From: an uncultured Gammaproteobacteria bacterium
GTDB lineage: Bacteria; Pseudomonadota; Gammaproteobacteria; HK1
Length of the DNA stretch: 64,000 bases
NCBI GenBank assembly: GCA_958295465.1
Contig: OY282353.1
Coordinates: 248,001 to 312,000, forward strand
Direction: 5' to 3'
Shown here: positions 1 through 64,000 of the stretch, in pieces
How positions within the stretch are numbered: position 1 is the stretch's first letter
Layout: each line of letters begins with the position of its first letter
Position numbers and translations under genes: made by a program
Notes under the pieces: model-generated
Database searches by the model: none
What the model saw: only the letters and a program-made list of their open reading frames with translations
What the model was told of the DNA's origin: nothing

Positions 1-100
1 CGGGTCACCCGGCGCCAGCCACCGATTCAGGTCGGCGGTGGACTCCGGCCACCGGTGGCCGCCCCGGGTGCGGGAGCGCGCTCGGGCTCGACGCCGCGGC

Positions 101-997
101 TCAATTGAGGCGGGTCGCGATCGGGCGCAGCCGATCGACGCGTTCCCGAATGTCCGCCGCGTCCCCGGCGAACGGGGCGAGACGGAGATAGTGGAGGTAG
201 TCGTGACAGGCGGCCCGGTAGCACTCGAGCCGCGCGAGCACGTGTCCGCGGTCGCGCCGTGCGGCGGCGTCTTCCGGATCGAGCGCGACCATGCGGTTGG
301 AGACCACGAGCAACAGTTCGAGATCGCCCCGCCGCTCGTATATCCCCTTCAGGTTGCGCAGGATCCGCATCGCGACGGCCCGGCGTGAAGCCGGCGCGGT
401 GGCCTTTGGCAGGGACTGCCGCGCTTGCTCCACGGAGCCGGTGATCGGCGCCAGCCGCACCACCAGCTCGGCGGGAGGGACCCGGGCGCCGCGGTTGAAC
501 GGGTCGATGAAGACACGTCTGGATCCGGTCGATGCGACGAGGAAATGCGCCGGAAACGAGACCGGCACGAGTGGCAGTCCGAGCCGCCAACCGACCTCGA
601 GATACACCACCGAGAGCGTGATCGGTATGCCGGTCCGGCGCTCGATCACATCGTTCAGAAAGCTGTTGCGCGGGTCGAAGTAGTCGTCCCGGTTCCCCCT
701 GAAGCCCTCGACCTCGAAAAGCTGCCGGTCCAGCATCGCGAGGCGCTCCGGCAGGGGCATCCTGAGGTCCGCGGCATCCGCGATCGCTTCCGCCGTCGTG
801 TCGAGCCATGCGAGGTACGTGCCCGCGTCCAGGTCGGGATAAGCATCCATCGCGAGGGCGAGTGCGATCCTGGCGATATCGAGCGCCTCGTCCGGCTTGG
901 ACACGAGGGCCTCGAAATCCGAAGGTGACGGCTTCCACATGTCGCCGGTGAGCCTATCGCACCACGGGATCGGAACATCTTGATCGAAATCAGGCAC
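101..997 (-). CDS. sirB1: SirB1 family transglutaminase-like/TPR protein
   Basis: A 298-residue protein with the SirB1 layout: an N-terminal transglutaminase-like core (Transglut_core2 type) followed by a helical TPR-like tail. The core shows the family signature around residues 100-150: RNSFLNDVIERRTGIP, then LSVVYLEVGWRLGLP and PAHFLVAS. The usual catalytic cysteine is absent, as is common in SirB1/YchA proteins, so enzyme activity is doubtful. The TPR-like part (about 205-285) carries LKGIYERRGDLE and RDRGHVLARLECY. The biochemical role of the family is not settled. An internal start at residue 20 (MWKPSPSDFEALV) is also possible. The gene stands alone on the minus strand; a perfect 14-bp palindrome at 47-60, downstream of its stop, could form a weak terminator hairpin. 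Confidence 0.85.
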   Translation of the reverse strand: MPDFDQDVPIPWCDRLTGDMWKPSPSDFEALVSKPDEALDIARIALALAMDAYPDLDAGTYLAWLDTTAEAIADAADLRMPLPERLAMLDRQLFEVEGFRGNRDDYFDPRNSFLNDVIERRTGIPITLSVVYLEVGWRLGLPLVPVSFPAHFLVASTGSRRVFIDPFNRGARVPPAELVVRLAPITGSVEQARQSLPKATAPASRRAVAMRILRNLKGIYERRGDLELLLVVSNRMVALDPEDAAARRDRGHVLARLECYRAACHDYLHYLRLAPFAGDAADIRERVDRLRPIATRLN

Positions 998-1557
998 CGG
1001 TGACTGCGGATCAGTGTCTCAGCTTGAAATATGCCGAGGAAGGCCGCCAGGCCCGATGCGAATCATCCGGCCGGACGCCACCTCCCGCGTGTTGCCCGGG
1101 CCCGGCAAAAAGGGCGCCGGGCCGTTGCAATCACGCACAGGTATGTGGAGATCCCGCCTATTCACTCAGGCTCGGGCGGCCAAACCCTTGCCGGATCAAG
1201 CTGTTGTATTCGGCAGGCGACCCGGCATCGCGGGTACCTGCACGTGATTGCAGGGGCGAATGTACACCCATTCGGTCGTGATGTAACAGGTGGGCGTCCC
1301 GGCCGGGAGTGCTTCGGGCGGAGGTTCCGGGCACGACTCGAAGGACCGAGGATCCGTGTATCACCACGACAGGGGCAAGGTCTCCCGGCGAATCAGGCTC
1401 CGGCCGGGACACAAGTGGTGGGGATTCGCACCACGAGGCCGCGGAGGCATGGCGTCGGACGGCGATGGCTCTCCGGCCCCCGGTGGTACCGGGCAGGAAT
1501 GCGCGCGCGGCGGATGCGGCCGATGAGAACCGCAGCACGGACCTCGGGCACCCCGGG
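998..1557. other. Intergenic stretch without a recognisable gene
   Basis: No reading frame here resembles a known protein and codon use looks random. Two things are visible. A 10-bp inverted repeat (TGCAATCACG near 1125 and its complement near 1242) brackets about 110 bp. The right-hand copy runs into GGGGCGAATGTACACCCATTCG, which resembles the ends of small GGGGCGAAT-type non-autonomous elements. This could be a decayed mobile repeat, but nothing confirms it. Confidence 0.4.
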
Positions 1558-2007
1558 TCACGCCGGAGGCGCGACCCGAAGCGTGAACGTCACCGGTCCG
1601 TCGTTGGTGAGAGTGACCTGCATACGGGCGCCGAATCGTCCGGTTTCCACCAGCGGATGCAACGAGCGCGCCCGATCCACGACGTGATCGAACAGGCGTT
1701 TGCCGAGCTCCGGCGGCGCGGCGTTGGAGAGACTCGGCCGCGCACCCTTGCGGGTATCGGCGGGAAGCGTGAATTGGGGGACGAGCAGGAGCCCGCCGCC
1801 GACGTCGGCGACGCTGAGGTTCATCTTCCGATCGGCATCGGAAAACACGCGGTAGCCGACAAGACGCTCGATCAGGCGATCTCCCTCGCGTTCGGTGTCT
1901 CCGCGCTCCACTCCGACGAGCACCATCAGGCCGCGGCCGATGGCGCCGACGGTGTCCGTGCCGATCTCGACCTTCGCCCTCGAGACCCGTTGGAGGAGCC
2001 CGATCAT
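1558..2007 (-). CDS. dtd: D-aminoacyl-tRNA deacylase
   Basis: Removes D-amino acids (and glycine mischarged on tRNA-Ala) from tRNA in the cytosol. The 149-residue product matches Dtd length: N-terminal [15 protein letters not shown], the mid-protein [15 protein letters not shown] block, and C-terminal NDGPVTFTL with the Gly-Pro pair that excludes L-aminoacyl-tRNA. I start at 2007 because the family begins there; the frame is open upstream but that extension is not Dtd-like. One oddity is that the usual Ser of the SQFTL motif is Pro here (VPQFTL). The neighbouring cupin gene is on the same strand, 136 bp upstream. Confidence 0.93.
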
Positions 2008-2143
2008 CGACGCCGCGCACGCGCCGGGCGCCTGCCCACCGAACCGCCGCCGCGGACCGGCCATGCGTTGCTCGGGCAACGGCTCGTTCCGAACGCACGG
2101 GATGGGCGCGGCGCTCTGCCCACCGCATCCCCGTTCATGCCGC

Positions 2144-2551
2144 TCAGTCCGCGGCCTCGCTCGGACCCTCGACGACCCGGGTCCCGAAATCGGCCGGCGA
2201 GACGACCTCCAGCACTTCGAAGTCTTTCGAGCAGGCGATCTCGCGATGCCGGATCCGCGGCGGTTGCAGGATGCAGTCGCCCTTCTCGATCCGGTGCACG
2301 CCCTGCCCTTCGTACTCGAACTCGGCCCAGCCGTTCAGCACCAGCACGAGCTGGAAGTCGCAGTCGTGAACGTGCCACTGCTGGACCTCGTCCTGCATCG
2401 TCTTTCCGTTGGCCTTGATGATGTGCGCGACGTAATCGCCCCCGGTGCCGTCCTCGATACCGAGATCACGGTAGTCGAAGATCTCGCGCAGTCCGGGGGT
2501 CCAGGCGGCGCCGTCCGCCTTCGCGTGGACGAAGTTCCATTGCTCCGCCAT
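2144..2551 (-). CDS. Cupin-domain protein
   Basis: A 135-residue single-domain cupin. The first metal-binding motif is visible as [21 protein letters not shown] (about residues 60-80) and the second cupin half as [18 protein letters not shown], with a His near the end. The start at 2551 is supported by a good ribosome site (GGAGGAGAG) about nine bases upstream and by loss of protein-like sequence further upstream. The substrate cannot be read from sequence; small stand-alone cupins include metal-dependent dioxygenases, isomerases and binding proteins. Confidence 0.85.
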
Positions 2552-2740
2552 GTCGGTCTCTCTCCTCCATCCGGGGGCGAGGCGTGGATCATGGCACGTG
2601 GAGCCGGCGCCGTCTCGCCGGGGACGCACCGGCGAACGGCGCCGGTCGTGCCGGGCGCCCTCCGCGGATCGAGCCGGCCCTTCCCCGGACCGGGAGGCCG
2701 TTGCGCACCGATGACGCGCACTCCGGGAGGCACGCATCCC

Positions 2741-3118
2741 TCACGGCTCGAGCAGCCGATAGATCACGGGGCTGTACAAATGCCCGTATCCCTTGTCGAC
2801 CGCCTCGATGAATCGTTCCTCCACGAGCTTCGCGCCCCGCGCATCCACCCCCCGTGCGCTCGGCCAGATCGAGCGCATGGCGCAGGTCCTTCAACGAGTA
2901 CGTCGTCGGAAACCGATCGTCGGGGTAGTCCCCGCTCGTCATGCAGGCGCCGTGCTCGCGCATCGCGTAGCTGTCGGCCGAGCCCCTGGACAGGATCTCG
3001 AACACCTTCGTGCGATTCCGATCACCGGCCTTCCCGAATTGTGCGCGAGGTTGCGGCACATGCGGCTCCCCATCGTGCCGAGGCCGATGAAGCCGAGGGT
3101 TGAAGGTTCATTCACCAT
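2741..3118 (-). pseudogene. 3-hydroxyisobutyrate dehydrogenase remnant with internal deletion and frameshift
   Basis: Reading the minus strand from 3118 gives a normal NAD-binding start (TLGFIGLGTMGSRMCRNLA). About 26 codons in, it jumps to sequence typical of the C-terminal domain (KVFEILSRGSADSYAMR, then TTYSLKDLRHALDLA) in another frame. After a further frame change near 2870 it ends with GVDARGAKLVEERFIEAVD and a stop at 2741. The locus is 378 bp against roughly 870 for the family, so most of the Rossmann domain and the catalytic lysine region are missing. It cannot make a working enzyme. Confidence 0.85.
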
Positions 3119-3160
3119 CGACGATGCTTCCCGGCGTTCGGAAACGCCGATGCTTCCTCG

Positions 3161-3772
3161 TCACTGACCGAACGTCGGCGCTCCGGCGGCCAGGTAACGC
3201 ATCTCCTCGTCGGTGGACGCCCGGCCGAGGACACGATTCCGATGCGGGAAGCGGCCGAACCGTTCGATGATGTCGTGATGCTCGCGTGCGTAGCGCGCGT
3301 TCTCGGTGAAATCGTTGCGCCAGGCATCGTCCACCTCGGCCGCGAGCGACTCGAACCGCTCGACGGCTCGGCGCTGGAGATCGAGATCCTCCGCATGCTG
3401 CAGCGGCATGTACAGGAAGAGCCGCTCGACCGGGTGGAGGGAGCGATCCTGCCCGGACTCGATGCCGGCAAGGCAGTTGGCTGCAGCCCACGCGTCGTGC
3501 ATGAACGCGGCCGGAGACCCGCGATGGATGTTGCGCGGCATCTGGTCGAGGAGGATTACCAGCGCCAGCCGCCCGCGCGGGGTCGCGGTCCAGCCGTCCA
3601 GGCGACCGCGCGCCGCATCGTCGAGCAGGGTGGTGAACCGGGTCGCGCATTCATCGTCGAACGCGGGGTCGGCGCGAAACCAGACCGCGCTTCGGCGCTG
3701 CAACGCCTCGGGGCCCAGCGTCGCGTCCTCGAACCAGAACGACAGCACTTGGTCGGGCTTCCGTGCGCTCAT
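3161..3772 (-). CDS. DUF924 family protein
   Basis: A 203-residue DUF924 protein, an all-helical family distantly TPR-like and of unknown function. Family hallmarks are VLSFWFED near the N-terminus, RLALVILLDQMPRNIHRG (about residue 70), FLYMPLQHAEDLDLQ, and HHDIIERFGRFPHRN near the C-terminus. The start at 3772 follows a GAGGAG ribosome site; the longer frame adds 36 residues without family similarity. Confidence 0.92.
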   Translation of the reverse strand: MSARKPDQVLSFWFEDATLGPEALQRRSAVWFRADPAFDDECATRFTTLLDDAARGRLDGWTATPRGRLALVILLDQMPRNIHRGSPAAFMHDAWAAANCLAGIESGQDRSLHPVERLFLYMPLQHAEDLDLQRRAVERFESLAAEVDDAWRNDFTENARYAREHHDIIERFGRFPHRNRVLGRASTDEEMRYLAAGAPTFGQ

Positions 3773-3850
3773 CGATCGGTGCTCCTCGCCATGACCGCAC
3801 TTTACCATCGCGGACGCCGCTCGTCGCCAACGCCCGGAACCCGCCGGCGA

Positions 3851-3970
3851 TTTCCGCTGACGTCCCGAACTCGATTGCATGACCGGGATTTCGCGGCCAT
3901 CCCGGCTGCCCGAGCGTCCGATCGTTGCGGTTCATGAGACGTTTTCGGGGTTGGCGGAAATTGTCGGGAA
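3851..3970. repeat. Dispersed intergenic repeat, copy 1
   Basis: About 120 bp that resembles three other intergenic segments (10043-10168, 12722-12770, 16669-16748). The left part reads TTCCGCTGACGTCCCGA and the right part GACGTTTTCGGGGTTGGCGG followed by AAATTG. The copies are imperfect, so this is an old repeat family; no coding sense is apparent. Confidence 0.5.
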
Positions 3971-3979
3971 ACTACTGAC

Positions 3980-4606
3980 GTGGACGACACCGTCATCCGC
4001 GCCATGGCCAAATGGCCGAACACGCCGGCCGTATGGGGATGGCTGTCACTCGATCGGCGCGGGGTGTGGAGGCTCAAGGGGGAGTCGATCCCGAACCGTG
4101 CCGTGGTGGAGTTCATCGCCCGCAACTACGCATCGGACGGCCATGGCCGGTGGTTCTTCCAGAATGGTCCGCAACGGGTGTTCGTCGACCTTGCGTACAC
4201 CCCCTGGATTTACTCGCTCGACGGGCGAGGGGCGCTCGTCACACATACCGGCCGCGGTTGCGGAGCCGTCGAGAGTGCATGGATCGACGAAGCGGGCACG
4301 ATGATCCTGCTCGGTGAGGCCGGTCCCGGCATCGTGGACGACCGCGATCTGCCGGCATTCGCCGATCGGCTGGTCGACGAGCACGGCAGGCCGGTGGAAG
4401 ACGAGATCGTGGCCGCGTTCATCGCGAGCCGGCCGGGGTCGGAGCCGGAACTCCGGCTCGCCCATGAAGGCGCCCATGTTCGTGTGGAGCGCATCGAGTC
4501 CGCCGAAGTCGCCGAACGCCTGCGCTTCGACCCGCATCCGGCCGGGAACACGGCCTCGGCGTCTCCCCCCGGCGGTACCGATGCACTACCATTGACGCGA
4601 CGCTGA
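3980..4606 (+). CDS. Conserved protein of unknown function (DUF2946-like annotation possible)
   Basis: A 208-residue soluble protein beginning VIRAMAKWPNTPAVWGWLSL, continuing GRWFFQNGPQRVFVDL and AYTPWIYSLDG. This N-terminal half is strongly conserved in a family I know from beta- and gammaproteobacteria, sometimes annotated DUF2946, without an established function. The C-terminal 40 residues (Ala/Pro/Gly-rich) look poorly conserved. There are no membrane segments or metal motifs. The gene lies 25 bp upstream of an MFS transporter on the same strand and may be co-transcribed with it. Confidence 0.7.
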   Translation: MDDTVIRAMAKWPNTPAVWGWLSLDRRGVWRLKGESIPNRAVVEFIARNYASDGHGRWFFQNGPQRVFVDLAYTPWIYSLDGRGALVTHTGRGCGAVESAWIDEAGTMILLGEAGPGIVDDRDLPAFADRLVDEHGRPVEDEIVAAFIASRPGSEPELRLAHEGAHVRVERIESAEVAERLRFDPHPAGNTASASPPGGTDALPLTRR

Positions 4607-4631
4607 CGCGCCTCGCCTCCAACGCCGCCCG

Positions 4632-5954
4632 GTGCTCGTTCGCCAGACCCTTTCCTCCGTTGCGGCGCTGCTCTCGTCGTACGGACTGCTGCTGCTCGCG
4701 AACGGGATGTTCGGGACGCTCATCGGGCTGCGCACCCAGATCGAGCACTTCTCGACCGCGACGGCCGGCCTGATCGTGGCCGCCTATTTCGTGGGGCTGC
4801 TCGCGGGCGGTATCCAGGCGGTGCGCGTGGTGGCCGCGGTCGGCCACATCCGCGCCTTCGCGGCGTTCGCCTCGATCATGTCCGTCTGCGCCCTCGGGAT
4901 CATCCTGGCGATCGACCACTTCGTCTGGGCGGCGATGCGGTTCATCGGCGGCTTCTGCATGGCCGGCATGATCGTGGCCACCGAGAGCTGGCTCAACGAG
5001 CGCTGCACCAACCAGACCCGCGGGCAGGTGATGGCCTTCTACATGATCACCAACTATCTGGCGGCGGGCTGCGGGCAGTTCATCCTGCCGCTCGGCGACC
5101 CTGCCGACTTCGAGCTGTTCTGCGTCGCATCCATCATCTACTCACTCGCCCTCGTGCCGGTGCTGCTCACGCGAGCGAGCGCGCCGAGGCCGTCACCGCC
5201 GGAACGCGCGAGCATGCCCGAGCTGTGGAGGGTCTCGCCGCTCGGGCTGATCGGCGCAACCGCGGCCGGTGTCGTCAACACGAACTTCCAGGGGCTCGCG
5301 CCGGTGTTCGCCCACGGTGCGGGCTTCAGCCTCACCCAGACCTCGACGTTCATGGCGGCGGGGATCGTGGGGGGACTGCTGCTGCAATGGCCGATGGGCC
5401 GGCTCTCGGATCGGATCGACCGCCGCACCGTGCTGGCGGGGATGGCCCTCGGTACGGCGGCCGCGTCCTTCGGGGTCGGGCTTGTCTCCGAGGCCGCCGG
5501 GGGGAGCTTCACCGGCCTGGTCGTGCTCGTCGTCGCCTACGGTGGCCTGTCGTCCACCGTGTACTCGCTGTGCGCCGCGCACACCAACGATTTCGCACCG
5601 CCCGACAAGCTCGCCCAGACCGCGAGCGGGTTGCTGATCGCGTACGGCCTCGGCGCATCGGCCGGTCCCGTACTTACATCGAATCTGATGGAGATGTTCG
5701 GGCCGTCCACCCTGTTCACGGTCAACGCCTGGGTGCACGGATCGCTGGGGGTGTTCGCCCTCTACCGCATGTACCGCCGCTCCCCGAAACCCAAGTCGTT
5801 GCAGCGTCCGATCGTCCCGTCGCCGGGCGGCCAGTTCACGTCGGGCCAGCTCTACACGTCGATGCGGGACCAGATCGACCGCGATCTGGCGCGGATGACC
5901 GGCGCAGTGCGCAACGACGACCGGTCCCGGCGCCCCGGAGGCTCACGACGTTGA
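4632..5954 (+). CDS. MFS transporter (YcaD-like)
   Basis: A 440-residue major facilitator protein with about 12 hydrophobic segments in two halves separated by a hydrophilic loop near residues 175-200. The signature between helices 8 and 9 is clear (QWPMGRLSDRIDRRTVLAG), and helix 4 carries RFIGGFCMAGMIVATESWLNE split across an Arg/Gly-rich turn. The ESWLNE pattern is typical of the YcaD/YfkF-type family with unknown substrate. A GTG start is used at 4632. Cytoplasmic membrane location is certain in kind; the direction and ligand of transport are not. Confidence 0.88.
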   Translation: MLVRQTLSSVAALLSSYGLLLLANGMFGTLIGLRTQIEHFSTATAGLIVAAYFVGLLAGGIQAVRVVAAVGHIRAFAAFASIMSVCALGIILAIDHFVWAAMRFIGGFCMAGMIVATESWLNERCTNQTRGQVMAFYMITNYLAAGCGQFILPLGDPADFELFCVASIIYSLALVPVLLTRASAPRPSPPERASMPELWRVSPLGLIGATAAGVVNTNFQGLAPVFAHGAGFSLTQTSTFMAAGIVGGLLLQWPMGRLSDRIDRRTVLAGMALGTAAASFGVGLVSEAAGGSFTGLVVLVVAYGGLSSTVYSLCAAHTNDFAPPDKLAQTASGLLIAYGLGASAGPVLTSNLMEMFGPSTLFTVNAWVHGSLGVFALYRMYRRSPKPKSLQRPIVPSPGGQFTSGQLYTSMRDQIDRDLARMTGAVRNDDRSRRPGGSRR

Positions 5955-6003
5955 TCCGGTGCGCCGCCCGCCGTGCCGCCCGCCCGCCGTGCCGGCGGGG
6001 TGC

Positions 6004-6672
6004 TCAGTCGTGGCTGAAGAGGTAGTCCTGCAGGCCGTTTCCGAGCAGGAACGAATGCTGGAGATGGAATCCGGGCATGATCCGTTCCAGTCCGCGGGGG
6101 GAGTGCTTCATGCCGCTTCGGGTGCCCATGCCCACGTGCTGGAAGCGGAGATGCAGTTCGTCGACGATCGCGAACCTTCCAGGCTCATCCGGTATCGTGT
6201 CGCCGTTGGAGGTCGTCAGGTACAGGAGCGTCCCGGTGCGGCAGTGTCGTCCTATCCGGCCCGTCACCGCACGGGCCGTCGATGCGTCGAGGTAGTCGAA
6301 CAGGTTCCAGGCGAAAATCGCATCGAAGCGGAGACCGTCCTCGTACACGAGCACACGCTCGACCGCGCTCCGGACATCGCGTTCCTCCTCCGGCCCGGAC
6401 ATGCCCGGGTCTTCGGCCAGCACCCGCGCCAGATCGCCGATATGAAGTACGCACGGATACTGCGACAGGTAGTCGATGTTCGCCGGGCACGGCGGACCGA
6501 GATCGAGAATGTCCGAGTTCCGGACGCCGGCGATTTGTCGCGCGAGCAACTCCAACCCTGGCGCCTTGAACGTCATGTCCGGCGCCAAGGACCCGGCCGT
6601 GGGGCGAAACGCAGGCCAGGAGACGGTGCTTCCCGCCAACCGGGCTCGGTCAGCGGGCTTTTCCGGACTCAT
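6004..6672 (-). CDS. Class I SAM-methyltransferase-like protein
   Basis: A 222-residue protein with a methyltransferase-like fold: SDILDLGPPCPANIDYLSQY as motif I (the Gly-rich loop is degenerate, DLGPP), then LHIGDL, and a post-motif strand DAIFAWNLFDYLD. The C-terminus contains MKHSPRGLERIMPGFHLQHSF in two stretches. It overlaps the bactofilin gene upstream by 23 bp, so the two are probably translated as a unit. The substrate is unknown. Pairing with a bactofilin hints at a cell-envelope or cytoskeleton-related job, which is inference only. Confidence 0.7.
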   Translation of the reverse strand: MSPEKPADRARLAGSTVSWPAFRPTAGSLAPDMTFKAPGLELLARQIAGVRNSDILDLGPPCPANIDYLSQYPCVLHIGDLARVLAEDPGMSGPEEERDVRSAVERVLVYEDGLRFDAIFAWNLFDYLDASTARAVTGRIGRHCRTGTLLYLTTSNGDTIPDEPGRFAIVDELHLRFQHVGMGTRSGMKHSPRGLERIMPGFHLQHSFLLGNGLQDYLFSHD

Positions 6673-7177
6673 CGGCTACGGAGGTGCCGGACATGATGTC
6701 GGTGACCTTGCCGGCGCCGCCCGTGTCCGCCCCCTCCATGTCGATCGCCCCCTTGAAGCGGCATCCATCCTCGAGGGTGACCCGGGGCGCCACGAGGTTG
6801 CCGCTGACGTTGCCGGTACGGGTGACGACGATCTGCTCCGCGCCGCGCAGCTCGCCCTCCACGGTCCCTTCGACCCTGATGGATTTCGCGCTGACGGTGG
6901 CGTTCACACGACCGTCCTCGCCGATGGTCACGAGATTCTTCTTCAGCGTGATGCTGCCTTCGATCCGTCCCTGGATCATCAGGTCCTCGTCCCCGCTCAT
7001 GTCGCCCTGGACGAGTATCGACGACCCGATGACCGAGCTCTCGCTTCTTCCGCTCCTTCCGGATGGGGCCGGCGGGCCGGGATCGACCTTCAGGCTCGGA
7101 GCTTCGCGACGGCTTTCCACCGATCCGCCGGTGGGTTTGCCGGATCTGCCGGGTTCGCTTTTCTTGTCGAAGATCAT
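6650..7177 (-). CDS. Bactofilin
   Basis: A 175-residue bactofilin, a polymer-forming beta-helical cytoskeletal protein that anchors envelope enzymes at the membrane. The DUF583 core (about residues 50-150) shows repeating short strands: SSVIGSSILVQGDMSGDEDL, IQGRIEGSI, IRVEGTVEGELRGAE, NVSGNLVAPRVTLEDGCRF. The N-terminal 45 residues are basic and Ser/Gly/Pro-rich, as is usual. The start at 7177 is fixed by a strong AAGGAGG site seven bases upstream. It is divergent from the glutaredoxin-ATL gene. Confidence 0.9.
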   Translation of the reverse strand: MIFDKKSEPGRSGKPTGGSVESRREAPSLKVDPGPPAPSGRSGRSESSVIGSSILVQGDMSGDEDLMIQGRIEGSITLKKNLVTIGEDGRVNATVSAKSIRVEGTVEGELRGAEQIVVTRTGNVSGNLVAPRVTLEDGCRFKGAIDMEGADTGGAGKVTDIMSGTSVADESGKAR

Positions 7178-7313
7178 CGTGGGCCTCCTTGACCGGCCTC
7201 GTCGTCGAGTATTTCGTTGACTGCGGCGGTGCTGTTCGAAACGTTCCTTCATCGACCAGGCCATCGGCCCGGCACGAGTGGGAGAGTATAGCCATAATTC
7301 CACAGGTCACCAC

Positions 7314-8048
7314 ATGAGCGCGCGACACGAACGGGCGACGACGACTCCGATGCCGGTGCTGACCGTCTACGAACGGGCCGGCTGCCACCTCTGCGAAGAC
7401 ATGCTGGCCACGCTTGCCGAGTGGCGGACGGAGCTCGGATTCGAGGTCGAGCGTATCGACGTCGACCGTGTGCCGGAGCTTGCCGCCCGCTACGGCGCAA
7501 AGGTGCCGGTCCTGGTGCATGATTCGCGCGAAATCTGTCGATTCTTTCTCGATCTCGACGCGTTGCGCCGTTCGCTCCGAGATGGAATGACGACTCCACG
7601 ACGCTCGCCCGGACGCCCGGACCGGCCTGGTTTCCCGGAAGTTGGGCACGCTTCCCTGCGAGATGCCGGCAGATATCCGCGAATCTACGCCATCGTCCGG
7701 ATGATCCCCCGCGGCCGGGTGGCGACTTACGGACAGGTCGCGGCGATCGAAGGCAGCGCCACCGCGCGCATGGTCGGCTATGCGCTGGCGGCGCTCTCGG
7801 GGCCGGATCGGAGTGTCCCCTGGCAGCGTGTCCTGAACCACGCGGGCACGGTGAGCGAGCGCAGCGGAGGCGGTGGCGTCGCCCGCCAACGGCAGGCCCT
7901 CGCGGCCGAGGGTGTGCCGTTCGACGCGAAGGGACGTGTCGACTTCGATACGGCCGGCTGGGACGGCCCGGACATCGACTGGATGGAGAGGCATGGCTTT
8001 CATCCCGCACCGAGGCCCCGTTCGGGCGGACGGCGGCGCCGGAGATGA
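7314..8048 (+). CDS. Glutaredoxin-like / alkyltransferase-like (ATL) fusion protein
   Basis: About 244 residues joining two families normally encoded separately. Residues about 13-90 are a DUF836/glutaredoxin-like thioredoxin fold with a CHLC active-site pair (VYERAGCHLCEDMLATL). Residues about 115-225 are an MGMT-like domain (RYPRIYAIVRMIPRGRVATY, GQVAAIEG) in which the alkyl-acceptor motif PCHRV is replaced by VPWQRVLN. Trp for Cys marks the ATL proteins, which bind O6-alkylguanine and flag it for nucleotide excision repair rather than repairing it. Starts at 7278, 7314 or 7350 are possible. An internal ATG near residue 92 could also give a separate ATL product. Confidence 0.8.
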   Translation: MSARHERATTTPMPVLTVYERAGCHLCEDMLATLAEWRTELGFEVERIDVDRVPELAARYGAKVPVLVHDSREICRFFLDLDALRRSLRDGMTTPRRSPGRPDRPGFPEVGHASLRDAGRYPRIYAIVRMIPRGRVATYGQVAAIEGSATARMVGYALAALSGPDRSVPWQRVLNHAGTVSERSGGGGVARQRQALAAEGVPFDAKGRVDFDTAGWDGPDIDWMERHGFHPAPRPRSGGRRRRR

Positions 8049-8144
8049 CCGCGCCCGCCCGGACCCGGCCGTTCGGCGGGACCGGACGCCGACGGCACGG
8101 GCGGCCGGCCGTCCCGGCCCACCGCGGACTACAATGACACGGCG

Positions 8145-8831
8145 ATGGCGATTACCTGCATCACCTTCGATCTCGACGACACGCTGTGGGAGTCGGGGTC
8201 CGTGCTGGCGAATGCCGAGGCAAGGCTCTACGAGTGGATCGCGCGTGCCTGTCCCGACATCGCGCGCACCCACTCCTGCGACGCCCTCGCCGCCCACCGG
8301 CAGGCGCATTATGCGTCGATCCCCGAGATTCGCCATGACCTCACCCGCGCCCGCATTCTCTGGCTCGAATCCCTGTTCGAGGAGTGGGGATACGAACCGG
8401 GTCTCGCCGAAACGGGGTTCCGGGTGTTCCGGGAGCACCGTCAGGCCGTCACCCTCTTCGACGACGCGGCCCGCGTGCTGGGGAAACTCGGTGAGCGGTA
8501 TTCGATCGGGGCGATCACCAACGGCAACGCCGACGTGCACCACATCGGGATCGGACATCACTTCGATTTCGTCGTGACCCCGGCCGAGGCGGGGGCGGCG
8601 AAGCCCGATCCCGCCATCTTCGAGCTTGCGCTGAACGCGGCCGGCGCCTCGCCCGAGAGCGTGGCGCACGTCGGCGACGACCCGATGCGCGACGTGGCGG
8701 GCGCGGCCGCCCTGGGGCTGTGCACCGTATGGATGAACCCCAAGGGACACCCCTGGCCGGACGAGGCCCCACCGGACGCCGAGATCCGCACCCTCGACGC
8801 CCTCGTCTCCGTCATCAATGCCTGGAGCTGA
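8145..8831 (+). CDS. HAD-superfamily hydrolase (YigB-like, class IA)
   Basis: A 228-residue HAD phosphatase. Motif I is FDLDDTLWESG (residues 8-18, nucleophile Asp and acid Asp two apart), motif II is GAITNGN, the motif III lysine lies in AAKPDPAIFELAL, and motif IV is VAHVGDDPMRDVAGA. The DDTLW form and length match the YigB group, which dephosphorylates FMN or sugar phosphates; the natural substrate cannot be decided here. It stands alone, with a small helix-hairpin-helix gene downstream on the same strand. Confidence 0.88.
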   Translation: MAITCITFDLDDTLWESGSVLANAEARLYEWIARACPDIARTHSCDALAAHRQAHYASIPEIRHDLTRARILWLESLFEEWGYEPGLAETGFRVFREHRQAVTLFDDAARVLGKLGERYSIGAITNGNADVHHIGIGHHFDFVVTPAEAGAAKPDPAIFELALNAAGASPESVAHVGDDPMRDVAGAAALGLCTVWMNPKGHPWPDEAPPDAEIRTLDALVSVINAWS

Positions 8832-8989
8832 TCCGGCGCGCCATCGGCGTACCGCCGCCGCGCCGCGCGCCTACGCGCAACGGCGTGGGAGCCCGGCGCG
8901 CGTACCCACTGGTCCCGGTAGTCTTTCCGTCGGGCCCGGCCCGGGCGTTCGTGGCGGGCTCTCATGCCATCAGCAACGAGGACATCGTC

Positions 8990-9271
8990 ATGTCTGTGTG
9001 GAAGCATCTGGCGGCGGCCATCGTGTTCGCGCTCTCGGGCCTCGTGCTCGCGGCCGACCCGTCCGACAAGGTCGACATCAACACCGCGAGCGCGGAGGTG
9101 CTGGCGGAGGCCATTCACGGAGTCGGCGTCAAGCGCGCCCAGGCGATCGTGCTTCATCGAGAGCAGCACGGCGCGTTCTCCTCCGTCGATGAGCTTGCGC
9201 AGGTGCAGGGGATCAGCACGAAGACCGTCGAGAGGAACCGCGGCCGCCTGACCGCCGGCGCCTCCGAATGA
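8990..9271 (+). CDS. ComEA-type helix-hairpin-helix protein
   Basis: A 93-residue exported DNA-binding protein. The N-terminus is a signal peptide (WKHLAAAIVFALSGLVLAA), followed directly by a double helix-hairpin-helix domain with the ComEA hallmark VDINTASAEVLAEAIHGVG and then FSSVDELAQVQGIS. Single-domain ComEA-like proteins bind incoming DNA in the periplasm during competence. A GAGGAC ribosome site precedes the ATG at 8990; the longer open frame upstream is not protein-like. No other competence gene is in the window. Confidence 0.88.
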   Translation: MSVWKHLAAAIVFALSGLVLAADPSDKVDINTASAEVLAEAIHGVGVKRAQAIVLHREQHGAFSSVDELAQVQGISTKTVERNRGRLTAGASE

Positions 9272-9306
9272 TGAAGCCGTGGCGGGCTGGGACGCGATCC
9301 GGCGTC

Positions 9307-9984
9307 TCAGCCCGGGCGCCGGGCGCGGAGCCTGCGATCGAGTGCCTCGAGCCGGTCCGGCGTGCCCACGTCGACCCACTCTCCCCGATGGTGTTCGCCG
9401 TAGAGCGTCCCGGCCTCGATCGCGTCGCGGAGCACCGAGACGAGCGGAAACCGTTCACTCCGGCGGGCACCGAACAGTCGAGGGTGATAGCAGCCGATCC
9501 CGCTGAAGGTGAGCCGGTTCCCCTCCGCCTCGATGACCTTCCCGTCCGATGCGAGCCCGAAATCTCCGCCCCGATGGTGGGCAGGGTTGTCGACGAGCAC
9601 GACGTGCGCATCGCCGGCTCGCGCGTCGTGCAGGGCCTCGAAGGGACAATCGCTCCAGACGTCGGAGTTGACGACGATGAACCGATCGTCACCGAGCAGC
9701 GGCAGGGCGTTGCGGATGCCGCCGCCGGTATCGAGGGCGCCCTCCGGCTCCCGCGAGTACCGGATGCGCACGCCGTATCTCGAACCGTCGCCCAACCGCG
9801 CCGCGATCATGTCGCCCAGCCATGCGAGGTTGACGACGACGTCACGAAAGCCGGCGCCGGCGAGCCGCAGCACCTGATGCTCGATGAGCGGCCGGCCGCC
9901 GGCTTCGAGCAGGGGCTTCGGCACGCGGCCGGTCAGGACGCCCATGCGCTCGCCCCGGCCCGCGGCGAGGATCATCGCCTTCAT
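9307..9984 (-). CDS. murU: N-acetylmuramate-1-phosphate uridylyltransferase
   Basis: Makes UDP-MurNAc from MurNAc-1-phosphate in the cell-wall recycling route that bypasses de novo synthesis and can confer fosfomycin tolerance. The 225-residue product begins with the sugar nucleotidyltransferase loop MKAMILAAGRGERMG, followed by VPKPLLEAGGRPLIEHQV (catalytic Lys), and has the metal-binding pair in VVNSDVWSD and EWVDVGTPDRL near the end. Its partner kinase gene (amgK) lies 273 bp upstream on the same strand, the usual pairing in proteobacteria, which supports MurU over other nucleotidyltransferases. Confidence 0.9.
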   Translation of the reverse strand: MKAMILAAGRGERMGVLTGRVPKPLLEAGGRPLIEHQVLRLAGAGFRDVVVNLAWLGDMIAARLGDGSRYGVRIRYSREPEGALDTGGGIRNALPLLGDDRFIVVNSDVWSDCPFEALHDARAGDAHVVLVDNPAHHRGGDFGLASDGKVIEAEGNRLTFSGIGCYHPRLFGARRSERFPLVSVLRDAIEAGTLYGEHHRGEWVDVGTPDRLEALDRRLRARRPG

Positions 9985-10042
9985 CGGCGCCGCCGATGCC
10001 TTGCTTCCATCGATCTCCCACCGCGGATCGACGGCTCGCGGC

Positions 10043-10168
10043 CAACAGCTCCCGCCTGCACTCCGACACCTGACGTCACGACGCGATGTCCCGCCGATTC
10101 CGATGGCCGGAGCGCCTGATCGTGGGGGGATCTTCGGACATCCACGCGCTCGGCGGGAATTGCCGGTT
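10043..10168. repeat. Dispersed intergenic repeat, copy 2
   Basis: Lies in the 273-bp gap between amgK and murU. It contains both halves of the repeat: CTCCGACACCTGACGTCACG on the left and CTCGGCGGGAATTGCCGG on the right. It is the fullest copy together with 3851-3970. Confidence 0.5.
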
Positions 10169-10257
10169 CGCGGTCGATACCGCCGCGCCCGACGAGGACC
10201 GGAACACGCCGGCCGGCTGCCGCTTTCATCCCTGCCACCACGTCACCTGCATCCACG

Positions 10258-11298
10258 TCACCGGCGTTGGGCCGCAGCGGCGATCTCACGTCGGGCCACC
10301 CGCGTGCGGTCCACGACGTCGAGCTCGTCGAGCACCCGGGCGACCACCTCGGTCTCCGGATGGCACGGCGTGACCTCGGACAGATACGCCAGTGTGAGCG
10401 GCAGGTCGTCGAGATAGCGAGGCTTTCCGTCACGATGCCACAGCCTCGCGAAGATCCCGGCGATCTTCAGGTGGCGCTGGACCCCGGTGAGATCGAACCA
10501 GCGGCGGAACCGTTCGCGGCCGACGCCGACGAGACCGCGTGCGACGGCACGGTCGTGGCAGGCATCGACCCAGCCGGCGACTCGATCCTCCGGCCAGCGG
10601 ACGTAGACGTCGCGCAGCAGGCTGACGAGATCGTAGGTGATCGGGCCGTCCACCGCGTCCTGAAAGTCGATCACGCCGGGATTGTGATCGTCGAGATGCA
10701 TGAGGTTGCGCGAGTGGTAGTCACGGTGGACGAAGACGCGCGGCTGCTCCAGGCAGACCTGCACCAGAACCTCGAACGTCTCGTCGAGGGCGAGCGAGAG
10801 CGCGCCGTCGATCCCGATTCCGAGGTGGCGCGCGAGAAACCATTCCCGGAAGAGCTCCATCTCCTCGCGCAGCTTCCGATCGTCGTACGGCGGCACCTGC
10901 CCGGGACCGATGCGGCACTGCATGTCGAGCAAGGCCGCGAACGCATCCGTGTAGAGGGCGTCGGCGTTCGCCTTGCCGATCACGTCGAGATAGCAACGCG
11001 ATCCGAGGTCGTCGAGCAGCAGGAAGCCGCGTTCCACGTCCGCCGCGTGCAGCGCCGGCGCGCGGACACCGGCGCCGCGCAGCAGACCGAGCACCGAGAC
11101 GAACGGCCGGCAGTCCTCCATCGGCGGCGGGGCATCCATCGCGACCCATGTCCGGGCGCCCGCGTGCACCCGGAAATAGCGGCGGAAGCTCGCATCCTCC
11201 GAAGCGGGCTCGATCCGGAAGGCGGTGGTCGCCAGGGTATCGCGCAGCCATGCCGCCAGCGCGGCGCCGCGGGGGTCGAGCGCATGCGAGTCCGCCAT
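10258..11298 (-). CDS. amgK: N-acetylmuramate/N-acetylglucosamine anomeric kinase
   Basis: Phosphorylates MurNAc or GlcNAc at C1, feeding MurU. The 346-residue protein has an aminoglycoside-phosphotransferase fold: an N-terminal lobe with SEDASFRRYFRVHAG, catalytic loop VFVHRDYHSRNLM (His-x-Asp with the Asn four residues on), and the metal-binding VIDFQDAVDGP. The C-terminal TGVQRHLKIAGIFARLWHRD stretch is characteristic of AmgK. No close ribosome site decides the start; 11298 matches family length. Confidence 0.92.
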   Translation of the reverse strand: MADSHALDPRGAALAAWLRDTLATTAFRIEPASEDASFRRYFRVHAGARTWVAMDAPPPMEDCRPFVSVLGLLRGAGVRAPALHAADVERGFLLLDDLGSRCYLDVIGKANADALYTDAFAALLDMQCRIGPGQVPPYDDRKLREEMELFREWFLARHLGIGIDGALSLALDETFEVLVQVCLEQPRVFVHRDYHSRNLMHLDDHNPGVIDFQDAVDGPITYDLVSLLRDVYVRWPEDRVAGWVDACHDRAVARGLVGVGRERFRRWFDLTGVQRHLKIAGIFARLWHRDGKPRYLDDLPLTLAYLSEVTPCHPETEVVARVLDELDVVDRTRVARREIAAAAQRR

Positions 11299-11490
11299 CG
11301 GGCCAGTCTACGGGGTCATCCGGCTCTCGTGAACGAGGCCGTCGCCTCCGGGGATGGTGGAGAGAGGGATTCGCATCCACCGGATCGGACCGGCTGACGG
11401 GTCCGGAGCACGGGCTCCTCGGAAGCGGTGGTGCGAGCCTCCGGAATCGCTCCCGGTGGGCGGTCCGGGAACGGGAGCGCCGCCCGCGGG

Positions 11491-12552
11491 TCAATCCCCG
11501 CCGTTCGCGGCCATCTCCGGTCCGGGCGCGGCTCGAAGAGCCGGCGCAAGCGGCTCGGCCCTGACCCGGACCCGCTCCTCCTCGATGACGTGTCCGAGCA
11601 GTCGGGTCAGGGCATACACGGCGTCGATGCTCGGAGTCGGTGTCCCGGTCAGCCGGCCGAGCTCTGCCACCGCACCGATAAGCGCCTCCGTCTCCAGCGC
11701 CTTGCCGGACTCGGCGTCCTGCAGCATCGAGGTCTTGTGCCTGCCGACCCGTTCCGCCCCCGCGATCCGCTTCTCCAGCGGCACCCGGAACGAGATGCCG
11801 AGCCTGCCCGCGACATCCTGCGCCTCGGTCATCATCCGTGCCGCGAGATCGCGCGACAGCGGGAATCGGCAGATGTCGATCAGGGTCGCGTGGGTAAGCG
11901 CGGAGATCGGATTGAACGAGAGGTTGCCCCAAGCCTTGAGCCAGATCTCCGAACGGATGTCGGCGAGCACGGGGGACTTGAATCCGGCCCGCTGCAACGT
12001 CCCGGACAACGCGCTCACCCGCTCCGTGACCGAGCCGTCCAGCTCGCCGACCGGGAATCGGGAGCCCTCGATATGACGGATTCGGCCCGGCCCGGTGATC
12101 TCGGCCGCGGGATACGCGATGCAGCCGATGATTCGCTCCGGCGCGATCGCGCCCGCGATCACCCCGCCCGGGTCGAGGGAGTCGAGCACGGTTCCGTCGA
12201 ACGGCCCGCCGTGACGCTGGAAATACCACCACGGAATCCCGTTCTGGGTCGTCAGCACGACCGTTCCCGGTCCGAACAGCGCGGGCAGATCGCCGACGAT
12301 GGGGGCGATCTGGTGCGCCTTGACCCCAAGGATCACCAAATCCTGGGGGCCGGATTCCTTCAAACCGCCGGTGGCGGCGACGTCCGCCGCGTGAACGACG
12401 GCGTCGTCGTTCATCGTCACCTCGATCCCGCGGGCGCGGATCGCATCGAGATGGGCCCCCCTGGCGATGAGGGTGACGTCCTCACCGGCGGCGGCGAGCC
12501 TTGCGCCGAGCAATCCGCCGATGGCCCCCGCCCCTACGACACAGATCTTCAT
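11491..12552 (-). CDS. panE: Ketopantoate reductase family protein (PanE/ApbA)
   Basis: A 353-residue NADPH-dependent 2-dehydropantoate 2-reductase-type protein. The Rossmann start MKICVVGAGAIGGLLGARLA fixes the start at 12552, preceded by a GGGGGAG ribosome site. KAHQI supplies the NADPH-adjacent region, the catalytic Lys/Glu region is in IWLKAWGNLSFNPISALT, and ETEALIGAVAELGR follows in the C-terminal helical domain. PanE-like paralogues act on other 2-oxo acids, so the pantothenate role is likely but not proven. The protein is somewhat longer than E. coli PanE (about 300). Confidence 0.82.
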   Translation of the reverse strand: MKICVVGAGAIGGLLGARLAAAGEDVTLIARGAHLDAIRARGIEVTMNDDAVVHAADVAATGGLKESGPQDLVILGVKAHQIAPIVGDLPALFGPGTVVLTTQNGIPWWYFQRHGGPFDGTVLDSLDPGGVIAGAIAPERIIGCIAYPAAEITGPGRIRHIEGSRFPVGELDGSVTERVSALSGTLQRAGFKSPVLADIRSEIWLKAWGNLSFNPISALTHATLIDICRFPLSRDLAARMMTEAQDVAGRLGISFRVPLEKRIAGAERVGRHKTSMLQDAESGKALETEALIGAVAELGRLTGTPTPSIDAVYALTRLLGHVIEEERVRVRAEPLAPALRAAPGPEMAANGGD

Positions 12553-12638
12553 CTCGCCACTCCCCCCGGCACCCGCCCGGTCCGGCTGGCGTCGCCGGTG
12601 GCGGCCATCTGCATCAAGAGCATTTACGGTGCCCGAAC

Positions 12639-12679
12639 AATTCACCTGCATACATTGATTTTGTCAATGCAGAGCATTG
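12639..12679 (-). promoter_or_regulatory. Possible panE promoter with overlapping dyad
   Basis: On the minus strand a perfect TTGACA (12662-12667) is followed, 17 bases on, by a weak -10-like TGAATT (12639-12644), about 85 bp upstream of the panE start. A perfect inverted repeat CAATGC-AGA-GCATTG (12665-12679) overlaps the -35 box and could be a repressor site. The hexamer and dyad are read directly; the function is inferred. Confidence 0.35.
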
Positions 12680-12721
12680 TGTCATCGCAAATGGACGAGA
12701 CCTGCCGGGGACTCGTCCGGG

Positions 12722-12770
12722 AAACAGCGGTTCCCGCTGACGCTCCGACACCCGACGTCATGATGCGACA
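12722..12770. repeat. Dispersed intergenic repeat, copy 3 (left half only)
   Basis: Contains only the left half of the repeat (CGCTCCGACACCCGACGTCA). It is cut off where the M16 peptidase fragment begins, which suggests the fragment junction lies inside the repeat. Confidence 0.45.
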
Positions 12771-12773
12771 GGG

Positions 12774-13073
12774 GGAGCCTACAACGGGACAACGTGGTTC
12801 GACAGCACCAACTACTTCGAGACGTTCCCGGCCGACGAGGGCAACCTCGCCGGAGCGCTCGACATCGAAGCGGACCGCATGGTCAATTCATACGTCTCCG
12901 CCGAAGACCTCGGGTCCGAGACGACCGTGGTCCGCAACGAGCGGGAGCGCGTCGAGAACAGCCCCTCCGGGGCTCTGGAAGAGCGCGTCCTGTCCACGGC
13001 CTTCCTGTGGCACAACTATGGCAACTCGACCATCGGCGCCCGCGCCGACATCGAGAACATGCCGGCGCGGTAA
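12774..13073 (+). pseudogene. M16 (insulinase-type) peptidase internal fragment
   Basis: A 99-codon open stretch that reads as the part of an M16 zinc peptidase just after the HxxEH helix: WFDSTNYFETFPADEGNL, ALDIEADRMVNSY, TTVVRNERERVENSPSG, LSTAFLWHNYGNSTIG. The catalytic HxxEH segment and the rest of the gene (normally 430-930 residues) are absent, and there is no credible start. It is a remnant. Confidence 0.85.
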
Positions 13074-13268
13074 CGGCGGGGTTCGGGCGTCTGCGATTCG
13101 GTCTGCTCCACCATCGGGTCGAGCCGCACGATACGGGTGTCCGGGGAGTCCGCCGAGATGCCCGATGTGGGGGATTGTGGCCGGAACACCGGCAAGCAGG
13201 TGCGTTTCGTCGGGAGAACGGCGCTCATGAGTTGCGCTGTCGACGGAGATGGACACAGGAGATACGAC

Positions 13269-13484
13269 ATGTCGGCGAACGCGGAAACAGACGGCTCACC
13301 ACCCATGCGCCGAACACGGCTTCTTCGTTGGAGCCGGTGGACGACCGGAGCACTGCTGATCCCCATCATCCTCATACCGATCATGGCGGCAGCGCAGGGT
13401 CGGCGGCTACAGCTCGTGTCGACCGCGTGGCCGCCGTTCACCAACCCTCCGGGACAGCCGCGGTTCGCCCTCGATCTGGTCGAG
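13269..13484 (+). pseudogene. Truncated solute-binding protein, 5' end only
   Basis: Starts well: an AGGAG ribosome site and ATG at 13269, a basic N-terminus, then a signal peptide (TTGALLIPIILIPIMAAAQG). The mature start LQLVSTAWPPFTNPPGQPRF is typical of a family 3 periplasmic binding protein. Homology stops around 13484 after ALDLVE, where about 200 further residues would be expected. The frame stays open to 13952 but the continuation is not binding-protein-like and runs into ligI. No recognisable protein lies in 13074-13268 either. Confidence 0.7.
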
Positions 13485-13680
13485 ACGACGGACAGGCCGG
13501 TCATCGTCGACTCGCACAGCCGGGTGGTCCGCCGCGCTCGGAGCCCCAGGCGCCTGGCTGCCTCGATCGTCGTTTCACCGCACCGAAAAAGCCGAACGAC
13601 ACACCGGGCACCCTACCCTCCTCGGGGCTCGGTCCCGGTAGACTGTGGCCACCTGATCCGTCGAATTCGGCGCCATATCC

Positions 13681-14565
13681 ATGCCCATGGCCACGCCCGG
13701 TTACCTGCCTTTCCACCCGACGCCCAGGAAGCCCGCCCAGGCCCTGCCCCCGAACGCCTGCGACGCGCACTGCCACGTCTTCGGGCCGGCGGCCCGGTTT
13801 CCGTTCTCGCCCACCAGCACCTACGTGCCGGTGGACGCTCCGAAGGAAACGCTGTTCCAGCGCCACCGGCATCTGGACTTCTCACGCGCGGTCATCGTGC
13901 AGGCGAGCTGCCACGGCGCCGACAACGCGGCGATGCTGGATGCGCTGCGTAGCGGGGGCGAGGACTATCGCGGCATTGCGGTGGTCGCGGAGGACGTCAC
14001 CGAGCCCGAGCTCGAAGATATGCACGAAGCCGGCGTGCGCGGGGTGCGCTTCAACTTCGTCAAGCGGCTCGGGGGCGGCAGGCCGCTCGGCGTATACCGC
14101 ACGATCCTGGACAGGATCGAGCCGTTCGGCTGGCACGTCGTCGTCTATTTCGACGCCGAGGATCTGGAGGACCTGGCGCCCTTCCTGCGCGGCATCGAAG
14201 TGCCGGTGGTCATCGACCACATGGGCCGCGCGCCGGTGGAGCAGGGCGTCGAGTCCAGGCCCTTCCGGCTGCTGCGCGACCTGCTGGCCGGGGACGGGAA
14301 GTTCTGGGTCAAGGTGAGCGGCCCGGAACGGTTGTCGCGGGTCGGGCCGCCCTATGCCGACGTGGAGCCCGTCGCCCGGGCGCTTCTGCGCACCGTCCCG
14401 GAGCGGGTGCTCTGGGGCACCGACTGGCCGCATCCGAACATGAAGTCCCACATGCCGGACGACGGCGCTCTGGTGGACTGGATCATGGCCGTCTGCGACA
14501 CCCCCGTGCTACGCCGGCAGGTGCTGGTGGACAACCCGGCCCGGCTGTACTGGTCGGGCGGGTGA
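13681..14565 (+). CDS. ligI: 2-pyrone-4,6-dicarboxylate hydrolase (LigI-like amidohydrolase)
   Basis: Opens the lactone of 2-pyrone-4,6-dicarboxylate to give 4-oxalomesaconate in the protocatechuate 4,5-cleavage pathway. The 294-residue protein is a cytosolic TIM-barrel amidohydrolase: NACDAHCHVFGPAARFPFS at strand 1 (His-x-His), ASCHGADNAAMLDAL, VVIDHMGRAP, and the terminal-strand Asp in WGTDWPHPN. LigI is unusual among amidohydrolases in working without a metal. The next two genes encode the following pathway steps (LigK, LigJ), so the assignment is firm. An alternative ATG lies three codons downstream. Confidence 0.9.
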   Translation: MPMATPGYLPFHPTPRKPAQALPPNACDAHCHVFGPAARFPFSPTSTYVPVDAPKETLFQRHRHLDFSRAVIVQASCHGADNAAMLDALRSGGEDYRGIAVVAEDVTEPELEDMHEAGVRGVRFNFVKRLGGGRPLGVYRTILDRIEPFGWHVVVYFDAEDLEDLAPFLRGIEVPVVIDHMGRAPVEQGVESRPFRLLRDLLAGDGKFWVKVSGPERLSRVGPPYADVEPVARALLRTVPERVLWGTDWPHPNMKSHMPDDGALVDWIMAVCDTPVLRRQVLVDNPARLYWSGG

Positions 14566-14716
14566 CGGGCCGGCTACGAGCCCGGCGACGCATCGATGAA
14601 GCCCGGCGGTTCCCACCGATGCCCCCGACCCGGCAAAGCCGGAGCCAGACACCTGTTGCGAACCTGGGATCGGCGCTCCCGGGAGAAGCCCGTCACCAAC
14701 CGATGAGGAAAACGAC

Positions 14717-15421
14717 ATGAAACCCGTGGCCGTGCGCAACATCGAGCGGGCCGACGGCGTGACCATCGACCACCTCGGCGCGCTCGGGGTCGCGACCGTG
14801 CACGAGGCCCAGGGCCGCAGCGGCCTGCTCAAGCCGTACGTCCGCCCGATCCATCCGCGGGCGCAGGCCGCCGGCAGCGCCGTCACCATCCTGGCCCAGC
14901 CGGGCGACAACTGGATGGTCCACGTGGCGGTCGAGTTCTGCCGGCCCGGGGACGTGCTGGTCCTCGCCTGTACCGCGGACAACACCGACGGCATGTTCGG
15001 CGACCTGCTCGCGACCTCGGCCAAGGCCCGCGGCGTCAGGGGGCTGGTCACCGATACCGGGGTACGCGACGTACGCGCCCTCGAAGACATGGGGTTCCCG
15101 GTGTGGGCGCGCGCCGTTTCGGCCCGGGGCACGGTCAAGAGCACATTGGGCTGCGTGAACGTGCCGGTCGTCTGCGCCGGGCAACTGGTCCACCCCGGCG
15201 ACGTGGTGGTGGCCGACGACGACGGCGTGGTGGTCGTGGCCAGGAGCACCGCCCCGCGGGTGCTGGCCGCGGCCCGCGAGCGCGAGGCCGGGGAGGCGGA
15301 CAAGCGCGAGAAGCTGGCTGCCGGCGTCCTGGGCCTGGACATCTACGGCATGCGCTCGAAGCTCGAAGCCGCCGGCCTCGTCTACGTGGACAGCGCGTCC
15401 GAGCTGTCCGATCAGGATTGA
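14717..15421 (+). CDS. ligK: 4-carboxy-4-hydroxy-2-oxoadipate aldolase
   Basis: Splits 4-carboxy-4-hydroxy-2-oxoadipate into pyruvate and oxaloacetate, the last step of protocatechuate 4,5-cleavage. At 234 residues it fits the HMG/CHA aldolase (RraA-like) family: [38 protein letters not shown], a Gly-rich [19 protein letters not shown] with the metal-binding Asp of TDTGVRD, and [29 protein letters not shown] ribosome site precedes the ATG. Positions 14765-15172 recur almost unchanged at 37373-37780. Confidence 0.93.
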
Positions 15422-15541
15422 GGCTCAACGCTCCGCCACGTAGCGGGCAAGCGCCACGGGCAGCACGGACGCCGCGGGCACCACGGGCGCCCGGTCGTCA
15501 TACCTCGACAGCGCATCCGACCCGGATCGAGGAGAAGCGCC

Positions 15542-15619
15542 ATGAGCATCGACCGCCATCACCACTACACCATCCTTCAGGGCGTGCTGCATCTGCGTGC
15601 CGGGGAGGAAACGCCATGA
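15542..15619 (+). CDS. Possible 25-codon small ORF coupled to ligJ
   Basis: An ATG with a good GAGGAGA site eight bases upstream opens a 25-codon frame (MSIDRHHHYTILQGVLHLRA and five more residues) whose TGA overlaps the ligJ ATG as ATGA. The arrangement suggests translational coupling. The peptide is not recognised. It may be a leader peptide, the remnant of a larger gene, or chance; the ribosome site and exact overlap favour real translation. Confidence 0.4.
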   Translation: MSIDRHHHYTILQGVLHLRAGEETP

Positions 15620-16623
15620 TCATCGACTGCCACGGCCACTACACCACCGCCCCCGATGCGCTGGGACGGTACCGGGAGCGGCAGAAGGCGGAGCTTCGCA
15701 ACGACCCCCTGCACCGGCACGTCAAGGGCGGGCTCGACGTCACCGACGACCAGATCCGCGAAAGCCTCGAAGGCGCCCAGCTCAGGCTGCAACGCGAGCG
15801 CGGCACGGACCTGACCATCTTCTCGCCACGCGCGAGCTGGATGGGCCACCACCTCGGCAACGAATCCACCAGCATCGCCTGGACCGAGCACTGCAACGAC
15901 CTCATCCACCGGATCACCAAGCTCTACCCCGCGAACTTCGCCGGCGTCGCCCAGCTTCCGCAGACCCCCGGGGTGCCGCCCGCCGCCTGCATCCGCGAGC
16001 TGGAACGCTGCGTCAACGAGCTCGGCTTCGTCGGCTGCAACCTGAACCCGGACCCCAGCGGCGGCTACTGGACCGACCCCCCGCTCGGCGACCGCTGGTG
16101 GTATCCCTTCTACGAGAAGATGGTGGAGCTCGACGTGCCCGCCATGATCCACGTGAGCGCCGCCTGCAACCCCGCCTTCCACACCACCGGCTCCCACTAC
16201 CTCGGGGCGGACACCACGGCGGTGATGCAGATGATCACCTCCGACCTGTTCCGGGACTTCCCGTCCATCAGGTTCATCGTTCCGCACGGCGGCGGCGCCG
16301 TCCCCTACCACTGGGGCCGCTTCCGGGGGCTGGCCGACATGATGGGCAAGCCGCCGCTCGCCGAGCTGATCCTGAACAACGTCTGGTTCGACACCTGCGT
16401 GTACCACCAGCCCGGGATCGACCTGCTGCTCGAGGTCATCCCGGCCGACAACATCCTGTTCGCCTCGGAGATGGTGGGCGCGGTGCGCGGCATCGACCCG
16501 GAGACGGGGCACTACTTCGACGACACCAAGCGCTACATCGACGCCAGCGCCCTGGACGACACGGACCGGGCGAAGATCTTCGAGGGCAACGCGCGCCGGG
16601 TCTTCAGCCGGCTGGGGGTGTAG
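15616..16623 (+). CDS. ligJ: 4-oxalomesaconate hydratase (LigJ-type amidohydrolase)
   Basis: Hydrates 4-oxalomesaconate to 4-carboxy-4-hydroxy-2-oxoadipate, linking LigI and LigK. The 335-residue amidohydrolase begins MIIDCHGHYTTAPDALG (His-x-His), has FSPRASWMGHHLGNESTS, IHVSAACNPAFHTTGSHYL, FIVPHGGGAVPYHWGRFRG, and LFASEMVGAVRGIDPETG near the end, a combination specific to LigJ. A GGAGG site overlaps the end of the small upstream ORF. The 3' 247 bp recur in damaged form at 39403-39661. The ring-cleavage dioxygenase (LigAB) and dehydrogenase (LigC) are not in the window. Confidence 0.93.
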   Translation: MIIDCHGHYTTAPDALGRYRERQKAELRNDPLHRHVKGGLDVTDDQIRESLEGAQLRLQRERGTDLTIFSPRASWMGHHLGNESTSIAWTEHCNDLIHRITKLYPANFAGVAQLPQTPGVPPAACIRELERCVNELGFVGCNLNPDPSGGYWTDPPLGDRWWYPFYEKMVELDVPAMIHVSAACNPAFHTTGSHYLGADTTAVMQMITSDLFRDFPSIRFIVPHGGGAVPYHWGRFRGLADMMGKPPLAELILNNVWFDTCVYHQPGIDLLLEVIPADNILFASEMVGAVRGIDPETGHYFDDTKRYIDASALDDTDRAKIFEGNARRVFSRLGV

Positions 16624-16668
16624 CGCCCGGGCGCTCGATGGGGATTCCATCCGGCGCGGTCGTCCATC

Positions 16669-16748
16669 GGGGTTTCGCGACTTTCCCTGCCGCCCGATCG
16701 TGGTGGTGGGATGGACGTTTTCGGGCCTGGCGGGAATTGCCGATCGGG
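16669..16748. repeat. Dispersed intergenic repeat, copy 4 (right half)
   Basis: Between ligJ and the restriction gene. It carries the right half of the repeat (GACGTTTTCGGGCCTGGCGG then GAATTGCCG), close to the copies at 3851-3970 and 10043-10168. Its position marks the backbone side of the defence-island junction. Confidence 0.5.
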
Positions 16749-16826
16749 ATTGCATAGGGTGACGGTGTCGCTTGGGGTAGATTCCGCATACTTTCATGAG
16801 TTGACCCGTACCGGGCCGGTTGCACC

Positions 16827-19800
16827 ATGGCAGACAGCTTCTTCACCAAGCCGATCATCAACTCTCCGTACGAGTCCCCCACCCGCCATTGGGAGCTCGA
16901 CGGAGAGGGGCAGCCGACCCACCGGCTGATCGACCGGCGCCGGCGGGCCGAGTTCGTCACTCCCATCCCGAAGGCGAGGAAACGGAAGACCCCCGGCGCC
17001 CAGGACGCGCTGGAGTTCGGGGACCGCACCGGGGTTTCCACGAAGGCCCAGGAGTACGACCCGACGCCCATCATCAACGAGCTGCGCGGCCACGTGGACC
17101 GGTGGCGGGCGCTGCCGAAGCCGGGCGATTGGCAGGTCACGCCGGAGACCGCCCGCCTGCTGCGGCACTGGCGCCACCACCGCTTCGGCGGCGTCCGACC
17201 CTTCTTCTGCCAAGTCGAGGCGGTCGAGACGCTGATCTGGCTCACCGAGGTCGCGCCGCGGCGCGGCCGGCGCGGGAAGACGTTCCTCGACCACCTCGAA
17301 GCGGCCAACGCCGGGGCCAACCCGGGGCTGGCCCGGCTGGCCCTGAAGCTCGCGACCGGGGCCGGCAAGACCACCGTCATGGCGATGATCATCGCCTGGC
17401 AGACGGTCAACGCGGTGCGCCGTCCCGGCAGCCGGCGCTTCAGCCGCGGATTCCTCGTCGTGACCCCCGGCCTCACCATCCGTGACCGGCTGCGCGTGCT
17501 GCACCCGAACGACCCGGACAGCTACTACCGCGGCCGCGAGCTCGTCCCGGCGGACATGCTCGCCGACCTCGGGCGTGCCCGGATCGTCATCACCAACTTC
17601 CACGCCTTCAGGCGGCGCGAGACCCTGCCGCTGTCCAGGGGCGGACGCGCGCTGCTGCAAGGGCGGGGGGCCAGCATCCGATCCATCGAAAGCGACGGGC
17701 AGATGCTCCAGCGCGTGATGCCCGAGCTGATGGGCATGAAGGACGTCCTGGTCCTGAACGACGAGGCGCACCACTGCTATCGCGAAAAGCCCGGGGACGA
17801 GGATGCGGACACGGGCGGGAGCGGGGGCGGGGGCGCAGGCAGCGGCGCACGAAGCGGGGTACAAGGCGGTGATGAAGGCCCTCTGACCGGCGACGACCGG
17901 AAGGAGGCCGAGAAGAACCGCGAGGCGGCCCGGCTGTGGATGTCCGGCCTCGATGCCGCCACCCGCACGCTGGGCGTGCGGCGGGTTGTCGATCTCTCCG
18001 CCACCCCCTTCTTCCTCCGCGGGTCCGGCTACGCCGAAGGGACGCTGTTCCCCTGGACGATGAGCGACTTCTCGCTGATGGACGCCATCGAATGCGGCAT
18101 CGTCAAGCTGCCGCGCGTGCCGGTGGCGGACAACATCCCGGGCGGCGAGATGCCGAAGTTCCGCAACCTCTGGGAGCACATCCGGGGGAAGATGCCGAAG
18201 CGGGGGCGCGGCAAGGCGAAGGCGCTCGACCCGTTGAGCCTCCCCGTCGAGCTCCAGGCCGCGCTCGAAGCGCTCTACGGGCACTACGAGAAGACCTTCG
18301 CGCTCTGGCGGGCGGCCGGTATCGAGGTCCCGCCCTGTTTCATCGTCGTCTGCAACAACACGTCCACGTCCAAGCTCGTCTACGACTACGTCTCGGGGTT
18401 CCACCGCGGGAACGGGGACGGCGGCGGCGATGGGAACGGCGACGGCGACAGGAACGGGGACGGCGGCGACGCCCCGGCCCTGGTGCAGGGCCGGCTGCCG
18501 CTGTTCCGGAACTTCGACGAGGGCGGCGCCCCGTTGCCCCGTCCGAACACCCTGCTCATCGACAGCGAGCAGCTCGAATCGGGGGAGCTGCTGGACCCGG
18601 GCTTCCGCAAGATGGCCGCGGACGAGATCGAGCGCTTCCGCCGCGAGATCGTCGAGCGCACCGGCGACCGGCGCGAGGCCGGGCATCTCACCGACCAGGA
18701 CCTGTTGCGGGAGGTGATGAACACCGTCGGGAAGGCGGACCGGCTCGGGGGCTCGATCCGATGCGTGGTCTCGGTCTCGATGCTGAGCGAAGGATGGGAT
18801 GCGAGCACCGTTACGCACGTCCTCGGCGTGCGCGCCTTCGGGACGCAGCTTCTGTGCGAGCAGGTGGTCGGGCGGGCGCTGCGCCGGCAGTCCTACGACC
18901 TGGACGAGGATGGCCGGTTCAACGTCGAGTACGCCGACGTGCTCGGCATCCCCTTCGACTTCACCGCCAAGCCGGTGGTCGAGCCGCCGCAGCCGCCGCG
19001 CAAGACCGTACACGTGAAGGCGGTCACGCCCGAGCGCGACGCCTGCGAGATCCGCTTCCCCCGGGTCGAGGGCTACCGCGTGGAGCTGCCGGAGGAGCGG
19101 CTGTCGGCGCGCTTCGACGGCGACTCGACGCTGGAGCTGACGCCCGACCTCGTGGGGCCGTCGAAGACCTTGAACCAGGGCATCATCGGCGAAGGAGTGG
19201 ATCTGGATCTGGTCCATACGCGCGCGCTACGCCGCTCGACGCTCCTCTACCACCTGACCAAACGCCTGCTGGAGACCAGATGGCGCGACCCCGGGGAAGC
19301 GCCGAAGCTCCACCTCTTCGGGCAGCTCAAGCGCATCACCCGGCAGTGGCTTGACGGCCACCTGGTGTGCAAGGGCGGCACGTATCCGGCCCAGCTCATG
19401 TACCAGGAGCTGGCCGACGTGGCGTGCGAGCGGATCACCCGCGGCATCGTGGCGAAGCTGGAAGGCGAACGCCCGGTCAAGGCGGTGCTCGACCCGTACA
19501 ACCCCGCGGGCTCGACGGCGCACGTGAACTTCAGGACCTCGAAAGCGCTACGGTGGGAGACCGCCGCCGGGCGCAGCCACGTCAACTGGGCGATCTGCGA
19601 CAGCGGTTGGGAGGCGGAGTTCTGCCGTGTGGCGGAATCGCATCCGCGGGTGCGCGCCTACGTAAAGAACGACAATCTCGGATTCGAGGCGCCCTACCGG
19701 TTCGGCTCGGAGGCGAGGCGCTACCGCCCCGACTTCATCGTCCTGGTGGATGACGGCCGGGGTGTCGAAGACCCGCTGCACCTGGTGGTCGAGGTCAAGG

Positions 19801-19991
19801 GCTACCGGCGCGAGGACGCCAAGGAGAAGAAGGCGGCGATGGAGACCTTCTGGGTGCCGGGCGTGAACCGCCTGGGCACGTTCGGGCGCTGGGCCTTCGC
19901 CGAGTTCGGGGACGTGTATGAAATGCAGGAGGATTTCGGGGCGAAGGTGGAAACGGCGTTCGACGGGATGGTCGAAGGGGTCCTGGCGTGA
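16827..19991 (+). CDS. Type III-like restriction endonuclease/helicase subunit (BPTD_3080 type)
   Basis: A 1,054-residue superfamily 2 helicase-nuclease. Walker A is LALKLATGAGKTTVMAM (Lys-Thr at 181-182), motif II is NDEAHHCYR (DEAH 312-315), motif III DLSATPFF (391-393), and motif VI lies in EQVVGRALRRQSYD. The C-terminus is a PD-(D/E)xK nuclease: RYRPDFIVLV (Asp969) and LVVEVKGYRRED (Glu989, Lys991). Low-complexity Gly/Asp-rich linkers interrupt the protein near 325-350 and 528-548. This is the cutting subunit of a type III-like R-M system; the matching adenine methyltransferase gene is 8.5 kb downstream, an unusual separation. A 349-bp scrap of this gene lies at 40647-40995. Confidence 0.88.
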   Translation: MADSFFTKPIINSPYESPTRHWELDGEGQPTHRLIDRRRRAEFVTPIPKARKRKTPGAQDALEFGDRTGVSTKAQEYDPTPIINELRGHVDRWRALPKPGDWQVTPETARLLRHWRHHRFGGVRPFFCQVEAVETLIWLTEVAPRRGRRGKTFLDHLEAANAGANPGLARLALKLATGAGKTTVMAMIIAWQTVNAVRRPGSRRFSRGFLVVTPGLTIRDRLRVLHPNDPDSYYRGRELVPADMLADLGRARIVITNFHAFRRRETLPLSRGGRALLQGRGASIRSIESDGQMLQRVMPELMGMKDVLVLNDEAHHCYREKPGDEDADTGGSGGGGAGSGARSGVQGGDEGPLTGDDRKEAEKNREAARLWMSGLDAATRTLGVRRVVDLSATPFFLRGSGYAEGTLFPWTMSDFSLMDAIECGIVKLPRVPVADNIPGGEMPKFRNLWEHIRGKMPKRGRGKAKALDPLSLPVELQAALEALYGHYEKTFALWRAAGIEVPPCFIVVCNNTSTSKLVYDYVSGFHRGNGDGGGDGNGDGDRNGDGGDAPALVQGRLPLFRNFDEGGAPLPRPNTLLIDSEQLESGELLDPGFRKMAADEIERFRREIVERTGDRREAGHLTDQDLLREVMNTVGKADRLGGSIRCVVSVSMLSEGWDASTVTHVLGVRAFGTQLLCEQVVGRALRRQSYDLDEDGRFNVEYADVLGIPFDFTAKPVVEPPQPPRKTVHVKAVTPERDACEIRFPRVEGYRVELPEERLSARFDGDSTLELTPDLVGPSKTLNQGIIGEGVDLDLVHTRALRRSTLLYHLTKRLLETRWRDPGEAPKLHLFGQLKRITRQWLDGHLVCKGGTYPAQLMYQELADVACERITRGIVAKLEGERPVKAVLDPYNPAGSTAHVNFRTSKALRWETAAGRSHVNWAICDSGWEAEFCRVAESHPRVRAYVKNDNLGFEAPYRFGSEARRYRPDFIVLVDDGRGVEDPLHLVVEVKGYRREDAKEKKAAMETFWVPGVNRLGTFGRWAFAEFGDVYEMQEDFGAKVETAFDGMVEGVLA

Positions 19992-20017
19992 TGGGACGTG
20001 GCGGCGGGCGGTCCCCG

Positions 20018-20134
20018 ATACGCCGAGCCGCCGCGATCAACAGCGTACTGCTGATACGTCAATCGGCGCGCAGGATGCTCTTCAAGAGCACGACATGTTC
20101 GACGGGCGGATACATGCGGCAGGCCAGGCGGCAC
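20018..20134 (-). pseudogene. Possible hicA toxin relic
   Basis: A frame starting GTG at 20134 and overlapping the hicB 3' end reads LPHVSARRTCRALEEH, resembling the HicA N-terminus (LPxVSxRExxRALE). The following residues (RRLTYQQYAVDRG) lack the RGSHxxx double-stranded-RNA-binding-like core with its catalytic His. If real, the toxin is destroyed and only its start survives. The match covers only about 16 residues. Confidence 0.3.
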
Positions 20135-20333
20135 GGGAGCGAACTTCGATCGTCGTCACCAGCGGACTCCCGTATGATTCCATTGGCGATTCTTCCAGAT
20201 AGAGTTCCGTCGCTTCCCGCAGGTTGGCCAATGCCCCTTCAACGGTCTCGCCTTGTGTCGTCGTGCCGGTTTCAGGATTCGTTGCCATGAATCCTCCTTC
20301 CGGGGCGGGCACTAATACTGCTGTGAGTTGCAT
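20082..20333 (-). CDS. hicB: HicB-type antitoxin
   Basis: An 83-residue partial-RNase-H-fold HicB protein: QLTAVLVPAPEGGFMATNPE, then TTTQGETVEGALANLREATE and PLVTTIEV, the usual closing strand of HicB. It lacks the DNA-binding tail found in longer HicB proteins. An AGGAGAG site precedes two consecutive ATGs; 20333 gives the better spacing. The final 20 residues look unrelated to HicB and may be read-through after a frameshift. No intact HicA toxin is adjacent, so it appears to be an orphan antitoxin. Confidence 0.7.
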   Translation of the reverse strand: MQLTAVLVPAPEGGFMATNPETGTTTQGETVEGALANLREATELYLEESPMESYGSPLVTTIEVRSRAAWPAACIRPSNMSCS

Positions 20334-20530
20334 CATCTCTCCTGGTCGGCGACCGCGCCAAGTGGACGATAACACAAGCGTCGAATCTTGATGTCCCTTC
20401 TCCCGAAGCCGGATCATGGTCTGACGTGCCGCGGCAACGGGCACATGTTCATGCTGCAATCCTCAGGCAAAGCCTGGCGCCGAACCGGTCTCCGGGGACG
20501 AGCCGGCGCGGCGGCTGGCGCCGATCCGGC

Positions 20531-23500
20531 ATGACCCTCCCCGGCGGTCCCGCGGACAAACTCGGCAACCGCTACGAGCAGTGGTGGACGGTCTCGGAGT
20601 GCGTCCGCATGCTTCGCGGCGACACGAAGGCAATCCGCATCGAGGACCCCGGTGTCGAGAAGGCGGAGTTCGTCGTGACGGTTGGATCTCGGCAGGAGCT
20701 CCATCAGGCGAAACGCAGCCATTCGAACGGCAAGTGGAGTCTCGCCGAGCTCGCCTCCGATGGACTGCTTCAGGCGATCGGAAATGCGTTGGCGAGGAAC
20801 GACGATCGCTTCGTGTTCGTTTCGGGCAGCGAGGCCCGCGAGTTGGCCGAATTGTGCGAGGCGGCGTGCGCCGCGAAGTCCGCGGAAGAATTCGAGCATG
20901 CCTTCCTCGCTACCAACAAGAAGAGGAAGGCATGGTTCGAGAGTCTGTTTCACTGCTACTGGAAGTGCGCCGTCCCGACCGCGATCGAGCGCTTGCGGCG
21001 AATCGGAGTCCGAACGATTGGCGAACGTGATCTCGAAGACAAAGTGCGATGGGGAGTCCAGGCACTCTTTCTCGCAGATTCGAGGCAGGTGCTGTCGGAG
21101 CTTCGGGCGATCGTCGAAGACTCCGTGCACCGCACGATCACCCGTCAGGGTCTCGTCGAAGCACTCGCCCGGCGCGGTTATCAGATGCGGCGCCTGTCCA
21201 GCCCCGAACGTGCGGGTGTCGCCGTGCGAGAAGCAACGGAACAGTACCTGAACGGCGCACGGCGGTGGCTCATCCAGCAAAGACTCGTCCCAAGGGCGGC
21301 GGCGGAAACGTTGCTGTCCCGGCTGGGGGAGACTGCGACCGACAGCGTCGTGACCGGCAAGGCCGGCTCCGGGAAGACGGCCTGCGTCGTCGAAGTCACG
21401 GAGGCTCTGCGCGAACGCGGCCTGCCGGTACTGACGTTCCGCCTCGAACACCTCCAGCTTCTTACGGCATCGACCACCGCGGATCTCGGGCGCCGTCTCG
21501 AGCTCGAAGAATCTCCGGTCCTGGTGCTCGCGGCGGCAGCCGAAGCCGCCGGTCGCCCGGGCGTCCTGATCGTCGATCAACTGGACGCGGTGAGCACCAT
21601 GTCCGGCAGAAGCTCCGGCGCGTTCGACGTCGTCGAGGGGTTGCTTCAGGAGGCCCGTGGCACGCGCGCACGGGCCGTGCTTCACACCGTCGTCGTCTGC
21701 CGGGCCTTCGACTTCGACTGGCAGCACGATCATCGCCTGCGGCAACTCGCGCCGCCCGATTCGGACGCGCGAGTCGAGGTCACGGAGTTCACGGTCGATG
21801 AGGTCAAGACGATCCTGACCGATGCCGGTTTCGACCCGGCGCGGTTCCGGAAACGCCAACTGGCGCTCCTGCGGCTCCCGCAGAACCTCACCCTCTTCCT
21901 CGAAGCCGGCTTCGATACGTCGCGAACACCCGCCTTCGACACGGCAACGCAGCTCTTTGAAGGGTACTGGACCAAGAAGCGGCGGGCGGTCGAAGAACGA
22001 GTCGCGCCCTCGCCGGATCAGTGGAAGGAGGTGATGAAGACCCTCTGCAACGAGATGGCTTCCGCTCAACAACTTTCGGCGCCCCGCGAGACGCTGGACG
22101 ATTTCACGCCTGCATACGTGGAGCAGTTGGCGTCGGAAGGCGTACTCACCTTCGACGGGCGCCGTTACGGATTCGGCCACGAGAGCTTCTTCGACTACTG
22201 CTTCGCCCGGGTGTTCTTCAGGCGGCGGGAATCGCTGGTGTCGTTCCTCAAGGGCTCGGAGCAGCATCTGTTCCGCCGCGCCCAGGTCCGGCAGGTGCTG
22301 GCCTATCTCCGCGACAACCATCCTGCCCGGTATGTGGAGGAGCTTCGCGCCCTGCTCTCGGACGAGAGGATCCGGGCGCATATCAAGGACCTCGCGTTTG
22401 CGCTCCTCGCCGAAGTCACGGACCCCGCCGAGGAAGAATGGTCGGTTTGGCAACAGTGGATCGCGCCGGCGCTCAAGGCCGTCGAGGAAGGCACGCCGAA
22501 CCCGGACAAGCTGTCGGAGATCGCGTGGCGTCGATTCTCCGGATCATCGTCCTGGTTTACCGCTACCGACCGGCACGGCGTGATCGAAGACTGGCTGGCA
22601 TCGGGCAACGACCGGCTCAACGATATGGCGGTGACCTATCTGGGACGCCACCAGCGCTACTCACCGGATCGCGTCGCGGCCCTGCTCGAACCGTATGCCG
22701 ACCGCGGCGGGGAGTGGATGCATCGGCTTCGGTTCATCATGCAATGGGCCGACCACCACACGAGCCGACGCTTCTTCGACCTCTTTCTACGTCTGGTGGA
22801 CAACGGCACGCTCGACGAGGCCCGGGGGCCGATCGCGGAAAACACCACGTTCTGGGACATGCTCCACGACTTGGGCGAGAACCGTCCCGAGTGGATCCCG
22901 GAAGCTATGGCCCATCGGTTCCGGCGACGCCTTGCGGTCGTCCGCGCCAGCGGTAGGGATCTGCGTACACGAGAGTTTTTCGGCTACGAACAATCGGCGG
23001 CAGTGATGTTCAACACGTCCGCAAAGCACGTTCCGGCGGTGTTCGTGGAGCATGTGCTTCCGGTGGTTCTCGAAATCTCGGATTTCGCCCTGACCGGTAG
23101 TACACCGCCGAAACGCGATGCCGCATGGCCGCTTCTCGTGAAAACCGATTATCCGGGGGGTGAAGAGGCGTGCCTCCTGGAGTTGGCCGGAGCACTCGCC
23201 ACCCTCGCTCGCGACGGCACTGCGGATCTACGTGACGTGATCCCCGACTTGCGCCGCCGCGACACCCACGTCGCGAATCACCTCCTGATGGCCCTGTACA
23301 CCGGCGGGGCGGCACGCCATGCGGACGAGGCAGCCGCCCTGCTATGTGACGAACCGTGGCGATTCCATTGCGGATTCTCCGACAGCCCGCACTGGTGCGC
23401 GATGGAAGCGATCCGGGCGGTGGTCCCGCGCTGCACTGCCGAGAACCGAGAGCGGCTTGAAACGGTGATCCTGGGCTACGTCCATCCCTATGAACGCACC

Positions 23501-25075
23501 AGGGACGGATACAGACAGACCGGATGGGCTCGGTTCGCTCTGCTTTCGGCGGTTCCGCCAGAGCTACGCAGCGCCCAAGCGAACGCACACTTCGAGGAGC
23601 TGGAGCGGAAGTTCGGTGAGCCGGAGGGCGAGCCGCGCGGGATGACTGGCGATGGAGATTTAGTCGAGTCACCGATCAAGAAGGACGTCGCGGACAAGAT
23701 GATCGACGACCAGTGGCTGCGGGCAATCGTGAAGTACCACTCGGAGGAGTGGGGACGTTTCTTGCGGGATGACGTTACAGGCGGCGCTCGGCAGTTGGCG
23801 CAAGTCCTGGAAGATCGTGCCAAGGAGGAACCGGAGCGATTCGCCCGCCTCAGCCTGCGATTCCCCGCCGACACGAACCCCGTGTACCTGGAGCGGACGC
23901 TGTCCGCGTTGGAGAAAGCCCCGATCGCGAGCGACCTCAAACTCCAGGTCTGCCGCAAGGCATTTGCAGAGTCACGTGGGTCTTGCGGCCGGTCGATTGC
24001 AGATGTCCTCGGAAACATCGAAGATCCACTCTCGGATGATGCCGTCCAGATGCTTCACCGACTCGCAACGGAGCATGAAGATCCTGACCGCGAAGCGTGG
24101 CAGGAGGACGCTGGCAGCGGCAAACCATACTACGGCGGCGACATCCACTTTAACGGTATCAACACCACGCGCGGGAGAGCGGCCGACGCCATTCGGGATC
24201 TCATCTTTTCCGACGCCACGTACATCGATCGGTTCCGCCCAACCCTAGACCAGATGGTCCGGGATCGGAGCGCGGCCGTGCTTTCATGTGTCGCCGGGCC
24301 TCTCCGGGCCGTTGCCTGCCACGATCCTATGCTTGGCATGTCACTCTTCCAGAGTATGAACTTGTCCGAGGATCTCCTGCTCGTAACACACCACGTATAC
24401 AAATTCATTCGAGGTAGTCTGCACGACAATTTTGCCGAACTGCGGCCGATCGTAGAGCGCATGCTCCGATCGTCCGAACCGGAAGTCCGCGAGGCCGGGG
24501 CACGCTTCGCCTGTATCGCCTACCTGATACACGAGCGTGCTGCGGGTTTCGTTGATGAAGCCTTGCGCGGCGACGCCCGGCATCGCCTCGGCGTGGCACA
24601 GGTCGCCGCCGCCAACATCGCCGCTCCGGAGTATCGAGCCTGGTGCGAAGCAACGCTTGCCGCGTTGTTCGACGACGACGATTCCGAAGTGCGTCGCAAA
24701 GCAGCGTCATGCTTCGACCGATTACAGGGCGAAGCCCTGGACACACACGAAGATCTGATCGCGACGTTCTGTGACAGCAAGGCATTCCAGGAGGATTCCT
24801 TCTCGATTCTTCATACGTTGGAGGAATCTCTGGGGCGGCTGCCGGGAATGACGTGTGATATCTGCGAGAAATTCCTCGATCGCTTCGCCGACGAAGCCCG
24901 GGACATTCGGACCAGACGTGCCGGCGACACGCGCACCGTCGCGAAGCTCGTCTTCCGGACGTACCAGCAACACCAGGACGACGAATGGACGTTCCGATCC
25001 CTGAACCTGATCGATCGTCTCTGCCTGGAGCGGACTCACGATGCCGGACGCGAGTTCGAACAGTTCGAGCGGTAG
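20531..25075 (+). CDS. STAND-type ATPase with probable N-terminal PD-(D/E)xK nuclease (Avs-like)
   Basis: A 1,514-residue multidomain protein with the layout of antiviral STAND sensors. Residues about 1-150 resemble a Cap4/Mrr-type nuclease: GNRYEQWWTV (Glu16), a central acidic strand EKAEFVVTV, and LHQAKRS (Gln59-x-Lys61). The NTPase has Walker A VVTGKAGSGKTACVV (276-283) and Walker B GVLIVDQLDAVS (Asp349), with a winged-helix end FGHESFFDYCFARVFF (548-563). The remaining 950 residues are all-helical, consistent with a solenoid sensor. In known relatives, binding of a phage protein triggers oligomerisation and nuclease action; the trigger here is unknown. The frame is open upstream to 20426 but family-like sequence begins at 20531. 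No strong ribosome site was seen. Confidence 0.78.
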   Translation: MTLPGGPADKLGNRYEQWWTVSECVRMLRGDTKAIRIEDPGVEKAEFVVTVGSRQELHQAKRSHSNGKWSLAELASDGLLQAIGNALARNDDRFVFVSGSEARELAELCEAACAAKSAEEFEHAFLATNKKRKAWFESLFHCYWKCAVPTAIERLRRIGVRTIGERDLEDKVRWGVQALFLADSRQVLSELRAIVEDSVHRTITRQGLVEALARRGYQMRRLSSPERAGVAVREATEQYLNGARRWLIQQRLVPRAAAETLLSRLGETATDSVVTGKAGSGKTACVVEVTEALRERGLPVLTFRLEHLQLLTASTTADLGRRLELEESPVLVLAAAAEAAGRPGVLIVDQLDAVSTMSGRSSGAFDVVEGLLQEARGTRARAVLHTVVVCRAFDFDWQHDHRLRQLAPPDSDARVEVTEFTVDEVKTILTDAGFDPARFRKRQLALLRLPQNLTLFLEAGFDTSRTPAFDTATQLFEGYWTKKRRAVEERVAPSPDQWKEVMKTLCNEMASAQQLSAPRETLDDFTPAYVEQLASEGVLTFDGRRYGFGHESFFDYCFARVFFRRRESLVSFLKGSEQHLFRRAQVRQVLAYLRDNHPARYVEELRALLSDERIRAHIKDLAFALLAEVTDPAEEEWSVWQQWIAPALKAVEEGTPNPDKLSEIAWRRFSGSSSWFTATDRHGVIEDWLASGNDRLNDMAVTYLGRHQRYSPDRVAALLEPYADRGGEWMHRLRFIMQWADHHTSRRFFDLFLRLVDNGTLDEARGPIAENTTFWDMLHDLGENRPEWIPEAMAHRFRRRLAVVRASGRDLRTREFFGYEQSAAVMFNTSAKHVPAVFVEHVLPVVLEISDFALTGSTPPKRDAAWPLLVKTDYPGGEEACLLELAGALATLARDGTADLRDVIPDLRRRDTHVANHLLMALYTGGAARHADEAAALLCDEPWRFHCGFSDSPHWCAMEAIRAVVPRCTAENRERLETVILGYVHPYERTRDGYRQTGWARFALLSAVPPELRSAQANAHFEELERKFGEPEGEPRGMTGDGDLVESPIKKDVADKMIDDQWLRAIVKYHSEEWGRFLRDDVTGGARQLAQVLEDRAKEEPERFARLSLRFPADTNPVYLERTLSALEKAPIASDLKLQVCRKAFAESRGSCGRSIADVLGNIEDPLSDDAVQMLHRLATEHEDPDREAWQEDAGSGKPYYGGDIHFNGINTTRGRAADAIRDLIFSDATYIDRFRPTLDQMVRDRSAAVLSCVAGPLRAVACHDPMLGMSLFQSMNLSEDLLLVTHHVYKFIRGSLHDNFAELRPIVERMLRSSEPEVREAGARFACIAYLIHERAAGFVDEALRGDARHRLGVAQVAAANIAAPEYRAWCEATLAALFDDDDSEVRRKAASCFDRLQGEALDTHEDLIATFCDSKAFQEDSFSILHTLEESLGRLPGMTCDICEKFLDRFADEARDIRTRRAGDTRTVAKLVFRTYQQHQDDEWTFRSLNLIDRLCLERTHDAGREFEQFER

Positions 25076-25146
25076 CAGGTTCGTAGTGGGAGAAATCGAG
25101 ACTATGGCATGAGGAGGCGCGAGCGACTTGAACTGAAAAGGGACAG

Positions 25147-25455
25147 GTGAAAACTCTCGAACAAATACGAAGTCAGTTGTCCGGTGGGGAATTCGACTTC
25201 AGCCGCCATGCGGTCAAGCGTGCCGTCGAACGAAACATCGGCGAGCAGGAGATCAGACAGGCCGGGACAACGGCAACCGTCATTGAGGAATACCCGGAAG
25301 ACAAGTATTCTCCGAGCTGTCTGTTGCTGGGTTTTACGCGAGCAGGACGACCGCTGCACATTCAGGTGTCTCTTGCGGATGGAGATCTCGTGAAAATCAT
25401 TACGTTATATGAACCGCGATCAGCAGAATGGATCGAGTATTCTCGACGGAGGTGA
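25147..25455 (+). CDS. DUF4258 family putative toxin
   Basis: A 102-residue small basic protein: FDFSRHAVKRAVERNIGEQE near the N-terminus and YSPSCLLLGFTRAGRPLHIQ then LVKIITLYEP, the pattern of DUF4258 proteins, which are RelE/BrnT-like and usually paired with a zinc-finger antitoxin. Just such a gene follows three bases later. It uses GTG at 25147 after GGGA. It probably acts as the toxin (an mRNA interferase in related families), neutralised by the next gene. Confidence 0.82.
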   Translation: MKTLEQIRSQLSGGEFDFSRHAVKRAVERNIGEQEIRQAGTTATVIEEYPEDKYSPSCLLLGFTRAGRPLHIQVSLADGDLVKIITLYEPRSAEWIEYSRRR

Positions 25456-25458
25456 TCT

Positions 25459-25689
25459 ATGTTCACGTGTTCGGTGTGTGGCGCCGGAGACAGCCGCGAA
25501 GAACTGGTGGAGGAGGTCTTCCGGATCGATGGCAAGTACGTTCTGGTCGATCGCATTCCGGCCACGGTGTGTGTGCGCTGCGGAGAGGAGAGCTTCAGCC
25601 GTGAAACCACGGAGAGAATTCGCCTGATGGTCCACGGACGAACAGAGCCGACGAAGTCCATCGCCCTGAAGGTCTTTGAATTCGCATAG
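25459..25689 (+). CDS. YgiT/MqsA-type zinc-finger antitoxin
   Basis: A 76-residue protein with two Cys-x2-Cys pairs (FTCSVCGAG and TVCVRCGEESFS), the MqsA N-terminal zinc finger. The HTH domain of full-length MqsA is missing, as in the short YgiT-type antitoxins that accompany DUF4258 toxins. An excellent GGAGGTGA site lies within the toxin's last codons. It immediately precedes the broken methyltransferase copy. Confidence 0.85.
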   Translation: MFTCSVCGAGDSREELVEEVFRIDGKYVLVDRIPATVCVRCGEESFSRETTERIRLMVHGRTEPTKSIALKVFEFA

Positions 25690-25692
25690 CAA

Positions 25693-26306
25693 GCGCAAGA
25701 CGACGAGCAGGCTCATGGCGAGAAAACCGAAGAAGTCCAGACAGGTCCGGACGCTGACCCACGAGGAAGCGTCGCGGAAGAACATCCCGACCGCGGAGTA
25801 CCAGTCGGTGATGGCGAAGGACGACCAGAACCCGATCGAGGTCGCTTGGCGGCGCCGCAACCGCGACCTCGACCCGCAACTCGTCTGGCGAGGCAAGGAC
25901 ATGCAGGACTGGTCGAACCTCGTCGTCCAGGCGCCGCCGCTGTTCATTCAGGAGAAGGTCCACCCGAAGGCGCTGATCGACGACCTGATGCGGCGCAGCC
26001 AGGCCGGCGAGCAGGCGAACGATGACCAGCCCGACCTCTTCGCCGACTTCAACGGACTGCCGGACGACAACGCCCGCACGGAGTTCTACCGGCACGACGC
26101 CAACTGGTCGAACCGGATGATCCTCGGCGACAGTCTCCAGGTGATGGCGTCGCTGGCGGAACGGGAGGGGCTGCGGGGCAAGGTGCAGTGCATCTACATC
26201 GACCCGCCCTACGGCATCAAGTTCAACTCCAACTTCCAGTGGTCCACCACCAGCCGGGACGTGAAGGACGGCAAGGCCGACCACATCACCCGCGAGCCGG
26301 AGCAGG
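25693..26306 (+). repeat. 614-bp direct repeat, left copy
   Basis: Matches 28517-29130 over 614 bp without gaps and with roughly a few percent substitutions, mostly at third codon positions. It spans 22 bp of leader plus the first 197 codons of the type III-like methyltransferase gene. It flanks the DUF1828 cassette with its right-hand partner. Confidence 0.92.
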
Positions 26307-26452
26307 CTATCTCGGCAGGCAGGAAACCCGAATCGGAGGCGGTAGATACCGATCGGTTCGAGACCCTTGAGGGCGCCTTGTACTGCTTGATCCGAGACTT
26401 CAATGTGAGCGGGATCAACGTCCCATCTGATCCACAGAGGCCACTTCTGTGA
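25715..26452 (+). pseudogene. Truncated type III-like adenine methyltransferase fused to a foreign tail
   Basis: The first 197 codons equal those of the intact mod gene at 28539, including catalytic motif IV (YIDPPYGIKF). At 26306 homology stops and 48 unrelated codons follow in frame (LEGALYCLIRDFNVSGINVP near the end) before the stop. The SAM-binding motif I and target-recognition domain are absent, so it cannot methylate. The tail looks like the natural C-terminus of another gene, because its stop overlaps the start of the DUF1828 gene. Confidence 0.88.
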
Positions 26453-26575
26453 CTATCGATTTTGACGCACTTCAAAGCCTCTTGTGCGAGCGCCTTTGTG
26501 AAGAAGTCAGGATCGAACAACGTCCCGACGGTGCGCTGATGTTGCAGACACACTTCGAGTTCCCTGACGGAGACC

Positions 26576-26586
26576 GTTTCCCGATC
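26576..26586. repeat. Target-site duplication (left), 11 bp
   Basis: GTTTCCCGATC immediately left of the element; the same 11 bases follow the right terminal repeat at 27857-27867. A direct duplication of this length is typical of IS4-family insertion and shows the element arrived by transposition, not recombination. Confidence 0.93.
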
Positions 26587-27856
26587 ACTGCTGTCCCACA
26601 AAGTGTGCGTGAAAGAGGACCTGAATCATCCTGTGATGTTATGATTGAGTTTGCGAAAGCAACCAAATCACAGGAGATCCAGGTCCATGGCCCACAATAA
26701 TACCGTGTTGGCGCAATTTCTCAAGTTGGTGCCGAGACATGAATTCGAGAGGGATGCGGCGCAACACCACAAGGGGCGAAAGTTGCGCAAGATGACGCGC
26801 TGGAACCAGTTTGTGGCGATGTTCATGGCGCAGTTGTCGGGGCGGAGCAGCCTGCGCGACATCGTGGCCAATCTGGCTACGCATCCCCACAAGCTCTACC
26901 ACCTGGGGGTCGGCAGCGTAACGAGGTCTTCGTTGGCCCGTGTGAACGAGGAACAACCGTACCGGCTCTATGAGAGGATGTTCGAGCGGGTGTTGGCGCG
27001 CTGTCAGAGGTCGGCGCCGGGTCATGGCTTTCGCTTCAAGAGCAAGCTGTACTCGTTGGATGCGTCCACCGTGGACTTGTGCTTGTCGATGTTTCCGTGG
27101 GCGAAGTTCAAGCAGACGAAGGGTGCGGTGAAGTTGCATGTGGGCATTGACCACGGAGGGTATCTGCCGACGTTTGTGCGCATCACCGACGGCAAGAGGT
27201 CGGACATTGAGGCGGCGAGAGTGTTGGAAGTGCCGAGAGGGAGCATTGTGGTGGCGGACCGTGCGTATGTGGACTTCGCGTGGCTCAAGCACCTGAATAC
27301 ACAGGGAATTTCTCTTGTCACCCGCATGAAGAAGGGGATCAGGTATGCGGTTCGGGAACGTCGTGCGGTGAAGCGAAGGCAGGGCCTCACCAGCGATCAA
27401 ATCATCGTGTTGACGAGTACGCATGGTGCGAAGAGGTATCCTGGGGCGTTGCGCCGAATCGGATACCGGGACGCTGAGACGGGCAAACACTACGTCTTCT
27501 TGACGAACAACTTCGACTTGTCGGCGAAGACCATTGCGGACATTTACAAGGCAAGATGGCAGATAGAGTTGTTTTTCAAGTGGATCAAGCAACATCTGAA
27601 GGTGAAGAGTTTTGTCGGTACATCGCGCAATGCAGTATTGACGCAGCTCTGGATTGCGATGTGCGTATATCTGTTGCTTTCGTACATCAAGTTCGTCAAC
27701 CGATCAAGTTGGAGTTTGTACGAGATTTTGCGGGTGCTCCAACTGAACCTGTTCGATCGTCGCCCAATGATGGATCTCCTGGAGACACAATCAACACCCC
27801 CAGACCCGCCGCCGCAACTCAGGCTGAAATTCACCTGAACTTTATGGGACAGCAGT
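26587..27856 (+). mobile_element. IS4-family insertion sequence, complete, 1,270 bp
   Basis: Ends are 17-bp imperfect terminal inverted repeats (ACTGCTGTCCCACAAAG on the left; ACTGCTGTCCCATAAAG read inward on the right, one mismatch). It contains one full transposase gene and is flanked by an 11-bp target duplication, so it looks intact and possibly active. GC content is visibly lower than in the host genes around it. Confidence 0.93.
26687..27838 (+). CDS. IS4-family DDE transposase
   Basis: A 383-residue transposase starting NNTVLAQFLKLVPRHEFERD, with the family's N-terminal domain then the DDE core: first Asp in LYSLDASTVDL, second in VVADRAYVDF, and the IS4 YREK signature in YKARWQIELFFKWIKQHLK (Tyr, Arg, Glu and Lys at the correct spacing). 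An AGGAGATCCAGGTCC leader precedes the ATG at 26687. All catalytic residues are present. Confidence 0.95.
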   Translation: MAHNNTVLAQFLKLVPRHEFERDAAQHHKGRKLRKMTRWNQFVAMFMAQLSGRSSLRDIVANLATHPHKLYHLGVGSVTRSSLARVNEEQPYRLYERMFERVLARCQRSAPGHGFRFKSKLYSLDASTVDLCLSMFPWAKFKQTKGAVKLHVGIDHGGYLPTFVRITDGKRSDIEAARVLEVPRGSIVVADRAYVDFAWLKHLNTQGISLVTRMKKGIRYAVRERRAVKRRQGLTSDQIIVLTSTHGAKRYPGALRRIGYRDAETGKHYVFLTNNFDLSAKTIADIYKARWQIELFFKWIKQHLKVKSFVGTSRNAVLTQLWIAMCVYLLLSYIKFVNRSSWSLYEILRVLQLNLFDRRPMMDLLETQSTPPDPPPQLRLKFT

Positions 27857-27867
27857 GTTTCCCGATC
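27857..27867. repeat. Target-site duplication (right), 11 bp
   Basis: GTTTCCCGATC directly right of the element, identical to 26576-26586. Confidence 0.93.
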
Positions 27868-28516
27868 CATCTTTCCGAGGCGGTGTCAGGTGGATTTCGG
27901 CTGTCGGATCGCGGCCATACGCTTATGCACATCAGCTACGAGCACGACATCGACTCGTTCATGGACGGAACCCGAGGAATGCTCCTCGAACGCATCATGG
28001 GCGAAAGCGGATTGCAATGGGACGGTGGCGCCTTCTGTCTCGACACCGCCCCCGAACGGCTGCCGGAGACCGTCTTCCAGTTCGGGCAGGCGTTGACCAG
28101 GATCTACGATCTGACGTTTCTGTCCCGTTCGAATGTCGGCTCCACGTTCTATGACGACCTCGCCGATTTCCTCTCTCGCATGGTGGATGAAGACAAGATC
28201 CAACGGGACTACCACCCGGAAGTACCGAACGCCCAGGTGTATCCGGTGGATTACCGAATCGAGGGCAGGGGTGAGGTTCCGTTGTTCCTGTACGGCGTGC
28301 CCAATCGTGACAAGGCGAGGTTGACGACGATTATGCTGTCGTACTTCCACCGGCACGAACTCGCGTTCGAATCAATCCTGGTGTTTGAAGATCAGGCCGA
28401 TATCACCAGAAAGGATCTCGCCAGGCTCTCGGACGTCGGTGGCGACATGATCTCGTCACTTGAATCGCATCAGGATTTCAACCGAAAGCTTCTCCGGCGC
28501 ATCGCCGCCTGAAGAC

Positions 28517-29130
28517 GCGCAAGACGACGAGCAGGCTCATGGCGAGAAAACCGAAGAAGTCCAGACAGGTCCGGACGCTGACCCACGAGGAAGCGTCGCG
28601 GAAGAACATCCCGACCGCGGAGTACCAGTCGGTGATGGCGAAGGACGACCAGAACCCGATCGAGGTCGCCTGGCGGCGCCGCAACCGCGACCTCGACCCG
28701 CAGCTCGTCTGGCGGGGCAAGGACATGGAAGACTGGTCGAACCTCGTCGTCCAGGCCCCGCCGCTGTTCATCCAGGAGAAGGTCCACCCGAAGGCGCTGA
28801 TCGACGACCTGATGCGTCGCAGCCAAGCCGGCGAGCAGGCGAACGACGACCAGCCCGACCTCTTCGCCGACTTCAACGGCCTGCCGGACGACAACGCCCG
28901 CACGGAGTTCTACCGCCACGACGCCAACTGGTCGAACCGGATGATCCTCGGCGACAGCCTGCAAGTGATGGCGTCGCTGGCGGAACGTGAGGGGTTGCGG
29001 GGCAAGGTGCAGTGCATCTACATCGACCCGCCCTACGGCATCAAGTTCAACTCCAACTTCCAGTGGTCCACCACCAGCCGGGACGTGAAGGACGGCAAGG
29101 CCGACCACATCACCCGCGAGCCGGAGCAGG
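28517..29130 (+). repeat. 614-bp direct repeat, right copy
   Basis: Partner of 25693-26306. It covers the leader and the first 197 codons of the intact methyltransferase gene. The gap between the copies (26307-28516) holds the DUF1828 cassette, so recombination between the repeats could delete it and restore a single mod gene behind the toxin-antitoxin pair. Confidence 0.92.
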
Positions 29131-31589
29131 TCAAGGCGTTCCGGGACACGTGGCGGGACGGGATCCACTCATACCTGACGTATCTGCGGGACCGGCTGAC
29201 CGTGGCGCGGGACTTGCTGGCGGAGAGTGGCTCGGTGTTCGTGCAGATCGGGGATGAGAACGTTCATTTAGTGCGAAACTTGATGGATGAGGTATTGGGA
29301 CGTGATAACGCGATTTCGCAGATTGGGTTTCGTACAACAACTGGCCGTGCCGGGGGAACGCTTGCGGGAGCACTGAACTATATCCTTTGGTATGCCAAGA
29401 ATACTGATTCCCTGAAGTACCGAACTTTGTTTGCGGACAAGGCTCATGCAGCCTCTACTGCCATCGTATATGATCGAGTGCGTCATTCAGGAACTGGTAT
29501 GTCAAGGCGATTGACAGCAGAAGAACGAATAGATCACAGTCAGATACCTGATGAATTCCATCTCTTCCGACCAGATACCCTTACCAGTTCCAGATCTGCT
29601 GGAGAGGGAGATGTTCGTCAATTTCCATTCCACGGCCATATTTATGGTCCTCGGAAAGGGACTTTCAAGACTAACAAAACAGGATTGAATCGTTTAGCTA
29701 GATCTGACCGGCTTTGGCCGACAATTTCTCGGACGATACAATACATTCGATATTTTGATGATTTTCGTGCGATCCCGATCGCCAATATTTGGATGGACAC
29801 CGGCACAGGATCATTCACAGACGACAAGATCTATGTCGTCCAGACCAACGCCAAAGTCATAGAACGTTGCCTGTTGATGGCCACCGACCCAGGCGACCTC
29901 GTCCTCGACCCTACCTGCGGATCCGGCACCACCGCCTACGTCGCCGAGCAGTGGGGCCGGCGCTGGATCACCATCGACACCTCCCGCGTCGCCCTCGCGC
30001 TGGCTCGCGCCCGCGTCATGGGCGCCCGCTATCCCTACTACCTCCTCGCGGACAGCCCGGAAGGGCAGCGGAAGGAAGCCGAGATCGCCGGCAAGGCCCC
30101 GTCCGAAGCGCCCGCCCACGGCAACGTCCGCCACGGCTTCGTCTACGAACGGGTCCCGCACATCACCCTGAAGTCCATCGCCAACAACGCCGAGATCGAC
30201 GTGATCTGGGAGAAGCACCAGCAGATGCTGGAACCCCTGCGCCGGAAGCTCAACGAGGCGACGGAGACGAGCCGGGAGGAGTGGGAGATCCCCCGCCACG
30301 CCGAAGACCCGTGGAACCCGGCGGCACGAGCGCTCTTTTCCAGGCTCCGGGCGGAACTCGAAAAAGAACAGCCCGACGCCCCACGCGCGCAACGGCACCC
30401 TTCCTCCACCTTCAAAATCGGCGACGGACCGACGCCCGACACCCCGCGGGTACAACGGCTTCTGCGCGACCTCAACGCGAACCTCGGGCGCAGCTACACC
30501 CTCGACACGCTCCCGCCCCGTCCCGCCGAGCCCTGGCCGGAGGCGCCCGCTGCCCTGCACGCCCAATGGTGGGAGCAGCGCATCGCCCGGCAGCAGGAGA
30601 TCGACGCCGCCATCGCCGTCAGGGCCGACTACGAATACCTCTACGACAAGCCATACGAAGACAGGAACGTCGTGCGCGTCGCGGGGCCGTTCACCGTCGA
30701 CAGCCTGTCGCCGCACCGCACGCTCGCGGTCGACGAGGACGACGAGCTGATCGACCGCGCGGCCGAACCCCGCACCGCCTACGGCGAGGCGGCCGATTTC
30801 GCCTCGATGATCCTGGAACAACTCAAGACCGCCGGCGTGCAGCAGGCGCACAAGGACGACCGGATCACCTTCAACGCCCTGATCCCTTGGCCCGGCCGCC
30901 GGATCTGCGGCGAAGGCCGGTACGTGCAGGGCGACGAGGGCCGGGAACAGCGCGCCGGCATCTTCATCGGCCCCGAGTTCGGCACCGTCTCCCGGCCCGA
31001 CCTCGTCGCCGCCGCCCGGGAAGCGGGCGACGCCGATTTCGACGTGCTCATCGCCTGCGCGTTCAACTACGACGCCCATTCCTCGGAGTTCGACAAGCTC
31101 GGCCGCATCCCGGTGCTCAAGGCCCGGATGAACGCCGACCTCCACATGGCGGAGGACCTGAAGAACACCGGCAAGGGCAACCTCTTCGTCATCTTCGGCG
31201 AGCCCGACATCGACGTCCTCCCGGCCGAGGGCGACGACACCGGACGTCTCCAGGTCAGGATAAACGGCGTGGACGTCTTCCTCCCCAACACCGGCGAGAT
31301 ACGAAGCGACGGCCCCGAGGGCATCGCCTGCTGGTTCATCGACACCGACTACAACGAGGAGAGCTTCTTCGTCCGCCACGCCTACTTCCTCGGCGCGAAC
31401 GACCCCTACAAGGCGCTCAGGACGACCCTGAAAGCCGAGGTCGACCCCGACGCCTGGGCCACGCTGCACAGCGACCTGTCGCGTCCCTTCGACAAACCGG
31501 CCTCCGGCCGCATCGCCGTCAAGGTCATCAACCACCTGGGCGATGAAGTGATGAAGGTGTTTCAAGTACCGGCGGGAAACAGTCTTTGA
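28539..31589 (+). CDS. Type III-like site-specific adenine-N6 DNA methyltransferase (Mod)
   Basis: A 1,016-residue beta-class methyltransferase: catalytic motif IV IYIDPPYGIKFNSN (DPPY 163-166) comes before SAM-binding motif I LDPTCGSGTTAYVAEQWG (457-465). The region between them (about 245-440) should hold the target-recognition domain, and its DNA is markedly AT-richer than the flanks. The C-terminal 500 residues include LIPWPGRRICGEGRYVQGD and DVLIACAFNYDAHSSEFDKL, typical of the large Mod partners of BPTD_3080-type Res proteins. It should protect host DNA from the restriction subunit at 16827-19991. The first 197 codons are duplicated upstream. Confidence 0.9.
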   Translation: MARKPKKSRQVRTLTHEEASRKNIPTAEYQSVMAKDDQNPIEVAWRRRNRDLDPQLVWRGKDMEDWSNLVVQAPPLFIQEKVHPKALIDDLMRRSQAGEQANDDQPDLFADFNGLPDDNARTEFYRHDANWSNRMILGDSLQVMASLAEREGLRGKVQCIYIDPPYGIKFNSNFQWSTTSRDVKDGKADHITREPEQVKAFRDTWRDGIHSYLTYLRDRLTVARDLLAESGSVFVQIGDENVHLVRNLMDEVLGRDNAISQIGFRTTTGRAGGTLAGALNYILWYAKNTDSLKYRTLFADKAHAASTAIVYDRVRHSGTGMSRRLTAEERIDHSQIPDEFHLFRPDTLTSSRSAGEGDVRQFPFHGHIYGPRKGTFKTNKTGLNRLARSDRLWPTISRTIQYIRYFDDFRAIPIANIWMDTGTGSFTDDKIYVVQTNAKVIERCLLMATDPGDLVLDPTCGSGTTAYVAEQWGRRWITIDTSRVALALARARVMGARYPYYLLADSPEGQRKEAEIAGKAPSEAPAHGNVRHGFVYERVPHITLKSIANNAEIDVIWEKHQQMLEPLRRKLNEATETSREEWEIPRHAEDPWNPAARALFSRLRAELEKEQPDAPRAQRHPSSTFKIGDGPTPDTPRVQRLLRDLNANLGRSYTLDTLPPRPAEPWPEAPAALHAQWWEQRIARQQEIDAAIAVRADYEYLYDKPYEDRNVVRVAGPFTVDSLSPHRTLAVDEDDELIDRAAEPRTAYGEAADFASMILEQLKTAGVQQAHKDDRITFNALIPWPGRRICGEGRYVQGDEGREQRAGIFIGPEFGTVSRPDLVAAAREAGDADFDVLIACAFNYDAHSSEFDKLGRIPVLKARMNADLHMAEDLKNTGKGNLFVIFGEPDIDVLPAEGDDTGRLQVRINGVDVFLPNTGEIRSDGPEGIACWFIDTDYNEESFFVRHAYFLGANDPYKALRTTLKAEVDPDAWATLHSDLSRPFDKPASGRIAVKVINHLGDEVMKVFQVPAGNSL

Positions 31590-31656
31590 GAAGGCACAAA
31601 AGGGGAAGTAAAGCTCAAAGCACAAGAAGGCAACGGGATTTCTTGGAGGATTGCGT

Positions 31657-32139
31657 GTGATCGACATCGTGGACAGCCGAAAGCGGAGCGAGTTGATGGC
31701 CAACATCCGCGGCAGGGACACTGCTCCCGAGCGGGCGGTGCGCAGGATTGCCCATCGGATGGGACTACGCTTCCGGCTCTGCCGGAAGGACCTGCCGGGC
31801 CGTCCCGATCTGGTGTTGCCCAAGTACCGGTTGGCTGTCTTCGTTCATGGATGTTTCTGGCACCAGCATGAAGGGTGTCAATATGCCCATGTACCCAAGA
31901 CGCGGACAGAGTATTGGAAGGACAAGTTCGCACGGAATATGGTACGTGACAATGATAACGAGGAATCATTGCGATACCTCGGCTGGAATGTGGTCGTAAT
32001 ATGGGAATGCGAAGTTGGTGACGAAGAAGGAGTGAGGGAAAGGCTCAGGGCGGCCATACGTTCAAATAAGTCCAACCCGGACCAGGAAAAACCCGAACAC
32101 CACCAAGGTGGCCCTGCGGAAGGCAGCGGTGCGAAATGA
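31657..32139 (+). CDS. vsr: Very-short-patch mismatch endonuclease (Vsr)
   Basis: Nicks T:G mismatches made by deamination of methylated cytosine. The 160-residue protein has the full Vsr signature: VDSRKRSELMANIRGRDTAP, the catalytic Asp in GRPDLVLPKYRLAVFVHGCF, WHQHEGCQYAHVPKTR with zinc-binding His/Cys residues, and YWKDKFARNMVRD. GTG at 31657 lies six bases after GGAGGA; a TTG at 31651 is too close to it. Its stop overlaps the dcm start (ATGA), so the two are co-translated. Base composition is lower in GC than the upstream mod 3' end. Confidence 0.93.
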   Translation: MIDIVDSRKRSELMANIRGRDTAPERAVRRIAHRMGLRFRLCRKDLPGRPDLVLPKYRLAVFVHGCFWHQHEGCQYAHVPKTRTEYWKDKFARNMVRDNDNEESLRYLGWNVVVIWECEVGDEEGVRERLRAAIRSNKSNPDQEKPEHHQGGPAEGSGAK

Positions 32140-33548
32140 AGCACGCACGCGGAAGAGCCGCCAAGGGAAGTGGCGAGGCGCGGGCAACGTCCTGTAAACA
32201 AGGGGCGGCGGAGCCGGCACCGGTATTCGTGGACGCCTACGCGGGTTGTGGCGGGTTGAGCCTCGGGCTCATGCGTGCAGGGTGGAAGGGGCTGTTTGCC
32301 ATAGAGAAAGATCTATGTGCATTCGAGACACTTTCTGCAAACCTCTCCTACAACTGGCCAAGAGGGATAGAGCAGAAACCTTGGGATATTCATGACCTGT
32401 TGTCGACGCGGAGGAACGCTTTAGGGAATCTCATCGGAAAAGTAGACCTGCTGGCAGGCGGGCCGCCATGCCAAGGGTTTTCCCATGCCGGGCGGCGTAG
32501 GCCGGATGACCCCAGAAACCAGTTGTTCAAGGCATATCTTGAACTGGTGGAAGTATTGCAACCCCGCCTGCTGCTCATAGAAAATGTCCGGGGTTTCACG
32601 TGCGATTTCAAGGTTCCGGGGGAAGATCCGATCGAAAATTTCGCTGAATCCTTGCAACAGTGGCTACAGGTACATCATGATGTATCATATAAAGTTGTAC
32701 ATGCAGAAGATTTCGGAATACCGCAGACACGCCCTAGATATTTCCTGATTGCAGCGTTGAAGAATTTAGGTGTCAGAAAAGGGATTGAGGCAGTCTTCGA
32801 TGACCTCGAACAGCAAGTCGGTAGCTTCTTGGGAGAGCGCCAGCTTCCACGCCGGCCTACGGCAAGGGATGCTATCAGCGATCTTGAAGTAGACCGGAAC
32901 GGGACAGCACCTTCGAGGGACAGCAAGGGATTTGAGGAGATCTCATACAAAGGAGGACCGATTACGGCATACCAAAGATTGATGCGCGGAGAATGCGAGG
33001 AATCGCCAACCGATACAAGGCTGGCCCGCCACCGCCCAGACATCCGCGAGCGCTTCGAAGCAATCATCAACACATGCCGCGAGGAAGGGCGGCTCAAGAT
33101 GACGATTCCTGCCGAAATCCGGGAGGCGCACGGCATGAAGAAAATGGTCACACGGGTACTCGATCCCTTGGATACCGCTCCCACGATAACAAGCCTGCCC
33201 GACGACCTTCTACACTACTCGGAGCCACGTATACTGACGGTACGGGAGAACGCGCGGCTTCAATCATTTCCGGATTGGTTCAAATTCAAAGGGAAATACA
33301 CCACAGGAGGAAACCGCCGCCGGAACGAAGTGCCGCGTTTCACCCAAGTGGCGAATGCAGTCCCGCCGTTGCTGGCAGAACAGCTAGGATTGGTCCTTCT
33401 CAGAATCGTTCGTGGATTGTGCAGGTGCGAATTCGTCACAAATAGCCCTACAAACATTATCCAGCGCGCTCCTGTGCTTTCGGAGCGATGCGCGAAATCG
33501 TGCCATCCAATCATCATCGATAACGATGCTTCCATTTTCACCGAATGA
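32136..33548 (+). CDS. dcm: C5-cytosine DNA methyltransferase
   Basis: A 470-residue 5-methylcytosine methyltransferase with motifs in canonical order: I VDAYAGCGGLSLGLMRAGW, IV GGPPCQGFSHAG (nucleophilic Cys), VI LLIENVRGF, VIII FGIPQTRPRYFLIA, IX LTVRENARLQSFPDWF, X FTQVANAVPPLLAEQLG. The target-recognition region lies between VIII and IX. The last 55 residues extend past motif X and are encoded opposite the end of the convergent receiver gene. It is coupled to vsr. No classical restriction endonuclease gene is adjacent; the GHKL and receiver genes occupy that place. Confidence 0.93.
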   Translation: MKHARGRAAKGSGEARATSCKQGAAEPAPVFVDAYAGCGGLSLGLMRAGWKGLFAIEKDLCAFETLSANLSYNWPRGIEQKPWDIHDLLSTRRNALGNLIGKVDLLAGGPPCQGFSHAGRRRPDDPRNQLFKAYLELVEVLQPRLLLIENVRGFTCDFKVPGEDPIENFAESLQQWLQVHHDVSYKVVHAEDFGIPQTRPRYFLIAALKNLGVRKGIEAVFDDLEQQVGSFLGERQLPRRPTARDAISDLEVDRNGTAPSRDSKGFEEISYKGGPITAYQRLMRGECEESPTDTRLARHRPDIRERFEAIINTCREEGRLKMTIPAEIREAHGMKKMVTRVLDPLDTAPTITSLPDDLLHYSEPRILTVRENARLQSFPDWFKFKGKYTTGGNRRRNEVPRFTQVANAVPPLLAEQLGLVLLRIVRGLCRCEFVTNSPTNIIQRAPVLSERCAKSCHPIIIDNDASIFTE

Positions 33549-34364
33549 ACGGAGGATGGCACTACCATATTGATCAACAGCTTGTTCCTTGGCATGGGCA
33601 AGAATGTTGCGGTTCTTCAGGATTTCAGCTTGAAACGAAGACAATGTTTGTAGATCGCGCTGAGGTTTATCAGGTAATTTTTTCGCAATACGTCGAATAG
33701 AACGATACTTATGGTCTGAAGTGAATGATCCACGGGAAACAAGGGAAGAAAGGTCGTGCGCATCAAGATCCGATGGGATCTTGCCAAGCATATCCTTTAG
33801 ACTCCTTCTTAATGCCGCGATGGTATTATTGACGACATCAAGAGGCAAAAGATGGGAAGCGAAAGCATCCGCGAGGGCTTGCTCCATAACCACATCCATA
33901 TCGGCAACTTCAGCCATTGCCAAACCGCGCATATGAGTAATGTCGACGACCTTACCTATAATTGTATCTGCAAGGCCGGTCAGGGCGATATCGAGTTCAG
34001 TCCGTGTAGCAACAAAAACTCCTTCTACTTCCTGGTCTGTAAGAAGCCGAAGCAATTGAGGTCGGTGCATTGAGGAGTAGAAGATCATGTCGGTATATGG
34101 TAGCGCATCCCGGAGACGGGCAGCAGCCACAGCACCTGTGTCATCTCGCTGCTGAAGATCAAAATCGACCATAACGAGATCGTATGGTCTGCCATGTGCC
34201 TGGGATTGCACAAAATCCTGCAAAGCCTGCGCCGACAGATCAGGAGGCAGCGTACGATGAAGATCGAAACCCTTATCTCGGAGATGATCCTCCAGAAGGC
34301 CAATGGCCGACTCAGCGGCATCGGGCTGATCGTCAACTACAAGGAGTTGGAAAGAAAGTTTCAT
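33384..34364 (-). CDS. Receiver-domain (response-regulator-like) protein of the vsr-dcm module
   Basis: A 326-residue protein with an N-terminal receiver-like domain: acidic pair in LLVVDDQPDAAES (Asp11, Asp12), likely phospho-acceptor Asp67 in YDLVMVDFDLQQRDDTG, and a Ser in MIFYSSMHR at the switch position. The conserved Lys that normally follows (expected near residue 118, EGVFVATR) is missing, so phosphorylation chemistry may be altered. The C-terminal 200 residues are helical without a recognised DNA-binding or enzyme domain. Its ATG overlaps the stop of the GHKL gene (ATGA). Its 3' end overlaps dcm by 165 bp on the opposite strand. Confidence 0.78.
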   Translation of the reverse strand: MKLSFQLLVVDDQPDAAESAIGLLEDHLRDKGFDLHRTLPPDLSAQALQDFVQSQAHGRPYDLVMVDFDLQQRDDTGAVAAARLRDALPYTDMIFYSSMHRPQLLRLLTDQEVEGVFVATRTELDIALTGLADTIIGKVVDITHMRGLAMAEVADMDVVMEQALADAFASHLLPLDVVNNTIAALRRSLKDMLGKIPSDLDAHDLSSLVSRGSFTSDHKYRSIRRIAKKLPDKPQRDLQTLSSFQAEILKNRNILAHAKEQAVDQYGSAILRSFGENGSIVIDDDWMARFRASLRKHRSALDNVCRAICDEFAPAQSTNDSEKDQS

Positions 34365-36679
34365 GCTGGCACCTGCAAAATCAACTGTGCGCCAGATAAT
34401 TCGTCGGAATATGGATTAGGTAGGAGTTCCACGAGGCCGCCCAGCCGGCCCTCAACCACCTGCTTGACGTGAAAGAGTCCAAGGCCGGAACCATCCGTGG
34501 TGGTGACACCCTTCTCGAAAGCTCGTTCTAGGGGTGCAAAGGATGCATGCCAACCTATTCCGTCATCTGCAACTGTGATCGAAAGGCGAGGCTTCGGCCT
34601 CTGGCCAACCCGTAGGATAAACAAGGTGTTTCGAGCACGGGCCTTGGCCGCGTTCGTGACAAGATTGTCGATGACGATACCAACTTCAATGGGGCGGAAA
34701 GCACGTTGGAACCTCTGCCCGTCGGGTTGGATATGCACGGAAAGCCCACTCGGAGCCCAAAGCGTAGAGATCGTTGTAATATAGTCGCGGATGTAGACGC
34801 ACAGATCACCTTCGATTTGGGCAGATTGTTGCTTATACCCTCCTTTCGTAGCAAACCGGGAAGCAGTAAGTATCTGGCTGTTGCGGAAGGAAACATGCTC
34901 CAGAAAATCGATCCATTGATCTAGCGGCACTGTAGTGCCTTTGCGTAGTCTGCGCATCATGCGCTTGATCCCGATATGCACATCAGATGCGTGCATCAGT
35001 ATCTGGTGGTGGAGGTTCAAGATGGTATCTTGATCCAGGGATGAAGCAGCTATCAGGAATTGGTTGCGTTCCTTTTCTTGTTCATATTTGGATTCGGTCA
35101 GTACGGCCCGGGATTCGGCGCGGCGCTCAGCCGCCCGAGCCTGTTGCTCAGCGTCCTGCAACTCCTTGATTCGGGCCTTTGCGTGGGAAACACGTGAAAG
35201 AAGTTCCCTATTCCCGGTTTTTTCGGCAAGAAGTTCGAGTGCGGCGAGGGAAGATTCAAAGGCGTTTGCCCTCTCGTCGACAATTCTGACCAGATCCAGG
35301 TTGTACTCATGAAGCTCCACACCGGGGGTCCCAGCCAAACGGGAGACAAGCTGGGTGATGCGAACACTACTGTCGTCAAGCTCCATTCGGGAAGTATCAT
35401 CACTTATTTGATCTTCCGGATCTTTCCACGTGATGTCCACAACATAACGCTCAAGACGGCGAATGCATTTTTCCAGAAGGCAGGTAACTAGCTGATCAAC
35501 TTGGGGAGTATTAATGAGGCCTTGATCGCGGCTTGTTGCTTCATCAAACCCTTCGGCACCGGCAATAGAGACCCGGCCTATCAGGTCGCGGCTGCCAAGG
35601 TACCTTCGTACTCCTTGCTGTTTGCGACGGGTCAAGCCAAAGAAATCGTCATATTCTTGACCTATAGGAAACACGCGGAAGCCATTACGGAAAAGGAATA
35701 TGGAGCCGAATTGCACGCTAGGCAAACCCATACGACGGGCGAAAAACATTTTGGCGCTTCGGTTCAAGAAATAAATGGTGGCCGAAAACTCAGACCGTAT
35801 CAGATAAGAATAAGGATTATCTTCCCCAATATGATAAATCAACTCTCCGCGATCTTCGAGCCGGGAATCGATTACCTTCCCATCGTCGATGAGCTTCACG
35901 TGTATGGTAGTTGTCCTTCCTTTTAGAATTTCTAGAATAGGATTTTCGATTCTTCCGTTCACTACTAATTTTTGATCTTTATCATCAGGCAGATTTTTAT
36001 TGTGATCAGTATCTACTTTATCGTCATCCAGTTGTTCCGGGGCAATAATTTCAATTTGAAAATCGGACGAATCTTCTTCAAAAGGATTGATGAGCTTCAT
36101 CAGTTCTCGCTTCAACTGTTGAAGCTCCACACGGCCCCAATTCGAACGTAACTTACTGATGGTGAGAACAGTTCCGTGCCCTGGCCTAGGCTGAGTATTG
36201 GGATCGGGAAATCGAGGGGCTTGAGACAAATCGATTTCAATATCGCCAAACTCCTCTTTGGCATCCTGTTCATAACGAGTCCAATCTATGTTCAATATTT
36301 GAACGCTGTTCCCTTGGGATCGGGAACTGAGCTGGAGCTGACTCCCAAGTCGATCGCAAGAAAAACGGCCAACACCTTTAGCCCCAGCATATGCGCGGCC
36401 ACGCTGTGAAATATCATCCCGGTAGTTCGCGTCCTCCGTCCCCTCCCGTTTGGCGGAGTAAGCGACGAAGAGCCATTTGTCGAGTATGTCGGCCTCCGAC
36501 ATCCCTTTTCCATCGTCGGTGATGACAATCCTCTCCTCTTCAAAAAGGATCCGGACAGAAGTCGCGTGTGCATCGAAGGAATTCTTGACCAGCTCGAATA
36601 CGGCAACAAAGTCACTGGTGATAAGATCCCGGCCGATCAGATCCTTCAGTCCTGTGCTGACTCTGAATGATCGCAACAT
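34361..36679 (-). CDS. Double-GHKL ATPase / histidine-kinase-like sensor of the vsr-dcm module
   Basis: A 772-residue protein with two GHKL ATP-binding modules. The N-terminal one is Hsp90/MORC-like: FELVKNSFDAHAT (N-box 29-37), VITDDGKGMS (55-60), and GAKGVGRFSCDRLG (99-107). The middle holds a long coiled coil (about 470-560, Glu/Arg/Ala-rich) and a DHp-like helix with HHQILMHASDVHIGIKR. The C-terminal module is histidine-kinase-like: VIDNLVTNAAKA (671-680), VADDGIGW (703-710), GSGLGLFHVKQVVEG (730 on). A GGAGG site precedes the ATG. Together with the coupled receiver gene it looks like a sensor-response pair embedded in a DNA-modification locus; related MORC-type GHKL proteins are known in R-M contexts. 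Confidence 0.8.
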   Translation of the reverse strand: MLRSFRVSTGLKDLIGRDLITSDFVAVFELVKNSFDAHATSVRILFEEERIVITDDGKGMSEADILDKWLFVAYSAKREGTEDANYRDDISQRGRAYAGAKGVGRFSCDRLGSQLQLSSRSQGNSVQILNIDWTRYEQDAKEEFGDIEIDLSQAPRFPDPNTQPRPGHGTVLTISKLRSNWGRVELQQLKRELMKLINPFEEDSSDFQIEIIAPEQLDDDKVDTDHNKNLPDDKDQKLVVNGRIENPILEILKGRTTTIHVKLIDDGKVIDSRLEDRGELIYHIGEDNPYSYLIRSEFSATIYFLNRSAKMFFARRMGLPSVQFGSIFLFRNGFRVFPIGQEYDDFFGLTRRKQQGVRRYLGSRDLIGRVSIAGAEGFDEATSRDQGLINTPQVDQLVTCLLEKCIRRLERYVVDITWKDPEDQISDDTSRMELDDSSVRITQLVSRLAGTPGVELHEYNLDLVRIVDERANAFESSLAALELLAEKTGNRELLSRVSHAKARIKELQDAEQQARAAERRAESRAVLTESKYEQEKERNQFLIAASSLDQDTILNLHHQILMHASDVHIGIKRMMRRLRKGTTVPLDQWIDFLEHVSFRNSQILTASRFATKGGYKQQSAQIEGDLCVYIRDYITTISTLWAPSGLSVHIQPDGQRFQRAFRPIEVGIVIDNLVTNAAKARARNTLFILRVGQRPKPRLSITVADDGIGWHASFAPLERAFEKGVTTTDGSGLGLFHVKQVVEGRLGGLVELLPNPYSDELSGAQLILQVPA

Positions 36680-37372
36680 CGCGAAGAACCTCCAACTGTC
36701 CTACATCGGGGAACAAAATGTACTGGCGAACTTCCCTCGAATCCAGAGCCAAGGTTGCCGCGCCCCCTTCATCCCCGCCCTGCCAGCGCCAATCAGGGCA
36801 CTATGACGACCCCCCCCCCCCCCCCCCCCCGGTTGGGACGCAGCGCCCCGAACGGGAGGATGGGAGGATGGGAGGAGCCAATCCGCAGAATACGTTAGTG
36901 GACGGCACGCGCCAAGCGGCTCGCCTCGGCAGCGGAACCCTTGCATCCTCGGGGATTCCCTCATTTTGACGTTGGGAGTACAGGGCGGCCACTCCCGCTC
37001 ATCGAGGGAATCGCCGATTGCCTCGTCGCCTTTCCGGTGCCTGCCCAGCCGGTGTGGCCGCCGGACGGGCCAGACGTTGCCGGTCAAACCAATCGGAATA
37101 TTTCCGCCTGAACAGGTCCTTCCGCTTCGTTCCGTCAACGATGGCCGGATGCCAGTCGGGATGCTTGGCGGACGACGCCGCGTGCGCATTTCATCCGCCG
37201 CGTGACCCGCGGAAAACCTTGCCGCATTTCGGGGTCGCGCAACGGTACACCGTGCCTTCCGGCAGCGAGATGTCGTTGCAGGCAGGGGGAGAGGCGCGGC
37301 GTAGCACGGTGCGACGCGCCCTTGCACCTGGACGGACGGCGGTATACGACCCCGCCGGGCAGGCGAGGGCAG
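36680..37372. other. Gene-free stretch at the island edge, with a poly-C tract
   Basis: No intact gene is recognised in these 693 bp. Codon-scale composition returns to high GC after about 36770. A 21-C run sits at 36810-36830. On the minus strand near 37205-37280 a short frame reads [20 protein letters not shown], a zinc-ribbon-like scrap without a credible start. The right end joins the ligK fragment at 37373. Confidence 0.5.
36810..36830. repeat. Homopolymer tract of 21 consecutive C
   Basis: The only homopolymer of this length in the window, 131 bp upstream of the GHKL gene start. Such tracts slip readily during replication and are also prone to sequencing and assembly error. Confidence 0.9.
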
Positions 37373-37780
37373 ATCGACCACCTCGGCGCGCTCGGGGTCG
37401 CGACCGTTCACGAGGCCCAGGGCCGTAGCGGCCTGCTCAAGCCGTATGCCCGTCCAATGTATCCGCAGGCGCAGGCCGCCGGCAGCGCCGTCACCATCCT
37501 GGCCCAGCCGGGCGACAACTGGATGGTCCACGTGGCGGTCGAGCTCTGCCGGCCCGGGGACGTGCTGGTCCTCGCCTGTACCGCGGACAACACCGACGGC
37601 ATGTTCGGCGACCTGCTCGCGACCTCGGCCAAGGCCCGCGGCGTCAGGGGGCTGGTCACCGATACCGGGGTGCGCGACGTGCGCGCCCTCGAAGACATGG
37701 GGTTCCCGGTGTGGGCGCGCGCCGTTTCGGCCAGGGGTACGGTCAAGAGCACCCTGGGCTGCGTGAACGTGCCGGTCGTC
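37373..37780 (+). pseudogene. ligK fragment (decayed second copy)
   Basis: Matches 14765-15172 over 408 bp with no gaps and few substitutions, so both ends are sharp. It encodes [19 protein letters not shown] through [10 protein letters not shown] but lacks the first 16 and last 83 codons and has no start. It precedes the nucleotidyltransferase-like module. Confidence 0.95.
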
Positions 37781-37960
37781 CTGGATGTCGTACATCCGGG
37801 AACTTCGTCCGTACATGTACTGTTTCGGTTTTCTGGATAATGGATGGGATGCGGGTGAACTGGTCCACAGGACGCATCGCACAACTCGGCGCAACCCCGG
37901 CAACCGTCCTGAAAATCCTTTGATTTCTGCCCACGAATTCTGTGGAAGGGCCGGAGAAAC

Positions 37961-38713
37961 ATGGCGAGCACGGCGGAACACCTTGTCGCGGACCCGGAAG
38001 TCGACGCGCTGCTCCATTGGATGGAGCGGGCGACCGCCGGACGGCTCGGAGACGCGGAGTGGGCATTCGGGGGCGGGTCGGCCCTTGCCGCGCACTGGAA
38101 GCACCGCCGGAGCACCGACCTCACCGTCTTCGCCTCCTACGGCGCATACCTGGACTGGACCGCACACGGCGGACCGCAGGAACTGCTCGAACGACTGGCA
38201 GGAACGTATCTGCATTCGAAAGCGCGCGGGGTGGACGCGGCCGGCGATGCGGCGGTGAAGTTCAGCGGACTCGAACTGCACGGGAACGCGCTGGGCGCCA
38301 TCGACGTGGTCGGAATGAACCCGATGTGCGGGCCGCTCGAAGGACGGTACCGCGCAGGGCAGACCGCACGGCCGGTCGTGCCCGTATCGACCATCCTGGC
38401 CGGGAAGCTGCTCGGACGCGGACCCATGGCGCTCCCAAGGGACGTGTACGACCTGGCGGTCGCGGTGAAACGCGCCCCGGACGACGTGAAGACCGCCATC
38501 GAACGGACACCGCTCCCGGTACTCGCGACGTGCCTGTCGAGATGGGAAGACATGCACTGGAGCAGGGCAGGGACGGACGGAAGGATCCTCGATCCCACCG
38601 ACGACGACGCCCTGCGCCGGGCGCCGGAGATCGTCGTGGACGCCGTGGAACAGTGGATCCCGGGGAGCACGGCGCAGCCGAACGGGACGGGCGCGAGGAG
38701 GCCGCAACGATGA
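37961..38713 (+). CDS. AbiEii-like nucleotidyltransferase-fold protein (putative toxin)
   Basis: A 250-residue protein with the minimal nucleotidyltransferase start WAFGGGSALAAHWKHRRSTD, the GG-S and R-x-S-x-D pattern of AbiEii/AbiGii toxins. The second metal-binding Asp of the usual D-x-D is Thr here (STDLTVF), which could weaken or change activity. Further on, VVPVSTILAGKLLGRGPMALP and RDVYDLAVAVKRAP match the helical half of the family. A GGAG site precedes the ATG at 37961. Its stop overlaps the next gene's start (ATGA), as expected for a coupled toxin-antitoxin-type pair. The module fills the space between ligK and ligJ fragments. Confidence 0.7.
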   Translation: MASTAEHLVADPEVDALLHWMERATAGRLGDAEWAFGGGSALAAHWKHRRSTDLTVFASYGAYLDWTAHGGPQELLERLAGTYLHSKARGVDAAGDAAVKFSGLELHGNALGAIDVVGMNPMCGPLEGRYRAGQTARPVVPVSTILAGKLLGRGPMALPRDVYDLAVAVKRAPDDVKTAIERTPLPVLATCLSRWEDMHWSRAGTDGRILDPTDDDALRRAPEIVVDAVEQWIPGSTAQPNGTGARRPQR

Positions 38714-39321
38714 AGGCGCACGGAGCCGCGCCCGAACCGAAGGAGAAGCGGCGTGAAACGAACCGTGCAAGGCTGGAAGAAATCCGCACGCGTCGAACGC
38801 CACCCCTGTGGCCGGAGAACGTGTGGCTCGTCGGGCGCGACCTCGCGAACGCGCTCCCCACCCCGATCGCCGACGACGAATGGTTCGACGTGGAAGGATG
38901 CCGGAACCGGCCACGGATGCGCTGGCGCGCACTGGTGCTGCGGTGTGCGGAAGAAGACGTGGAGGCGGAGGCGGCCAGGTACGTGAGAGGCTGCATCGGC
39001 TCGTGCATGGCCGGGTTTCCGAACAAGCCGAGTGGGGAAGAGATGGTCGGGGCACTGCGCGCAGGGGCGGTCACCGAACGGCAGCAGATGATCGTCGAGG
39101 GGCTGTTCGCGGGCATGGACGCGAGCAGCGACGCCCCCAGGGAAGCGGGGGCCATCGTGACCGCGGCGGGGCTCAGCCAGCGCGAAGCAGCCCGTGCGCT
39201 GAGGAATGCGGGCGTGACGAACCCCGTCGTCACGAACTGGCTCAACGACTGGGCGCTGCAATGCTGGGCAGCGCAAGGAGGGAGCGGACCGGACGGGACG
39301 ATCCGGGAGTCGGGCTCGTGA
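38710..39321 (+). CDS. Unknown partner of the nucleotidyltransferase-like gene
   Basis: A 203-residue protein I do not recognise. The N-terminus is charged (PEPKEKRRETNRARLEEIRT), the middle has LWPENVWLVGRDLANALPTP and WFDVEGCRNRPRMRWRAL, and the C-terminal third is helical with an HTH-like look (LSQREAARALRNAGVTNPVV). It has no wHTH of the AbiEi antitoxin type at its N-terminus. The ATGA overlap with the upstream gene implies the two work together, probably as antitoxin or second component. Confidence 0.6.
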   Translation: MKAHGAAPEPKEKRRETNRARLEEIRTRRTPPLWPENVWLVGRDLANALPTPIADDEWFDVEGCRNRPRMRWRALVLRCAEEDVEAEAARYVRGCIGSCMAGFPNKPSGEEMVGALRAGAVTERQQMIVEGLFAGMDASSDAPREAGAIVTAAGLSQREAARALRNAGVTNPVVTNWLNDWALQCWAAQGGSGPDGTIRESGS

Positions 39322-39402
39322 ACGATGCGAGCGGCGACCGCAGGCGCGGTCGCTTGGCGATTCCGTTATGCGGAATCGCGGGTGCCCTGGCCGGCGCTGC
39401 GG

Positions 39403-39661
39403 AACGTGTACTTCGACACCTGCTGTGTACCACCAACCCGGGATCGACCTGCTGCTCGAGGTCATCCCGGCCGACAACATCCTGTTCGCCTCGGAGATGG
39501 TGGGTGCGGTGCGCGGCATCGACCCGGAGACGGGACACTACTTCGACGACACCAAGCGCTACATCGACGCGAGCGCCCTGGACGATACGGACCGGGCGAA
39601 GATCTTCGAGGGCAACGCGCGCCGGGTCTTCAGCCGGCTGGGGGCGTAGCGCCCGGGCGCT
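39403..39661 (+). pseudogene. ligJ 3' fragment (decayed second copy)
   Basis: Matches the last 247 bp of ligJ plus 11 bp past the stop. A one-base insertion near 39423 (CACCTGCTGTG against CACCTGCGTG) shifts the frame between FDTC and YHQPGIDLLLEVIPADN. The remainder to the stop at 39649 is nearly unchanged. Confidence 0.95.
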
Positions 39662-39910
39662 ACAGGATTTTCACCTGTCGGGTTGCGCAGAAGATTTCCG
39701 CGCCGGCGCGCGGCTGGTCGGCAACCAGTGGGTCTTCCATCTTTCACATCCGGAACTCGAGTCGCGTTCCAGCGCCCGGATCGAGACCACATGAGCTCCC
39801 GGTCGGCATCCGGGGTCCGACGCGGGTAGAGGGCTCCTTCCCGAAGGTCGGGCGTTCCCGAGCGGCGCGTATACAATCCCGTGCGCAGTCCATGAGTGGA
39901 GAGCGGGTAG

Positions 39911-40183
39911 ATGACCGGTGCCGTTTCGATAAGCCGCCTGTCAGGTCGCACGAGCCAAGTGATCAGGGAAGTGGCGGAGACAGGCAAGGTGACGTTCGTC
40001 ACCAGACGCGGCCGGCCCGTGGCGGTTATCGCACCTGTAGGCTCGGACAGAGCAGACGATCTTCCGGACCATGTGCTGGCCAACACGCCGGAGTACGTGG
40101 CTTCGATGCACCAGGCTGACGAAGATCTTGCCACCGGACGGACCAACTCCCTGGCTGGTGCAATGGCCGACATGGACGGTTGA
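39911..40183 (+). CDS. Phd/YefM-family antitoxin
   Basis: A 90-residue antitoxin: VSISRLSGRTSQVIREVAET, then KVTFVTRRGRPVAVIAPVGS, the N-terminal DNA-binding fold of Phd/YefM, followed by an acidic, flexible C-terminus that would wrap the toxin (residues 50-90). It would repress its own promoter. The RelE/ParE-like toxin gene that follows at 40278 carries a stop codon inside, so this antitoxin may survive without an active partner. Confidence 0.88.
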   Translation: MTGAVSISRLSGRTSQVIREVAETGKVTFVTRRGRPVAVIAPVGSDRADDLPDHVLANTPEYVASMHQADEDLATGRTNSLAGAMADMDG

Positions 40184-40277
40184 TCCCGCTCACCGCCGAA
40201 AGGTCCCATCACTACCTGTCATTCAAACTGTATTGGAACATCGGACGGGCCTGGACGGGCAGGTTCGGGGACGAGCC

Positions 40278-40571
40278 GTGGATGTAGAGCTGGCCAGGAA
40301 GGCACAGCGGGATATTCGTGGCCTTGATCGCTCAGTGCGTCGTAGCATCGGGGATGCTCTTCTTCACGTCGAAGCAATGAATGCCGACGTGAAGAATCTT
40401 GCAAGTCGACCGCCTTGACGGCGGCTCCGTGTCGGCAGTGATCGCGTCGTCTTCAGAACGCTTGGAGCCGAAGAATTGGCGGCCCTCGACGCCACCGACA
40501 CTCGAGGAGTGCTCGTTGCCCGAGTTGTTCATCGACGGGAGCTCGAACGGGCCATCAGCTCCCTTACGTAG
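40278..40571 (+). pseudogene. RelE/ParE-type toxin with in-frame TGA
   Basis: The frame from GTG at 40278 reads VDVELARKAQRDIRGLDRSV, then VEAMNADVKNLASRPP, stops at TGA (40416-40418), and continues in the same frame as RRLRVGSDRVVFRTLGAEE to a TAG at 40569. The continuation has the RLRVGxxRVVF core and closing VARVVHRRELERAI of RelE/ParE toxins. The family usually has Trp (TGG) or Leu at this place, so a single G-to-A change explains the stop. Without it the product would be 97 residues, normal for the family. Confidence 0.8.
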
Positions 40572-40646
40572 CGTCGCCAATCGTCCGTTCCCCAACTGCT
40601 CGACACTTGTGCCTTCCCATGGCGACTCTCCGACAGGCTTCGGAGG

Positions 40647-40995
40647 CCGGCAAGACCACCGTCATGGCGATGATCATCGCGTGGCAGACGGTCAACGCGG
40701 TGCGCCGCCCCGGCAGCCGGCGCTTCAGCCGCGGATTCCTCGTCACCACCCCCGGCCTCACCATTCGTGACCGGCTGCGCGTGCTGCAACCGAACGACCC
40801 GGACAGCTACTACCGCGGCCGCGAGCTCGTCCCGGCGGACATGCTCGCCGATCTCGGGCGTGCGCGGATCGTCATCACCAACTTCCACGCCTTCAGGCGG
40901 CGCGAGACCCTGCCGCTGTCCAGGGGCGGGTGCGCGCTGTTGCAAGGGCGGGGGGCCAGCATCCGATCCATCGAAAGCGACGGGCAGATGCTCCT
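40647..40995 (+). pseudogene. Restriction-subunit (res) fragment
   Basis: Matches 17361-17709 over 349 bp, gap-free with few substitutions, covering the segment from the Walker A Lys-Thr (AGKTTVMAMIIAWQTVN) to SIESDGQML. No start, DEAH box or nuclease domain. It is fused directly to a fragment of the ferredoxin gene at 40997. Confidence 0.95.
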
Positions 40996-40996
40996 C

Positions 40997-41141
40997 TGCG
41001 GGTCGATCAGAAGGGCCTTGTGCATGGTCGCGGGTCCGGAAGTCTGTCCTGGTCGGCGCAATCTACTGGACGCGCCGTGAAGTGGGTGGCCCGTCGGACA
41101 CGAGTCCTTTTGCGGGAGGGAGAGCAGGGCCGTAAGCTCAC
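40997..41141. repeat. Copy of the AOR-operon upstream region (145 bp)
   Basis: Nearly identical to 49536-49680. On the minus strand it contains the first 10 or so codons of the ferredoxin gene (MHKALLID) and its upstream non-coding region. It lies 170 bp upstream of the NCS2 permease start and might donate a promoter reading in either direction. Confidence 0.93.
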
Positions 41142-41307
41142 GCTTTCCCTGGCCGCAGCCAGAGGGGAGCGCGAGTGCACCTCCCCGGTGGATGGACGGA
41201 GCGCGCGCTCCGGTTCGTCCGAACTTGACGGCGGTTTGCCGGGGATCGCCATACCGACCGCTCGCGCGAACGTCACCAACTCGGCTCGAACCGAACGAGG
41301 GCTCGGG

Positions 41308-43056
41308 ATGCAGACTGGAGACACCCACTCCAGCAAGACACTTCGCTACGAACCGGACGAGAAGCCGCCGCACGCGCTCTCCTTCGGCCTCGGCTTCCAG
41401 CACGCTGCGCTGTGCATCGCGGGCGTGGTGCTCACGCCGGTCATCGTGATCCGGGCCGCGGGCGGCGGCGAGCCCTATCTGTCGTGGGCGATCTTCGCGG
41501 CGCTCGCGGTCAGCGGGCTGACCACGGTGTTGCAGGCGGTGCGGGTCGGGCGCATCGGCGCTGGATACGTCCTCCTCATGGGCACCTCCGGGGCCTTCAT
41601 CGCGGTCTGTGTGACGGCGCTCGCGGATGGCGGGCCGGCGATGCTGGCAACCCTGATCATCGTCTCCTCGCTGTGCCAGTTCGCGCTCTCGGCGCGGCTC
41701 TCGCGGATGCGGCGGATCTTCACGCCGACCGTGGCCGGCACGGTGATCATGCTGATCCCGGTGACCGTCATGCCGATCATCTTCGGCATGTTGACGGACG
41801 TACCGGAAGGTGTCCCCCCGGCCGCCGCCCCGGCCAGCGCCGCCGTGACCGCACTCGTCATCGTGGGGCTGACACTGCGCGCCTCGGGGATGTGGCGCCT
41901 GTGGGTGCCGATCATCGGGATCGTGGCGGGCTGCGTCGCCGCCTCGTTCTTCGGCCTCTACGACGCCGGGCGGGTGATCGAGGCGCCCTGGATCGGAGCG
42001 CCGTCCCAGGGCTGGCCGGGAGTCGACATCGGTTTCGGCTCCGAGTTCTGGGCGCTCCTGCCGGCCTTCATGTTCGTGACCCAGATCGGCGCGATCGAGA
42101 CGATCGGCGACTCCATCGCCATCCAGCGGGTCTCGTGGCGCAAGCCGCGGGCGGTGGACTTCCGTGCCGTGCAGGGCGCGGTGGCCGCGGACGGAATGGG
42201 CAACCTGCTCTCCGGCGTCGCCGGCACCGTGCCGAACACGACCTACTCCACCAGCATCGCGATCACCGAGCTCACCGGCGTCGCCGCGCGCAGTGTCGGG
42301 GTATGGATCGGAGTGGTGTTCATGGCCGCGGCGTTCCTGCCCAAGGTCTCGGCGCTGCTGCTGGCGATCCCGAGCCCGGTGGCCGCGGCCTACGTGACGG
42401 TGCTGCTGGCCCTGCTCTTCGTCCTCGGCATGCGGATCGTGGTGCAGGGCGGGGTGGATTACCGCAAGGCGACGATCGCGGGGGTCGCGTTCTGGATCGG
42501 GGTGGGGTTCCAGAGCAAGGTGATCTTCGCGGAGCATTTCGGCGAATGGTGGGGCGCGTTGCTCGGTAACGGCATGACCGCCGGCGGTCTCACCGCGATC
42601 CTCCTGACGGTGTTCATGGAGCTGACGGGACCGCGGCGCAAGCGCATGGAGACGGTGCTGGGCGTGGAGGCGCTGCCGCAGGTCGAGGCGTTCCTGCGCG
42701 GGTTCGCCTCCCGCCGGGGCTGGGGCGCGGAGGCGGTGCAACGGCTCCTCTCGGCCGGCGAGGAGACGATCCTGAGCCTCATGCGGCCGGGCGGGGGGAA
42801 CGAGGCGAGCGAGAGGCGGCGCCTGCTTCTGATCGCGCGCGGCGGCAGGGAGGCGGCGGAGTTGGAGTTCATCGCCTCGCTCGGCGAGGAGAACCTGGAG
42901 GATCGGATGGTCCTCCTCACGGAACGGGGCGGGGCGCCGGCCGAGCACGAGATCTCGCTCCGGCTGCTGCGCCACTACGCCTCATCCGTACGACACCAGC
43001 AGTACCACGGCACGGACATCGTGACGGTCCGCGTGGAGGGAGGTGCGCGGGAGTAA
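41308..43056 (+). CDS. NCS2 family nucleobase permease with extra C-terminal domain
   Basis: A 582-residue uracil/xanthine-type permease. Residues about 20-440 are hydrophobic and carry the family pattern: FGLGFQHAALCIAGVVLTPV (helix 1), LMGTSGAFIAVCVTALADGG, and the substrate-site region FVTQIGAIETIGDSIAIQR with NLLSGVAGTVPNTTYSTSIA (the Asn/Thr motif of NCS2). Residues about 455-582 form a soluble tail (LLSAGEETILSLMRPG, GREAAELEFIASLGEENLED, LRLLRHYASSVRHQ) that resembles an RsbW-like ATPase fold, known from a subset of these permeases; its role is unknown. ATG at 41308 lies 20 codons before the first helix. Confidence 0.87.
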   Translation: MQTGDTHSSKTLRYEPDEKPPHALSFGLGFQHAALCIAGVVLTPVIVIRAAGGGEPYLSWAIFAALAVSGLTTVLQAVRVGRIGAGYVLLMGTSGAFIAVCVTALADGGPAMLATLIIVSSLCQFALSARLSRMRRIFTPTVAGTVIMLIPVTVMPIIFGMLTDVPEGVPPAAAPASAAVTALVIVGLTLRASGMWRLWVPIIGIVAGCVAASFFGLYDAGRVIEAPWIGAPSQGWPGVDIGFGSEFWALLPAFMFVTQIGAIETIGDSIAIQRVSWRKPRAVDFRAVQGAVAADGMGNLLSGVAGTVPNTTYSTSIAITELTGVAARSVGVWIGVVFMAAAFLPKVSALLLAIPSPVAAAYVTVLLALLFVLGMRIVVQGGVDYRKATIAGVAFWIGVGFQSKVIFAEHFGEWWGALLGNGMTAGGLTAILLTVFMELTGPRRKRMETVLGVEALPQVEAFLRGFASRRGWGAEAVQRLLSAGEETILSLMRPGGGNEASERRRLLLIARGGREAAELEFIASLGEENLEDRMVLLTERGGAPAEHEISLRLLRHYASSVRHQQYHGTDIVTVRVEGGARE

Positions 43057-43147
43057 CGAGGGTGTTTACGTGATGGACCGGGCTCACGCCGTTCCAGCCG
43101 CTCATCCGCCTTCGTAGCGGGGCCGTCCGCCGCAGAACGACTACACT

Positions 43148-43306
43148 CCGGTGATAGTTGCCCACTTCGACCGGCCACAGGGCCGGGATGAACGCACGCC
43201 CCTCGATCATCGACTCGCGCAGCCGGTCGGTCGCTTCGGACGCTTCGTCGGGGAAGACCCACGACACGGTAAGCGTGCCGCCGAACGATATCGGGTCGAT
43301 GCCGGA
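43148..43306 (-). pseudogene. Chimeric scrap: aor fragment joined to VapC-like PIN fragment
   Basis: In one open minus frame, 43306-43274 reads GIDPISFGGTL, matching the AOR protein at 47.8 kb (GMDPISFGGTL). It is followed at 43273-43148 by VSWVFPDEASEATDRLRESM and GRAFIPALWPVEVGN, typical of the second quarter of VapC PIN-domain toxins. The PIN catalytic N-terminal Asp and the C-terminal half are missing. Neither piece can function. Confidence 0.6.
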
Positions 43307-43326
43307 CCTGTGTTCTTTCCCCGGCA

Positions 43327-43696
43327 TGGAGCAGGGCGTAAGCTCGTGCTTCCCCCGCCGCGAGCAGGGGAAGCACGAGCAGCGCAATTGCCCGGCGGTT
43401 GAACGGACCCCGCGCGCCGGTTGGTCCGAACGTGTCAGCGCTTTGCAACGAACACTACGAAAAGCCGCCGCACGCGCCCTCCTTCGGTCTCGGCTTCCAG
43501 CACGCCGCGCTCTGCATCGCGGGCGTCGTGCTCACGCCGGTCATCGTGATCCAGGCCACGGGCGGGGGCGAGGCCTGTTTGTCGTTGATGGTCTTCGCGG
43601 CGCTCGCCGTCAGCGGGCTGACCACGATACCGCCGGCAGTATCATGGCACGGACATCGTGACAATCTGCGGGGAGGGAGATGCGCGGGGAGCATGA
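43327..43696 (+). pseudogene. Collapsed second copy of the NCS2 permease gene
   Basis: About 110 bp resembling the upstream region of the intact permease (GAGCAGGGCGTAAGCTC box) are followed by codons for FGLGFQHAALCIAGVVLTPV through ALAVSGLTTI. Homology then jumps to the last 19 codons of the permease (QYHGTDIVTICGEGDARGA, stop at 43694). About 1.5 kb of the middle is deleted and the two parts are in different frames. Confidence 0.88.
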
Positions 43697-43699
43697 TCC

Positions 43700-43993
43700 A
43701 TGATCCGGTCGTTTGCCGACAGAGCCACCGAGGACATCTTCGGTGGTCGAGAAACCCGGCAAGCGCGTCGGCGTCTCCCTGTATCCATATGGCCCGTTGC
43801 CCGGCGTAAACTTACCCAGATCAACCGCGTAGGCGATCTGCGCGAACTTTCCATTCCTCCCGGCAATCGTTTGGAGCGGCTGGCTGGAGACCGGGAGGGT
43901 CAGCACAGCATTCGGATCAACAGCCAGTATCGGATTTGTTTTTCATGGGAGGCAGGATATGCCGACGATGTCGAGATTACCGGCTACCACTGA
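43700..43993 (+). CDS. higB: HigB/RelE-type toxin
   Basis: A 97-residue toxin of the HigB (plasmid maintenance killer) group: IRSFADRATEDIFGGRETRQ, ARRKLTQINRVGDLRELSIP, and the catalytic-face strand SIRINSQYRICFSWE, ending DDVEITGYH. These proteins cut mRNA on the ribosome. It overlaps the start of the HigA gene by 35 bp, the toxin-first order typical of higBA. Confidence 0.92.
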   Translation: MIRSFADRATEDIFGGRETRQARRRLPVSIWPVARRKLTQINRVGDLRELSIPPGNRLERLAGDREGQHSIRINSQYRICFSWEAGYADDVEITGYH

Positions 43994-44342
43994 GCCTGCC
44001 GGGAGGACGCGGCCTCCATCGGGTCCTGCCGCCCGGCGGCTTCCGGCGTGCCGGCCACCGACTCATCCGGGCGAGATGTTGCTGGAGGAATTTCTGAAGC
44101 CTCTGGGGATATCGCAATCGGCGTTCGCCCGGCGGCTTGGAGTTTCGTATCCGCGGCTCAATGAAATCGTCCGTGGCAAGCGAGGCGTGACGCCGGATAC
44201 GGCGCTCCGGCTGGAGCGGGTCACCGGCATGGGGGCGGATTTCTGGCTTGGTCTGCAACAGGACTGGGACCTGTGGCATGCGCTTACCGCGGAGCGTGCG
44301 GCGGCCATTGCTTTGCTGGAACCTTTGCCTCGTCCTGGGTAG
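43959..44342 (+). CDS. higA: HigA-type antitoxin
   Basis: A 127-residue antitoxin with the HigA signature: RPPTHPGEMLLEEFLKPLGI, then the helix-turn-helix SQSAFARRLGVSYPRLNEIV and GKRGVTPDTALRLERVTGMG, closing with DFWLGLQQDWDLWHAL. It binds HigB and represses the operon. The first 30 residues are Pro/Ala-rich and poorly conserved; a later start near residue 38 is possible. Confidence 0.92.
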   Translation: MPTMSRLPATTEPAGRTRPPSGPAARRLPACRPPTHPGEMLLEEFLKPLGISQSAFARRLGVSYPRLNEIVRGKRGVTPDTALRLERVTGMGADFWLGLQQDWDLWHALTAERAAAIALLEPLPRPG

Positions 44343-44390
44343 ACAATGCATCGAGAGAGTTCCGGCAGCGATGGGAGGACAGGAAAACAG

Positions 44391-44618
44391 CGGAAGAGAC
44401 TCGACGAGCGTGTCGTTCGCAACGACATGGACGGTGCGGATGCGATCGCTGCGCGGAATCGAAAGTAGATGTTCTACCACGAGATGCGCCACCAGCGTGC
44501 TGTCCTTGCCGCCCGAGAATCCGACGATCCACGGCTTTTCGTGCGGCTGCGCATACTCTTCGGCAATCTCCTTCCGAATCGCGTCGAACACGTCCCCTCC
44601 TCCGCGTCTTTCTCCCAC
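44391..44618 (-). pseudogene. dndC fragment (phosphorothioation gene, 5' part)
   Basis: Reads FDAIRKEIAEEYAQPHEKPW then IVGFSGGKDSTLVAHLVVEH and TVHVVANDTLVESL. The SGGKDS loop is the PP-motif of the PAPS-reductase-like DndC protein, which inserts sulfur into DNA backbones. Homology ends about 75 codons in; the frame then runs antisense through higA. No dndB, dndD or dndE is nearby, so this is a relic. Confidence 0.75.
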
Positions 44619-44681
44619 TCAGCCGGCATTTCCCGGATCGATGAACAATCCATCCACTATCCGTGGCGTCACAACGGACAG

Positions 44682-45191
44682 CTATACGACCTGACCCGCG
44701 GGCCGCTCGATGAACACCGCATCGGTCATCCAGCAGTCCACGCAGGGCGCCTCCGACTGCCGGGACAGATAGAACCAGTAGGTCATGCTTTCGCGTGCAC
44801 CGGTCAGTGTGACCCGCTGGCGAGCCTGGCCGGATATCGTCTCCACCGGGCCGTAGGTCGCATCTCGGAAGTCGAGCATGAGTGCGTAGGGACCTTCCTT
44901 GATCATGGTGATGAAGCGCGAGAGCGGGCCGGTGTTGGCGCGATTGGAGGGAGAGGCGAAACGGAACGCGACCGCGATGCCGCGGTCCTGATCGTCGTTG
45001 TGCCGGAGCGCTTCGAGCTGAATCCTGATCACGTCTCCGGGGGAAAGCGCGGGCTCCGGCACCAGGGCTTCGCTGAGCGGGTCCGCTCCACCCGGCTCGC
45101 CTCCTTGTGCGAGCGCTGAAGTGGCGCAGAGCGACAGCGCAAGACAGAGCAACGCCGGCATGACTCGTTTTGGAATCGGCGAAGCCTTCAT
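44682..45191 (-). CDS. Exported DUF4864-type protein
   Basis: A 169-residue protein with a signal peptide (RVMPALLCLALSLCATSALA) and a small alpha+beta domain: ALSPGDVIRIQLEALRHNDD, GIAVAFRFASPSNRANTGPL, FITMIKEGPYALML, matching DUF4864, an NTF2-like family of unknown function. A Cys pair (EAPCVDCWMTD) near the C-terminus could form a disulfide. The start at 45191 follows GAGGAAGCG. It lies downstream of the AOR operon on the same strand. Confidence 0.82.
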   Translation of the reverse strand: MKASPIPKRVMPALLCLALSLCATSALAQGGEPGGADPLSEALVPEPALSPGDVIRIQLEALRHNDDQDRGIAVAFRFASPSNRANTGPLSRFITMIKEGPYALMLDFRDATYGPVETISGQARQRVTLTGARESMTYWFYLSRQSEAPCVDCWMTDAVFIERPAGQVV

Positions 45192-45199
45192 CGCTTCCT

Positions 45200-45231
45200 C
45201 GTTTCTTCGTTTCTTCGTTTCTTCGTTTCTC
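45200..45231. repeat. Tandem 8-bp repeat, four units
   Basis: CGTTTCTT repeated four times (last unit ends TC), immediately upstream of the ribosome site of the DUF4864 gene on the minus strand. Repeat-number change here could alter the leader length and expression. Confidence 0.9.
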
Positions 45232-45319
45232 CGCAACGGAGACCCATGATGACCGCCTGACCGCTCTCCCGCGACACCGCCGGGCTCTTCGGCCATCAAT
45301 CGGTCGAACGCTACGTCGT

Positions 45320-45577
45320 TCATCCCCCCTTCAGGTTCGGCATGAAGTGCACCGCGTCGCCGTCGGAGACGGTTCGGGCGGCGTGCTGGCCGCGGGGCAC
45401 GACGACGCCGTTGAGCGCGATGAGCGGGGAGGCGCTTTCGGGGATGCCGGCCTCGCGCATCACGATGAGCAGTGTCGCCGCGGGCGGCGCGTCGGGTATC
45501 TCGACGGTCGTCTCGCCATCCGAACCCGCTGGCAGGTAGTCCTCCAGCAGTCCCGCCGCGCTGACCCGCACCTTCAT
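45320..45577 (-). CDS. MoaD/ThiS-family small sulfur-carrier protein
   Basis: An 85-residue beta-grasp protein: KVRVSAAGLLEDYLPAG, ATLLIVMREAGIPES, PLIALNGVVVPRGQHAA, DGDAVHFMPNLKGG, with the required C-terminal Gly-Gly (the last two residues). Such proteins carry sulfur as a thiocarboxylate for pterin cofactor synthesis. As the last gene of the AOR operon it most likely serves tungsten-pterin cofactor supply or maturation, as in the MoaD-like proteins of other aldehyde oxidoreductase operons. Confidence 0.88.
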   Translation of the reverse strand: MKVRVSAAGLLEDYLPAGSDGETTVEIPDAPPAATLLIVMREAGIPESASPLIALNGVVVPRGQHAARTVSDGDAVHFMPNLKGG

Positions 45578-45703
45578 TGCACGCTCCCCAACCCGACATG
45601 GCCGGAACCGGACGCCGGCCGGCGAACGACTCTCCGCCGTCGTGTCGAAGGTCTCATGGACGAGGGGCCGTGCATGACGGCGTGCGCACCAGGCCGGACA
45701 CCT

Positions 45704-46987
45704 TCATCGCGCCTCCCCTTGCGTGCATTCCAGGTAGGCGTTCATCACCAGGGTGGGATCGGTGCGCAGCTTCTCCATCCACGCCCCGAGGCGCACCCGG
45801 GTCTGGATCAGGCCGCGCAGCACCCCGACGTGCTGGGTCAGTCCGAGCGCGAGGGCGCCGACGATGCGGTCGTCCTCGAACTCCAGCCTGAGGTAGCGCG
45901 AGCGCGTTTCATCGACGGCGGTGGAGCGCTCGCCCCCTTCGGCCCCCATCCACAGGCCGAAGGAGCTGGATACGAGGCCGAGGGTGTTCAGCACGTTCAT
46001 CGACAGGCTGCCGCGGAAGGGTGTCTCCGCACCGGCCATGTTGAGGGCGGCGATGCGCCCGTGCTCGACCGCGGTGGGCTGGATCGCGTGCACCTCCTGC
46101 CGTCCGGTGGAGAAGTCCGGGCCTTGCGCCACGTCGCCGGCCGCGTAGACGTCCTCCGCGCTCGTGCACAGCCGGTGGTCGACGAGGATGCCGTCGCCGC
46201 ATTCGATTCCGGCGCTGGCGGCACCGCTGGTGCCAGCGGCGCTGCCGGTGCCGGCGAGGAAGCCGGTGTTCGGCGAGACCCCGGTGGCGCAGACCACGAG
46301 GTCGGCCTCGATGGGATCGCCCGAATCGGTGGCCAGGGTGAGCTTGCCGCCTGCGCGTGCGATCCCCGTCACCCGCGTCGCGGTGCGTACCGTGACGCCC
46401 CTTGATGCGCACCAGCGCGCGATCATCGCGCCGCCGGTCTCGTCCATCATGCGCGGCAGCATCCGGTCCGCCATCTCCACCACCACCAGCTCGACCCCGC
46501 GCGCGGCCAGCGCTTCGAGCACGATGCAGCCGATGAAGCCCGCCCCCATCAGCACTACGCGGCTGCCCGGCTGCGCGCCCGCGAGGACCCGGCGCGCGTC
46601 GGCCAGCGTCCAGCAGTTCTCGACCCCTTCCGAATCGATGCCCTCGATCGGCGGCTTGATGGGACAGGCGCCGGTGGCGATCAGCAGCCGGTCGTAGTCG
46701 ATCGCGCCGCCGTCGCCCAGGGCCACGGATTTCTTCGCGGTATCGACGCCGGTCGCCCGGGCCTGCCGCACCTCCACGTCGAGCGTCTCGAAGTGCGCGT
46801 CGCCGTGGCGCAGGTACGTCCCGGACTCCCCGACGTTGTCGGCGAGGAGGTAGGGAATCGCCATGCGCGAGTACGGCGGCTCCGGCTCGTCGCCGAGGAT
46901 GACGATCCGGCTCGACGGGTCGATCCGGCGCAAGGTCTCCGCCGCGACGACGCCGGCCGGTCCCGCACCGATGATGACGTGTTTCAT
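45704..46987 (-). CDS. FAD-dependent NAD(P)H oxidoreductase subunit of the AOR operon
   Basis: A 427-residue pyridine nucleotide-disulfide-type flavoprotein: FAD site MKHVIIGAGPAGVVAAETLR, NAD site SRVVLMGAGFIGCIVLEALA (residues about 145-165), LLIATGACPIKPPIEG, and the second FAD motif DVYAAGDVAQGPDF. In Aromatoleum-type AOR complexes a flavin subunit like this passes electrons between the tungsten/ferredoxin subunits and NAD+, allowing aldehyde oxidation with NAD+. Position directly after the AOR gene supports that role. Confidence 0.87.
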   Translation of the reverse strand: MKHVIIGAGPAGVVAAETLRRIDPSSRIVILGDEPEPPYSRMAIPYLLADNVGESGTYLRHGDAHFETLDVEVRQARATGVDTAKKSVALGDGGAIDYDRLLIATGACPIKPPIEGIDSEGVENCWTLADARRVLAGAQPGSRVVLMGAGFIGCIVLEALAARGVELVVVEMADRMLPRMMDETGGAMIARWCASRGVTVRTATRVTGIARAGGKLTLATDSGDPIEADLVVCATGVSPNTGFLAGTGSAAGTSGAASAGIECGDGILVDHRLCTSAEDVYAAGDVAQGPDFSTGRQEVHAIQPTAVEHGRIAALNMAGAETPFRGSLSMNVLNTLGLVSSSFGLWMGAEGGERSTAVDETRSRYLRLEFEDDRIVGALALGLTQHVGVLRGLIQTRVRLGAWMEKLRTDPTLVMNAYLECTQGEAR

Positions 46988-47061
46988 GGTCCCGTCCGCT
47001 CCGGATCACAACCCGTCGTGCGCTTCGTGTGCCGCATTCCCGCTTCTCCCGCTTTTCCGTC

Positions 47062-48882
47062 TTACACCCGCAGGCGGCTCAGCGTCTCGTTGGTGGGCAC
47101 GCCGTCGCTGGTCCACCCGCGCTCCCGGTAGTACGCCGGGAGCATGACGCTCAGCTCGTTGACCTTGCCCTCGGCGGTGCCGCTCGGGGCCGGGGTCCTG
47201 AGGAAGCGTTTCGGTAAAGTGTCATCCGCGCTCGTGAGCCCGGCCGCGAGGTTGAACCGGCGTTCGAGGTTGAAGGTGCGCTCGCCGACCTCGGTGAGCC
47301 GCGCGGCGGTCCACTCGCCCTCGCAGGCCGCATCGACCTGCACCGCGAACTCCTCCAGCCCCCAGGCGCTGGTGGTGAACCAGCACAGCCCGGTGGAATC
47401 CACCGCCGCGATCCGGTCCTGGCTGTCCTTGCAGGGCTTCGCCTTGCCGTTGCCGCTCACGTCGTCCATGTCCTCCTCGAACACGTCGTGCTTCATGTGG
47501 CAGGCGCCGCGCGGGGAGGTGGCGTAGCCGAGGCCCATCCCCTGCAGGGCGCGGGCGTCGTAGCCGGGGATCTCCTGGCCCTTGATGGTGATGGAGACCT
47601 CCGGGCGGCCGTACTTCTCGGCCAGCCGCTTCGAGCCCAGGCCCAGGACCCGGCCGAAGCCCTCGAACCGGCCGGTCTTCTCCGCCATGATGGTCAACGC
47701 CTCGGCGTTGCCGAACTCGAGCGGGACACCATCGGTGTCGGCGTCGGTGATGACCCCCATCTCGTAGAGCTCCATCGCCGCGGCGAGGGTGCCGCCGAAC
47801 GAGATCGGGTCCATGCCCTGCTCGTTCATGATGAAGTTGGCGAAGGTCAGGGCGTCGATGTCGTCGATGCCGCATTCGGCGCCGAACGCGAACGCGGTCT
47901 CGTATTCGAGCCCGCCGGAGGCGTGGCGGTACTCCTTGCGGTTGACGATGGTGAAGTGGGTGGGGTTGATCTTCGCGATGCGCCCGCAGGCGATGGTGCA
48001 GCCGAAGCAGGCCTTGTTGGTGACGAGGTTGCGATGCCCGTCCTCGCCGGTCGCGCGCATCGCTCTCGCGTTGATCTTCGTAGTGCCCTCGAACTGCACC
48101 TGTTGGGAGTTGCGGGTGGGCAGCCCCCCGAAGCCGTGCATGTTGTCGATCATCGCGTTGGTGCCGTACTTCTCCAGGCCGCGCCGGCCGGGGTCGTCCC
48201 AGAGCTTGGCCTTGGTCTGGGCGACTGCCGACATGAAGCGCTTGGGATCCTCGACGGTGACCCCCTTCGTGCCGCGCACCGCCACCGCCTTGAGCTGCTT
48301 CGAGCCCATGACCGCGCCGACCCCGGAACGGCCCGCGGCCCGGTGCAGGTCGTTGACCACACAGGCGTAGCGCACCAGGCTCTCGCCCGCGACCCCGATC
48401 GAGGCCACCTTGAGCAGCGGGTCCTGGTGGTGCGCCTTCAGCCACTCCTCGGTGTTCCAGCAGCTCGTGCCCCAGACCGGCGCGGCGTCCGCGATCACGA
48501 CCTCGTCGTCGGCGATGTGCAGGTACACCGGCCGCTCGGAGCGGCCGTGCACGATGAGCAGGTCGTAGCCCGCGAACTTGAGCTCCGCCCCGAACTTGCC
48601 GCCCGAGTTCGAGCAGGCGATCGCCCCGGTGAGCGGCCCCTTGGTGACCACCGCGTAGCGGCCACTGGTCGAGGCCATGGTGCCGGTGAGCGGACCCGTG
48701 GCGAAGATGAGCGCGTTCTCCGGCGAGAGCGCGTCCACCTTCGGGTCCATCGACTCCATCAGGTACTTCGATGCGAGCCCCCGCTCACCGAGATAGGCGT
48801 TCGCCCACTCCATGTTCAACGGCTCGACGGCGCTCGTGCCCGCGGTGAGGTCTACGCGGAGGACCCTTCGTTGCCATCCCAT
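47062..48882 (-). CDS. aor: Aldehyde ferredoxin oxidoreductase, tungsten-pterin catalytic subunit
   Basis: Oxidises aldehydes to carboxylic acids at a tungsten bis-pterin centre and passes electrons to ferredoxin. The 606-residue protein has family landmarks: RVLRVDLTAGTSAVEPL, ATGPLTGTMASTSGRYAVVT, SNSGGKFGAELKFAGYD, the cluster cysteines in NKACFGCTIACGR (Cys-x2-Cys-x3-Cys) with a fourth in STGLCWFTTSA, and EQGMDPISFGGTLAAAMELY. A GGGAG site precedes the ATG. The ferredoxin-like subunit is upstream and the flavin subunit downstream. The substrate range cannot be read from sequence. Confidence 0.94.
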   Translation of the reverse strand: MGWQRRVLRVDLTAGTSAVEPLNMEWANAYLGERGLASKYLMESMDPKVDALSPENALIFATGPLTGTMASTSGRYAVVTKGPLTGAIACSNSGGKFGAELKFAGYDLLIVHGRSERPVYLHIADDEVVIADAAPVWGTSCWNTEEWLKAHHQDPLLKVASIGVAGESLVRYACVVNDLHRAAGRSGVGAVMGSKQLKAVAVRGTKGVTVEDPKRFMSAVAQTKAKLWDDPGRRGLEKYGTNAMIDNMHGFGGLPTRNSQQVQFEGTTKINARAMRATGEDGHRNLVTNKACFGCTIACGRIAKINPTHFTIVNRKEYRHASGGLEYETAFAFGAECGIDDIDALTFANFIMNEQGMDPISFGGTLAAAMELYEMGVITDADTDGVPLEFGNAEALTIMAEKTGRFEGFGRVLGLGSKRLAEKYGRPEVSITIKGQEIPGYDARALQGMGLGYATSPRGACHMKHDVFEEDMDDVSGNGKAKPCKDSQDRIAAVDSTGLCWFTTSAWGLEEFAVQVDAACEGEWTAARLTEVGERTFNLERRFNLAAGLTSADDTLPKRFLRTPAPSGTAEGKVNELSVMLPAYYRERGWTSDGVPTNETLSRLRV

Positions 48883-48950
48883 CTCGGTATCTCCCTGAAT
48901 TCCCGTGGCTCGACTCTCATGCGGAGTGTCGAAGAAGCTTGTGAACAGCT

Positions 48951-49038
48951 CGAATCGGCTCGAACGGGCGCATCGTCCCGACTACCGTAGCGACCGCGCC
49001 CCGGATGGCCGCGTCCGAATCGGCTCGAACAGGCACAT
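48951..49038. repeat. Direct repeat pair in the ferredoxin-aor spacer
   Basis: Two 23-bp units (48951-48973 and 49016-49038), each beginning CGAATCGGCTCGAAC, differ at two positions and are 65 bp apart centre to centre. They lie in the 209-bp gap between the ferredoxin and aor genes, which otherwise shows nothing coding; they could be a binding site or part of an mRNA structure. Confidence 0.6.
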
Positions 49039-49091
49039 GACCCTGCCCATCCCCCGGTTCCGGCGATTCCGGCCCAGGCGCCGCGCGCGGC

Positions 49092-49565
49092 TCAGGCGCC
49101 CGGCTGCCCGTGGGCGGCGACGGCGGACGCCTGCATCCGCGCAAGCCCGGTCCAGCTTGCATCGACGTAGGTGATCGCCCCGGTCGGACACGCCTCGGCG
49201 CACTGCGGATTCCCGCCGCAGAGATCGCACTTCACGACCTTGCCGGTGTCGGCGCTGTAGTTGATGGTGCCGAAGGGGCAGGCGATGGTGCAGACCTTGC
49301 AGCCGACGCAGACGTTCGCATCCACCTCCTTGGCGCCGGTCGCAAGGTTCACGGTGATCGCCTCGACGGGGCAGGCGTGCAGGCACCACGCTTCCTCGCA
49401 CTGGGTACAGGTGTAGGGGATGGAGCGCGCGCCGTGCTCGAACTCGAAGATCTTGATCCGGGAGCGGGCGGGGTTGAACGCGCCGGTGTGCTCGAACGAG
49501 CAGGCGAGCTCGCATTGCATGCAGCTCGTGCACTTGTGCGGGTCGATCAGAAGGGCCTTGTGCAT
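49092..49565 (-). CDS. Four-cluster ferredoxin-like subunit of the AOR operon
   Basis: A 157-residue polyferredoxin with 16 cysteines in four groups: CTSCMQCELAC, CTQCEEAWCLHAC, CVGCKVCTIAC, and CDLCGGNPQCAEAC, enough for four [4Fe-4S] clusters, like HycB-type electron-transfer subunits. It starts MHKALLIDPHK at 49565. It should wire the tungsten subunit to the flavin subunit. The gene's first codons and leader are duplicated at 40997-41141. No membrane anchor is present. Confidence 0.93.
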   Translation of the reverse strand: MHKALLIDPHKCTSCMQCELACSFEHTGAFNPARSRIKIFEFEHGARSIPYTCTQCEEAWCLHACPVEAITVNLATGAKEVDANVCVGCKVCTIACPFGTINYSADTGKVVKCDLCGGNPQCAEACPTGAITYVDASWTGLARMQASAVAAHGQPGA

Positions 49566-49680
49566 GGTCGCGGGTCCGGAAGTCTGTCCTGATCGGTGCA
49601 ATCTACTGGATGCGGCGTGAAGTGGGTAGCCCGTCGGACACGAGTCCTTTTGCGGGAGGGAGAGCAGGGCCGTAAGCTCG
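49536..49680. repeat. Original of the 145-bp AOR upstream repeat
   Basis: Start and leader of the ferredoxin gene; the near-identical copy is at 40997-41141. The GAGCAGGGCCGTAAGCTC box at its right edge also appears, slightly changed, at 43329 before the collapsed permease copy. Confidence 0.9.
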
Positions 49681-49802
49681 CGTCCTCTCCAACCCCGCCT
49701 GATCGCGATCGGCTTCCTTGCGAGGAACGACCTCATGCCTTTCCTGCCCCACTTCCTTCACACGTCCGGCGTCGCAGGTCTGCGCAAGCAGAGGAGCCCG
49801 CG

Positions 49803-50516
49803 ATGAACGCTGACGTCGCCGGCCTCCTTCGCCGCGAGGTCACCACCCTGGTGTTCGACCAGTACGGCACCATCGTCGACATGCAGGGCGGCCTCGCCGC
49901 GGCGGTCACCCCGTTCCTCGCCGGCAAGGGCTGGAGCGGTGACCCGCATCGCTTCGTCACCTGGTGGCGGCGCACGCACTTCGAGGACTCGATGATCGAC
50001 TCGCTCTGCGGCCGCGGCCACACCCCGTACCGGCAGATCGGGCATCGTGCGGTGGCGAACGTCATGCGCCGCGCCGGCATCGACTACACCCACGAGGAGG
50101 TGCGTTGGCTCGTCTCCCGGATCGAGCGGCTGAAGCCGTTCCCCGACGTGCTGGACGCGCTCGAACGACTGCACCGGCGATACCGCCTCGCGATCCTTTC
50201 GAACGGCGACCGCGACATGCTCGAAGCCGCGAAGCCGCATATCGGGTTCGAGTTCGATGCGGTGATCTCGGTGGAGGAGGCCGGCTGCTTCAAACCCCAC
50301 CACGCGACCTACGCCAAGGCCTGCGAACGGCTCGGCACCGGCCGTTCGAGCGTGCTCTTCGTCGCCAACCACGCGTTCGACTGCATCGGTGCGAAGGCGT
50401 ACGGAATGCGCGCCGCGTTCATTGATCGGCGCAAGCGTCCCTTCGGCGACTCGCCGCACCAGCCGGACATCATCGTGGAGGACTTCGCCGCGCTCGTGCA
50501 GTTGATGAGCGACTGA
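49803..50516 (+). CDS. Haloacid dehalogenase type II-like protein
   Basis: A 237-residue HAD protein. Motif I is LVFDQYGTIVDM with the single nucleophile Asp followed by QYGT as in L-2-haloacid dehalogenases (FDAYGT). Motif II is AILSNGDRDML, the motif III Lys lies in AGCFKPHHATYAKA, and motif IV is LFVANHAFDCIGAK, where Asn/His replace the acidic pair, again as in dehalogenases. It may hydrolyse 2-haloacids or a related substrate. It is divergent from the AOR operon. Confidence 0.88.
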   Translation: MNADVAGLLRREVTTLVFDQYGTIVDMQGGLAAAVTPFLAGKGWSGDPHRFVTWWRRTHFEDSMIDSLCGRGHTPYRQIGHRAVANVMRRAGIDYTHEEVRWLVSRIERLKPFPDVLDALERLHRRYRLAILSNGDRDMLEAAKPHIGFEFDAVISVEEAGCFKPHHATYAKACERLGTGRSSVLFVANHAFDCIGAKAYGMRAAFIDRRKRPFGDSPHQPDIIVEDFAALVQLMSD

Positions 50517-50596
50517 GCGTTCGGGACGTTTCGCGCGCCCGACGGTCGGCGCCGGAACCGGCGCCCCTGCGACGCCGCTCGAAACTTGCCGGGAGG

Positions 50597-52144
50597 TCAG
50601 GGCCTACTGAGCCGCAGCCTCCGCTCCCTCTCCAGTTCCTCGAGGCGCGCCTCGACCCGCGCGATCCGATAGAAATCCTGGCCCTTGCCCTGCTTCCGAT
50701 CCCGGCTCGCGAGGCGAAGCTGGTGGATCGCCTGTTCGAGCCGACCCGACAGGTAGTAGTGCTCGGCGAGATCGGCCCGGCTGTCGAGTGTTCGTCCGAG
50801 CTTCCCGTGCGCATCGGCCCGCAACCGGTACATCTCGGAATCGATCGCGTGCAACTGCCCATATTCGTCGATGAGCTTCAGGGTGCCCTGCGGCCGGCCG
50901 GCCTCGATGAGGGCGGCGGCATGGCCGCGTACCAGGCCCTTGTCGTCGGGATACAGGTCGAGCCCTTCCGAGTACAGTGCGAGCGCCTGCGACAGATCTC
51001 CGGCGCGAACCGCGTTGCCGGCAAGCTCGGCCCGGAACGTCATGTTGTCCGGGTGTGATTCGACCAGGCGTTCGAGCATCGCACGCGCGTCGTGCTCACG
51101 GCCGAGCCTGTCCATCGCGAGCGCCTGCCCGTAGGCGTTCGCGGCGGCGTTCTGGGTCTGGCCGGTGGCTCGCTCCTCGATGAGCCGATCGAGCACATGT
51201 TGCGGATCGCGCGCGATTCGCACCCTCAGCGCGACGCGGACGAGGTAGTACGACTCCGAGCTCCGGTGCTGCTTGTACGGAAGCCGGGCCGCGCGATCCC
51301 GCGCCTCCGCGATGCGGTTCGTGGTGACGGGGTGCGTGGAAAGGAACTCGGGGGGGCGTTGGGAATAGCGTGCGGCGTTCTGGAGCTTCTCGAAGACTCC
51401 CGCCATCTCCCCGGGGTCGAATCCGGCGTCGGCCAGCAAGCCGATCCCGATCCGGTCCGCTTCCATCTCGTTCTGGCGCGTGAAGTTGATCCGGCGTTGC
51501 GCGGTCGAGCCGATCACCGCGGCGGCCGTCGCCTGGCCGGCCTCCACGTCCTGGGCGCCGATGACGATGGCCGCGAGGATCCCCGCCAGCACCGGCAGGT
51601 TGGAGCGGCTGGCATGCTCGAACGTCCGGGCGATGTGGCGTTGGGTGACGTGCGCGATCTCGTGCGCAAGGACGGACGCGAGCTCGCTCTCGGAGCGTGT
51701 CGCCAGTACGAGTCCCGAGTTGATGCCGATGAAGCCGCCCGGCGCCGCGAAGGCGTTCAGCGATTCGTCCTCGACCACGAAGAACGTGAACCCGAAGTCA
51801 TGGCGATCGGATGACGCGACCAGCCGGTACCCGAGCGACTGCACGTACTGCTCGACCAGGGGGTCGCCGGCCAGGGTGAGCCTCGATCGGATTTCGCGCA
51901 TGAACGCCTCCCCGAGCACGCGCTCCTCGGCCGGCGAGAGCGTCTCCTCGGACGCGTCGCCGAAATCGGGGAGTTTCACCTGCGCGCTCGGTCCACCGGC
52001 CGGACCCACCATGCCGCCGATGATCGCCAGCAGCACGAGGCACGCTCGAAGCGCCGGAGGGCCGCGGCGTGCATGGCCGGCGGCGCATCGTTTCCCACGG
52101 GGATTCGACCGGCGCTCGTGCATTGTCATGATTTTCTCCGCCAT
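50597..52144 (-). CDS. bepA: BepA-type periplasmic M48 metalloprotease with TPR tail
   Basis: Outer-membrane protein quality control: BepA promotes LptD assembly and degrades stalled forms. The 515-residue protein has an N-terminal signal segment (LRACLVLLAIIGGMVG), zinc site HEIAHVTQRH (161-170), a downstream Glu ligand in RQNEMEADRIGIG, the plug-like PPEFLSTHPVTTNRIAEA, and about four TPR units from residue 290 to the end. The length fits BepA/YfgC. An alternative start is at residue 6 or 8. Confidence 0.9.
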   Translation of the reverse strand: MAEKIMTMHERRSNPRGKRCAAGHARRGPPALRACLVLLAIIGGMVGPAGGPSAQVKLPDFGDASEETLSPAEERVLGEAFMREIRSRLTLAGDPLVEQYVQSLGYRLVASSDRHDFGFTFFVVEDESLNAFAAPGGFIGINSGLVLATRSESELASVLAHEIAHVTQRHIARTFEHASRSNLPVLAGILAAIVIGAQDVEAGQATAAAVIGSTAQRRINFTRQNEMEADRIGIGLLADAGFDPGEMAGVFEKLQNAARYSQRPPEFLSTHPVTTNRIAEARDRAARLPYKQHRSSESYYLVRVALRVRIARDPQHVLDRLIEERATGQTQNAAANAYGQALAMDRLGREHDARAMLERLVESHPDNMTFRAELAGNAVRAGDLSQALALYSEGLDLYPDDKGLVRGHAAALIEAGRPQGTLKLIDEYGQLHAIDSEMYRLRADAHGKLGRTLDSRADLAEHYYLSGRLEQAIHQLRLASRDRKQGKGQDFYRIARVEARLEELERERRLRLSRP

Positions 52145-52262
52145 CCGGATACACCGTATACGGTTGACCGCTCCGGGCGTGCCGGGTTCAGCCCCGTCCC
52201 GAGCCGGCCTCGCGGATGAATCGTGGCATGATCGGGGCGTCGCGTGCGAGAGGGAAGGACGG

Positions 52263-53525
52263 ATGCCGAAGAATGCTTTCTATGCCCAGTCGGGCGGCGT
52301 GACCGCGGTCATCAACGCCACCGCGGCCGGGGTGATCGAGACCGCGCGGATGCACCCGGACCGGATCGGCAGGGTGTTCGCGGGCCGCAACGGCATCATC
52401 GGAGCGTTGACCGAGGACCTCATCGACACGAGCCGGGAGAGCACGGCATCGATCGCCGCCCTCAAGCATACTCCCTCGGGCGCGTTCGGTTCCTGCCGCT
52501 ACAAGTTGAAGGGGTTCGACGAGAACCGTGCCGAGTACGAACGGCTCATCGACGTCTTTCGCGCCCACGACGTCGGCTACTTCTTCTACAACGGCGGCGG
52601 AGATTCGTCGGACACCGCGTTCAAGGTGTCCCAGCTCGGGGAGACCCTCGGCTACCCGGTCATTGCGGTCGGGATTCCGAAGACGGTCGACAACGACCTG
52701 CCGATCACCGACAACTGCCCCGGATTCGGCTCGGTCGCGAAGTACGTCGCGGTCTCCATCCGCGAGGCGTCGTTCGACGTGGCGTCGATGGCCCTCACGT
52801 CCACCAAGGTCTTCATCCTGGAGGTGATGGGCCGCCACGCCGGGTGGATCGCGGCGGCCGGCGGTCTGGCTGCGGATCGCGAGGGCGGCCCGCCGCAAGT
52901 CATCCTGTTCCCGGAGATCCCGTTCGACGAGGATGCGTTCATCGAGAAGGTGCGGGCGTCGGTGGAGAAGGACGGCTTCTGCTCGGTCGTCGTCTCCGAG
53001 GGGGTACGCAGCCGGGAAGGGCGCTTCCTCTCCGAGGCCGGCGCCAGCGATGCGTTCGGTCATGCGCAGCTCGGGGGGGTCGCGCCGGTGATCGCGAACC
53101 TGGTCAGGGAGAGGCTCGGGTACAAGTACCACTGGGCGGTGGCGGACTATCTTCAGCGCGCTGCGCGCCACATCGCGTCGCAGACCGATCTCGACCAGGC
53201 GTATGCCCTTGGCAGGGCGGCGGTGGAGATCGCGCTCGCGGGCAGGAACGGCGTCATGCCGGTGCTGGTGCGCACCAGCGACGAGCCCTATGCGTGGGAG
53301 GTCGGCGAGGCGTCGCTGTCCGAGGTCGCGAACGTGGAGAAGAAGGTCCCGCGCGAATACGTCACCGAGGACGGATTCGGGATCACCGAGGCCTGCCGGC
53401 GCTACCTCGCGCCGCTCATCCAGGGAGAAGCGTATCCCCCATACCGCGACGGACTCCCCGACTACGTCGTCCTCGACAACGCCCCGGTCCCGAAGAAGCT
53501 CGGCACGCCGTTCCAGTTGAAATAG
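52263..53525 (+). CDS. pfp: Pyrophosphate-dependent 6-phosphofructokinase
   Basis: Reversibly phosphorylates fructose 6-phosphate using PPi. The 420-residue protein starts NAFYAQSGGVTAVINA, with the PPi-type phosphate loop FFYNGGGDSSDTAF (residues 107-120; Asp in the place where ATP-PFKs have Gly) and the catalytic IPKTVDNDLPITD (138-150, the Lys being a PPi-type marker). VMGRHAGWIAA forms part of the sugar site. The gene converges with the membrane pyrophosphatase gene, suggesting that PPi is an energy currency in this cell. Confidence 0.92.
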   Translation: MPKNAFYAQSGGVTAVINATAAGVIETARMHPDRIGRVFAGRNGIIGALTEDLIDTSRESTASIAALKHTPSGAFGSCRYKLKGFDENRAEYERLIDVFRAHDVGYFFYNGGGDSSDTAFKVSQLGETLGYPVIAVGIPKTVDNDLPITDNCPGFGSVAKYVAVSIREASFDVASMALTSTKVFILEVMGRHAGWIAAAGGLAADREGGPPQVILFPEIPFDEDAFIEKVRASVEKDGFCSVVVSEGVRSREGRFLSEAGASDAFGHAQLGGVAPVIANLVRERLGYKYHWAVADYLQRAARHIASQTDLDQAYALGRAAVEIALAGRNGVMPVLVRTSDEPYAWEVGEASLSEVANVEKKVPREYVTEDGFGITEACRRYLAPLIQGEAYPPYRDGLPDYVVLDNAPVPKKLGTPFQLK

Positions 53526-53859
53526 CCCGGCGGGCGCCGCAGAGCGCGGAGCCGGGGCCGCGAAGACACGTCCCCCGGCTCTTGGCGCCTGATCATGCAT
53601 CGACGGAACCAATTGCCTGCCCCTGACCCGATGGAGCCGGAGCCAAGGGTGAACATGGGGAGATCGGCGCCTTTCTCGGGAACACCGGCTCCCCTGGGAG
53701 CGACGTGTCCCGGGAGGACACGGGCGTCCCGCCCGCTTTGCATGAAGTTGGCGGGCCTCCGATCCGTTTGCCGGCGAAGCGTCTGCGCCTGCAAGACGGC
53801 CACTCTCAAGGGAGCCGGCGTTCGGCGGCAGACGGGACGAACCCACTCCGGCCGGCGCC
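53526..53859. other. Intergenic region between convergent pfp and hppA
   Basis: No gene is recognised in these 334 bp. The sequence contains a GGACACGGGCGTCCCGCCCG block near 53715-53740 with self-complementary GGGCG/CGCCC pieces. It could form a stem, of the kind often seen in interspersed repeats or at convergent gene ends. No T-run typical of a rho-independent terminator was found. Confidence 0.4.
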
Positions 53860-55869
53860 TCAGCTCAGCAGCGGCGCGATCACCAGGCTCACGATGGCCA
53901 TCACGTTGATCAGGATGTTCATCGAGGGGCCGGAGGTATCCTTGAACGGATCGCCGACGGTGTCGCCCACCACCGTCGCGTGATGCGTCTCCGAGCCCTT
54001 GCCCCCGTGGTGCCCTTTCTCGACGTATTTCTTGGCGTTGTCCCATGCCCCGCCGGCGTTGGCCATGGTGAGCGCGAGCAGCACGCAGCCGAGCAGCGCG
54101 CCCCCGAGCATCCCGCCCAGGGCCTCGGCGCTGATGCCCATGCCGACCACCCACGGCGCGGCCACCGCGATCACGCCGGGGAGGATCATCTTGCGTAGCG
54201 CCGCTCCGGTGGCGATGTCGACGCAGCGCTCGGTGTCGGGCTCCGCCTTGCCCTCCAGCAGGCCGGGGATCTCACGGAACTGCCTGCGGATCTCGTTGAT
54301 CATCTCGAACGCCGCCTTCCCGACCGCGTCCATCGTCAACGCCCCGAGGTAGAACGGGATCACCCCGCCGATGAAGATGCCGATGAGTACGTGCGGGTTG
54401 TTGAGCTCCAGCCGGAAGCCGGGATTGCCGGCGGTCACGGTCTCGATGAACGCAGTGATGATGGCAAGCGCGGCCAGGGCGGCGGCGCCGATCGCGAAGC
54501 CCTTGCCGATCGCGGCGGTGGTGTTGCCGAGCTCGTCGAGCGAGTCGGTGATCGCACGGGTCTCCTTGCCGAGGCTGCCCATCTCCGCGATGCCCCCGGC
54601 GTTGTCCGCCACCGGGCCGTAGGCGTCGATCGCCATCGTGATCCCGACCGTCGCGAGCATGCCGACCGCGGCCACGCCGACACCGTAGAGACCCACGAGC
54701 TCGCTCGAGACCGCGATGATCGCGCAGATGGTCAGCAGGGGGATCGCGACCGAACGCATGCCGACCGAGAGGCCCGAGATGATGACGGTCGCCGGGCCGG
54801 TCTCGCCCGCCTGCGCGATTTCGCGCACCGGGCGGCCGGAGGTGAAGTACTCGGTCACCAGCCCGATGACGATGCCGCCGATCGCGCCCGCGACCACCGC
54901 CCACCAGACCCGCCAATCGACGCCGATCATCTCGGTGATGACGTAGAACGACAGGAGGATGAACAGGACGGTGGCCCCGATGGTCCCCATGCGCAACGCC
55001 ACTTCCGGCTTGTTGCCGGAGAAGTGGCGCACGACCATGATGCCGGCGATGGAGCACAGCAACCCGAGGGAGGCGAGCCCGAGCGGCAGGAACATCAGGG
55101 ACTCCCGGGCGCCGAGGCTGCCGATGACGTCGAGCGACATGGTGGAGGCCATGGCGATGGTGGCGATCATCGCGCCGCAGTACGACTCGAAGATGTCCGA
55201 GCCCATGCCCGCCACGTCGCCCACGTTGTCGCCGACGTTGTCCGCGATCACGCCGGGGTTGCGCGGATCGTCTTCGGGGATGCCCGCTTCAATCTTGCCG
55301 ACGAGATCCGCCCCGATGTCCGCGCTCTTGGTGTAGATGCCGCCGCCGACGCGAGAGAACAGCGCGACGCTGGATGCGCCCATCCCGAAGCCGTGGATGG
55401 TGTGCGCGGTTTCCGGATCCCCGCCGAAGATCAGGTACAGGATGCCGAGACCGAGCAGGCCGAGGGAAGCGACGGCAAGGCCCATGATCGATCCGCCGAA
55501 GAACGCCACGGTGAGTGCGTCGGCGGCGCCGCGGGTATGCGCGGCGGTGGTGGTGCGCACGTTCGCGCGGGTCGCGGTGCTCATGCCGATGTAGCCGGCG
55601 CCGGCCGAGCAGAGCGCGCCGACGAGGAACGCGAACGCGGTGCCGGTGCCGAGCGTGGCCCACAACAGGACGATGAGCACCACGCAGAACAGCGCGAGCA
55701 TCTTGTACTCGCGCCGCATGAACACCATGGCCCCGCGATGGATCGCTTCGGCGATCTCGACGACCCCGGCTTCCCCGGCAGGGTATTTTTTGACTTGATG
55801 GTAGATGAACCAGGCGGCAGCAAGGCCGATGATGCCGAACACGGTCGGTACGAGAGCGTTACCGCTCAT
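53860..55869 (-). CDS. hppA: Membrane-bound ion-pumping pyrophosphatase
   Basis: Hydrolyses PPi and pumps H+ or Na+ across the inner membrane. The 669-residue protein has about 16 membrane helices. PPi-binding signatures are [18 protein letters not shown] (173-190), [18 protein letters not shown] (208-225) and, near the C-terminus, [36 protein letters not shown] has Ala where K+-independent enzymes have Lys, predicting a K+-dependent type; the ion pumped is not settled. The start at 55869 follows GGAGGAT; the longer frame adds 27 unlikely residues. Confidence 0.94.
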
Positions 55870-55982
55870 GGGATCCTCCCTGGAAATCGAGCCCGGGAAT
55901 CGAGAGGCGGCGATGGGGTCTTCGCGCCCGCGGGCCGCCGCCGCGTTCACGACTTGTTCATGAAGGGTGCCGAAGTCTAGCG

Positions 55983-57275
55983 ATGGTCATGCCATGTCTC
56001 AATGCCGGGCGGCCCGGTTCCTGGTACGCGGCCACTGCGCCGGCGGGCGAACGCCACCCCGTGCTCGCAGGCCGCGAGCGGGCCGACGTCTGCATCGTCG
56101 GCGCCGGGTTCACCGGGGTCTCCGCCGCCCTGCACCTCGCGGAGCGGGGGTATTCGGTCGTCGTGCTGGAGGCGGCCCGGGTCGGATGGGGAGCAAGCGG
56201 ACGCAACGGCGGGCAGGTCGGCAGCGGCATGCGCGAGTCGATGGGTGCGCTCGAACGATCGCTCGGCCCGGAGCACGCCGGCGCGCTCTGGGTGCTGTGC
56301 GAGGAGGCGAAGGAGATCATCGCCGAGCGCATCGCCCGCCACCGCATTCGATGCGACTGGAGGGCGGGCAACCTCCTCGCGTCCACGCGCGAGCGCTACA
56401 TGGGGTGGATCGAGCGCGAGGCGGAGTTCTGCCACCGGCGCCTCGGCTATCGCGGATACCGGATGCTGTCCCGCGCGGAGATGCGCGACGAGGTCGCGAG
56501 CACCTGCTACGTGGGAGGGCGGATGGACGAGGGCGGCGGGCACCTGCACCCCCTGCGCTTCGTGCTCGGGATGGCGGAGGCCGCGGTACGGGCCGGCGCC
56601 CGGATCTTCGAAGGCTCCCGGGTCGAGCGGCTCCGGTGGGGGAGCCCGGCGCGGGTGTCCACCGCCCACGGCGCCGTCGATGCAGGGTACGTCGTCCTCG
56701 CCGGCAACGCCTATCTCGGCCGCCTGGAGCCGAGGATCGAGTCGAGGATCATGCCGATCGTCAACCACGTGCTCGCGACCGAGCCCCTCGGGGAACACCG
56801 CGCCCGCTCCCTCATCCGCAGCGGCGCCTGCGTGCATTCGACCAGGTTCGTGGTCGACTACTATCGCTGCACGGCCGATCACCGACTCCTGTTCGGCGGC
56901 GGCGAGACCTACTCCGATCGGCCGCTGGAGGATCCGGGGGCATTCGTGCGCCGGTACATGCTGCGGGTCTTCCCCCAGCTCGCGGACGTCCGGATCGACT
57001 ACGCCTGGAGCGGCCGGCTCGCGATCACCATGAGCCGGCTGCCGCACGTCGGGCGGCTCGCCCCGAACGGTTTTTTCGCCCAGGGATTCTCGGGCCATGG
57101 CGTGGCCCTCACCCAGATCGCCGGGAAGCTCATCGCGGAGGCGGTGGCGGGAACCGCGGAGCGCTTCGACGTGCTGGCGGGGCTGGGGCACCGGGCGTTT
57201 CCGGGCGGCAGGCGGCTGCGCCATCCGCTGCTCGTCCTCGGCATGCTCTATTACGCGCTCCGCGACAAGCTTTGA
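55983..57275 (+). CDS. FAD-dependent DAO-family oxidoreductase (PuuB/OrdL-like)
   Basis: A 430-residue flavoprotein of the D-amino acid oxidase superfamily: [13 protein letters not shown] site [20 protein letters not shown] (residues 35-54), [18 protein letters not shown] (the flavin-proximal GRNGG typical of gamma-glutamylputrescine oxidase-like proteins), [20 protein letters not shown], and C-terminal [19 protein letters not shown]. It likely oxidises an amine or amino acid with O2 as acceptor; the substrate is unknown. Starts at 55983 and 55989 are equally plausible. Confidence 0.88.
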
Positions 57276-57318
57276 AACGCTTGCGCCTCGTCACGTTGCC
57301 GTCCGATACGGAAGTGCG

Positions 57319-58353
57319 TCATGAGGAATCGCACGGCACGAGTTGTTGAAACTCCCTCGCGATCCGACCGACGTCGAGGTCCCTGACGATCAGGACGAGA
57401 CGTGAACGGCGCTCCGGGTCGGGCCAGGCGGACAGCCGATCCAGGGGATGGAAGACGTGCTGGACACCGTGCACGACGACCGGCCGCGTCTCGCCCACCA
57501 CGTCGAGTATTCCCTTCAGGCGCAGGACGCGGTCGCCGTTCTCTTCGAGAAGCTTCTCGACCCAGCGTACGAACGGGTAGATCTCGATCGGCGCCTCCGC
57601 GCTCAGGCTCAAGGCGCGAATGCCGTCGTCGTGGCCGCCCGCATGGTGGTGGTGGGGGCGGTGCGCGATCCCGGCCTCTCCCAGCCAGCGGTTCACGTCC
57701 GGAGGCCGGCCGCTGTTCGGGGAATACGGACCCGAATCGAACAGAGCGTCCGGCTCGACGCCGCCGTGGCATACCTCCAGGATCGGCGCTCCGGGGTTGA
57801 TGGCCCGAAGCCGCTCGTGCAAGGCGTCGAGCTCCTGCCGTCGCGCGATGTCGGCCTTGGTGATCAGGAGCCGGTCGGCGACCGCGGCCTGCTTGACCGA
57901 TTCGGGGTACGCGGAAAGCTGCCGGTGGCCGTTGACCGCATCCACGGTGGTGACGATGCCGTCGACGACCCAGGGCGCGGGCTCCGGGTCTCCGGCCAGC
58001 AGCGTATGCAGGATGGGAGCCGGGTCGGCAAGTCCCGTGGTTTCGATCACGATTCGCCGGAACTCCGGCACCTGCCCGCCGGCGCGCCGCTCGAACAGCG
58101 AGCGAAGGCTGGCCACCATGTCTTCACGGATGGTGCAGCACAGGCAGCCCGCGGCGAGGAGGAGGACGTCGTCGTCGAGCGCCTCGAACAGCAGATGGTC
58201 GATCCCGATCTCGCCGAACTCGTTGACGAGCACCGCGGTCTCGGCCATCCGGGGGTGCTTGAGCAACGCATTGAGGAGCGTCGTCTTGCCGCTGCCGAGA
58301 AACCCGGTGACCACCGCCACCGGGGTCTTCGATGCCGCGGCGGCGTGGCTCAT
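57319..58353 (-). CDS. CobW/COG0523-family GTPase (metal chaperone)
   Basis: A 344-residue G3E GTPase: Walker A VVTGFLGSGKTTLLNAL (17-24), the metal-binding CxCC motif in LAAGCLCCTIREDM, Walker B ETTGLADPAPIL, and the guanine-specificity LLITKADI. A His-rich loop (AHRPHHHHAGGHDDG) near residue 240 is typical of zinc or cobalt handling members. The C-terminal CobW domain includes EIYPFVRWVEKLLEENGDRV. Its ATG overlaps the esterase stop (ATGA). The client metal enzyme could be the neighbouring amidohydrolase or one outside the window. Confidence 0.9.
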   Translation of the reverse strand: MSHAAAASKTPVAVVTGFLGSGKTTLLNALLKHPRMAETAVLVNEFGEIGIDHLLFEALDDDVLLLAAGCLCCTIREDMVASLRSLFERRAGGQVPEFRRIVIETTGLADPAPILHTLLAGDPEPAPWVVDGIVTTVDAVNGHRQLSAYPESVKQAAVADRLLITKADIARRQELDALHERLRAINPGAPILEVCHGGVEPDALFDSGPYSPNSGRPPDVNRWLGEAGIAHRPHHHHAGGHDDGIRALSLSAEAPIEIYPFVRWVEKLLEENGDRVLRLKGILDVVGETRPVVVHGVQHVFHPLDRLSAWPDPERRSRLVLIVRDLDVGRIAREFQQLVPCDSS

Positions 58354-59297
58354 TCGACGAGCCTGGCACGCAGGAACCCGCAAGGACGGGCGAACTCGGC
58401 CGCGGCCTCCGCTCCCGAGAACCGCGCGCGCAGGAATCCGTGGATCATGCGCCGCGCGCAACGCGACACGACCTCGTTGCCCGCGGCGGCGAGCCGCCCG
58501 GCGTACTGGACGGCGTCGTCGGCGAGGGGGTCGATCTCCGCGTAGTGGACGTGGGCGGGCGGGAGGTCGGAGAGGTCCTCGGCTTTCAGCGGCGCCGCAC
58601 GGGGGTCGCCGGTCGGCCGCCGGTTCCCGAGGTAATGGTTCCAGCCCGCGTCCATGTTGGCAGTGCGAAGCCCCGGTGACTCCGCGTAGCGCCGGTAGGA
58701 GTCCGACGTCAGCTCGTCGGTGAGGCAGGGGTAGTTGAGGGCCTGTGCCACGATGCGGGGTCCGCCCCGGTTGCGCGCCATGAGGCAGGTCGCCGCGGCC
58801 AGGTTGCCGCCGGCACTGTCTCCCCACAGCGCGAGCCGGCCGCCTTGCACCCCGAACGTCCCACCCCGTTCGGCGAGATACTTCGTGACCGCGTAGCAGT
58901 CCTCCGGCGCAGCGGGAAACGGATGTCGCGGAGCGAGCCGGTAGTCGACGCTCACCACCACCACGCCGGACTCCTCGGCGACGCCCCAGGCGACGGTGTC
59001 GCCGCTGTCGAGGCTTCCCTTGACGAACGCCCCGCCGTGCAGATACACGACGCAAGGACCGGGCGTCTCCGCGCGCTCCGGACGGTAGATACGTATCGGG
59101 ATCTCGCCTCCCTGCGGCCCCGGGCGTGGAACGGCGGTGTCCCGCACCACCATTCCACCGGGGCGGTCCCGCGCCAGTCGCGCCCCGTACCCGTTCCAGG
59201 CCGCGCGCATCTCCTCCGGGTCGCTCGTCTGCACGACCGCCCGCTTGGCCGCGATCAGTTCGTCCATGTCGGGGTGGATGTCGAACGTCTCCGTCAT
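58350..59297 (-). CDS. Hormone-sensitive-lipase-type alpha/beta hydrolase
   Basis: A 315-residue esterase: oxyanion-hole VVYLHGGAFVKGS (HGGAF 87-91), nucleophile ALWGDSAGGNLAAA (Ser161), Asp in HVHYAEIDPLADDA and His in RMIHGFL complete the triad. It probably hydrolyses short carboxylic esters or N-formyl/arylformamide-like substrates. It is co-directional with, and 119 bp after, the amidohydrolase gene, and its stop overlaps the CobW start, so the three look like one transcription unit. Confidence 0.9.
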   Translation of the reverse strand: MTETFDIHPDMDELIAAKRAVVQTSDPEEMRAAWNGYGARLARDRPGGMVVRDTAVPRPGPQGGEIPIRIYRPERAETPGPCVVYLHGGAFVKGSLDSGDTVAWGVAEESGVVVVSVDYRLAPRHPFPAAPEDCYAVTKYLAERGGTFGVQGGRLALWGDSAGGNLAAATCLMARNRGGPRIVAQALNYPCLTDELTSDSYRRYAESPGLRTANMDAGWNHYLGNRRPTGDPRAAPLKAEDLSDLPPAHVHYAEIDPLADDAVQYAGRLAAAGNEVVSRCARRMIHGFLRARFSGAEAAAEFARPCGFLRARLVE

Positions 59298-59416
59298 CGC
59301 GTTCCTCACGCCGGCTCCGGTGCAATGGCCCGCCTTGCCGGCGGGAGGTCCGGCGAGGCCGGGGGTCGAAAATCGCGAATCCCGGCGGTCTGCCCGGTCA
59401 TCCGCGGACCGCGGCC

Positions 59417-60274
59417 TCATGCGTTCGCCGGCGCCGGCTCGATGCCGAGCATCGACAGCGGGCGCTCGTGCATGATGGCCTCGATGGTCTCCTCGGGGAT
59501 GCGCGGCATGGTGACGCCTGCCCCCCAGTCGTTGATGCGGCGAAACTCCGCGATCGCCTGCGCGGGCGTGCGCACCGGGAAATCGGAGCCGAACAGCAGC
59601 CGGTCCGCGACCTTGTACTCGATGGCGATCATCACCCCGTGGTAGAGCTGCCAGGGGCGGTGGGTGCGGGCCGAGATGTCGGCGTACACGTTCTCGTTCT
59701 TGCGCATCAGGATCGCGGTCTGCTCCATGTAGGGCTGGCCGAAGTGGGCGACGACCAGCTTGAGGTCCGGGAAGGCCATGGCCACCTTGTCGAGCAGGCA
59801 GGGGTCCGCCCATTCGAGGCTGCCGGTGTAGGCGCCGCCGCAGTGGAACATCACCGGCGTGCGATGGGCGTCGGCGATCTCGTAGAGCGGCCAGCACGCC
59901 GCGGAGCGCGGGTCGATGCTCTGGTACGTGGGCGAGATCTTGAGCCCGCGAAGGCCATGGGTGGTGACCGCGCGCTCGAACTCGTCCGCCGCCCCGGGGT
60001 CGTTCGGATCCACGCTGGCGAAGCCGACCGCGCGGCCCGGATACTCGGCGACCCGCTCGGCGATGAAGTCGTGCGGGGTGTGGACGTCCGGCCGGCGTGG
60101 AAGGGAGATGATGACGAACCGGTCCAGGCCGGCCTCGTCGACGGCGGCCCTGAGCCGTTCGGGCTCGGCCTGGCCGTCACCGGCCACGTTTCTCCGTTGC
60201 TGGAGTGCGACGTCCTCCGGGCTGCGGTGGTCCGGGAGCCAGCAGTGGACGTGCCAGTCGATGAGTCGTTTCAT
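59417..60274 (-). CDS. Amidohydrolase 2 family protein
   Basis: A 285-residue TIM-barrel metal hydrolase or decarboxylase: LIDWHVHCWLPDH (His-x-His), GLRGLKISPTYQSIDPRS, PVMFHCGGAYTG (strand 5 His), LKLVVAHFGQPYMEQT (strand 6 His), and LLFGSDFPVRTPAQ (terminal Asp). This is the COG2159 group that includes decarboxylases and lactonases such as those of aromatic catabolism. It heads the gene cluster with the esterase and the CobW GTPase. No strong ribosome site was seen; the start matches family alignment. Confidence 0.88.
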   Translation of the reverse strand: MKRLIDWHVHCWLPDHRSPEDVALQQRRNVAGDGQAEPERLRAAVDEAGLDRFVIISLPRRPDVHTPHDFIAERVAEYPGRAVGFASVDPNDPGAADEFERAVTTHGLRGLKISPTYQSIDPRSAACWPLYEIADAHRTPVMFHCGGAYTGSLEWADPCLLDKVAMAFPDLKLVVAHFGQPYMEQTAILMRKNENVYADISARTHRPWQLYHGVMIAIEYKVADRLLFGSDFPVRTPAQAIAEFRRINDWGAGVTMPRIPEETIEAIMHERPLSMLGIEPAPANA

Positions 60275-60614
60275 GGGTCGTTCGGTATCCGTCGGTGGTG
60301 TGGGGAGGGCGGTTCGAACCGCATCGCCACGGACTGGGGTGACGGCCGGCCCCGCCGGTGGATGCGTTCGAGCCGGACGTGGAAGGCCGGCGCCGGGAGC
60401 GGGACACGGATCGTCTCGGGCACGGCATGGACCTCCATCGGCGCCTGTACCGGCAGGCACAAGCATGCCTTCGCCGCGGGAGCCGTTCCAGGGGCAGTCT
60501 TGACCGGGATGCGCCGGATAGTGCAGGGTACGAGCGGTTCCGGTTTGACCGCTCGGGCATTTTGCCGCCGGCCTGCCGGGGCGCGCAATTCTGACGAGGC
60601 ATCTGACGCGGAAA
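60275..60614. other. Gene-free stretch upstream of the amidohydrolase cluster
   Basis: 340 bp with no recognised protein. A minus-strand frame is open across it but resembles nothing known. An inverted pair, GAGCGG at 60531 and CCGCTC near 60552, brackets a short palindromic segment. It presumably holds divergent promoters for the amidohydrolase (left) and the small basic ORF (right), though none could be assigned. Confidence 0.4.
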
Positions 60615-60833
60615 ATGCATCGGTCACGCCCGCCAATGCCGTCCGACCCGCAAAAAGCCGAGGAAGGATCCCTGATCAGGGATCGCGAATCCGCGCAGAC
60701 TCCGGTTCCAGTCCGCGGGGAGGATTGGAGCGAACGGGTCGCACGCGCCAGGAAAGCACGGGAGGAAGGCAAGAAGGCCCGCGAGGGCAAACCGGCAACC
60801 TTCCGTACGTTTCGTGCCCTGAACGTCGAATGA
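60615..60833 (+). CDS. Small basic hypothetical protein upstream of a broken ClpP-fold gene
   Basis: Up to 72 residues, with a strongly charged C-terminal half (ERVARARKAREEGKKAREGK then PATFRTFRALNVE). Similar short Arg/Lys-rich ORFs precede genes for SDH-proteinase-like ClpP-fold proteins, as here, 20 bp upstream. No function is known. An alternative ATG lies at 60636; the ribosome site is weak for both. Confidence 0.45.
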   Translation: MHRSRPPMPSDPQKAEEGSLIRDRESAQTPVPVRGEDWSERVARARKAREEGKKAREGKPATFRTFRALNVE

Positions 60834-60852
60834 CGCTCCGGCACCTGAAGGC

Positions 60853-61270
60853 GTGACTCCTGTGCCCGCGCGGAGTCCCCCGTACGAAGCACGGCATGCG
60901 TTGCGCTACGAGCGTCAGCAACTCATCCGCGACTATCAGGCGCAATATCGGTGCCGTCTCGTCGTAATGATCGACGTGCTCTTCCCGGACAGCATCACAC
61001 TGTTCGAAGAAACTCTGCACGACGCAGACCCGTCAGAGGATATGCACGTCATGTTGTCGCCCCCATCCATTGATCGGCAAGCCCCAAAGCCACGTCACCA
61101 CGATCTCCGCCAGAGATGCGGCCATCCTCGGGTTACCGGTGGAGGAAGCGAATTCAGGAGACCCGCAATGGCGGGAGGTTTGGCGCTTGTGGCCAAAGGA
61201 CGGGGCACTGAATGCGGCACGGGTGTATGAAGGCCGGACTGCGTCGATCATCATGGAAGATAGAGCATGA
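60853..61270 (+). pseudogene. ClpP/SDH-proteinase-like gene with internal deletion
   Basis: The 5' part (GTG at 60853) reads LRYERQQLIRDYQAQYRCRL then FPDSITLFEETLHDADPSED and MHVML, the N-terminal region of serine-dehydrogenase-proteinase-like ClpP-fold proteins. At about 61050 it breaks off just before the Gly-Gly oxyanion loop. In a different frame from 61086 the C-terminal end appears: ISARDAAILGLPVEEANSGD, PQWREVWRLW, NAARVYEGRTASIIME, stop at 61268. The catalytic Ser-Lys middle is deleted. Confidence 0.65.
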
Positions 61271-61302
61271 AAATGACCGCCGCTGACGGCAGGAGGTGAA
61301 CA

Positions 61303-62718
61303 GTGGCAGCGATCATCGGCAAGGCGGTTCCACCGCCGCGGCAGCGGGTGCTCGATGCGCTCGCCCTGCGCGAGCCGGACCGGGTGCCGGTCGGGCTGTG
61401 GGGCACCATCGAGGGATACCAGAACCTCCGGCGCGGGATCGGCATGGACTACAAGACCGACCCGAAGGACTACCGGACCGGCTCGACCACCTGGACCACC
61501 GACGTGAGCTTCGAGCTCGACCTCGCCGCCAGGCTGGAGCTCGACTTCGTGCGGATCTCGGCCGGCTCGCCCGGTGGCTCGCCCGGCTTCCGCCCCATCA
61601 AGTTCGAGGAAGTGCCCTTCGACATGGGGATCCCGCCCCCGGACGTCGAGATCAACGTCGACGAATGGGGGGTCGTCCGCAAGTGGACCCCGCACGAGCA
61701 GGGCGGCTACTACGAGATGATCGGCTACCCGCTCTTCCACGCCACCAGCGCGCCGCTCGAAGAGGGGCTGCGCGAGCTGGAGGCGTATCCCTGGCCGGAC
61801 CCCTACGACACCTCGGTGTTCGACGACGCCCCGATCCCGGGGATGACGCTACGCGAGTACTGCAAGTTCGTCCGCGAGGAGACGCCGTTCGCGCTGATGG
61901 GCCAGGGCGGGCGCGGGGGGCTGTTCGAGCAGGCGAAGTACATGGTGGGCTACGCGAAGATCTTCTCCGACTTCATCGAGTCGCCGGAGTTTCTCGATGC
62001 GATGCTGCACAAGCTGGTCGACATCGAGATCGACTTCGCCAAGGCGATCATCGACGAGTGCGGCGAGTACTTCGACTGGATCCGGCTCAGCCCCGAAGAT
62101 CTGGCGAGCGAGAAGACCGCGTTCCTCTCTCTGCCGATGTACGAGCGCCAGCTCCTCCCGCACTACAAGCGCTGCTACAGAGAGATCAAGGAGCACTTCC
62201 TGAAGAAGAACCCGGACGGGAAGCTCCAGTTCCATTCCTGCGGCGCGATCCCGGAGCCGTTCATGCGCGGGCTCGTCGATTCCTGCATCGACGGCTACGA
62301 CAGCCTGCCTCCGAAGGTCGCCCGGCACTCGAACCCCGCCGCGAAGAAGCGCCAGCTCGGCCGGGAGATGTTCTTCTACGGTGGGATCGACGTGCAGGAG
62401 ACCCTGCCCTGGGGTTCGGTGGAGGACGTGCGCAACGAGGTTCGCCAGCGCATCTGGGAGATGGGCCACGGCGGCGGCTACCTGCTCAGCTCCTCCCACC
62501 GCCTGGAGCACGACGTCCCCATCGAGAACACGCTGGCGATGATCGAGGAGTGCAAGGAGTACGGGGTCTATCCGCTGCCGGTGGAGCCGCCGCCCGGGGC
62601 GGATACCGGCGAGGGCTACGAGCCCTGGACCGGGGACCGGAAGAAGAAGCGCAAGCGTCGCCCGAAGCCGGAAGCCGTGGAGACGGAAGCCGCCGAAATG
62701 GGAGCCGCACAGGGCTGA
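61303..62718 (+). CDS. Uroporphyrinogen-decarboxylase-like corrinoid methyltransferase
   Basis: A 471-residue member of the URO-D superfamily, whose non-heme branch transfers methyl groups from O- or N-methyl substrates to a corrinoid protein: PPPRQRVLDALALREPDRVP, ELDFVRISAGSPGG, LMGQGGRGGLFEQAKYMVGY, and the zinc-site region LQFHSCGAIPEPFMRGLVDS with a His-x2-Cys-Gly motif. The last 45 residues are very basic (DRKKKRKRRPKPEAVE). A perfect GGAGGTGA site precedes the GTG start. The cognate corrinoid protein follows 139 bp downstream. Possible substrates are methoxylated aromatics or methylamines. Confidence 0.85.
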   Translation: MAAIIGKAVPPPRQRVLDALALREPDRVPVGLWGTIEGYQNLRRGIGMDYKTDPKDYRTGSTTWTTDVSFELDLAARLELDFVRISAGSPGGSPGFRPIKFEEVPFDMGIPPPDVEINVDEWGVVRKWTPHEQGGYYEMIGYPLFHATSAPLEEGLRELEAYPWPDPYDTSVFDDAPIPGMTLREYCKFVREETPFALMGQGGRGGLFEQAKYMVGYAKIFSDFIESPEFLDAMLHKLVDIEIDFAKAIIDECGEYFDWIRLSPEDLASEKTAFLSLPMYERQLLPHYKRCYREIKEHFLKKNPDGKLQFHSCGAIPEPFMRGLVDSCIDGYDSLPPKVARHSNPAAKKRQLGREMFFYGGIDVQETLPWGSVEDVRNEVRQRIWEMGHGGGYLLSSSHRLEHDVPIENTLAMIEECKEYGVYPLPVEPPPGADTGEGYEPWTGDRKKKRKRRPKPEAVETEAAEMGAAQG

Positions 62719-62857
62719 CGAGGCGGGAACCGCGCAGGGCTGAAGCGCGCCGCACCGCTCGTCCGTATCGGATCGCGCCGCGCCGGGCCACCGCCGAACC
62801 GTCCCCGGCCCGGCTGCCGGACGCCGTGATTCGGGTATCAGGATCGAGGAAGGAGAC

Positions 62858-63706
62858 ATGCCTCTCAGGATCGATACCGAGCAGGACTTCGACATCGAGG
62901 ACTTGCAGTACGACATCGAGGATTCCCGCGAGACCGGCCGGTGGACCGATGCGCCGCCGGAGATCAAGGAGCTGTTCCACGAGATCGAGTGGAACATCAT
63001 CGACGGCGAGCATCAGGACACCGTCGGCCTCATCCAGCCGGCGCTCGACGCGGAGGTCACCGCCCGGACCCTGATCGCGGGTCCGATGGCCACCGGCATC
63101 GCCGAGGTCGGCCGCCGGTTCAAGATGGACGAGTACTTCCTCCCCGAGGTGATGATGTCGGCCAAGTGCATGCACGCCGCGCTCGCGATCCTGAAGCCGC
63201 TCATCATCGCGGAGAAGACCGAGGAGATCGGCACCGTCGTCGTCGGCACCGTGCAGGGCGATCTGCACGACATCGGCAAGAAGATCGTGGCGATGATGCT
63301 CGAAGCGGCCGGCTTCACGGTGATCGACCTCGGGGTCACGGTGCCGCCGGAGGACTTCATCGCCGCCATCCGCGAGCACCGGCCCCAGATCGTCGGCTTC
63401 TCCGCGCTGCTCACCACCACCATGAACATGCAGTGGGAGACCCTGAAGCTCATCAAGGCGGAGGGGTTGCGCCAGGATGTGAAGGTGTTCGTCGGCGGCG
63501 CCCCGATCAGCCAGGCATGGTGTGACAAGATCGGCGCCGACGCGTACGCGGCGGATGCGCTGATCGCGGTGGACAAGGCGAAGGCGTGCCTGAACGAGTT
63601 CGTTTCCTGGAAGGGCGGCGACCCCGCCCTGCACGCGGCGATGCTCGCCATGGACGCGGAGCGGGAAGCGCAGAAGCTTGCGCAGGCCGAGGCGGCGGTC
63701 GGCTGA
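62858..63706 (+). CDS. Cobalamin-binding (corrinoid) protein, MtbC/MtaC-like
   Basis: A 282-residue corrinoid carrier: an N-terminal helical cap (LFHEIEWNIIDGEHQDTVGL, MDEYFLPEVMMSAKCMHAAL) and a B12-binding domain with the His-on signature GTVQGDLHDIGKKIVAMMLE (Asp-x-His-x2-Gly), VIDLGVTVPPEDF, and KVFVGGAPISQAWCDKIGAD. The 90-residue C-terminal extension and the acidic N-terminal 40 residues are unusual additions. An AGGAAGGAG site precedes the ATG. It should accept methyl groups from the upstream URO-D-like protein. Confidence 0.93.
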   Translation: MPLRIDTEQDFDIEDLQYDIEDSRETGRWTDAPPEIKELFHEIEWNIIDGEHQDTVGLIQPALDAEVTARTLIAGPMATGIAEVGRRFKMDEYFLPEVMMSAKCMHAALAILKPLIIAEKTEEIGTVVVGTVQGDLHDIGKKIVAMMLEAAGFTVIDLGVTVPPEDFIAAIREHRPQIVGFSALLTTTMNMQWETLKLIKAEGLRQDVKVFVGGAPISQAWCDKIGADAYAADALIAVDKAKACLNEFVSWKGGDPALHAAMLAMDAEREAQKLAQAEAAVG

Positions 63707-63832
63707 GCCTCCGCTCCTTCCCATTGGCCGGAAGGGCTTGTGACATTCGCTCGACGAATAGGGATTCGCGCCGGGAAGGATTGCTCATGAGCCCGATCTC
63801 CGGGATCGACGGCCCTTGAGGGTTGGCACGCA

Positions 63833-64000
63833 ATGGCCGTCGCGCTCTCCAACCCCCGCATCCTCCGTCCCGCCGCAGGGGCAACGGCATGGCTGCTGCT
63901 CGGTCTGACCGGAGTCATCGGGGCGGGGTGGGGCTACGGGCTGTTCTTCGCATCGATGCTGCTCCTGGCCGGTGCGGCCGTCGCCGTCGCGCTGCTGGCC
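63833..64000 (+). CDS. Membrane protein, 5' part only (runs off the window)
   Basis: An ATG at 63833 opens a frame still open at the window edge (56 codons). The translation contains two likely transmembrane segments (ATAWLLLGLTGVIGAGWGYG and FFASMLLLAGAAVAVALLA). Nothing more can be said about the family from this piece. Confidence 0.5.
   Translation, partial: MAVALSNPRILRPAAGATAWLLLGLTGVIGAGWGYGLFFASMLLLAGAAVAVALLA

Follow-up and report, generated by a model that had tools for sequence, protein, structure and literature searches.

A C5 DNA methylase locus with a double-GHKL kinase and a receiver protein that carries a putative HEPN ribonuclease domain

Gene content of the block

Positions 31657-36679 of the window, i.e. 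the whole 64-kb stretch of DNA that was analysed, contain four genes in two pairs that converge on each other (Table 1): an ATGA overlap joins vsr to dcm on the plus strand and another joins a double-GHKL gene to a receiver gene on the minus strand. ORF coordinates and Pfam/NCBIfam domain searches place all four genes, intact, in the convergent arrangement that a sequence-only reading of this DNA had described, and a sequence check found the catalytic motifs undamaged in all four proteins. The lower GC of the block noted in that reading also holds, with 0.518 for 31657-36679 versus 0.657 for the window. The reading missed two features: dcm and the receiver gene share a long stretch at their 3' ends, and the receiver has a HEPN-like output domain. 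By their gene content, the surroundings are a defence and mobile island.

Table 1. Coordinates of the four genes, of features within them and of genes in the surroundings
Feature	Position	Strand	Basis or remark
vsr, very-short-patch mismatch endonuclease	31657..32139	+	Pfam, NCBIfam, motifs, RBS spacing
dcm, DNA (cytosine-5) methyltransferase, 470 aa	32136..33548	+	Pfam PF00145, TIGR00675, motifs
Tail-to-tail overlap of dcm and receiver gene, 165 bp	33384..33548		ORF coordinates
Gene for receiver protein with putative HEPN domain, 326 aa	33384..34364 (start 34364)	-	AF2 model, fold, conservation, HEPN evidence
Codons of RNILAH (Rx4H) motif, residues 252-257	33594..33611	-	Computed from ORF start 34364
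Double-GHKL sensor kinase gene, 772 aa	34361..36679 (start 36679)	-	PF13589, PF02518, conserved motifs
Type III R-M methylase gene	28539-31589		Block follows it
Type III R-M helicase/nuclease gene	16827-19991
AbiEii-like gene	37961-38713
Phd-type antitoxin gene	39911-40183
IS4 transposase gene	26645-27838

The vsr gene starts with a GTG at 31657 preceded by a well-spaced GGAGG, and an in-frame TTG lies upstream at 31651. Vsr matches Pfam PF03852 (100 bits) and NCBIfam TIGR00632 (136 bits, cut-off 98) and carries the motifs GRPD and HGCFWHQH. Dcm matches Pfam PF00145 (DNA_methylase, 166 bits) and TIGR00675 above its cut-off, and its motifs PPCQ, ENV, QTRPR and ANAVP are unbroken.

The kinase was previously read as a double-GHKL protein with a DHp-like His and a histidine-kinase-like C-terminus, and the domain searches bear this out: a paraMORC-like GHKL module (residues ~1-400) with a match to HATPase_c_3 (PF13589, 79 bits at residues 24-147) is followed by a coiled region with the H-box LHHQ (H558) and by a histidine-kinase ATPase that matches HATPase_c (PF02518, 67 bits at 666-771). 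H558 is invariant in 86/86 aligned rows, as is each of N676, D705, G707, G730, G732 and G734 of the C-terminal ATP site; the N-terminal ATP site (E29, N33, D36, D55, G57, G59, G102, G104) is present in 85/86 rows, the one other row being gapped. The protein has the phosphoacceptor His and the N, G1, F and G2 boxes of histidine kinases together with the paraMORC-like features of an N-terminal GHKL ATPase with unbroken motifs and an R-M neighbourhood. The match to NCBIfam restrict_BbrUII, over residues 24-211, is far under the cut-off of that model. Based on the similarity of the N-terminal ~400 residues to the GHKL modules of MORC/paraMORC and BbrUII/HgiDII-type proteins, we propose that the kinase may act as a DNA-sensing clamp.

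For residues 1-139 a receiver fold is predicted by the AlphaFold2 model of the receiver protein (pLDDT 83), which reaches Z 14.2 to the ComE REC in structure comparison. Foldseek results with the full receiver model are dominated by receivers. The protein has the acidic pair D11 and D12, the phosphoacceptor position D67, S97 and, in the Lys position, R121; the sequence-only reading, which saw the acidic pair and Asp67 kept and the conserved Lys absent, was therefore right, and the Lys position is the exception among five canonical receiver features. In 80 full-length receivers, D67 is invariant, the switch Ser97 is present in 79 and D12 in 68 (N in 12). Since Arg stands in the Lys position in 76/80 receivers (K in 4/80), the missing Lys is a trait of the family, and the change from Lys to Arg could alter receiver switching.

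Linkage of kinase, receiver and methylase among relatives

The GHKL protein was used as the query, and neighbour counts are therefore unbiased towards the neighbours. Scanning 84,980 prokaryote species yielded 364 relatives; the best 80 were retained, and they over-represent the branch to which the window's copy belongs. Viral contigs contributed six further loci through the kinase query and two through the receiver query, with some overlap between them. In total, 85 non-redundant loci with usable neighbourhoods were counted, nearly all found through the GHKL protein (the exception, L030, was found with the receiver query; this locus is a prophage copy of L050). The organisms with the system belong to at least 13 phylum-level groups.

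A receiver-family gene lies directly after the kinase gene in 85/85 of these relatives and a C5 methylase adjoins in 81/85, the genome loci being the best 80 of 364; the pairing of the GHKL and receiver genes with a methylase, whose rarity elsewhere would have counted against the sequence-only reading, is thus close to constant. One of the four other loci ends at a contig end, one has a methylase ~3 kb off and two (L048 and L113) keep kinase and receiver with no recognisable C5 methylase within reach. The proposed four-gene module holds for kinase, receiver and dcm, which recur together, and not for Vsr as a core member: with the same best 80 of 364 genome loci, vsr is found in just 13/85 relatives, scattered over the GHKL tree with 12 changes. 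Accordingly dcm is a core gene and vsr an optional companion, and on this occurrence we rejected Vsr as the effector.

In 41 loci the methylase gene lies tail to tail downstream; a codirectional methylase gene is found upstream in 34 loci and downstream in 5, and in 1 locus the gene is upstream and divergent. Mapped on the GHKL tree, its position or orientation changed at least six times, so that the linkage to the methylase was kept or remade repeatedly. The tail-to-tail overlap seen in the window recurs in 38/40 convergent loci, in 26 of them by at least 50 bp (median 58 bp). Protein distances are correlated (Mantel r 0.85 for kinase-receiver, 0.68 for kinase-dcm and 0.67 for receiver-dcm; 0/2000 permutations as high), and shared vertical descent contributes to this correlation. 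At the level of sequence, both the gene linkage and the unbroken state of the catalytic and phosphotransfer residues are established.

No other gene is common among the neighbours of the 85 relatives. The largest neighbour cluster (7 loci) is integrase-like by sequence, a cluster in 6 loci includes an HhH-GPD glycosylase (the scanned member, L102), and HAD_PNKP phosphatases lie near a few loci. Among the same neighbours we found no conserved restriction enzyme and, as nuclease, only the optional Vsr; the dedicated restriction endonuclease of a type II R-M system is absent as a conserved neighbour. This agrees with the earlier proposal that the sensor/receiver pair occupies the position of a restriction enzyme. 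With tblastn against plasmids the receiver gave no match, and the kinase gave distant paraMORC-type relatives only, mostly with other methylases (N6-type instead of C5).

Five loci (L032-L036) adjoin the portal gene of P2-like prophages. The cos-proximal hotspot of P2-like phages holds antiviral systems (PMC9122126), and the site of L034 and L035, between a relative of the replication gene A (gpA) and the portal gene, is exactly this published hotspot. This placement favours a role in defence, as does the position of the window's copy in an island with type III R-M, AbiEii and a Phd antitoxin.

The C-terminal domain of the receiver protein

Direct searches with the window's receiver gave no Pfam, NCBIfam or PADLOC match, including to HEPN models, and for this reason a family of homologues was collected before the C-terminal domain was analysed. 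Residues ~140-315 form a helical, HEPN-like domain with the motif R252-N-I-L-A-H257. Across 80 homologues, whose median pairwise identity in this domain is ~20%, no residues other than R146, G147, R252 and H257 are invariant here; R252 and H257 are found in 80/80 and N253 in 76/80, giving the family motif R252-N-x-L/F/M-A/G-H257. By sequence this motif corresponds to the Rx4H signature of HEPN RNases, and the Rx4-6H catalytic motif of that superfamily is conserved among the receiver homologues.

Profile comparisons point in the same direction. Four of 72 C-terminal domains match PF18735 HEPN_RiboL-PSP across the motif, the best with 27.2 bits and under the cut-off of 28.4; other homologue domains match the Swt1, Apea, MAE_28990 and LA2681 HEPN models, and genuine RiboL-PSP HEPN proteins from other genomes have RNxIAH at about the same position. 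Alignment of the 72 domains with 19 HEPN_RiboL-PSP family members by hhalign gave E=1.3e-5 over 108 columns versus 0.36-0.48 for the controls (reversed profiles and a coiled-coil region). With the motif masked E was still 0.005, suggesting that the helix around R146 adds to the HEPN signal. When PDB sequences were searched with the C-terminal profile by hmmsearch, helical noise was the only outcome.

Modelling of the C-terminal domain, a check suggested with the sequence-only reading, gave a helical domain with pLDDT 90.7 (AlphaFold2, domain alone). Foldseek with this model gave no confident HEPN match, ranking generic bundles, and HEPN proteins were distinct only in a second structural look: the HEPN RNase Csm6 was top, with Z 7.3 and rmsd 3.5 over 116 aligned residues, and Z 6.2-6.6 was reached by HepT and a further HEPN entry, in a comparison in which unrelated helical bundles reach about 7 (generic bundles 6.7-7.0, gp41 bundles 7.0, artificial five-helix bundles almost as high as Csm6). 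In total, the assignment as a HEPN domain is strongly supported and we consider it very likely that the domain is a HEPN ribonuclease. The C-terminal ~190 residues would then be a putative HEPN RNase and probably the receiver's own effector. The earlier suggestion that the pair itself performs the effector step is retained in this form, i.e. for a receiver with a probable fused HEPN domain and not for a bare receiver.

Five of the 85 relatives have no recognisable HEPN domain, suggesting that the output can differ between relatives. A search for frame-shifted HEPN domains behind the short receivers gave none: the Bacteroidota loci L100, L111 and L113 have a receiver only, L094 and L107 have another C-terminus together with a conserved extra gene, and the receiver gene of L097 is broken by an IS-like element.

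Proposed mechanism, alternatives and known systems

Combining these data, we suggest that the C5 methylase would mark the host's own DNA and that the soluble double-GHKL protein would watch DNA through its MORC/MutL-like N-terminal ATPase clamp. The clamp would most likely be triggered by absent methylation or by infection-related DNA; the sole pointer to methylation as the trigger is the linkage to dcm. Once triggered, the C-terminal kinase would autophosphorylate on H558 and hand the phosphate on to the receiver's D67, and the phosphorylated receiver would activate its fused HEPN RNase, which would cut RNA and halt growth before the phage multiplies. Vsr, replaced elsewhere by a DNA glycosylase, would merely repair the T:G mismatches that arise from 5-methylcytosine. 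In this model, the outcome looks like abortive infection or addiction. That the locus is a modification system in which an RNA toxin under phosphorelay control, the HEPN RNase, has replaced the restriction step seems to us an even call, and we propose more tentatively that it represents a class of modification-guarded abortive infection with a MORC-like DNA-sensing input, a receiver-switched HEPN output and a reading of the methylation state.

Alternatively, the locus could serve addiction and not defence, as a selfish three-part toxin-antitoxin system in which loss of dcm would dilute methylation, the kinase would then activate the HEPN RNase and segregants would be killed; phage protection would then be a side effect at most. 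This idea fits a block of low GC that occurs patchily and in mobile surroundings, as well as a methylase that is nearly obligatory (81/85), and the repeatedly seen overlap between the ends of dcm and the toxin gene would tie their fates. We nevertheless regard it as rather unlikely, given the repeated placement at the antiviral hotspot of P2-like prophages and a two-protein phosphorelay that is elaborate for simple addiction; addiction and defence are not mutually exclusive. It is also unlikely, in our judgement, that the HEPN RNase is fired by something other than methylation, such as a phage DNA structure, a protein or a nucleotide change, with Dcm only keeping the clamp off host DNA or having an independent role. 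The loci L048 and L113, in which kinase and receiver persist apart from any recognisable C5 methylase, and the relatives paired with N6-type methylases would be explained in this way, but the C5 methylase linkage in 81/85 loci and the correlated divergence argue against it.

The regulation of an R-M or methylation gene by a two-component system, as proposed in 2021 for the HEF_HK/Response_reg_2 relatives (PMC8011034), is improbable here: we found no DNA-binding match for the output domain, and its RNase-type motif is conserved in 80/80 homologues. Least of all do we expect Vsr to be the nuclease, nicking unmethylated DNA together with the GHKL clamp in a variant of type II restriction. MORC/paraMORC proteins and Vsr-type nucleases do share R-M operons (PMC2292703), and vsr and dcm overlap in the window; vsr, however, is limited to the 13 scattered loci, and the neighbour cluster of the six loci, with the HhH-GPD glycosylase in its scanned member L102, makes the vsr-type companion look like a repair enzyme.

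Under the favoured model, a probable HEPN RNase as the output of a receiver provides a testable mechanism, i.e. phosphorylation-switched RNA cleavage beside a methylation mark. If true, bacteria would couple the oldest mark of self and non-self to a signalling cascade with growth arrest, and not DNA cutting, as its end point, and a MORC-like ATPase as the sensor would bear on the roles of MORC proteins in other organisms.

The sequence-only reading regarded the sensor/receiver pair as undescribed. This is not the case for the linkage: the association in which a double-HATPase kinase is found with a C5 methylase, a divergent receiver and frequently Vsr was published in 2021 (Bellieny-Rabelo et al., PMC8011034) and suggested to regulate R-M systems, with the effector not identified there and the terms HEPN, RNase and phage absent from its text. 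The HEPN output of this branch appears undescribed. We found no description of a receiver-HEPN effector in the open-access literature, and a term search of the survey of HEPN proteins by Anantharaman et al. 2013 (PMC3710099) did not find the fusion. A machine-learning study from 2026 names both HATPase and REC as domains present in its predicted, as yet unvalidated systems, which may or may not belong to this family (PMC13092281). The window's proteins resemble the HEF_HK/Response_reg_2 systems (PF19191, PF19192) in the N-terminal HATPase_c_3, the DHp-like His helix, the C-terminal HATPase_c, the adjacent receiver protein and C5 methylase, and the frequent Vsr. PF19192 matches two further systems elsewhere in the same genome, but neither model matches the window's proteins (E 0.01; receiver to E 10, kinase to E 1), and the best score of this type in a relative is 15.2 bits versus a cut-off of 27. 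In addition, the Response_reg_2 proteins examined are larger and have an unrelated C-terminus with a conserved Cys pair and Asp, none of them matched HEPN, and the H-box of HEF_HK has His followed by Glu/Asp (PMC8011034) where the window's kinase has LHHQ.

Other known systems share parts of this design. The paraMORC GHKL ATPases (Iyer et al. 2008, PMC2292703) and the BbrUII/HgiDII enzymes have the N-terminal GHKL module and the R-M neighbourhood; they carry a C-terminal nuclease or TIR domain, whereas the window's protein has a histidine-kinase ATPase and its probable effector is the separate receiver-HEPN protein. HEPN toxins are known near R-M systems, as in PrrC/RloC and the Ymh-HEPN fused to paraMORC (PMC3710099), where likewise a HEPN RNase lies near a modification system, probably restrained and freed on infection. 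In those cases control is by a fused ABC or GHKL ATPase; in the window this role would fall to the receiver domain together with its partner kinase, and the C5 methylase is without a restriction partner. Two-component defence is known from Detocs (PMC11249213), whose kinase switches on an effector linked to a receiver. The resemblance is one of antiphage logic only: the best-described effector of Detocs is a PNP that cleaves ATP, whereas the system described here combines a DNA methylase with a putative HEPN effector.

Coding overlap and variation at the probable HEPN output

The coding sequences of dcm and the receiver-HEPN gene overlap tail-to-tail in the window (33384-33548) as well as in 38 of the 40 convergent relatives, and this overlap of up to 165 bp, which is retained across relatives, could provide antisense coupling of methylase and toxin. 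At several loci the receiver gene is followed by a gene for a HAD_PNKP-like polynucleotide 3'-phosphatase, and its position adjoining a predicted RNase gene is suggestive.

In two Bacteroidota loci, L094 and L107, the genes following the HEPN-less receiver genes are similar, share 'FMGHGSxQKLSG' and possibly represent a swapped effector. In the Gluconacetobacter diazotrophicus locus L097, an IS-like insertion splits the receiver-HEPN gene and kinase and dcm are still open, so that the predicted toxin is naturally knocked out there.

Features in the window and at related loci
Feature	Location	Match
AAA-ATPase/HEAT-repeat protein (1549 aa), between type III Res and Mod genes	20426-25075	
IS4-type transposase, between the Mod occurrences	26645-27838	
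HAD_PNKP-like 3'-phosphatase	L035:9836-10279	PF25109, 121.7 bits
HAD_PNKP-like 3'-phosphatase	L036:2697-3140	
HAD_PNKP-like 3'-phosphatase	L037:11407-11847	
HAD_PNKP-like 3'-phosphatase	L091:11418-11876	
~225-aa gene after HEPN-less receiver gene	L094:11043-11720	
~225-aa gene after HEPN-less receiver gene	L107:11024-11692	
Receiver-HEPN gene with IS-like insertion	L097:10298-12443	
C5-methylase/double-GHKL kinase/receiver system (L157), own genome	G000:C1:5388000-5398500	
C5-methylase/double-GHKL kinase/receiver system (L158), own genome	G000:C1:4564000-4574500	

Type III restriction-modification surroundings

The N-terminal part of a type III Mod gene occurs twice in the window (25676-26452 and 28539-31589), with a DUF1828 gene also lying between the two occurrences; part of the type III system has been duplicated or rearranged here. 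The AAA-ATPase/HEAT-repeat gene, next to which a DUF4258 gene follows, is possibly a further defence gene.

Parallel systems and Response_reg_2 proteins

L157 and L158 lie in the same chromosome as the window module, bringing the parallel systems of broadly this type in the genome to three. The receivers of L157 (529 aa) and L158 (597 aa) match Response_reg_2 (PF19192), and L158 also has a vsr-like gene. In the Response_reg_2 proteins of loci L148-L156, residues ~200-600 form a large C-terminal domain of uncharacterised type with an invariant C-x4-C-D (C403, C408 and D409 in L148), making this domain of the canonical proteins a candidate for a different effector.
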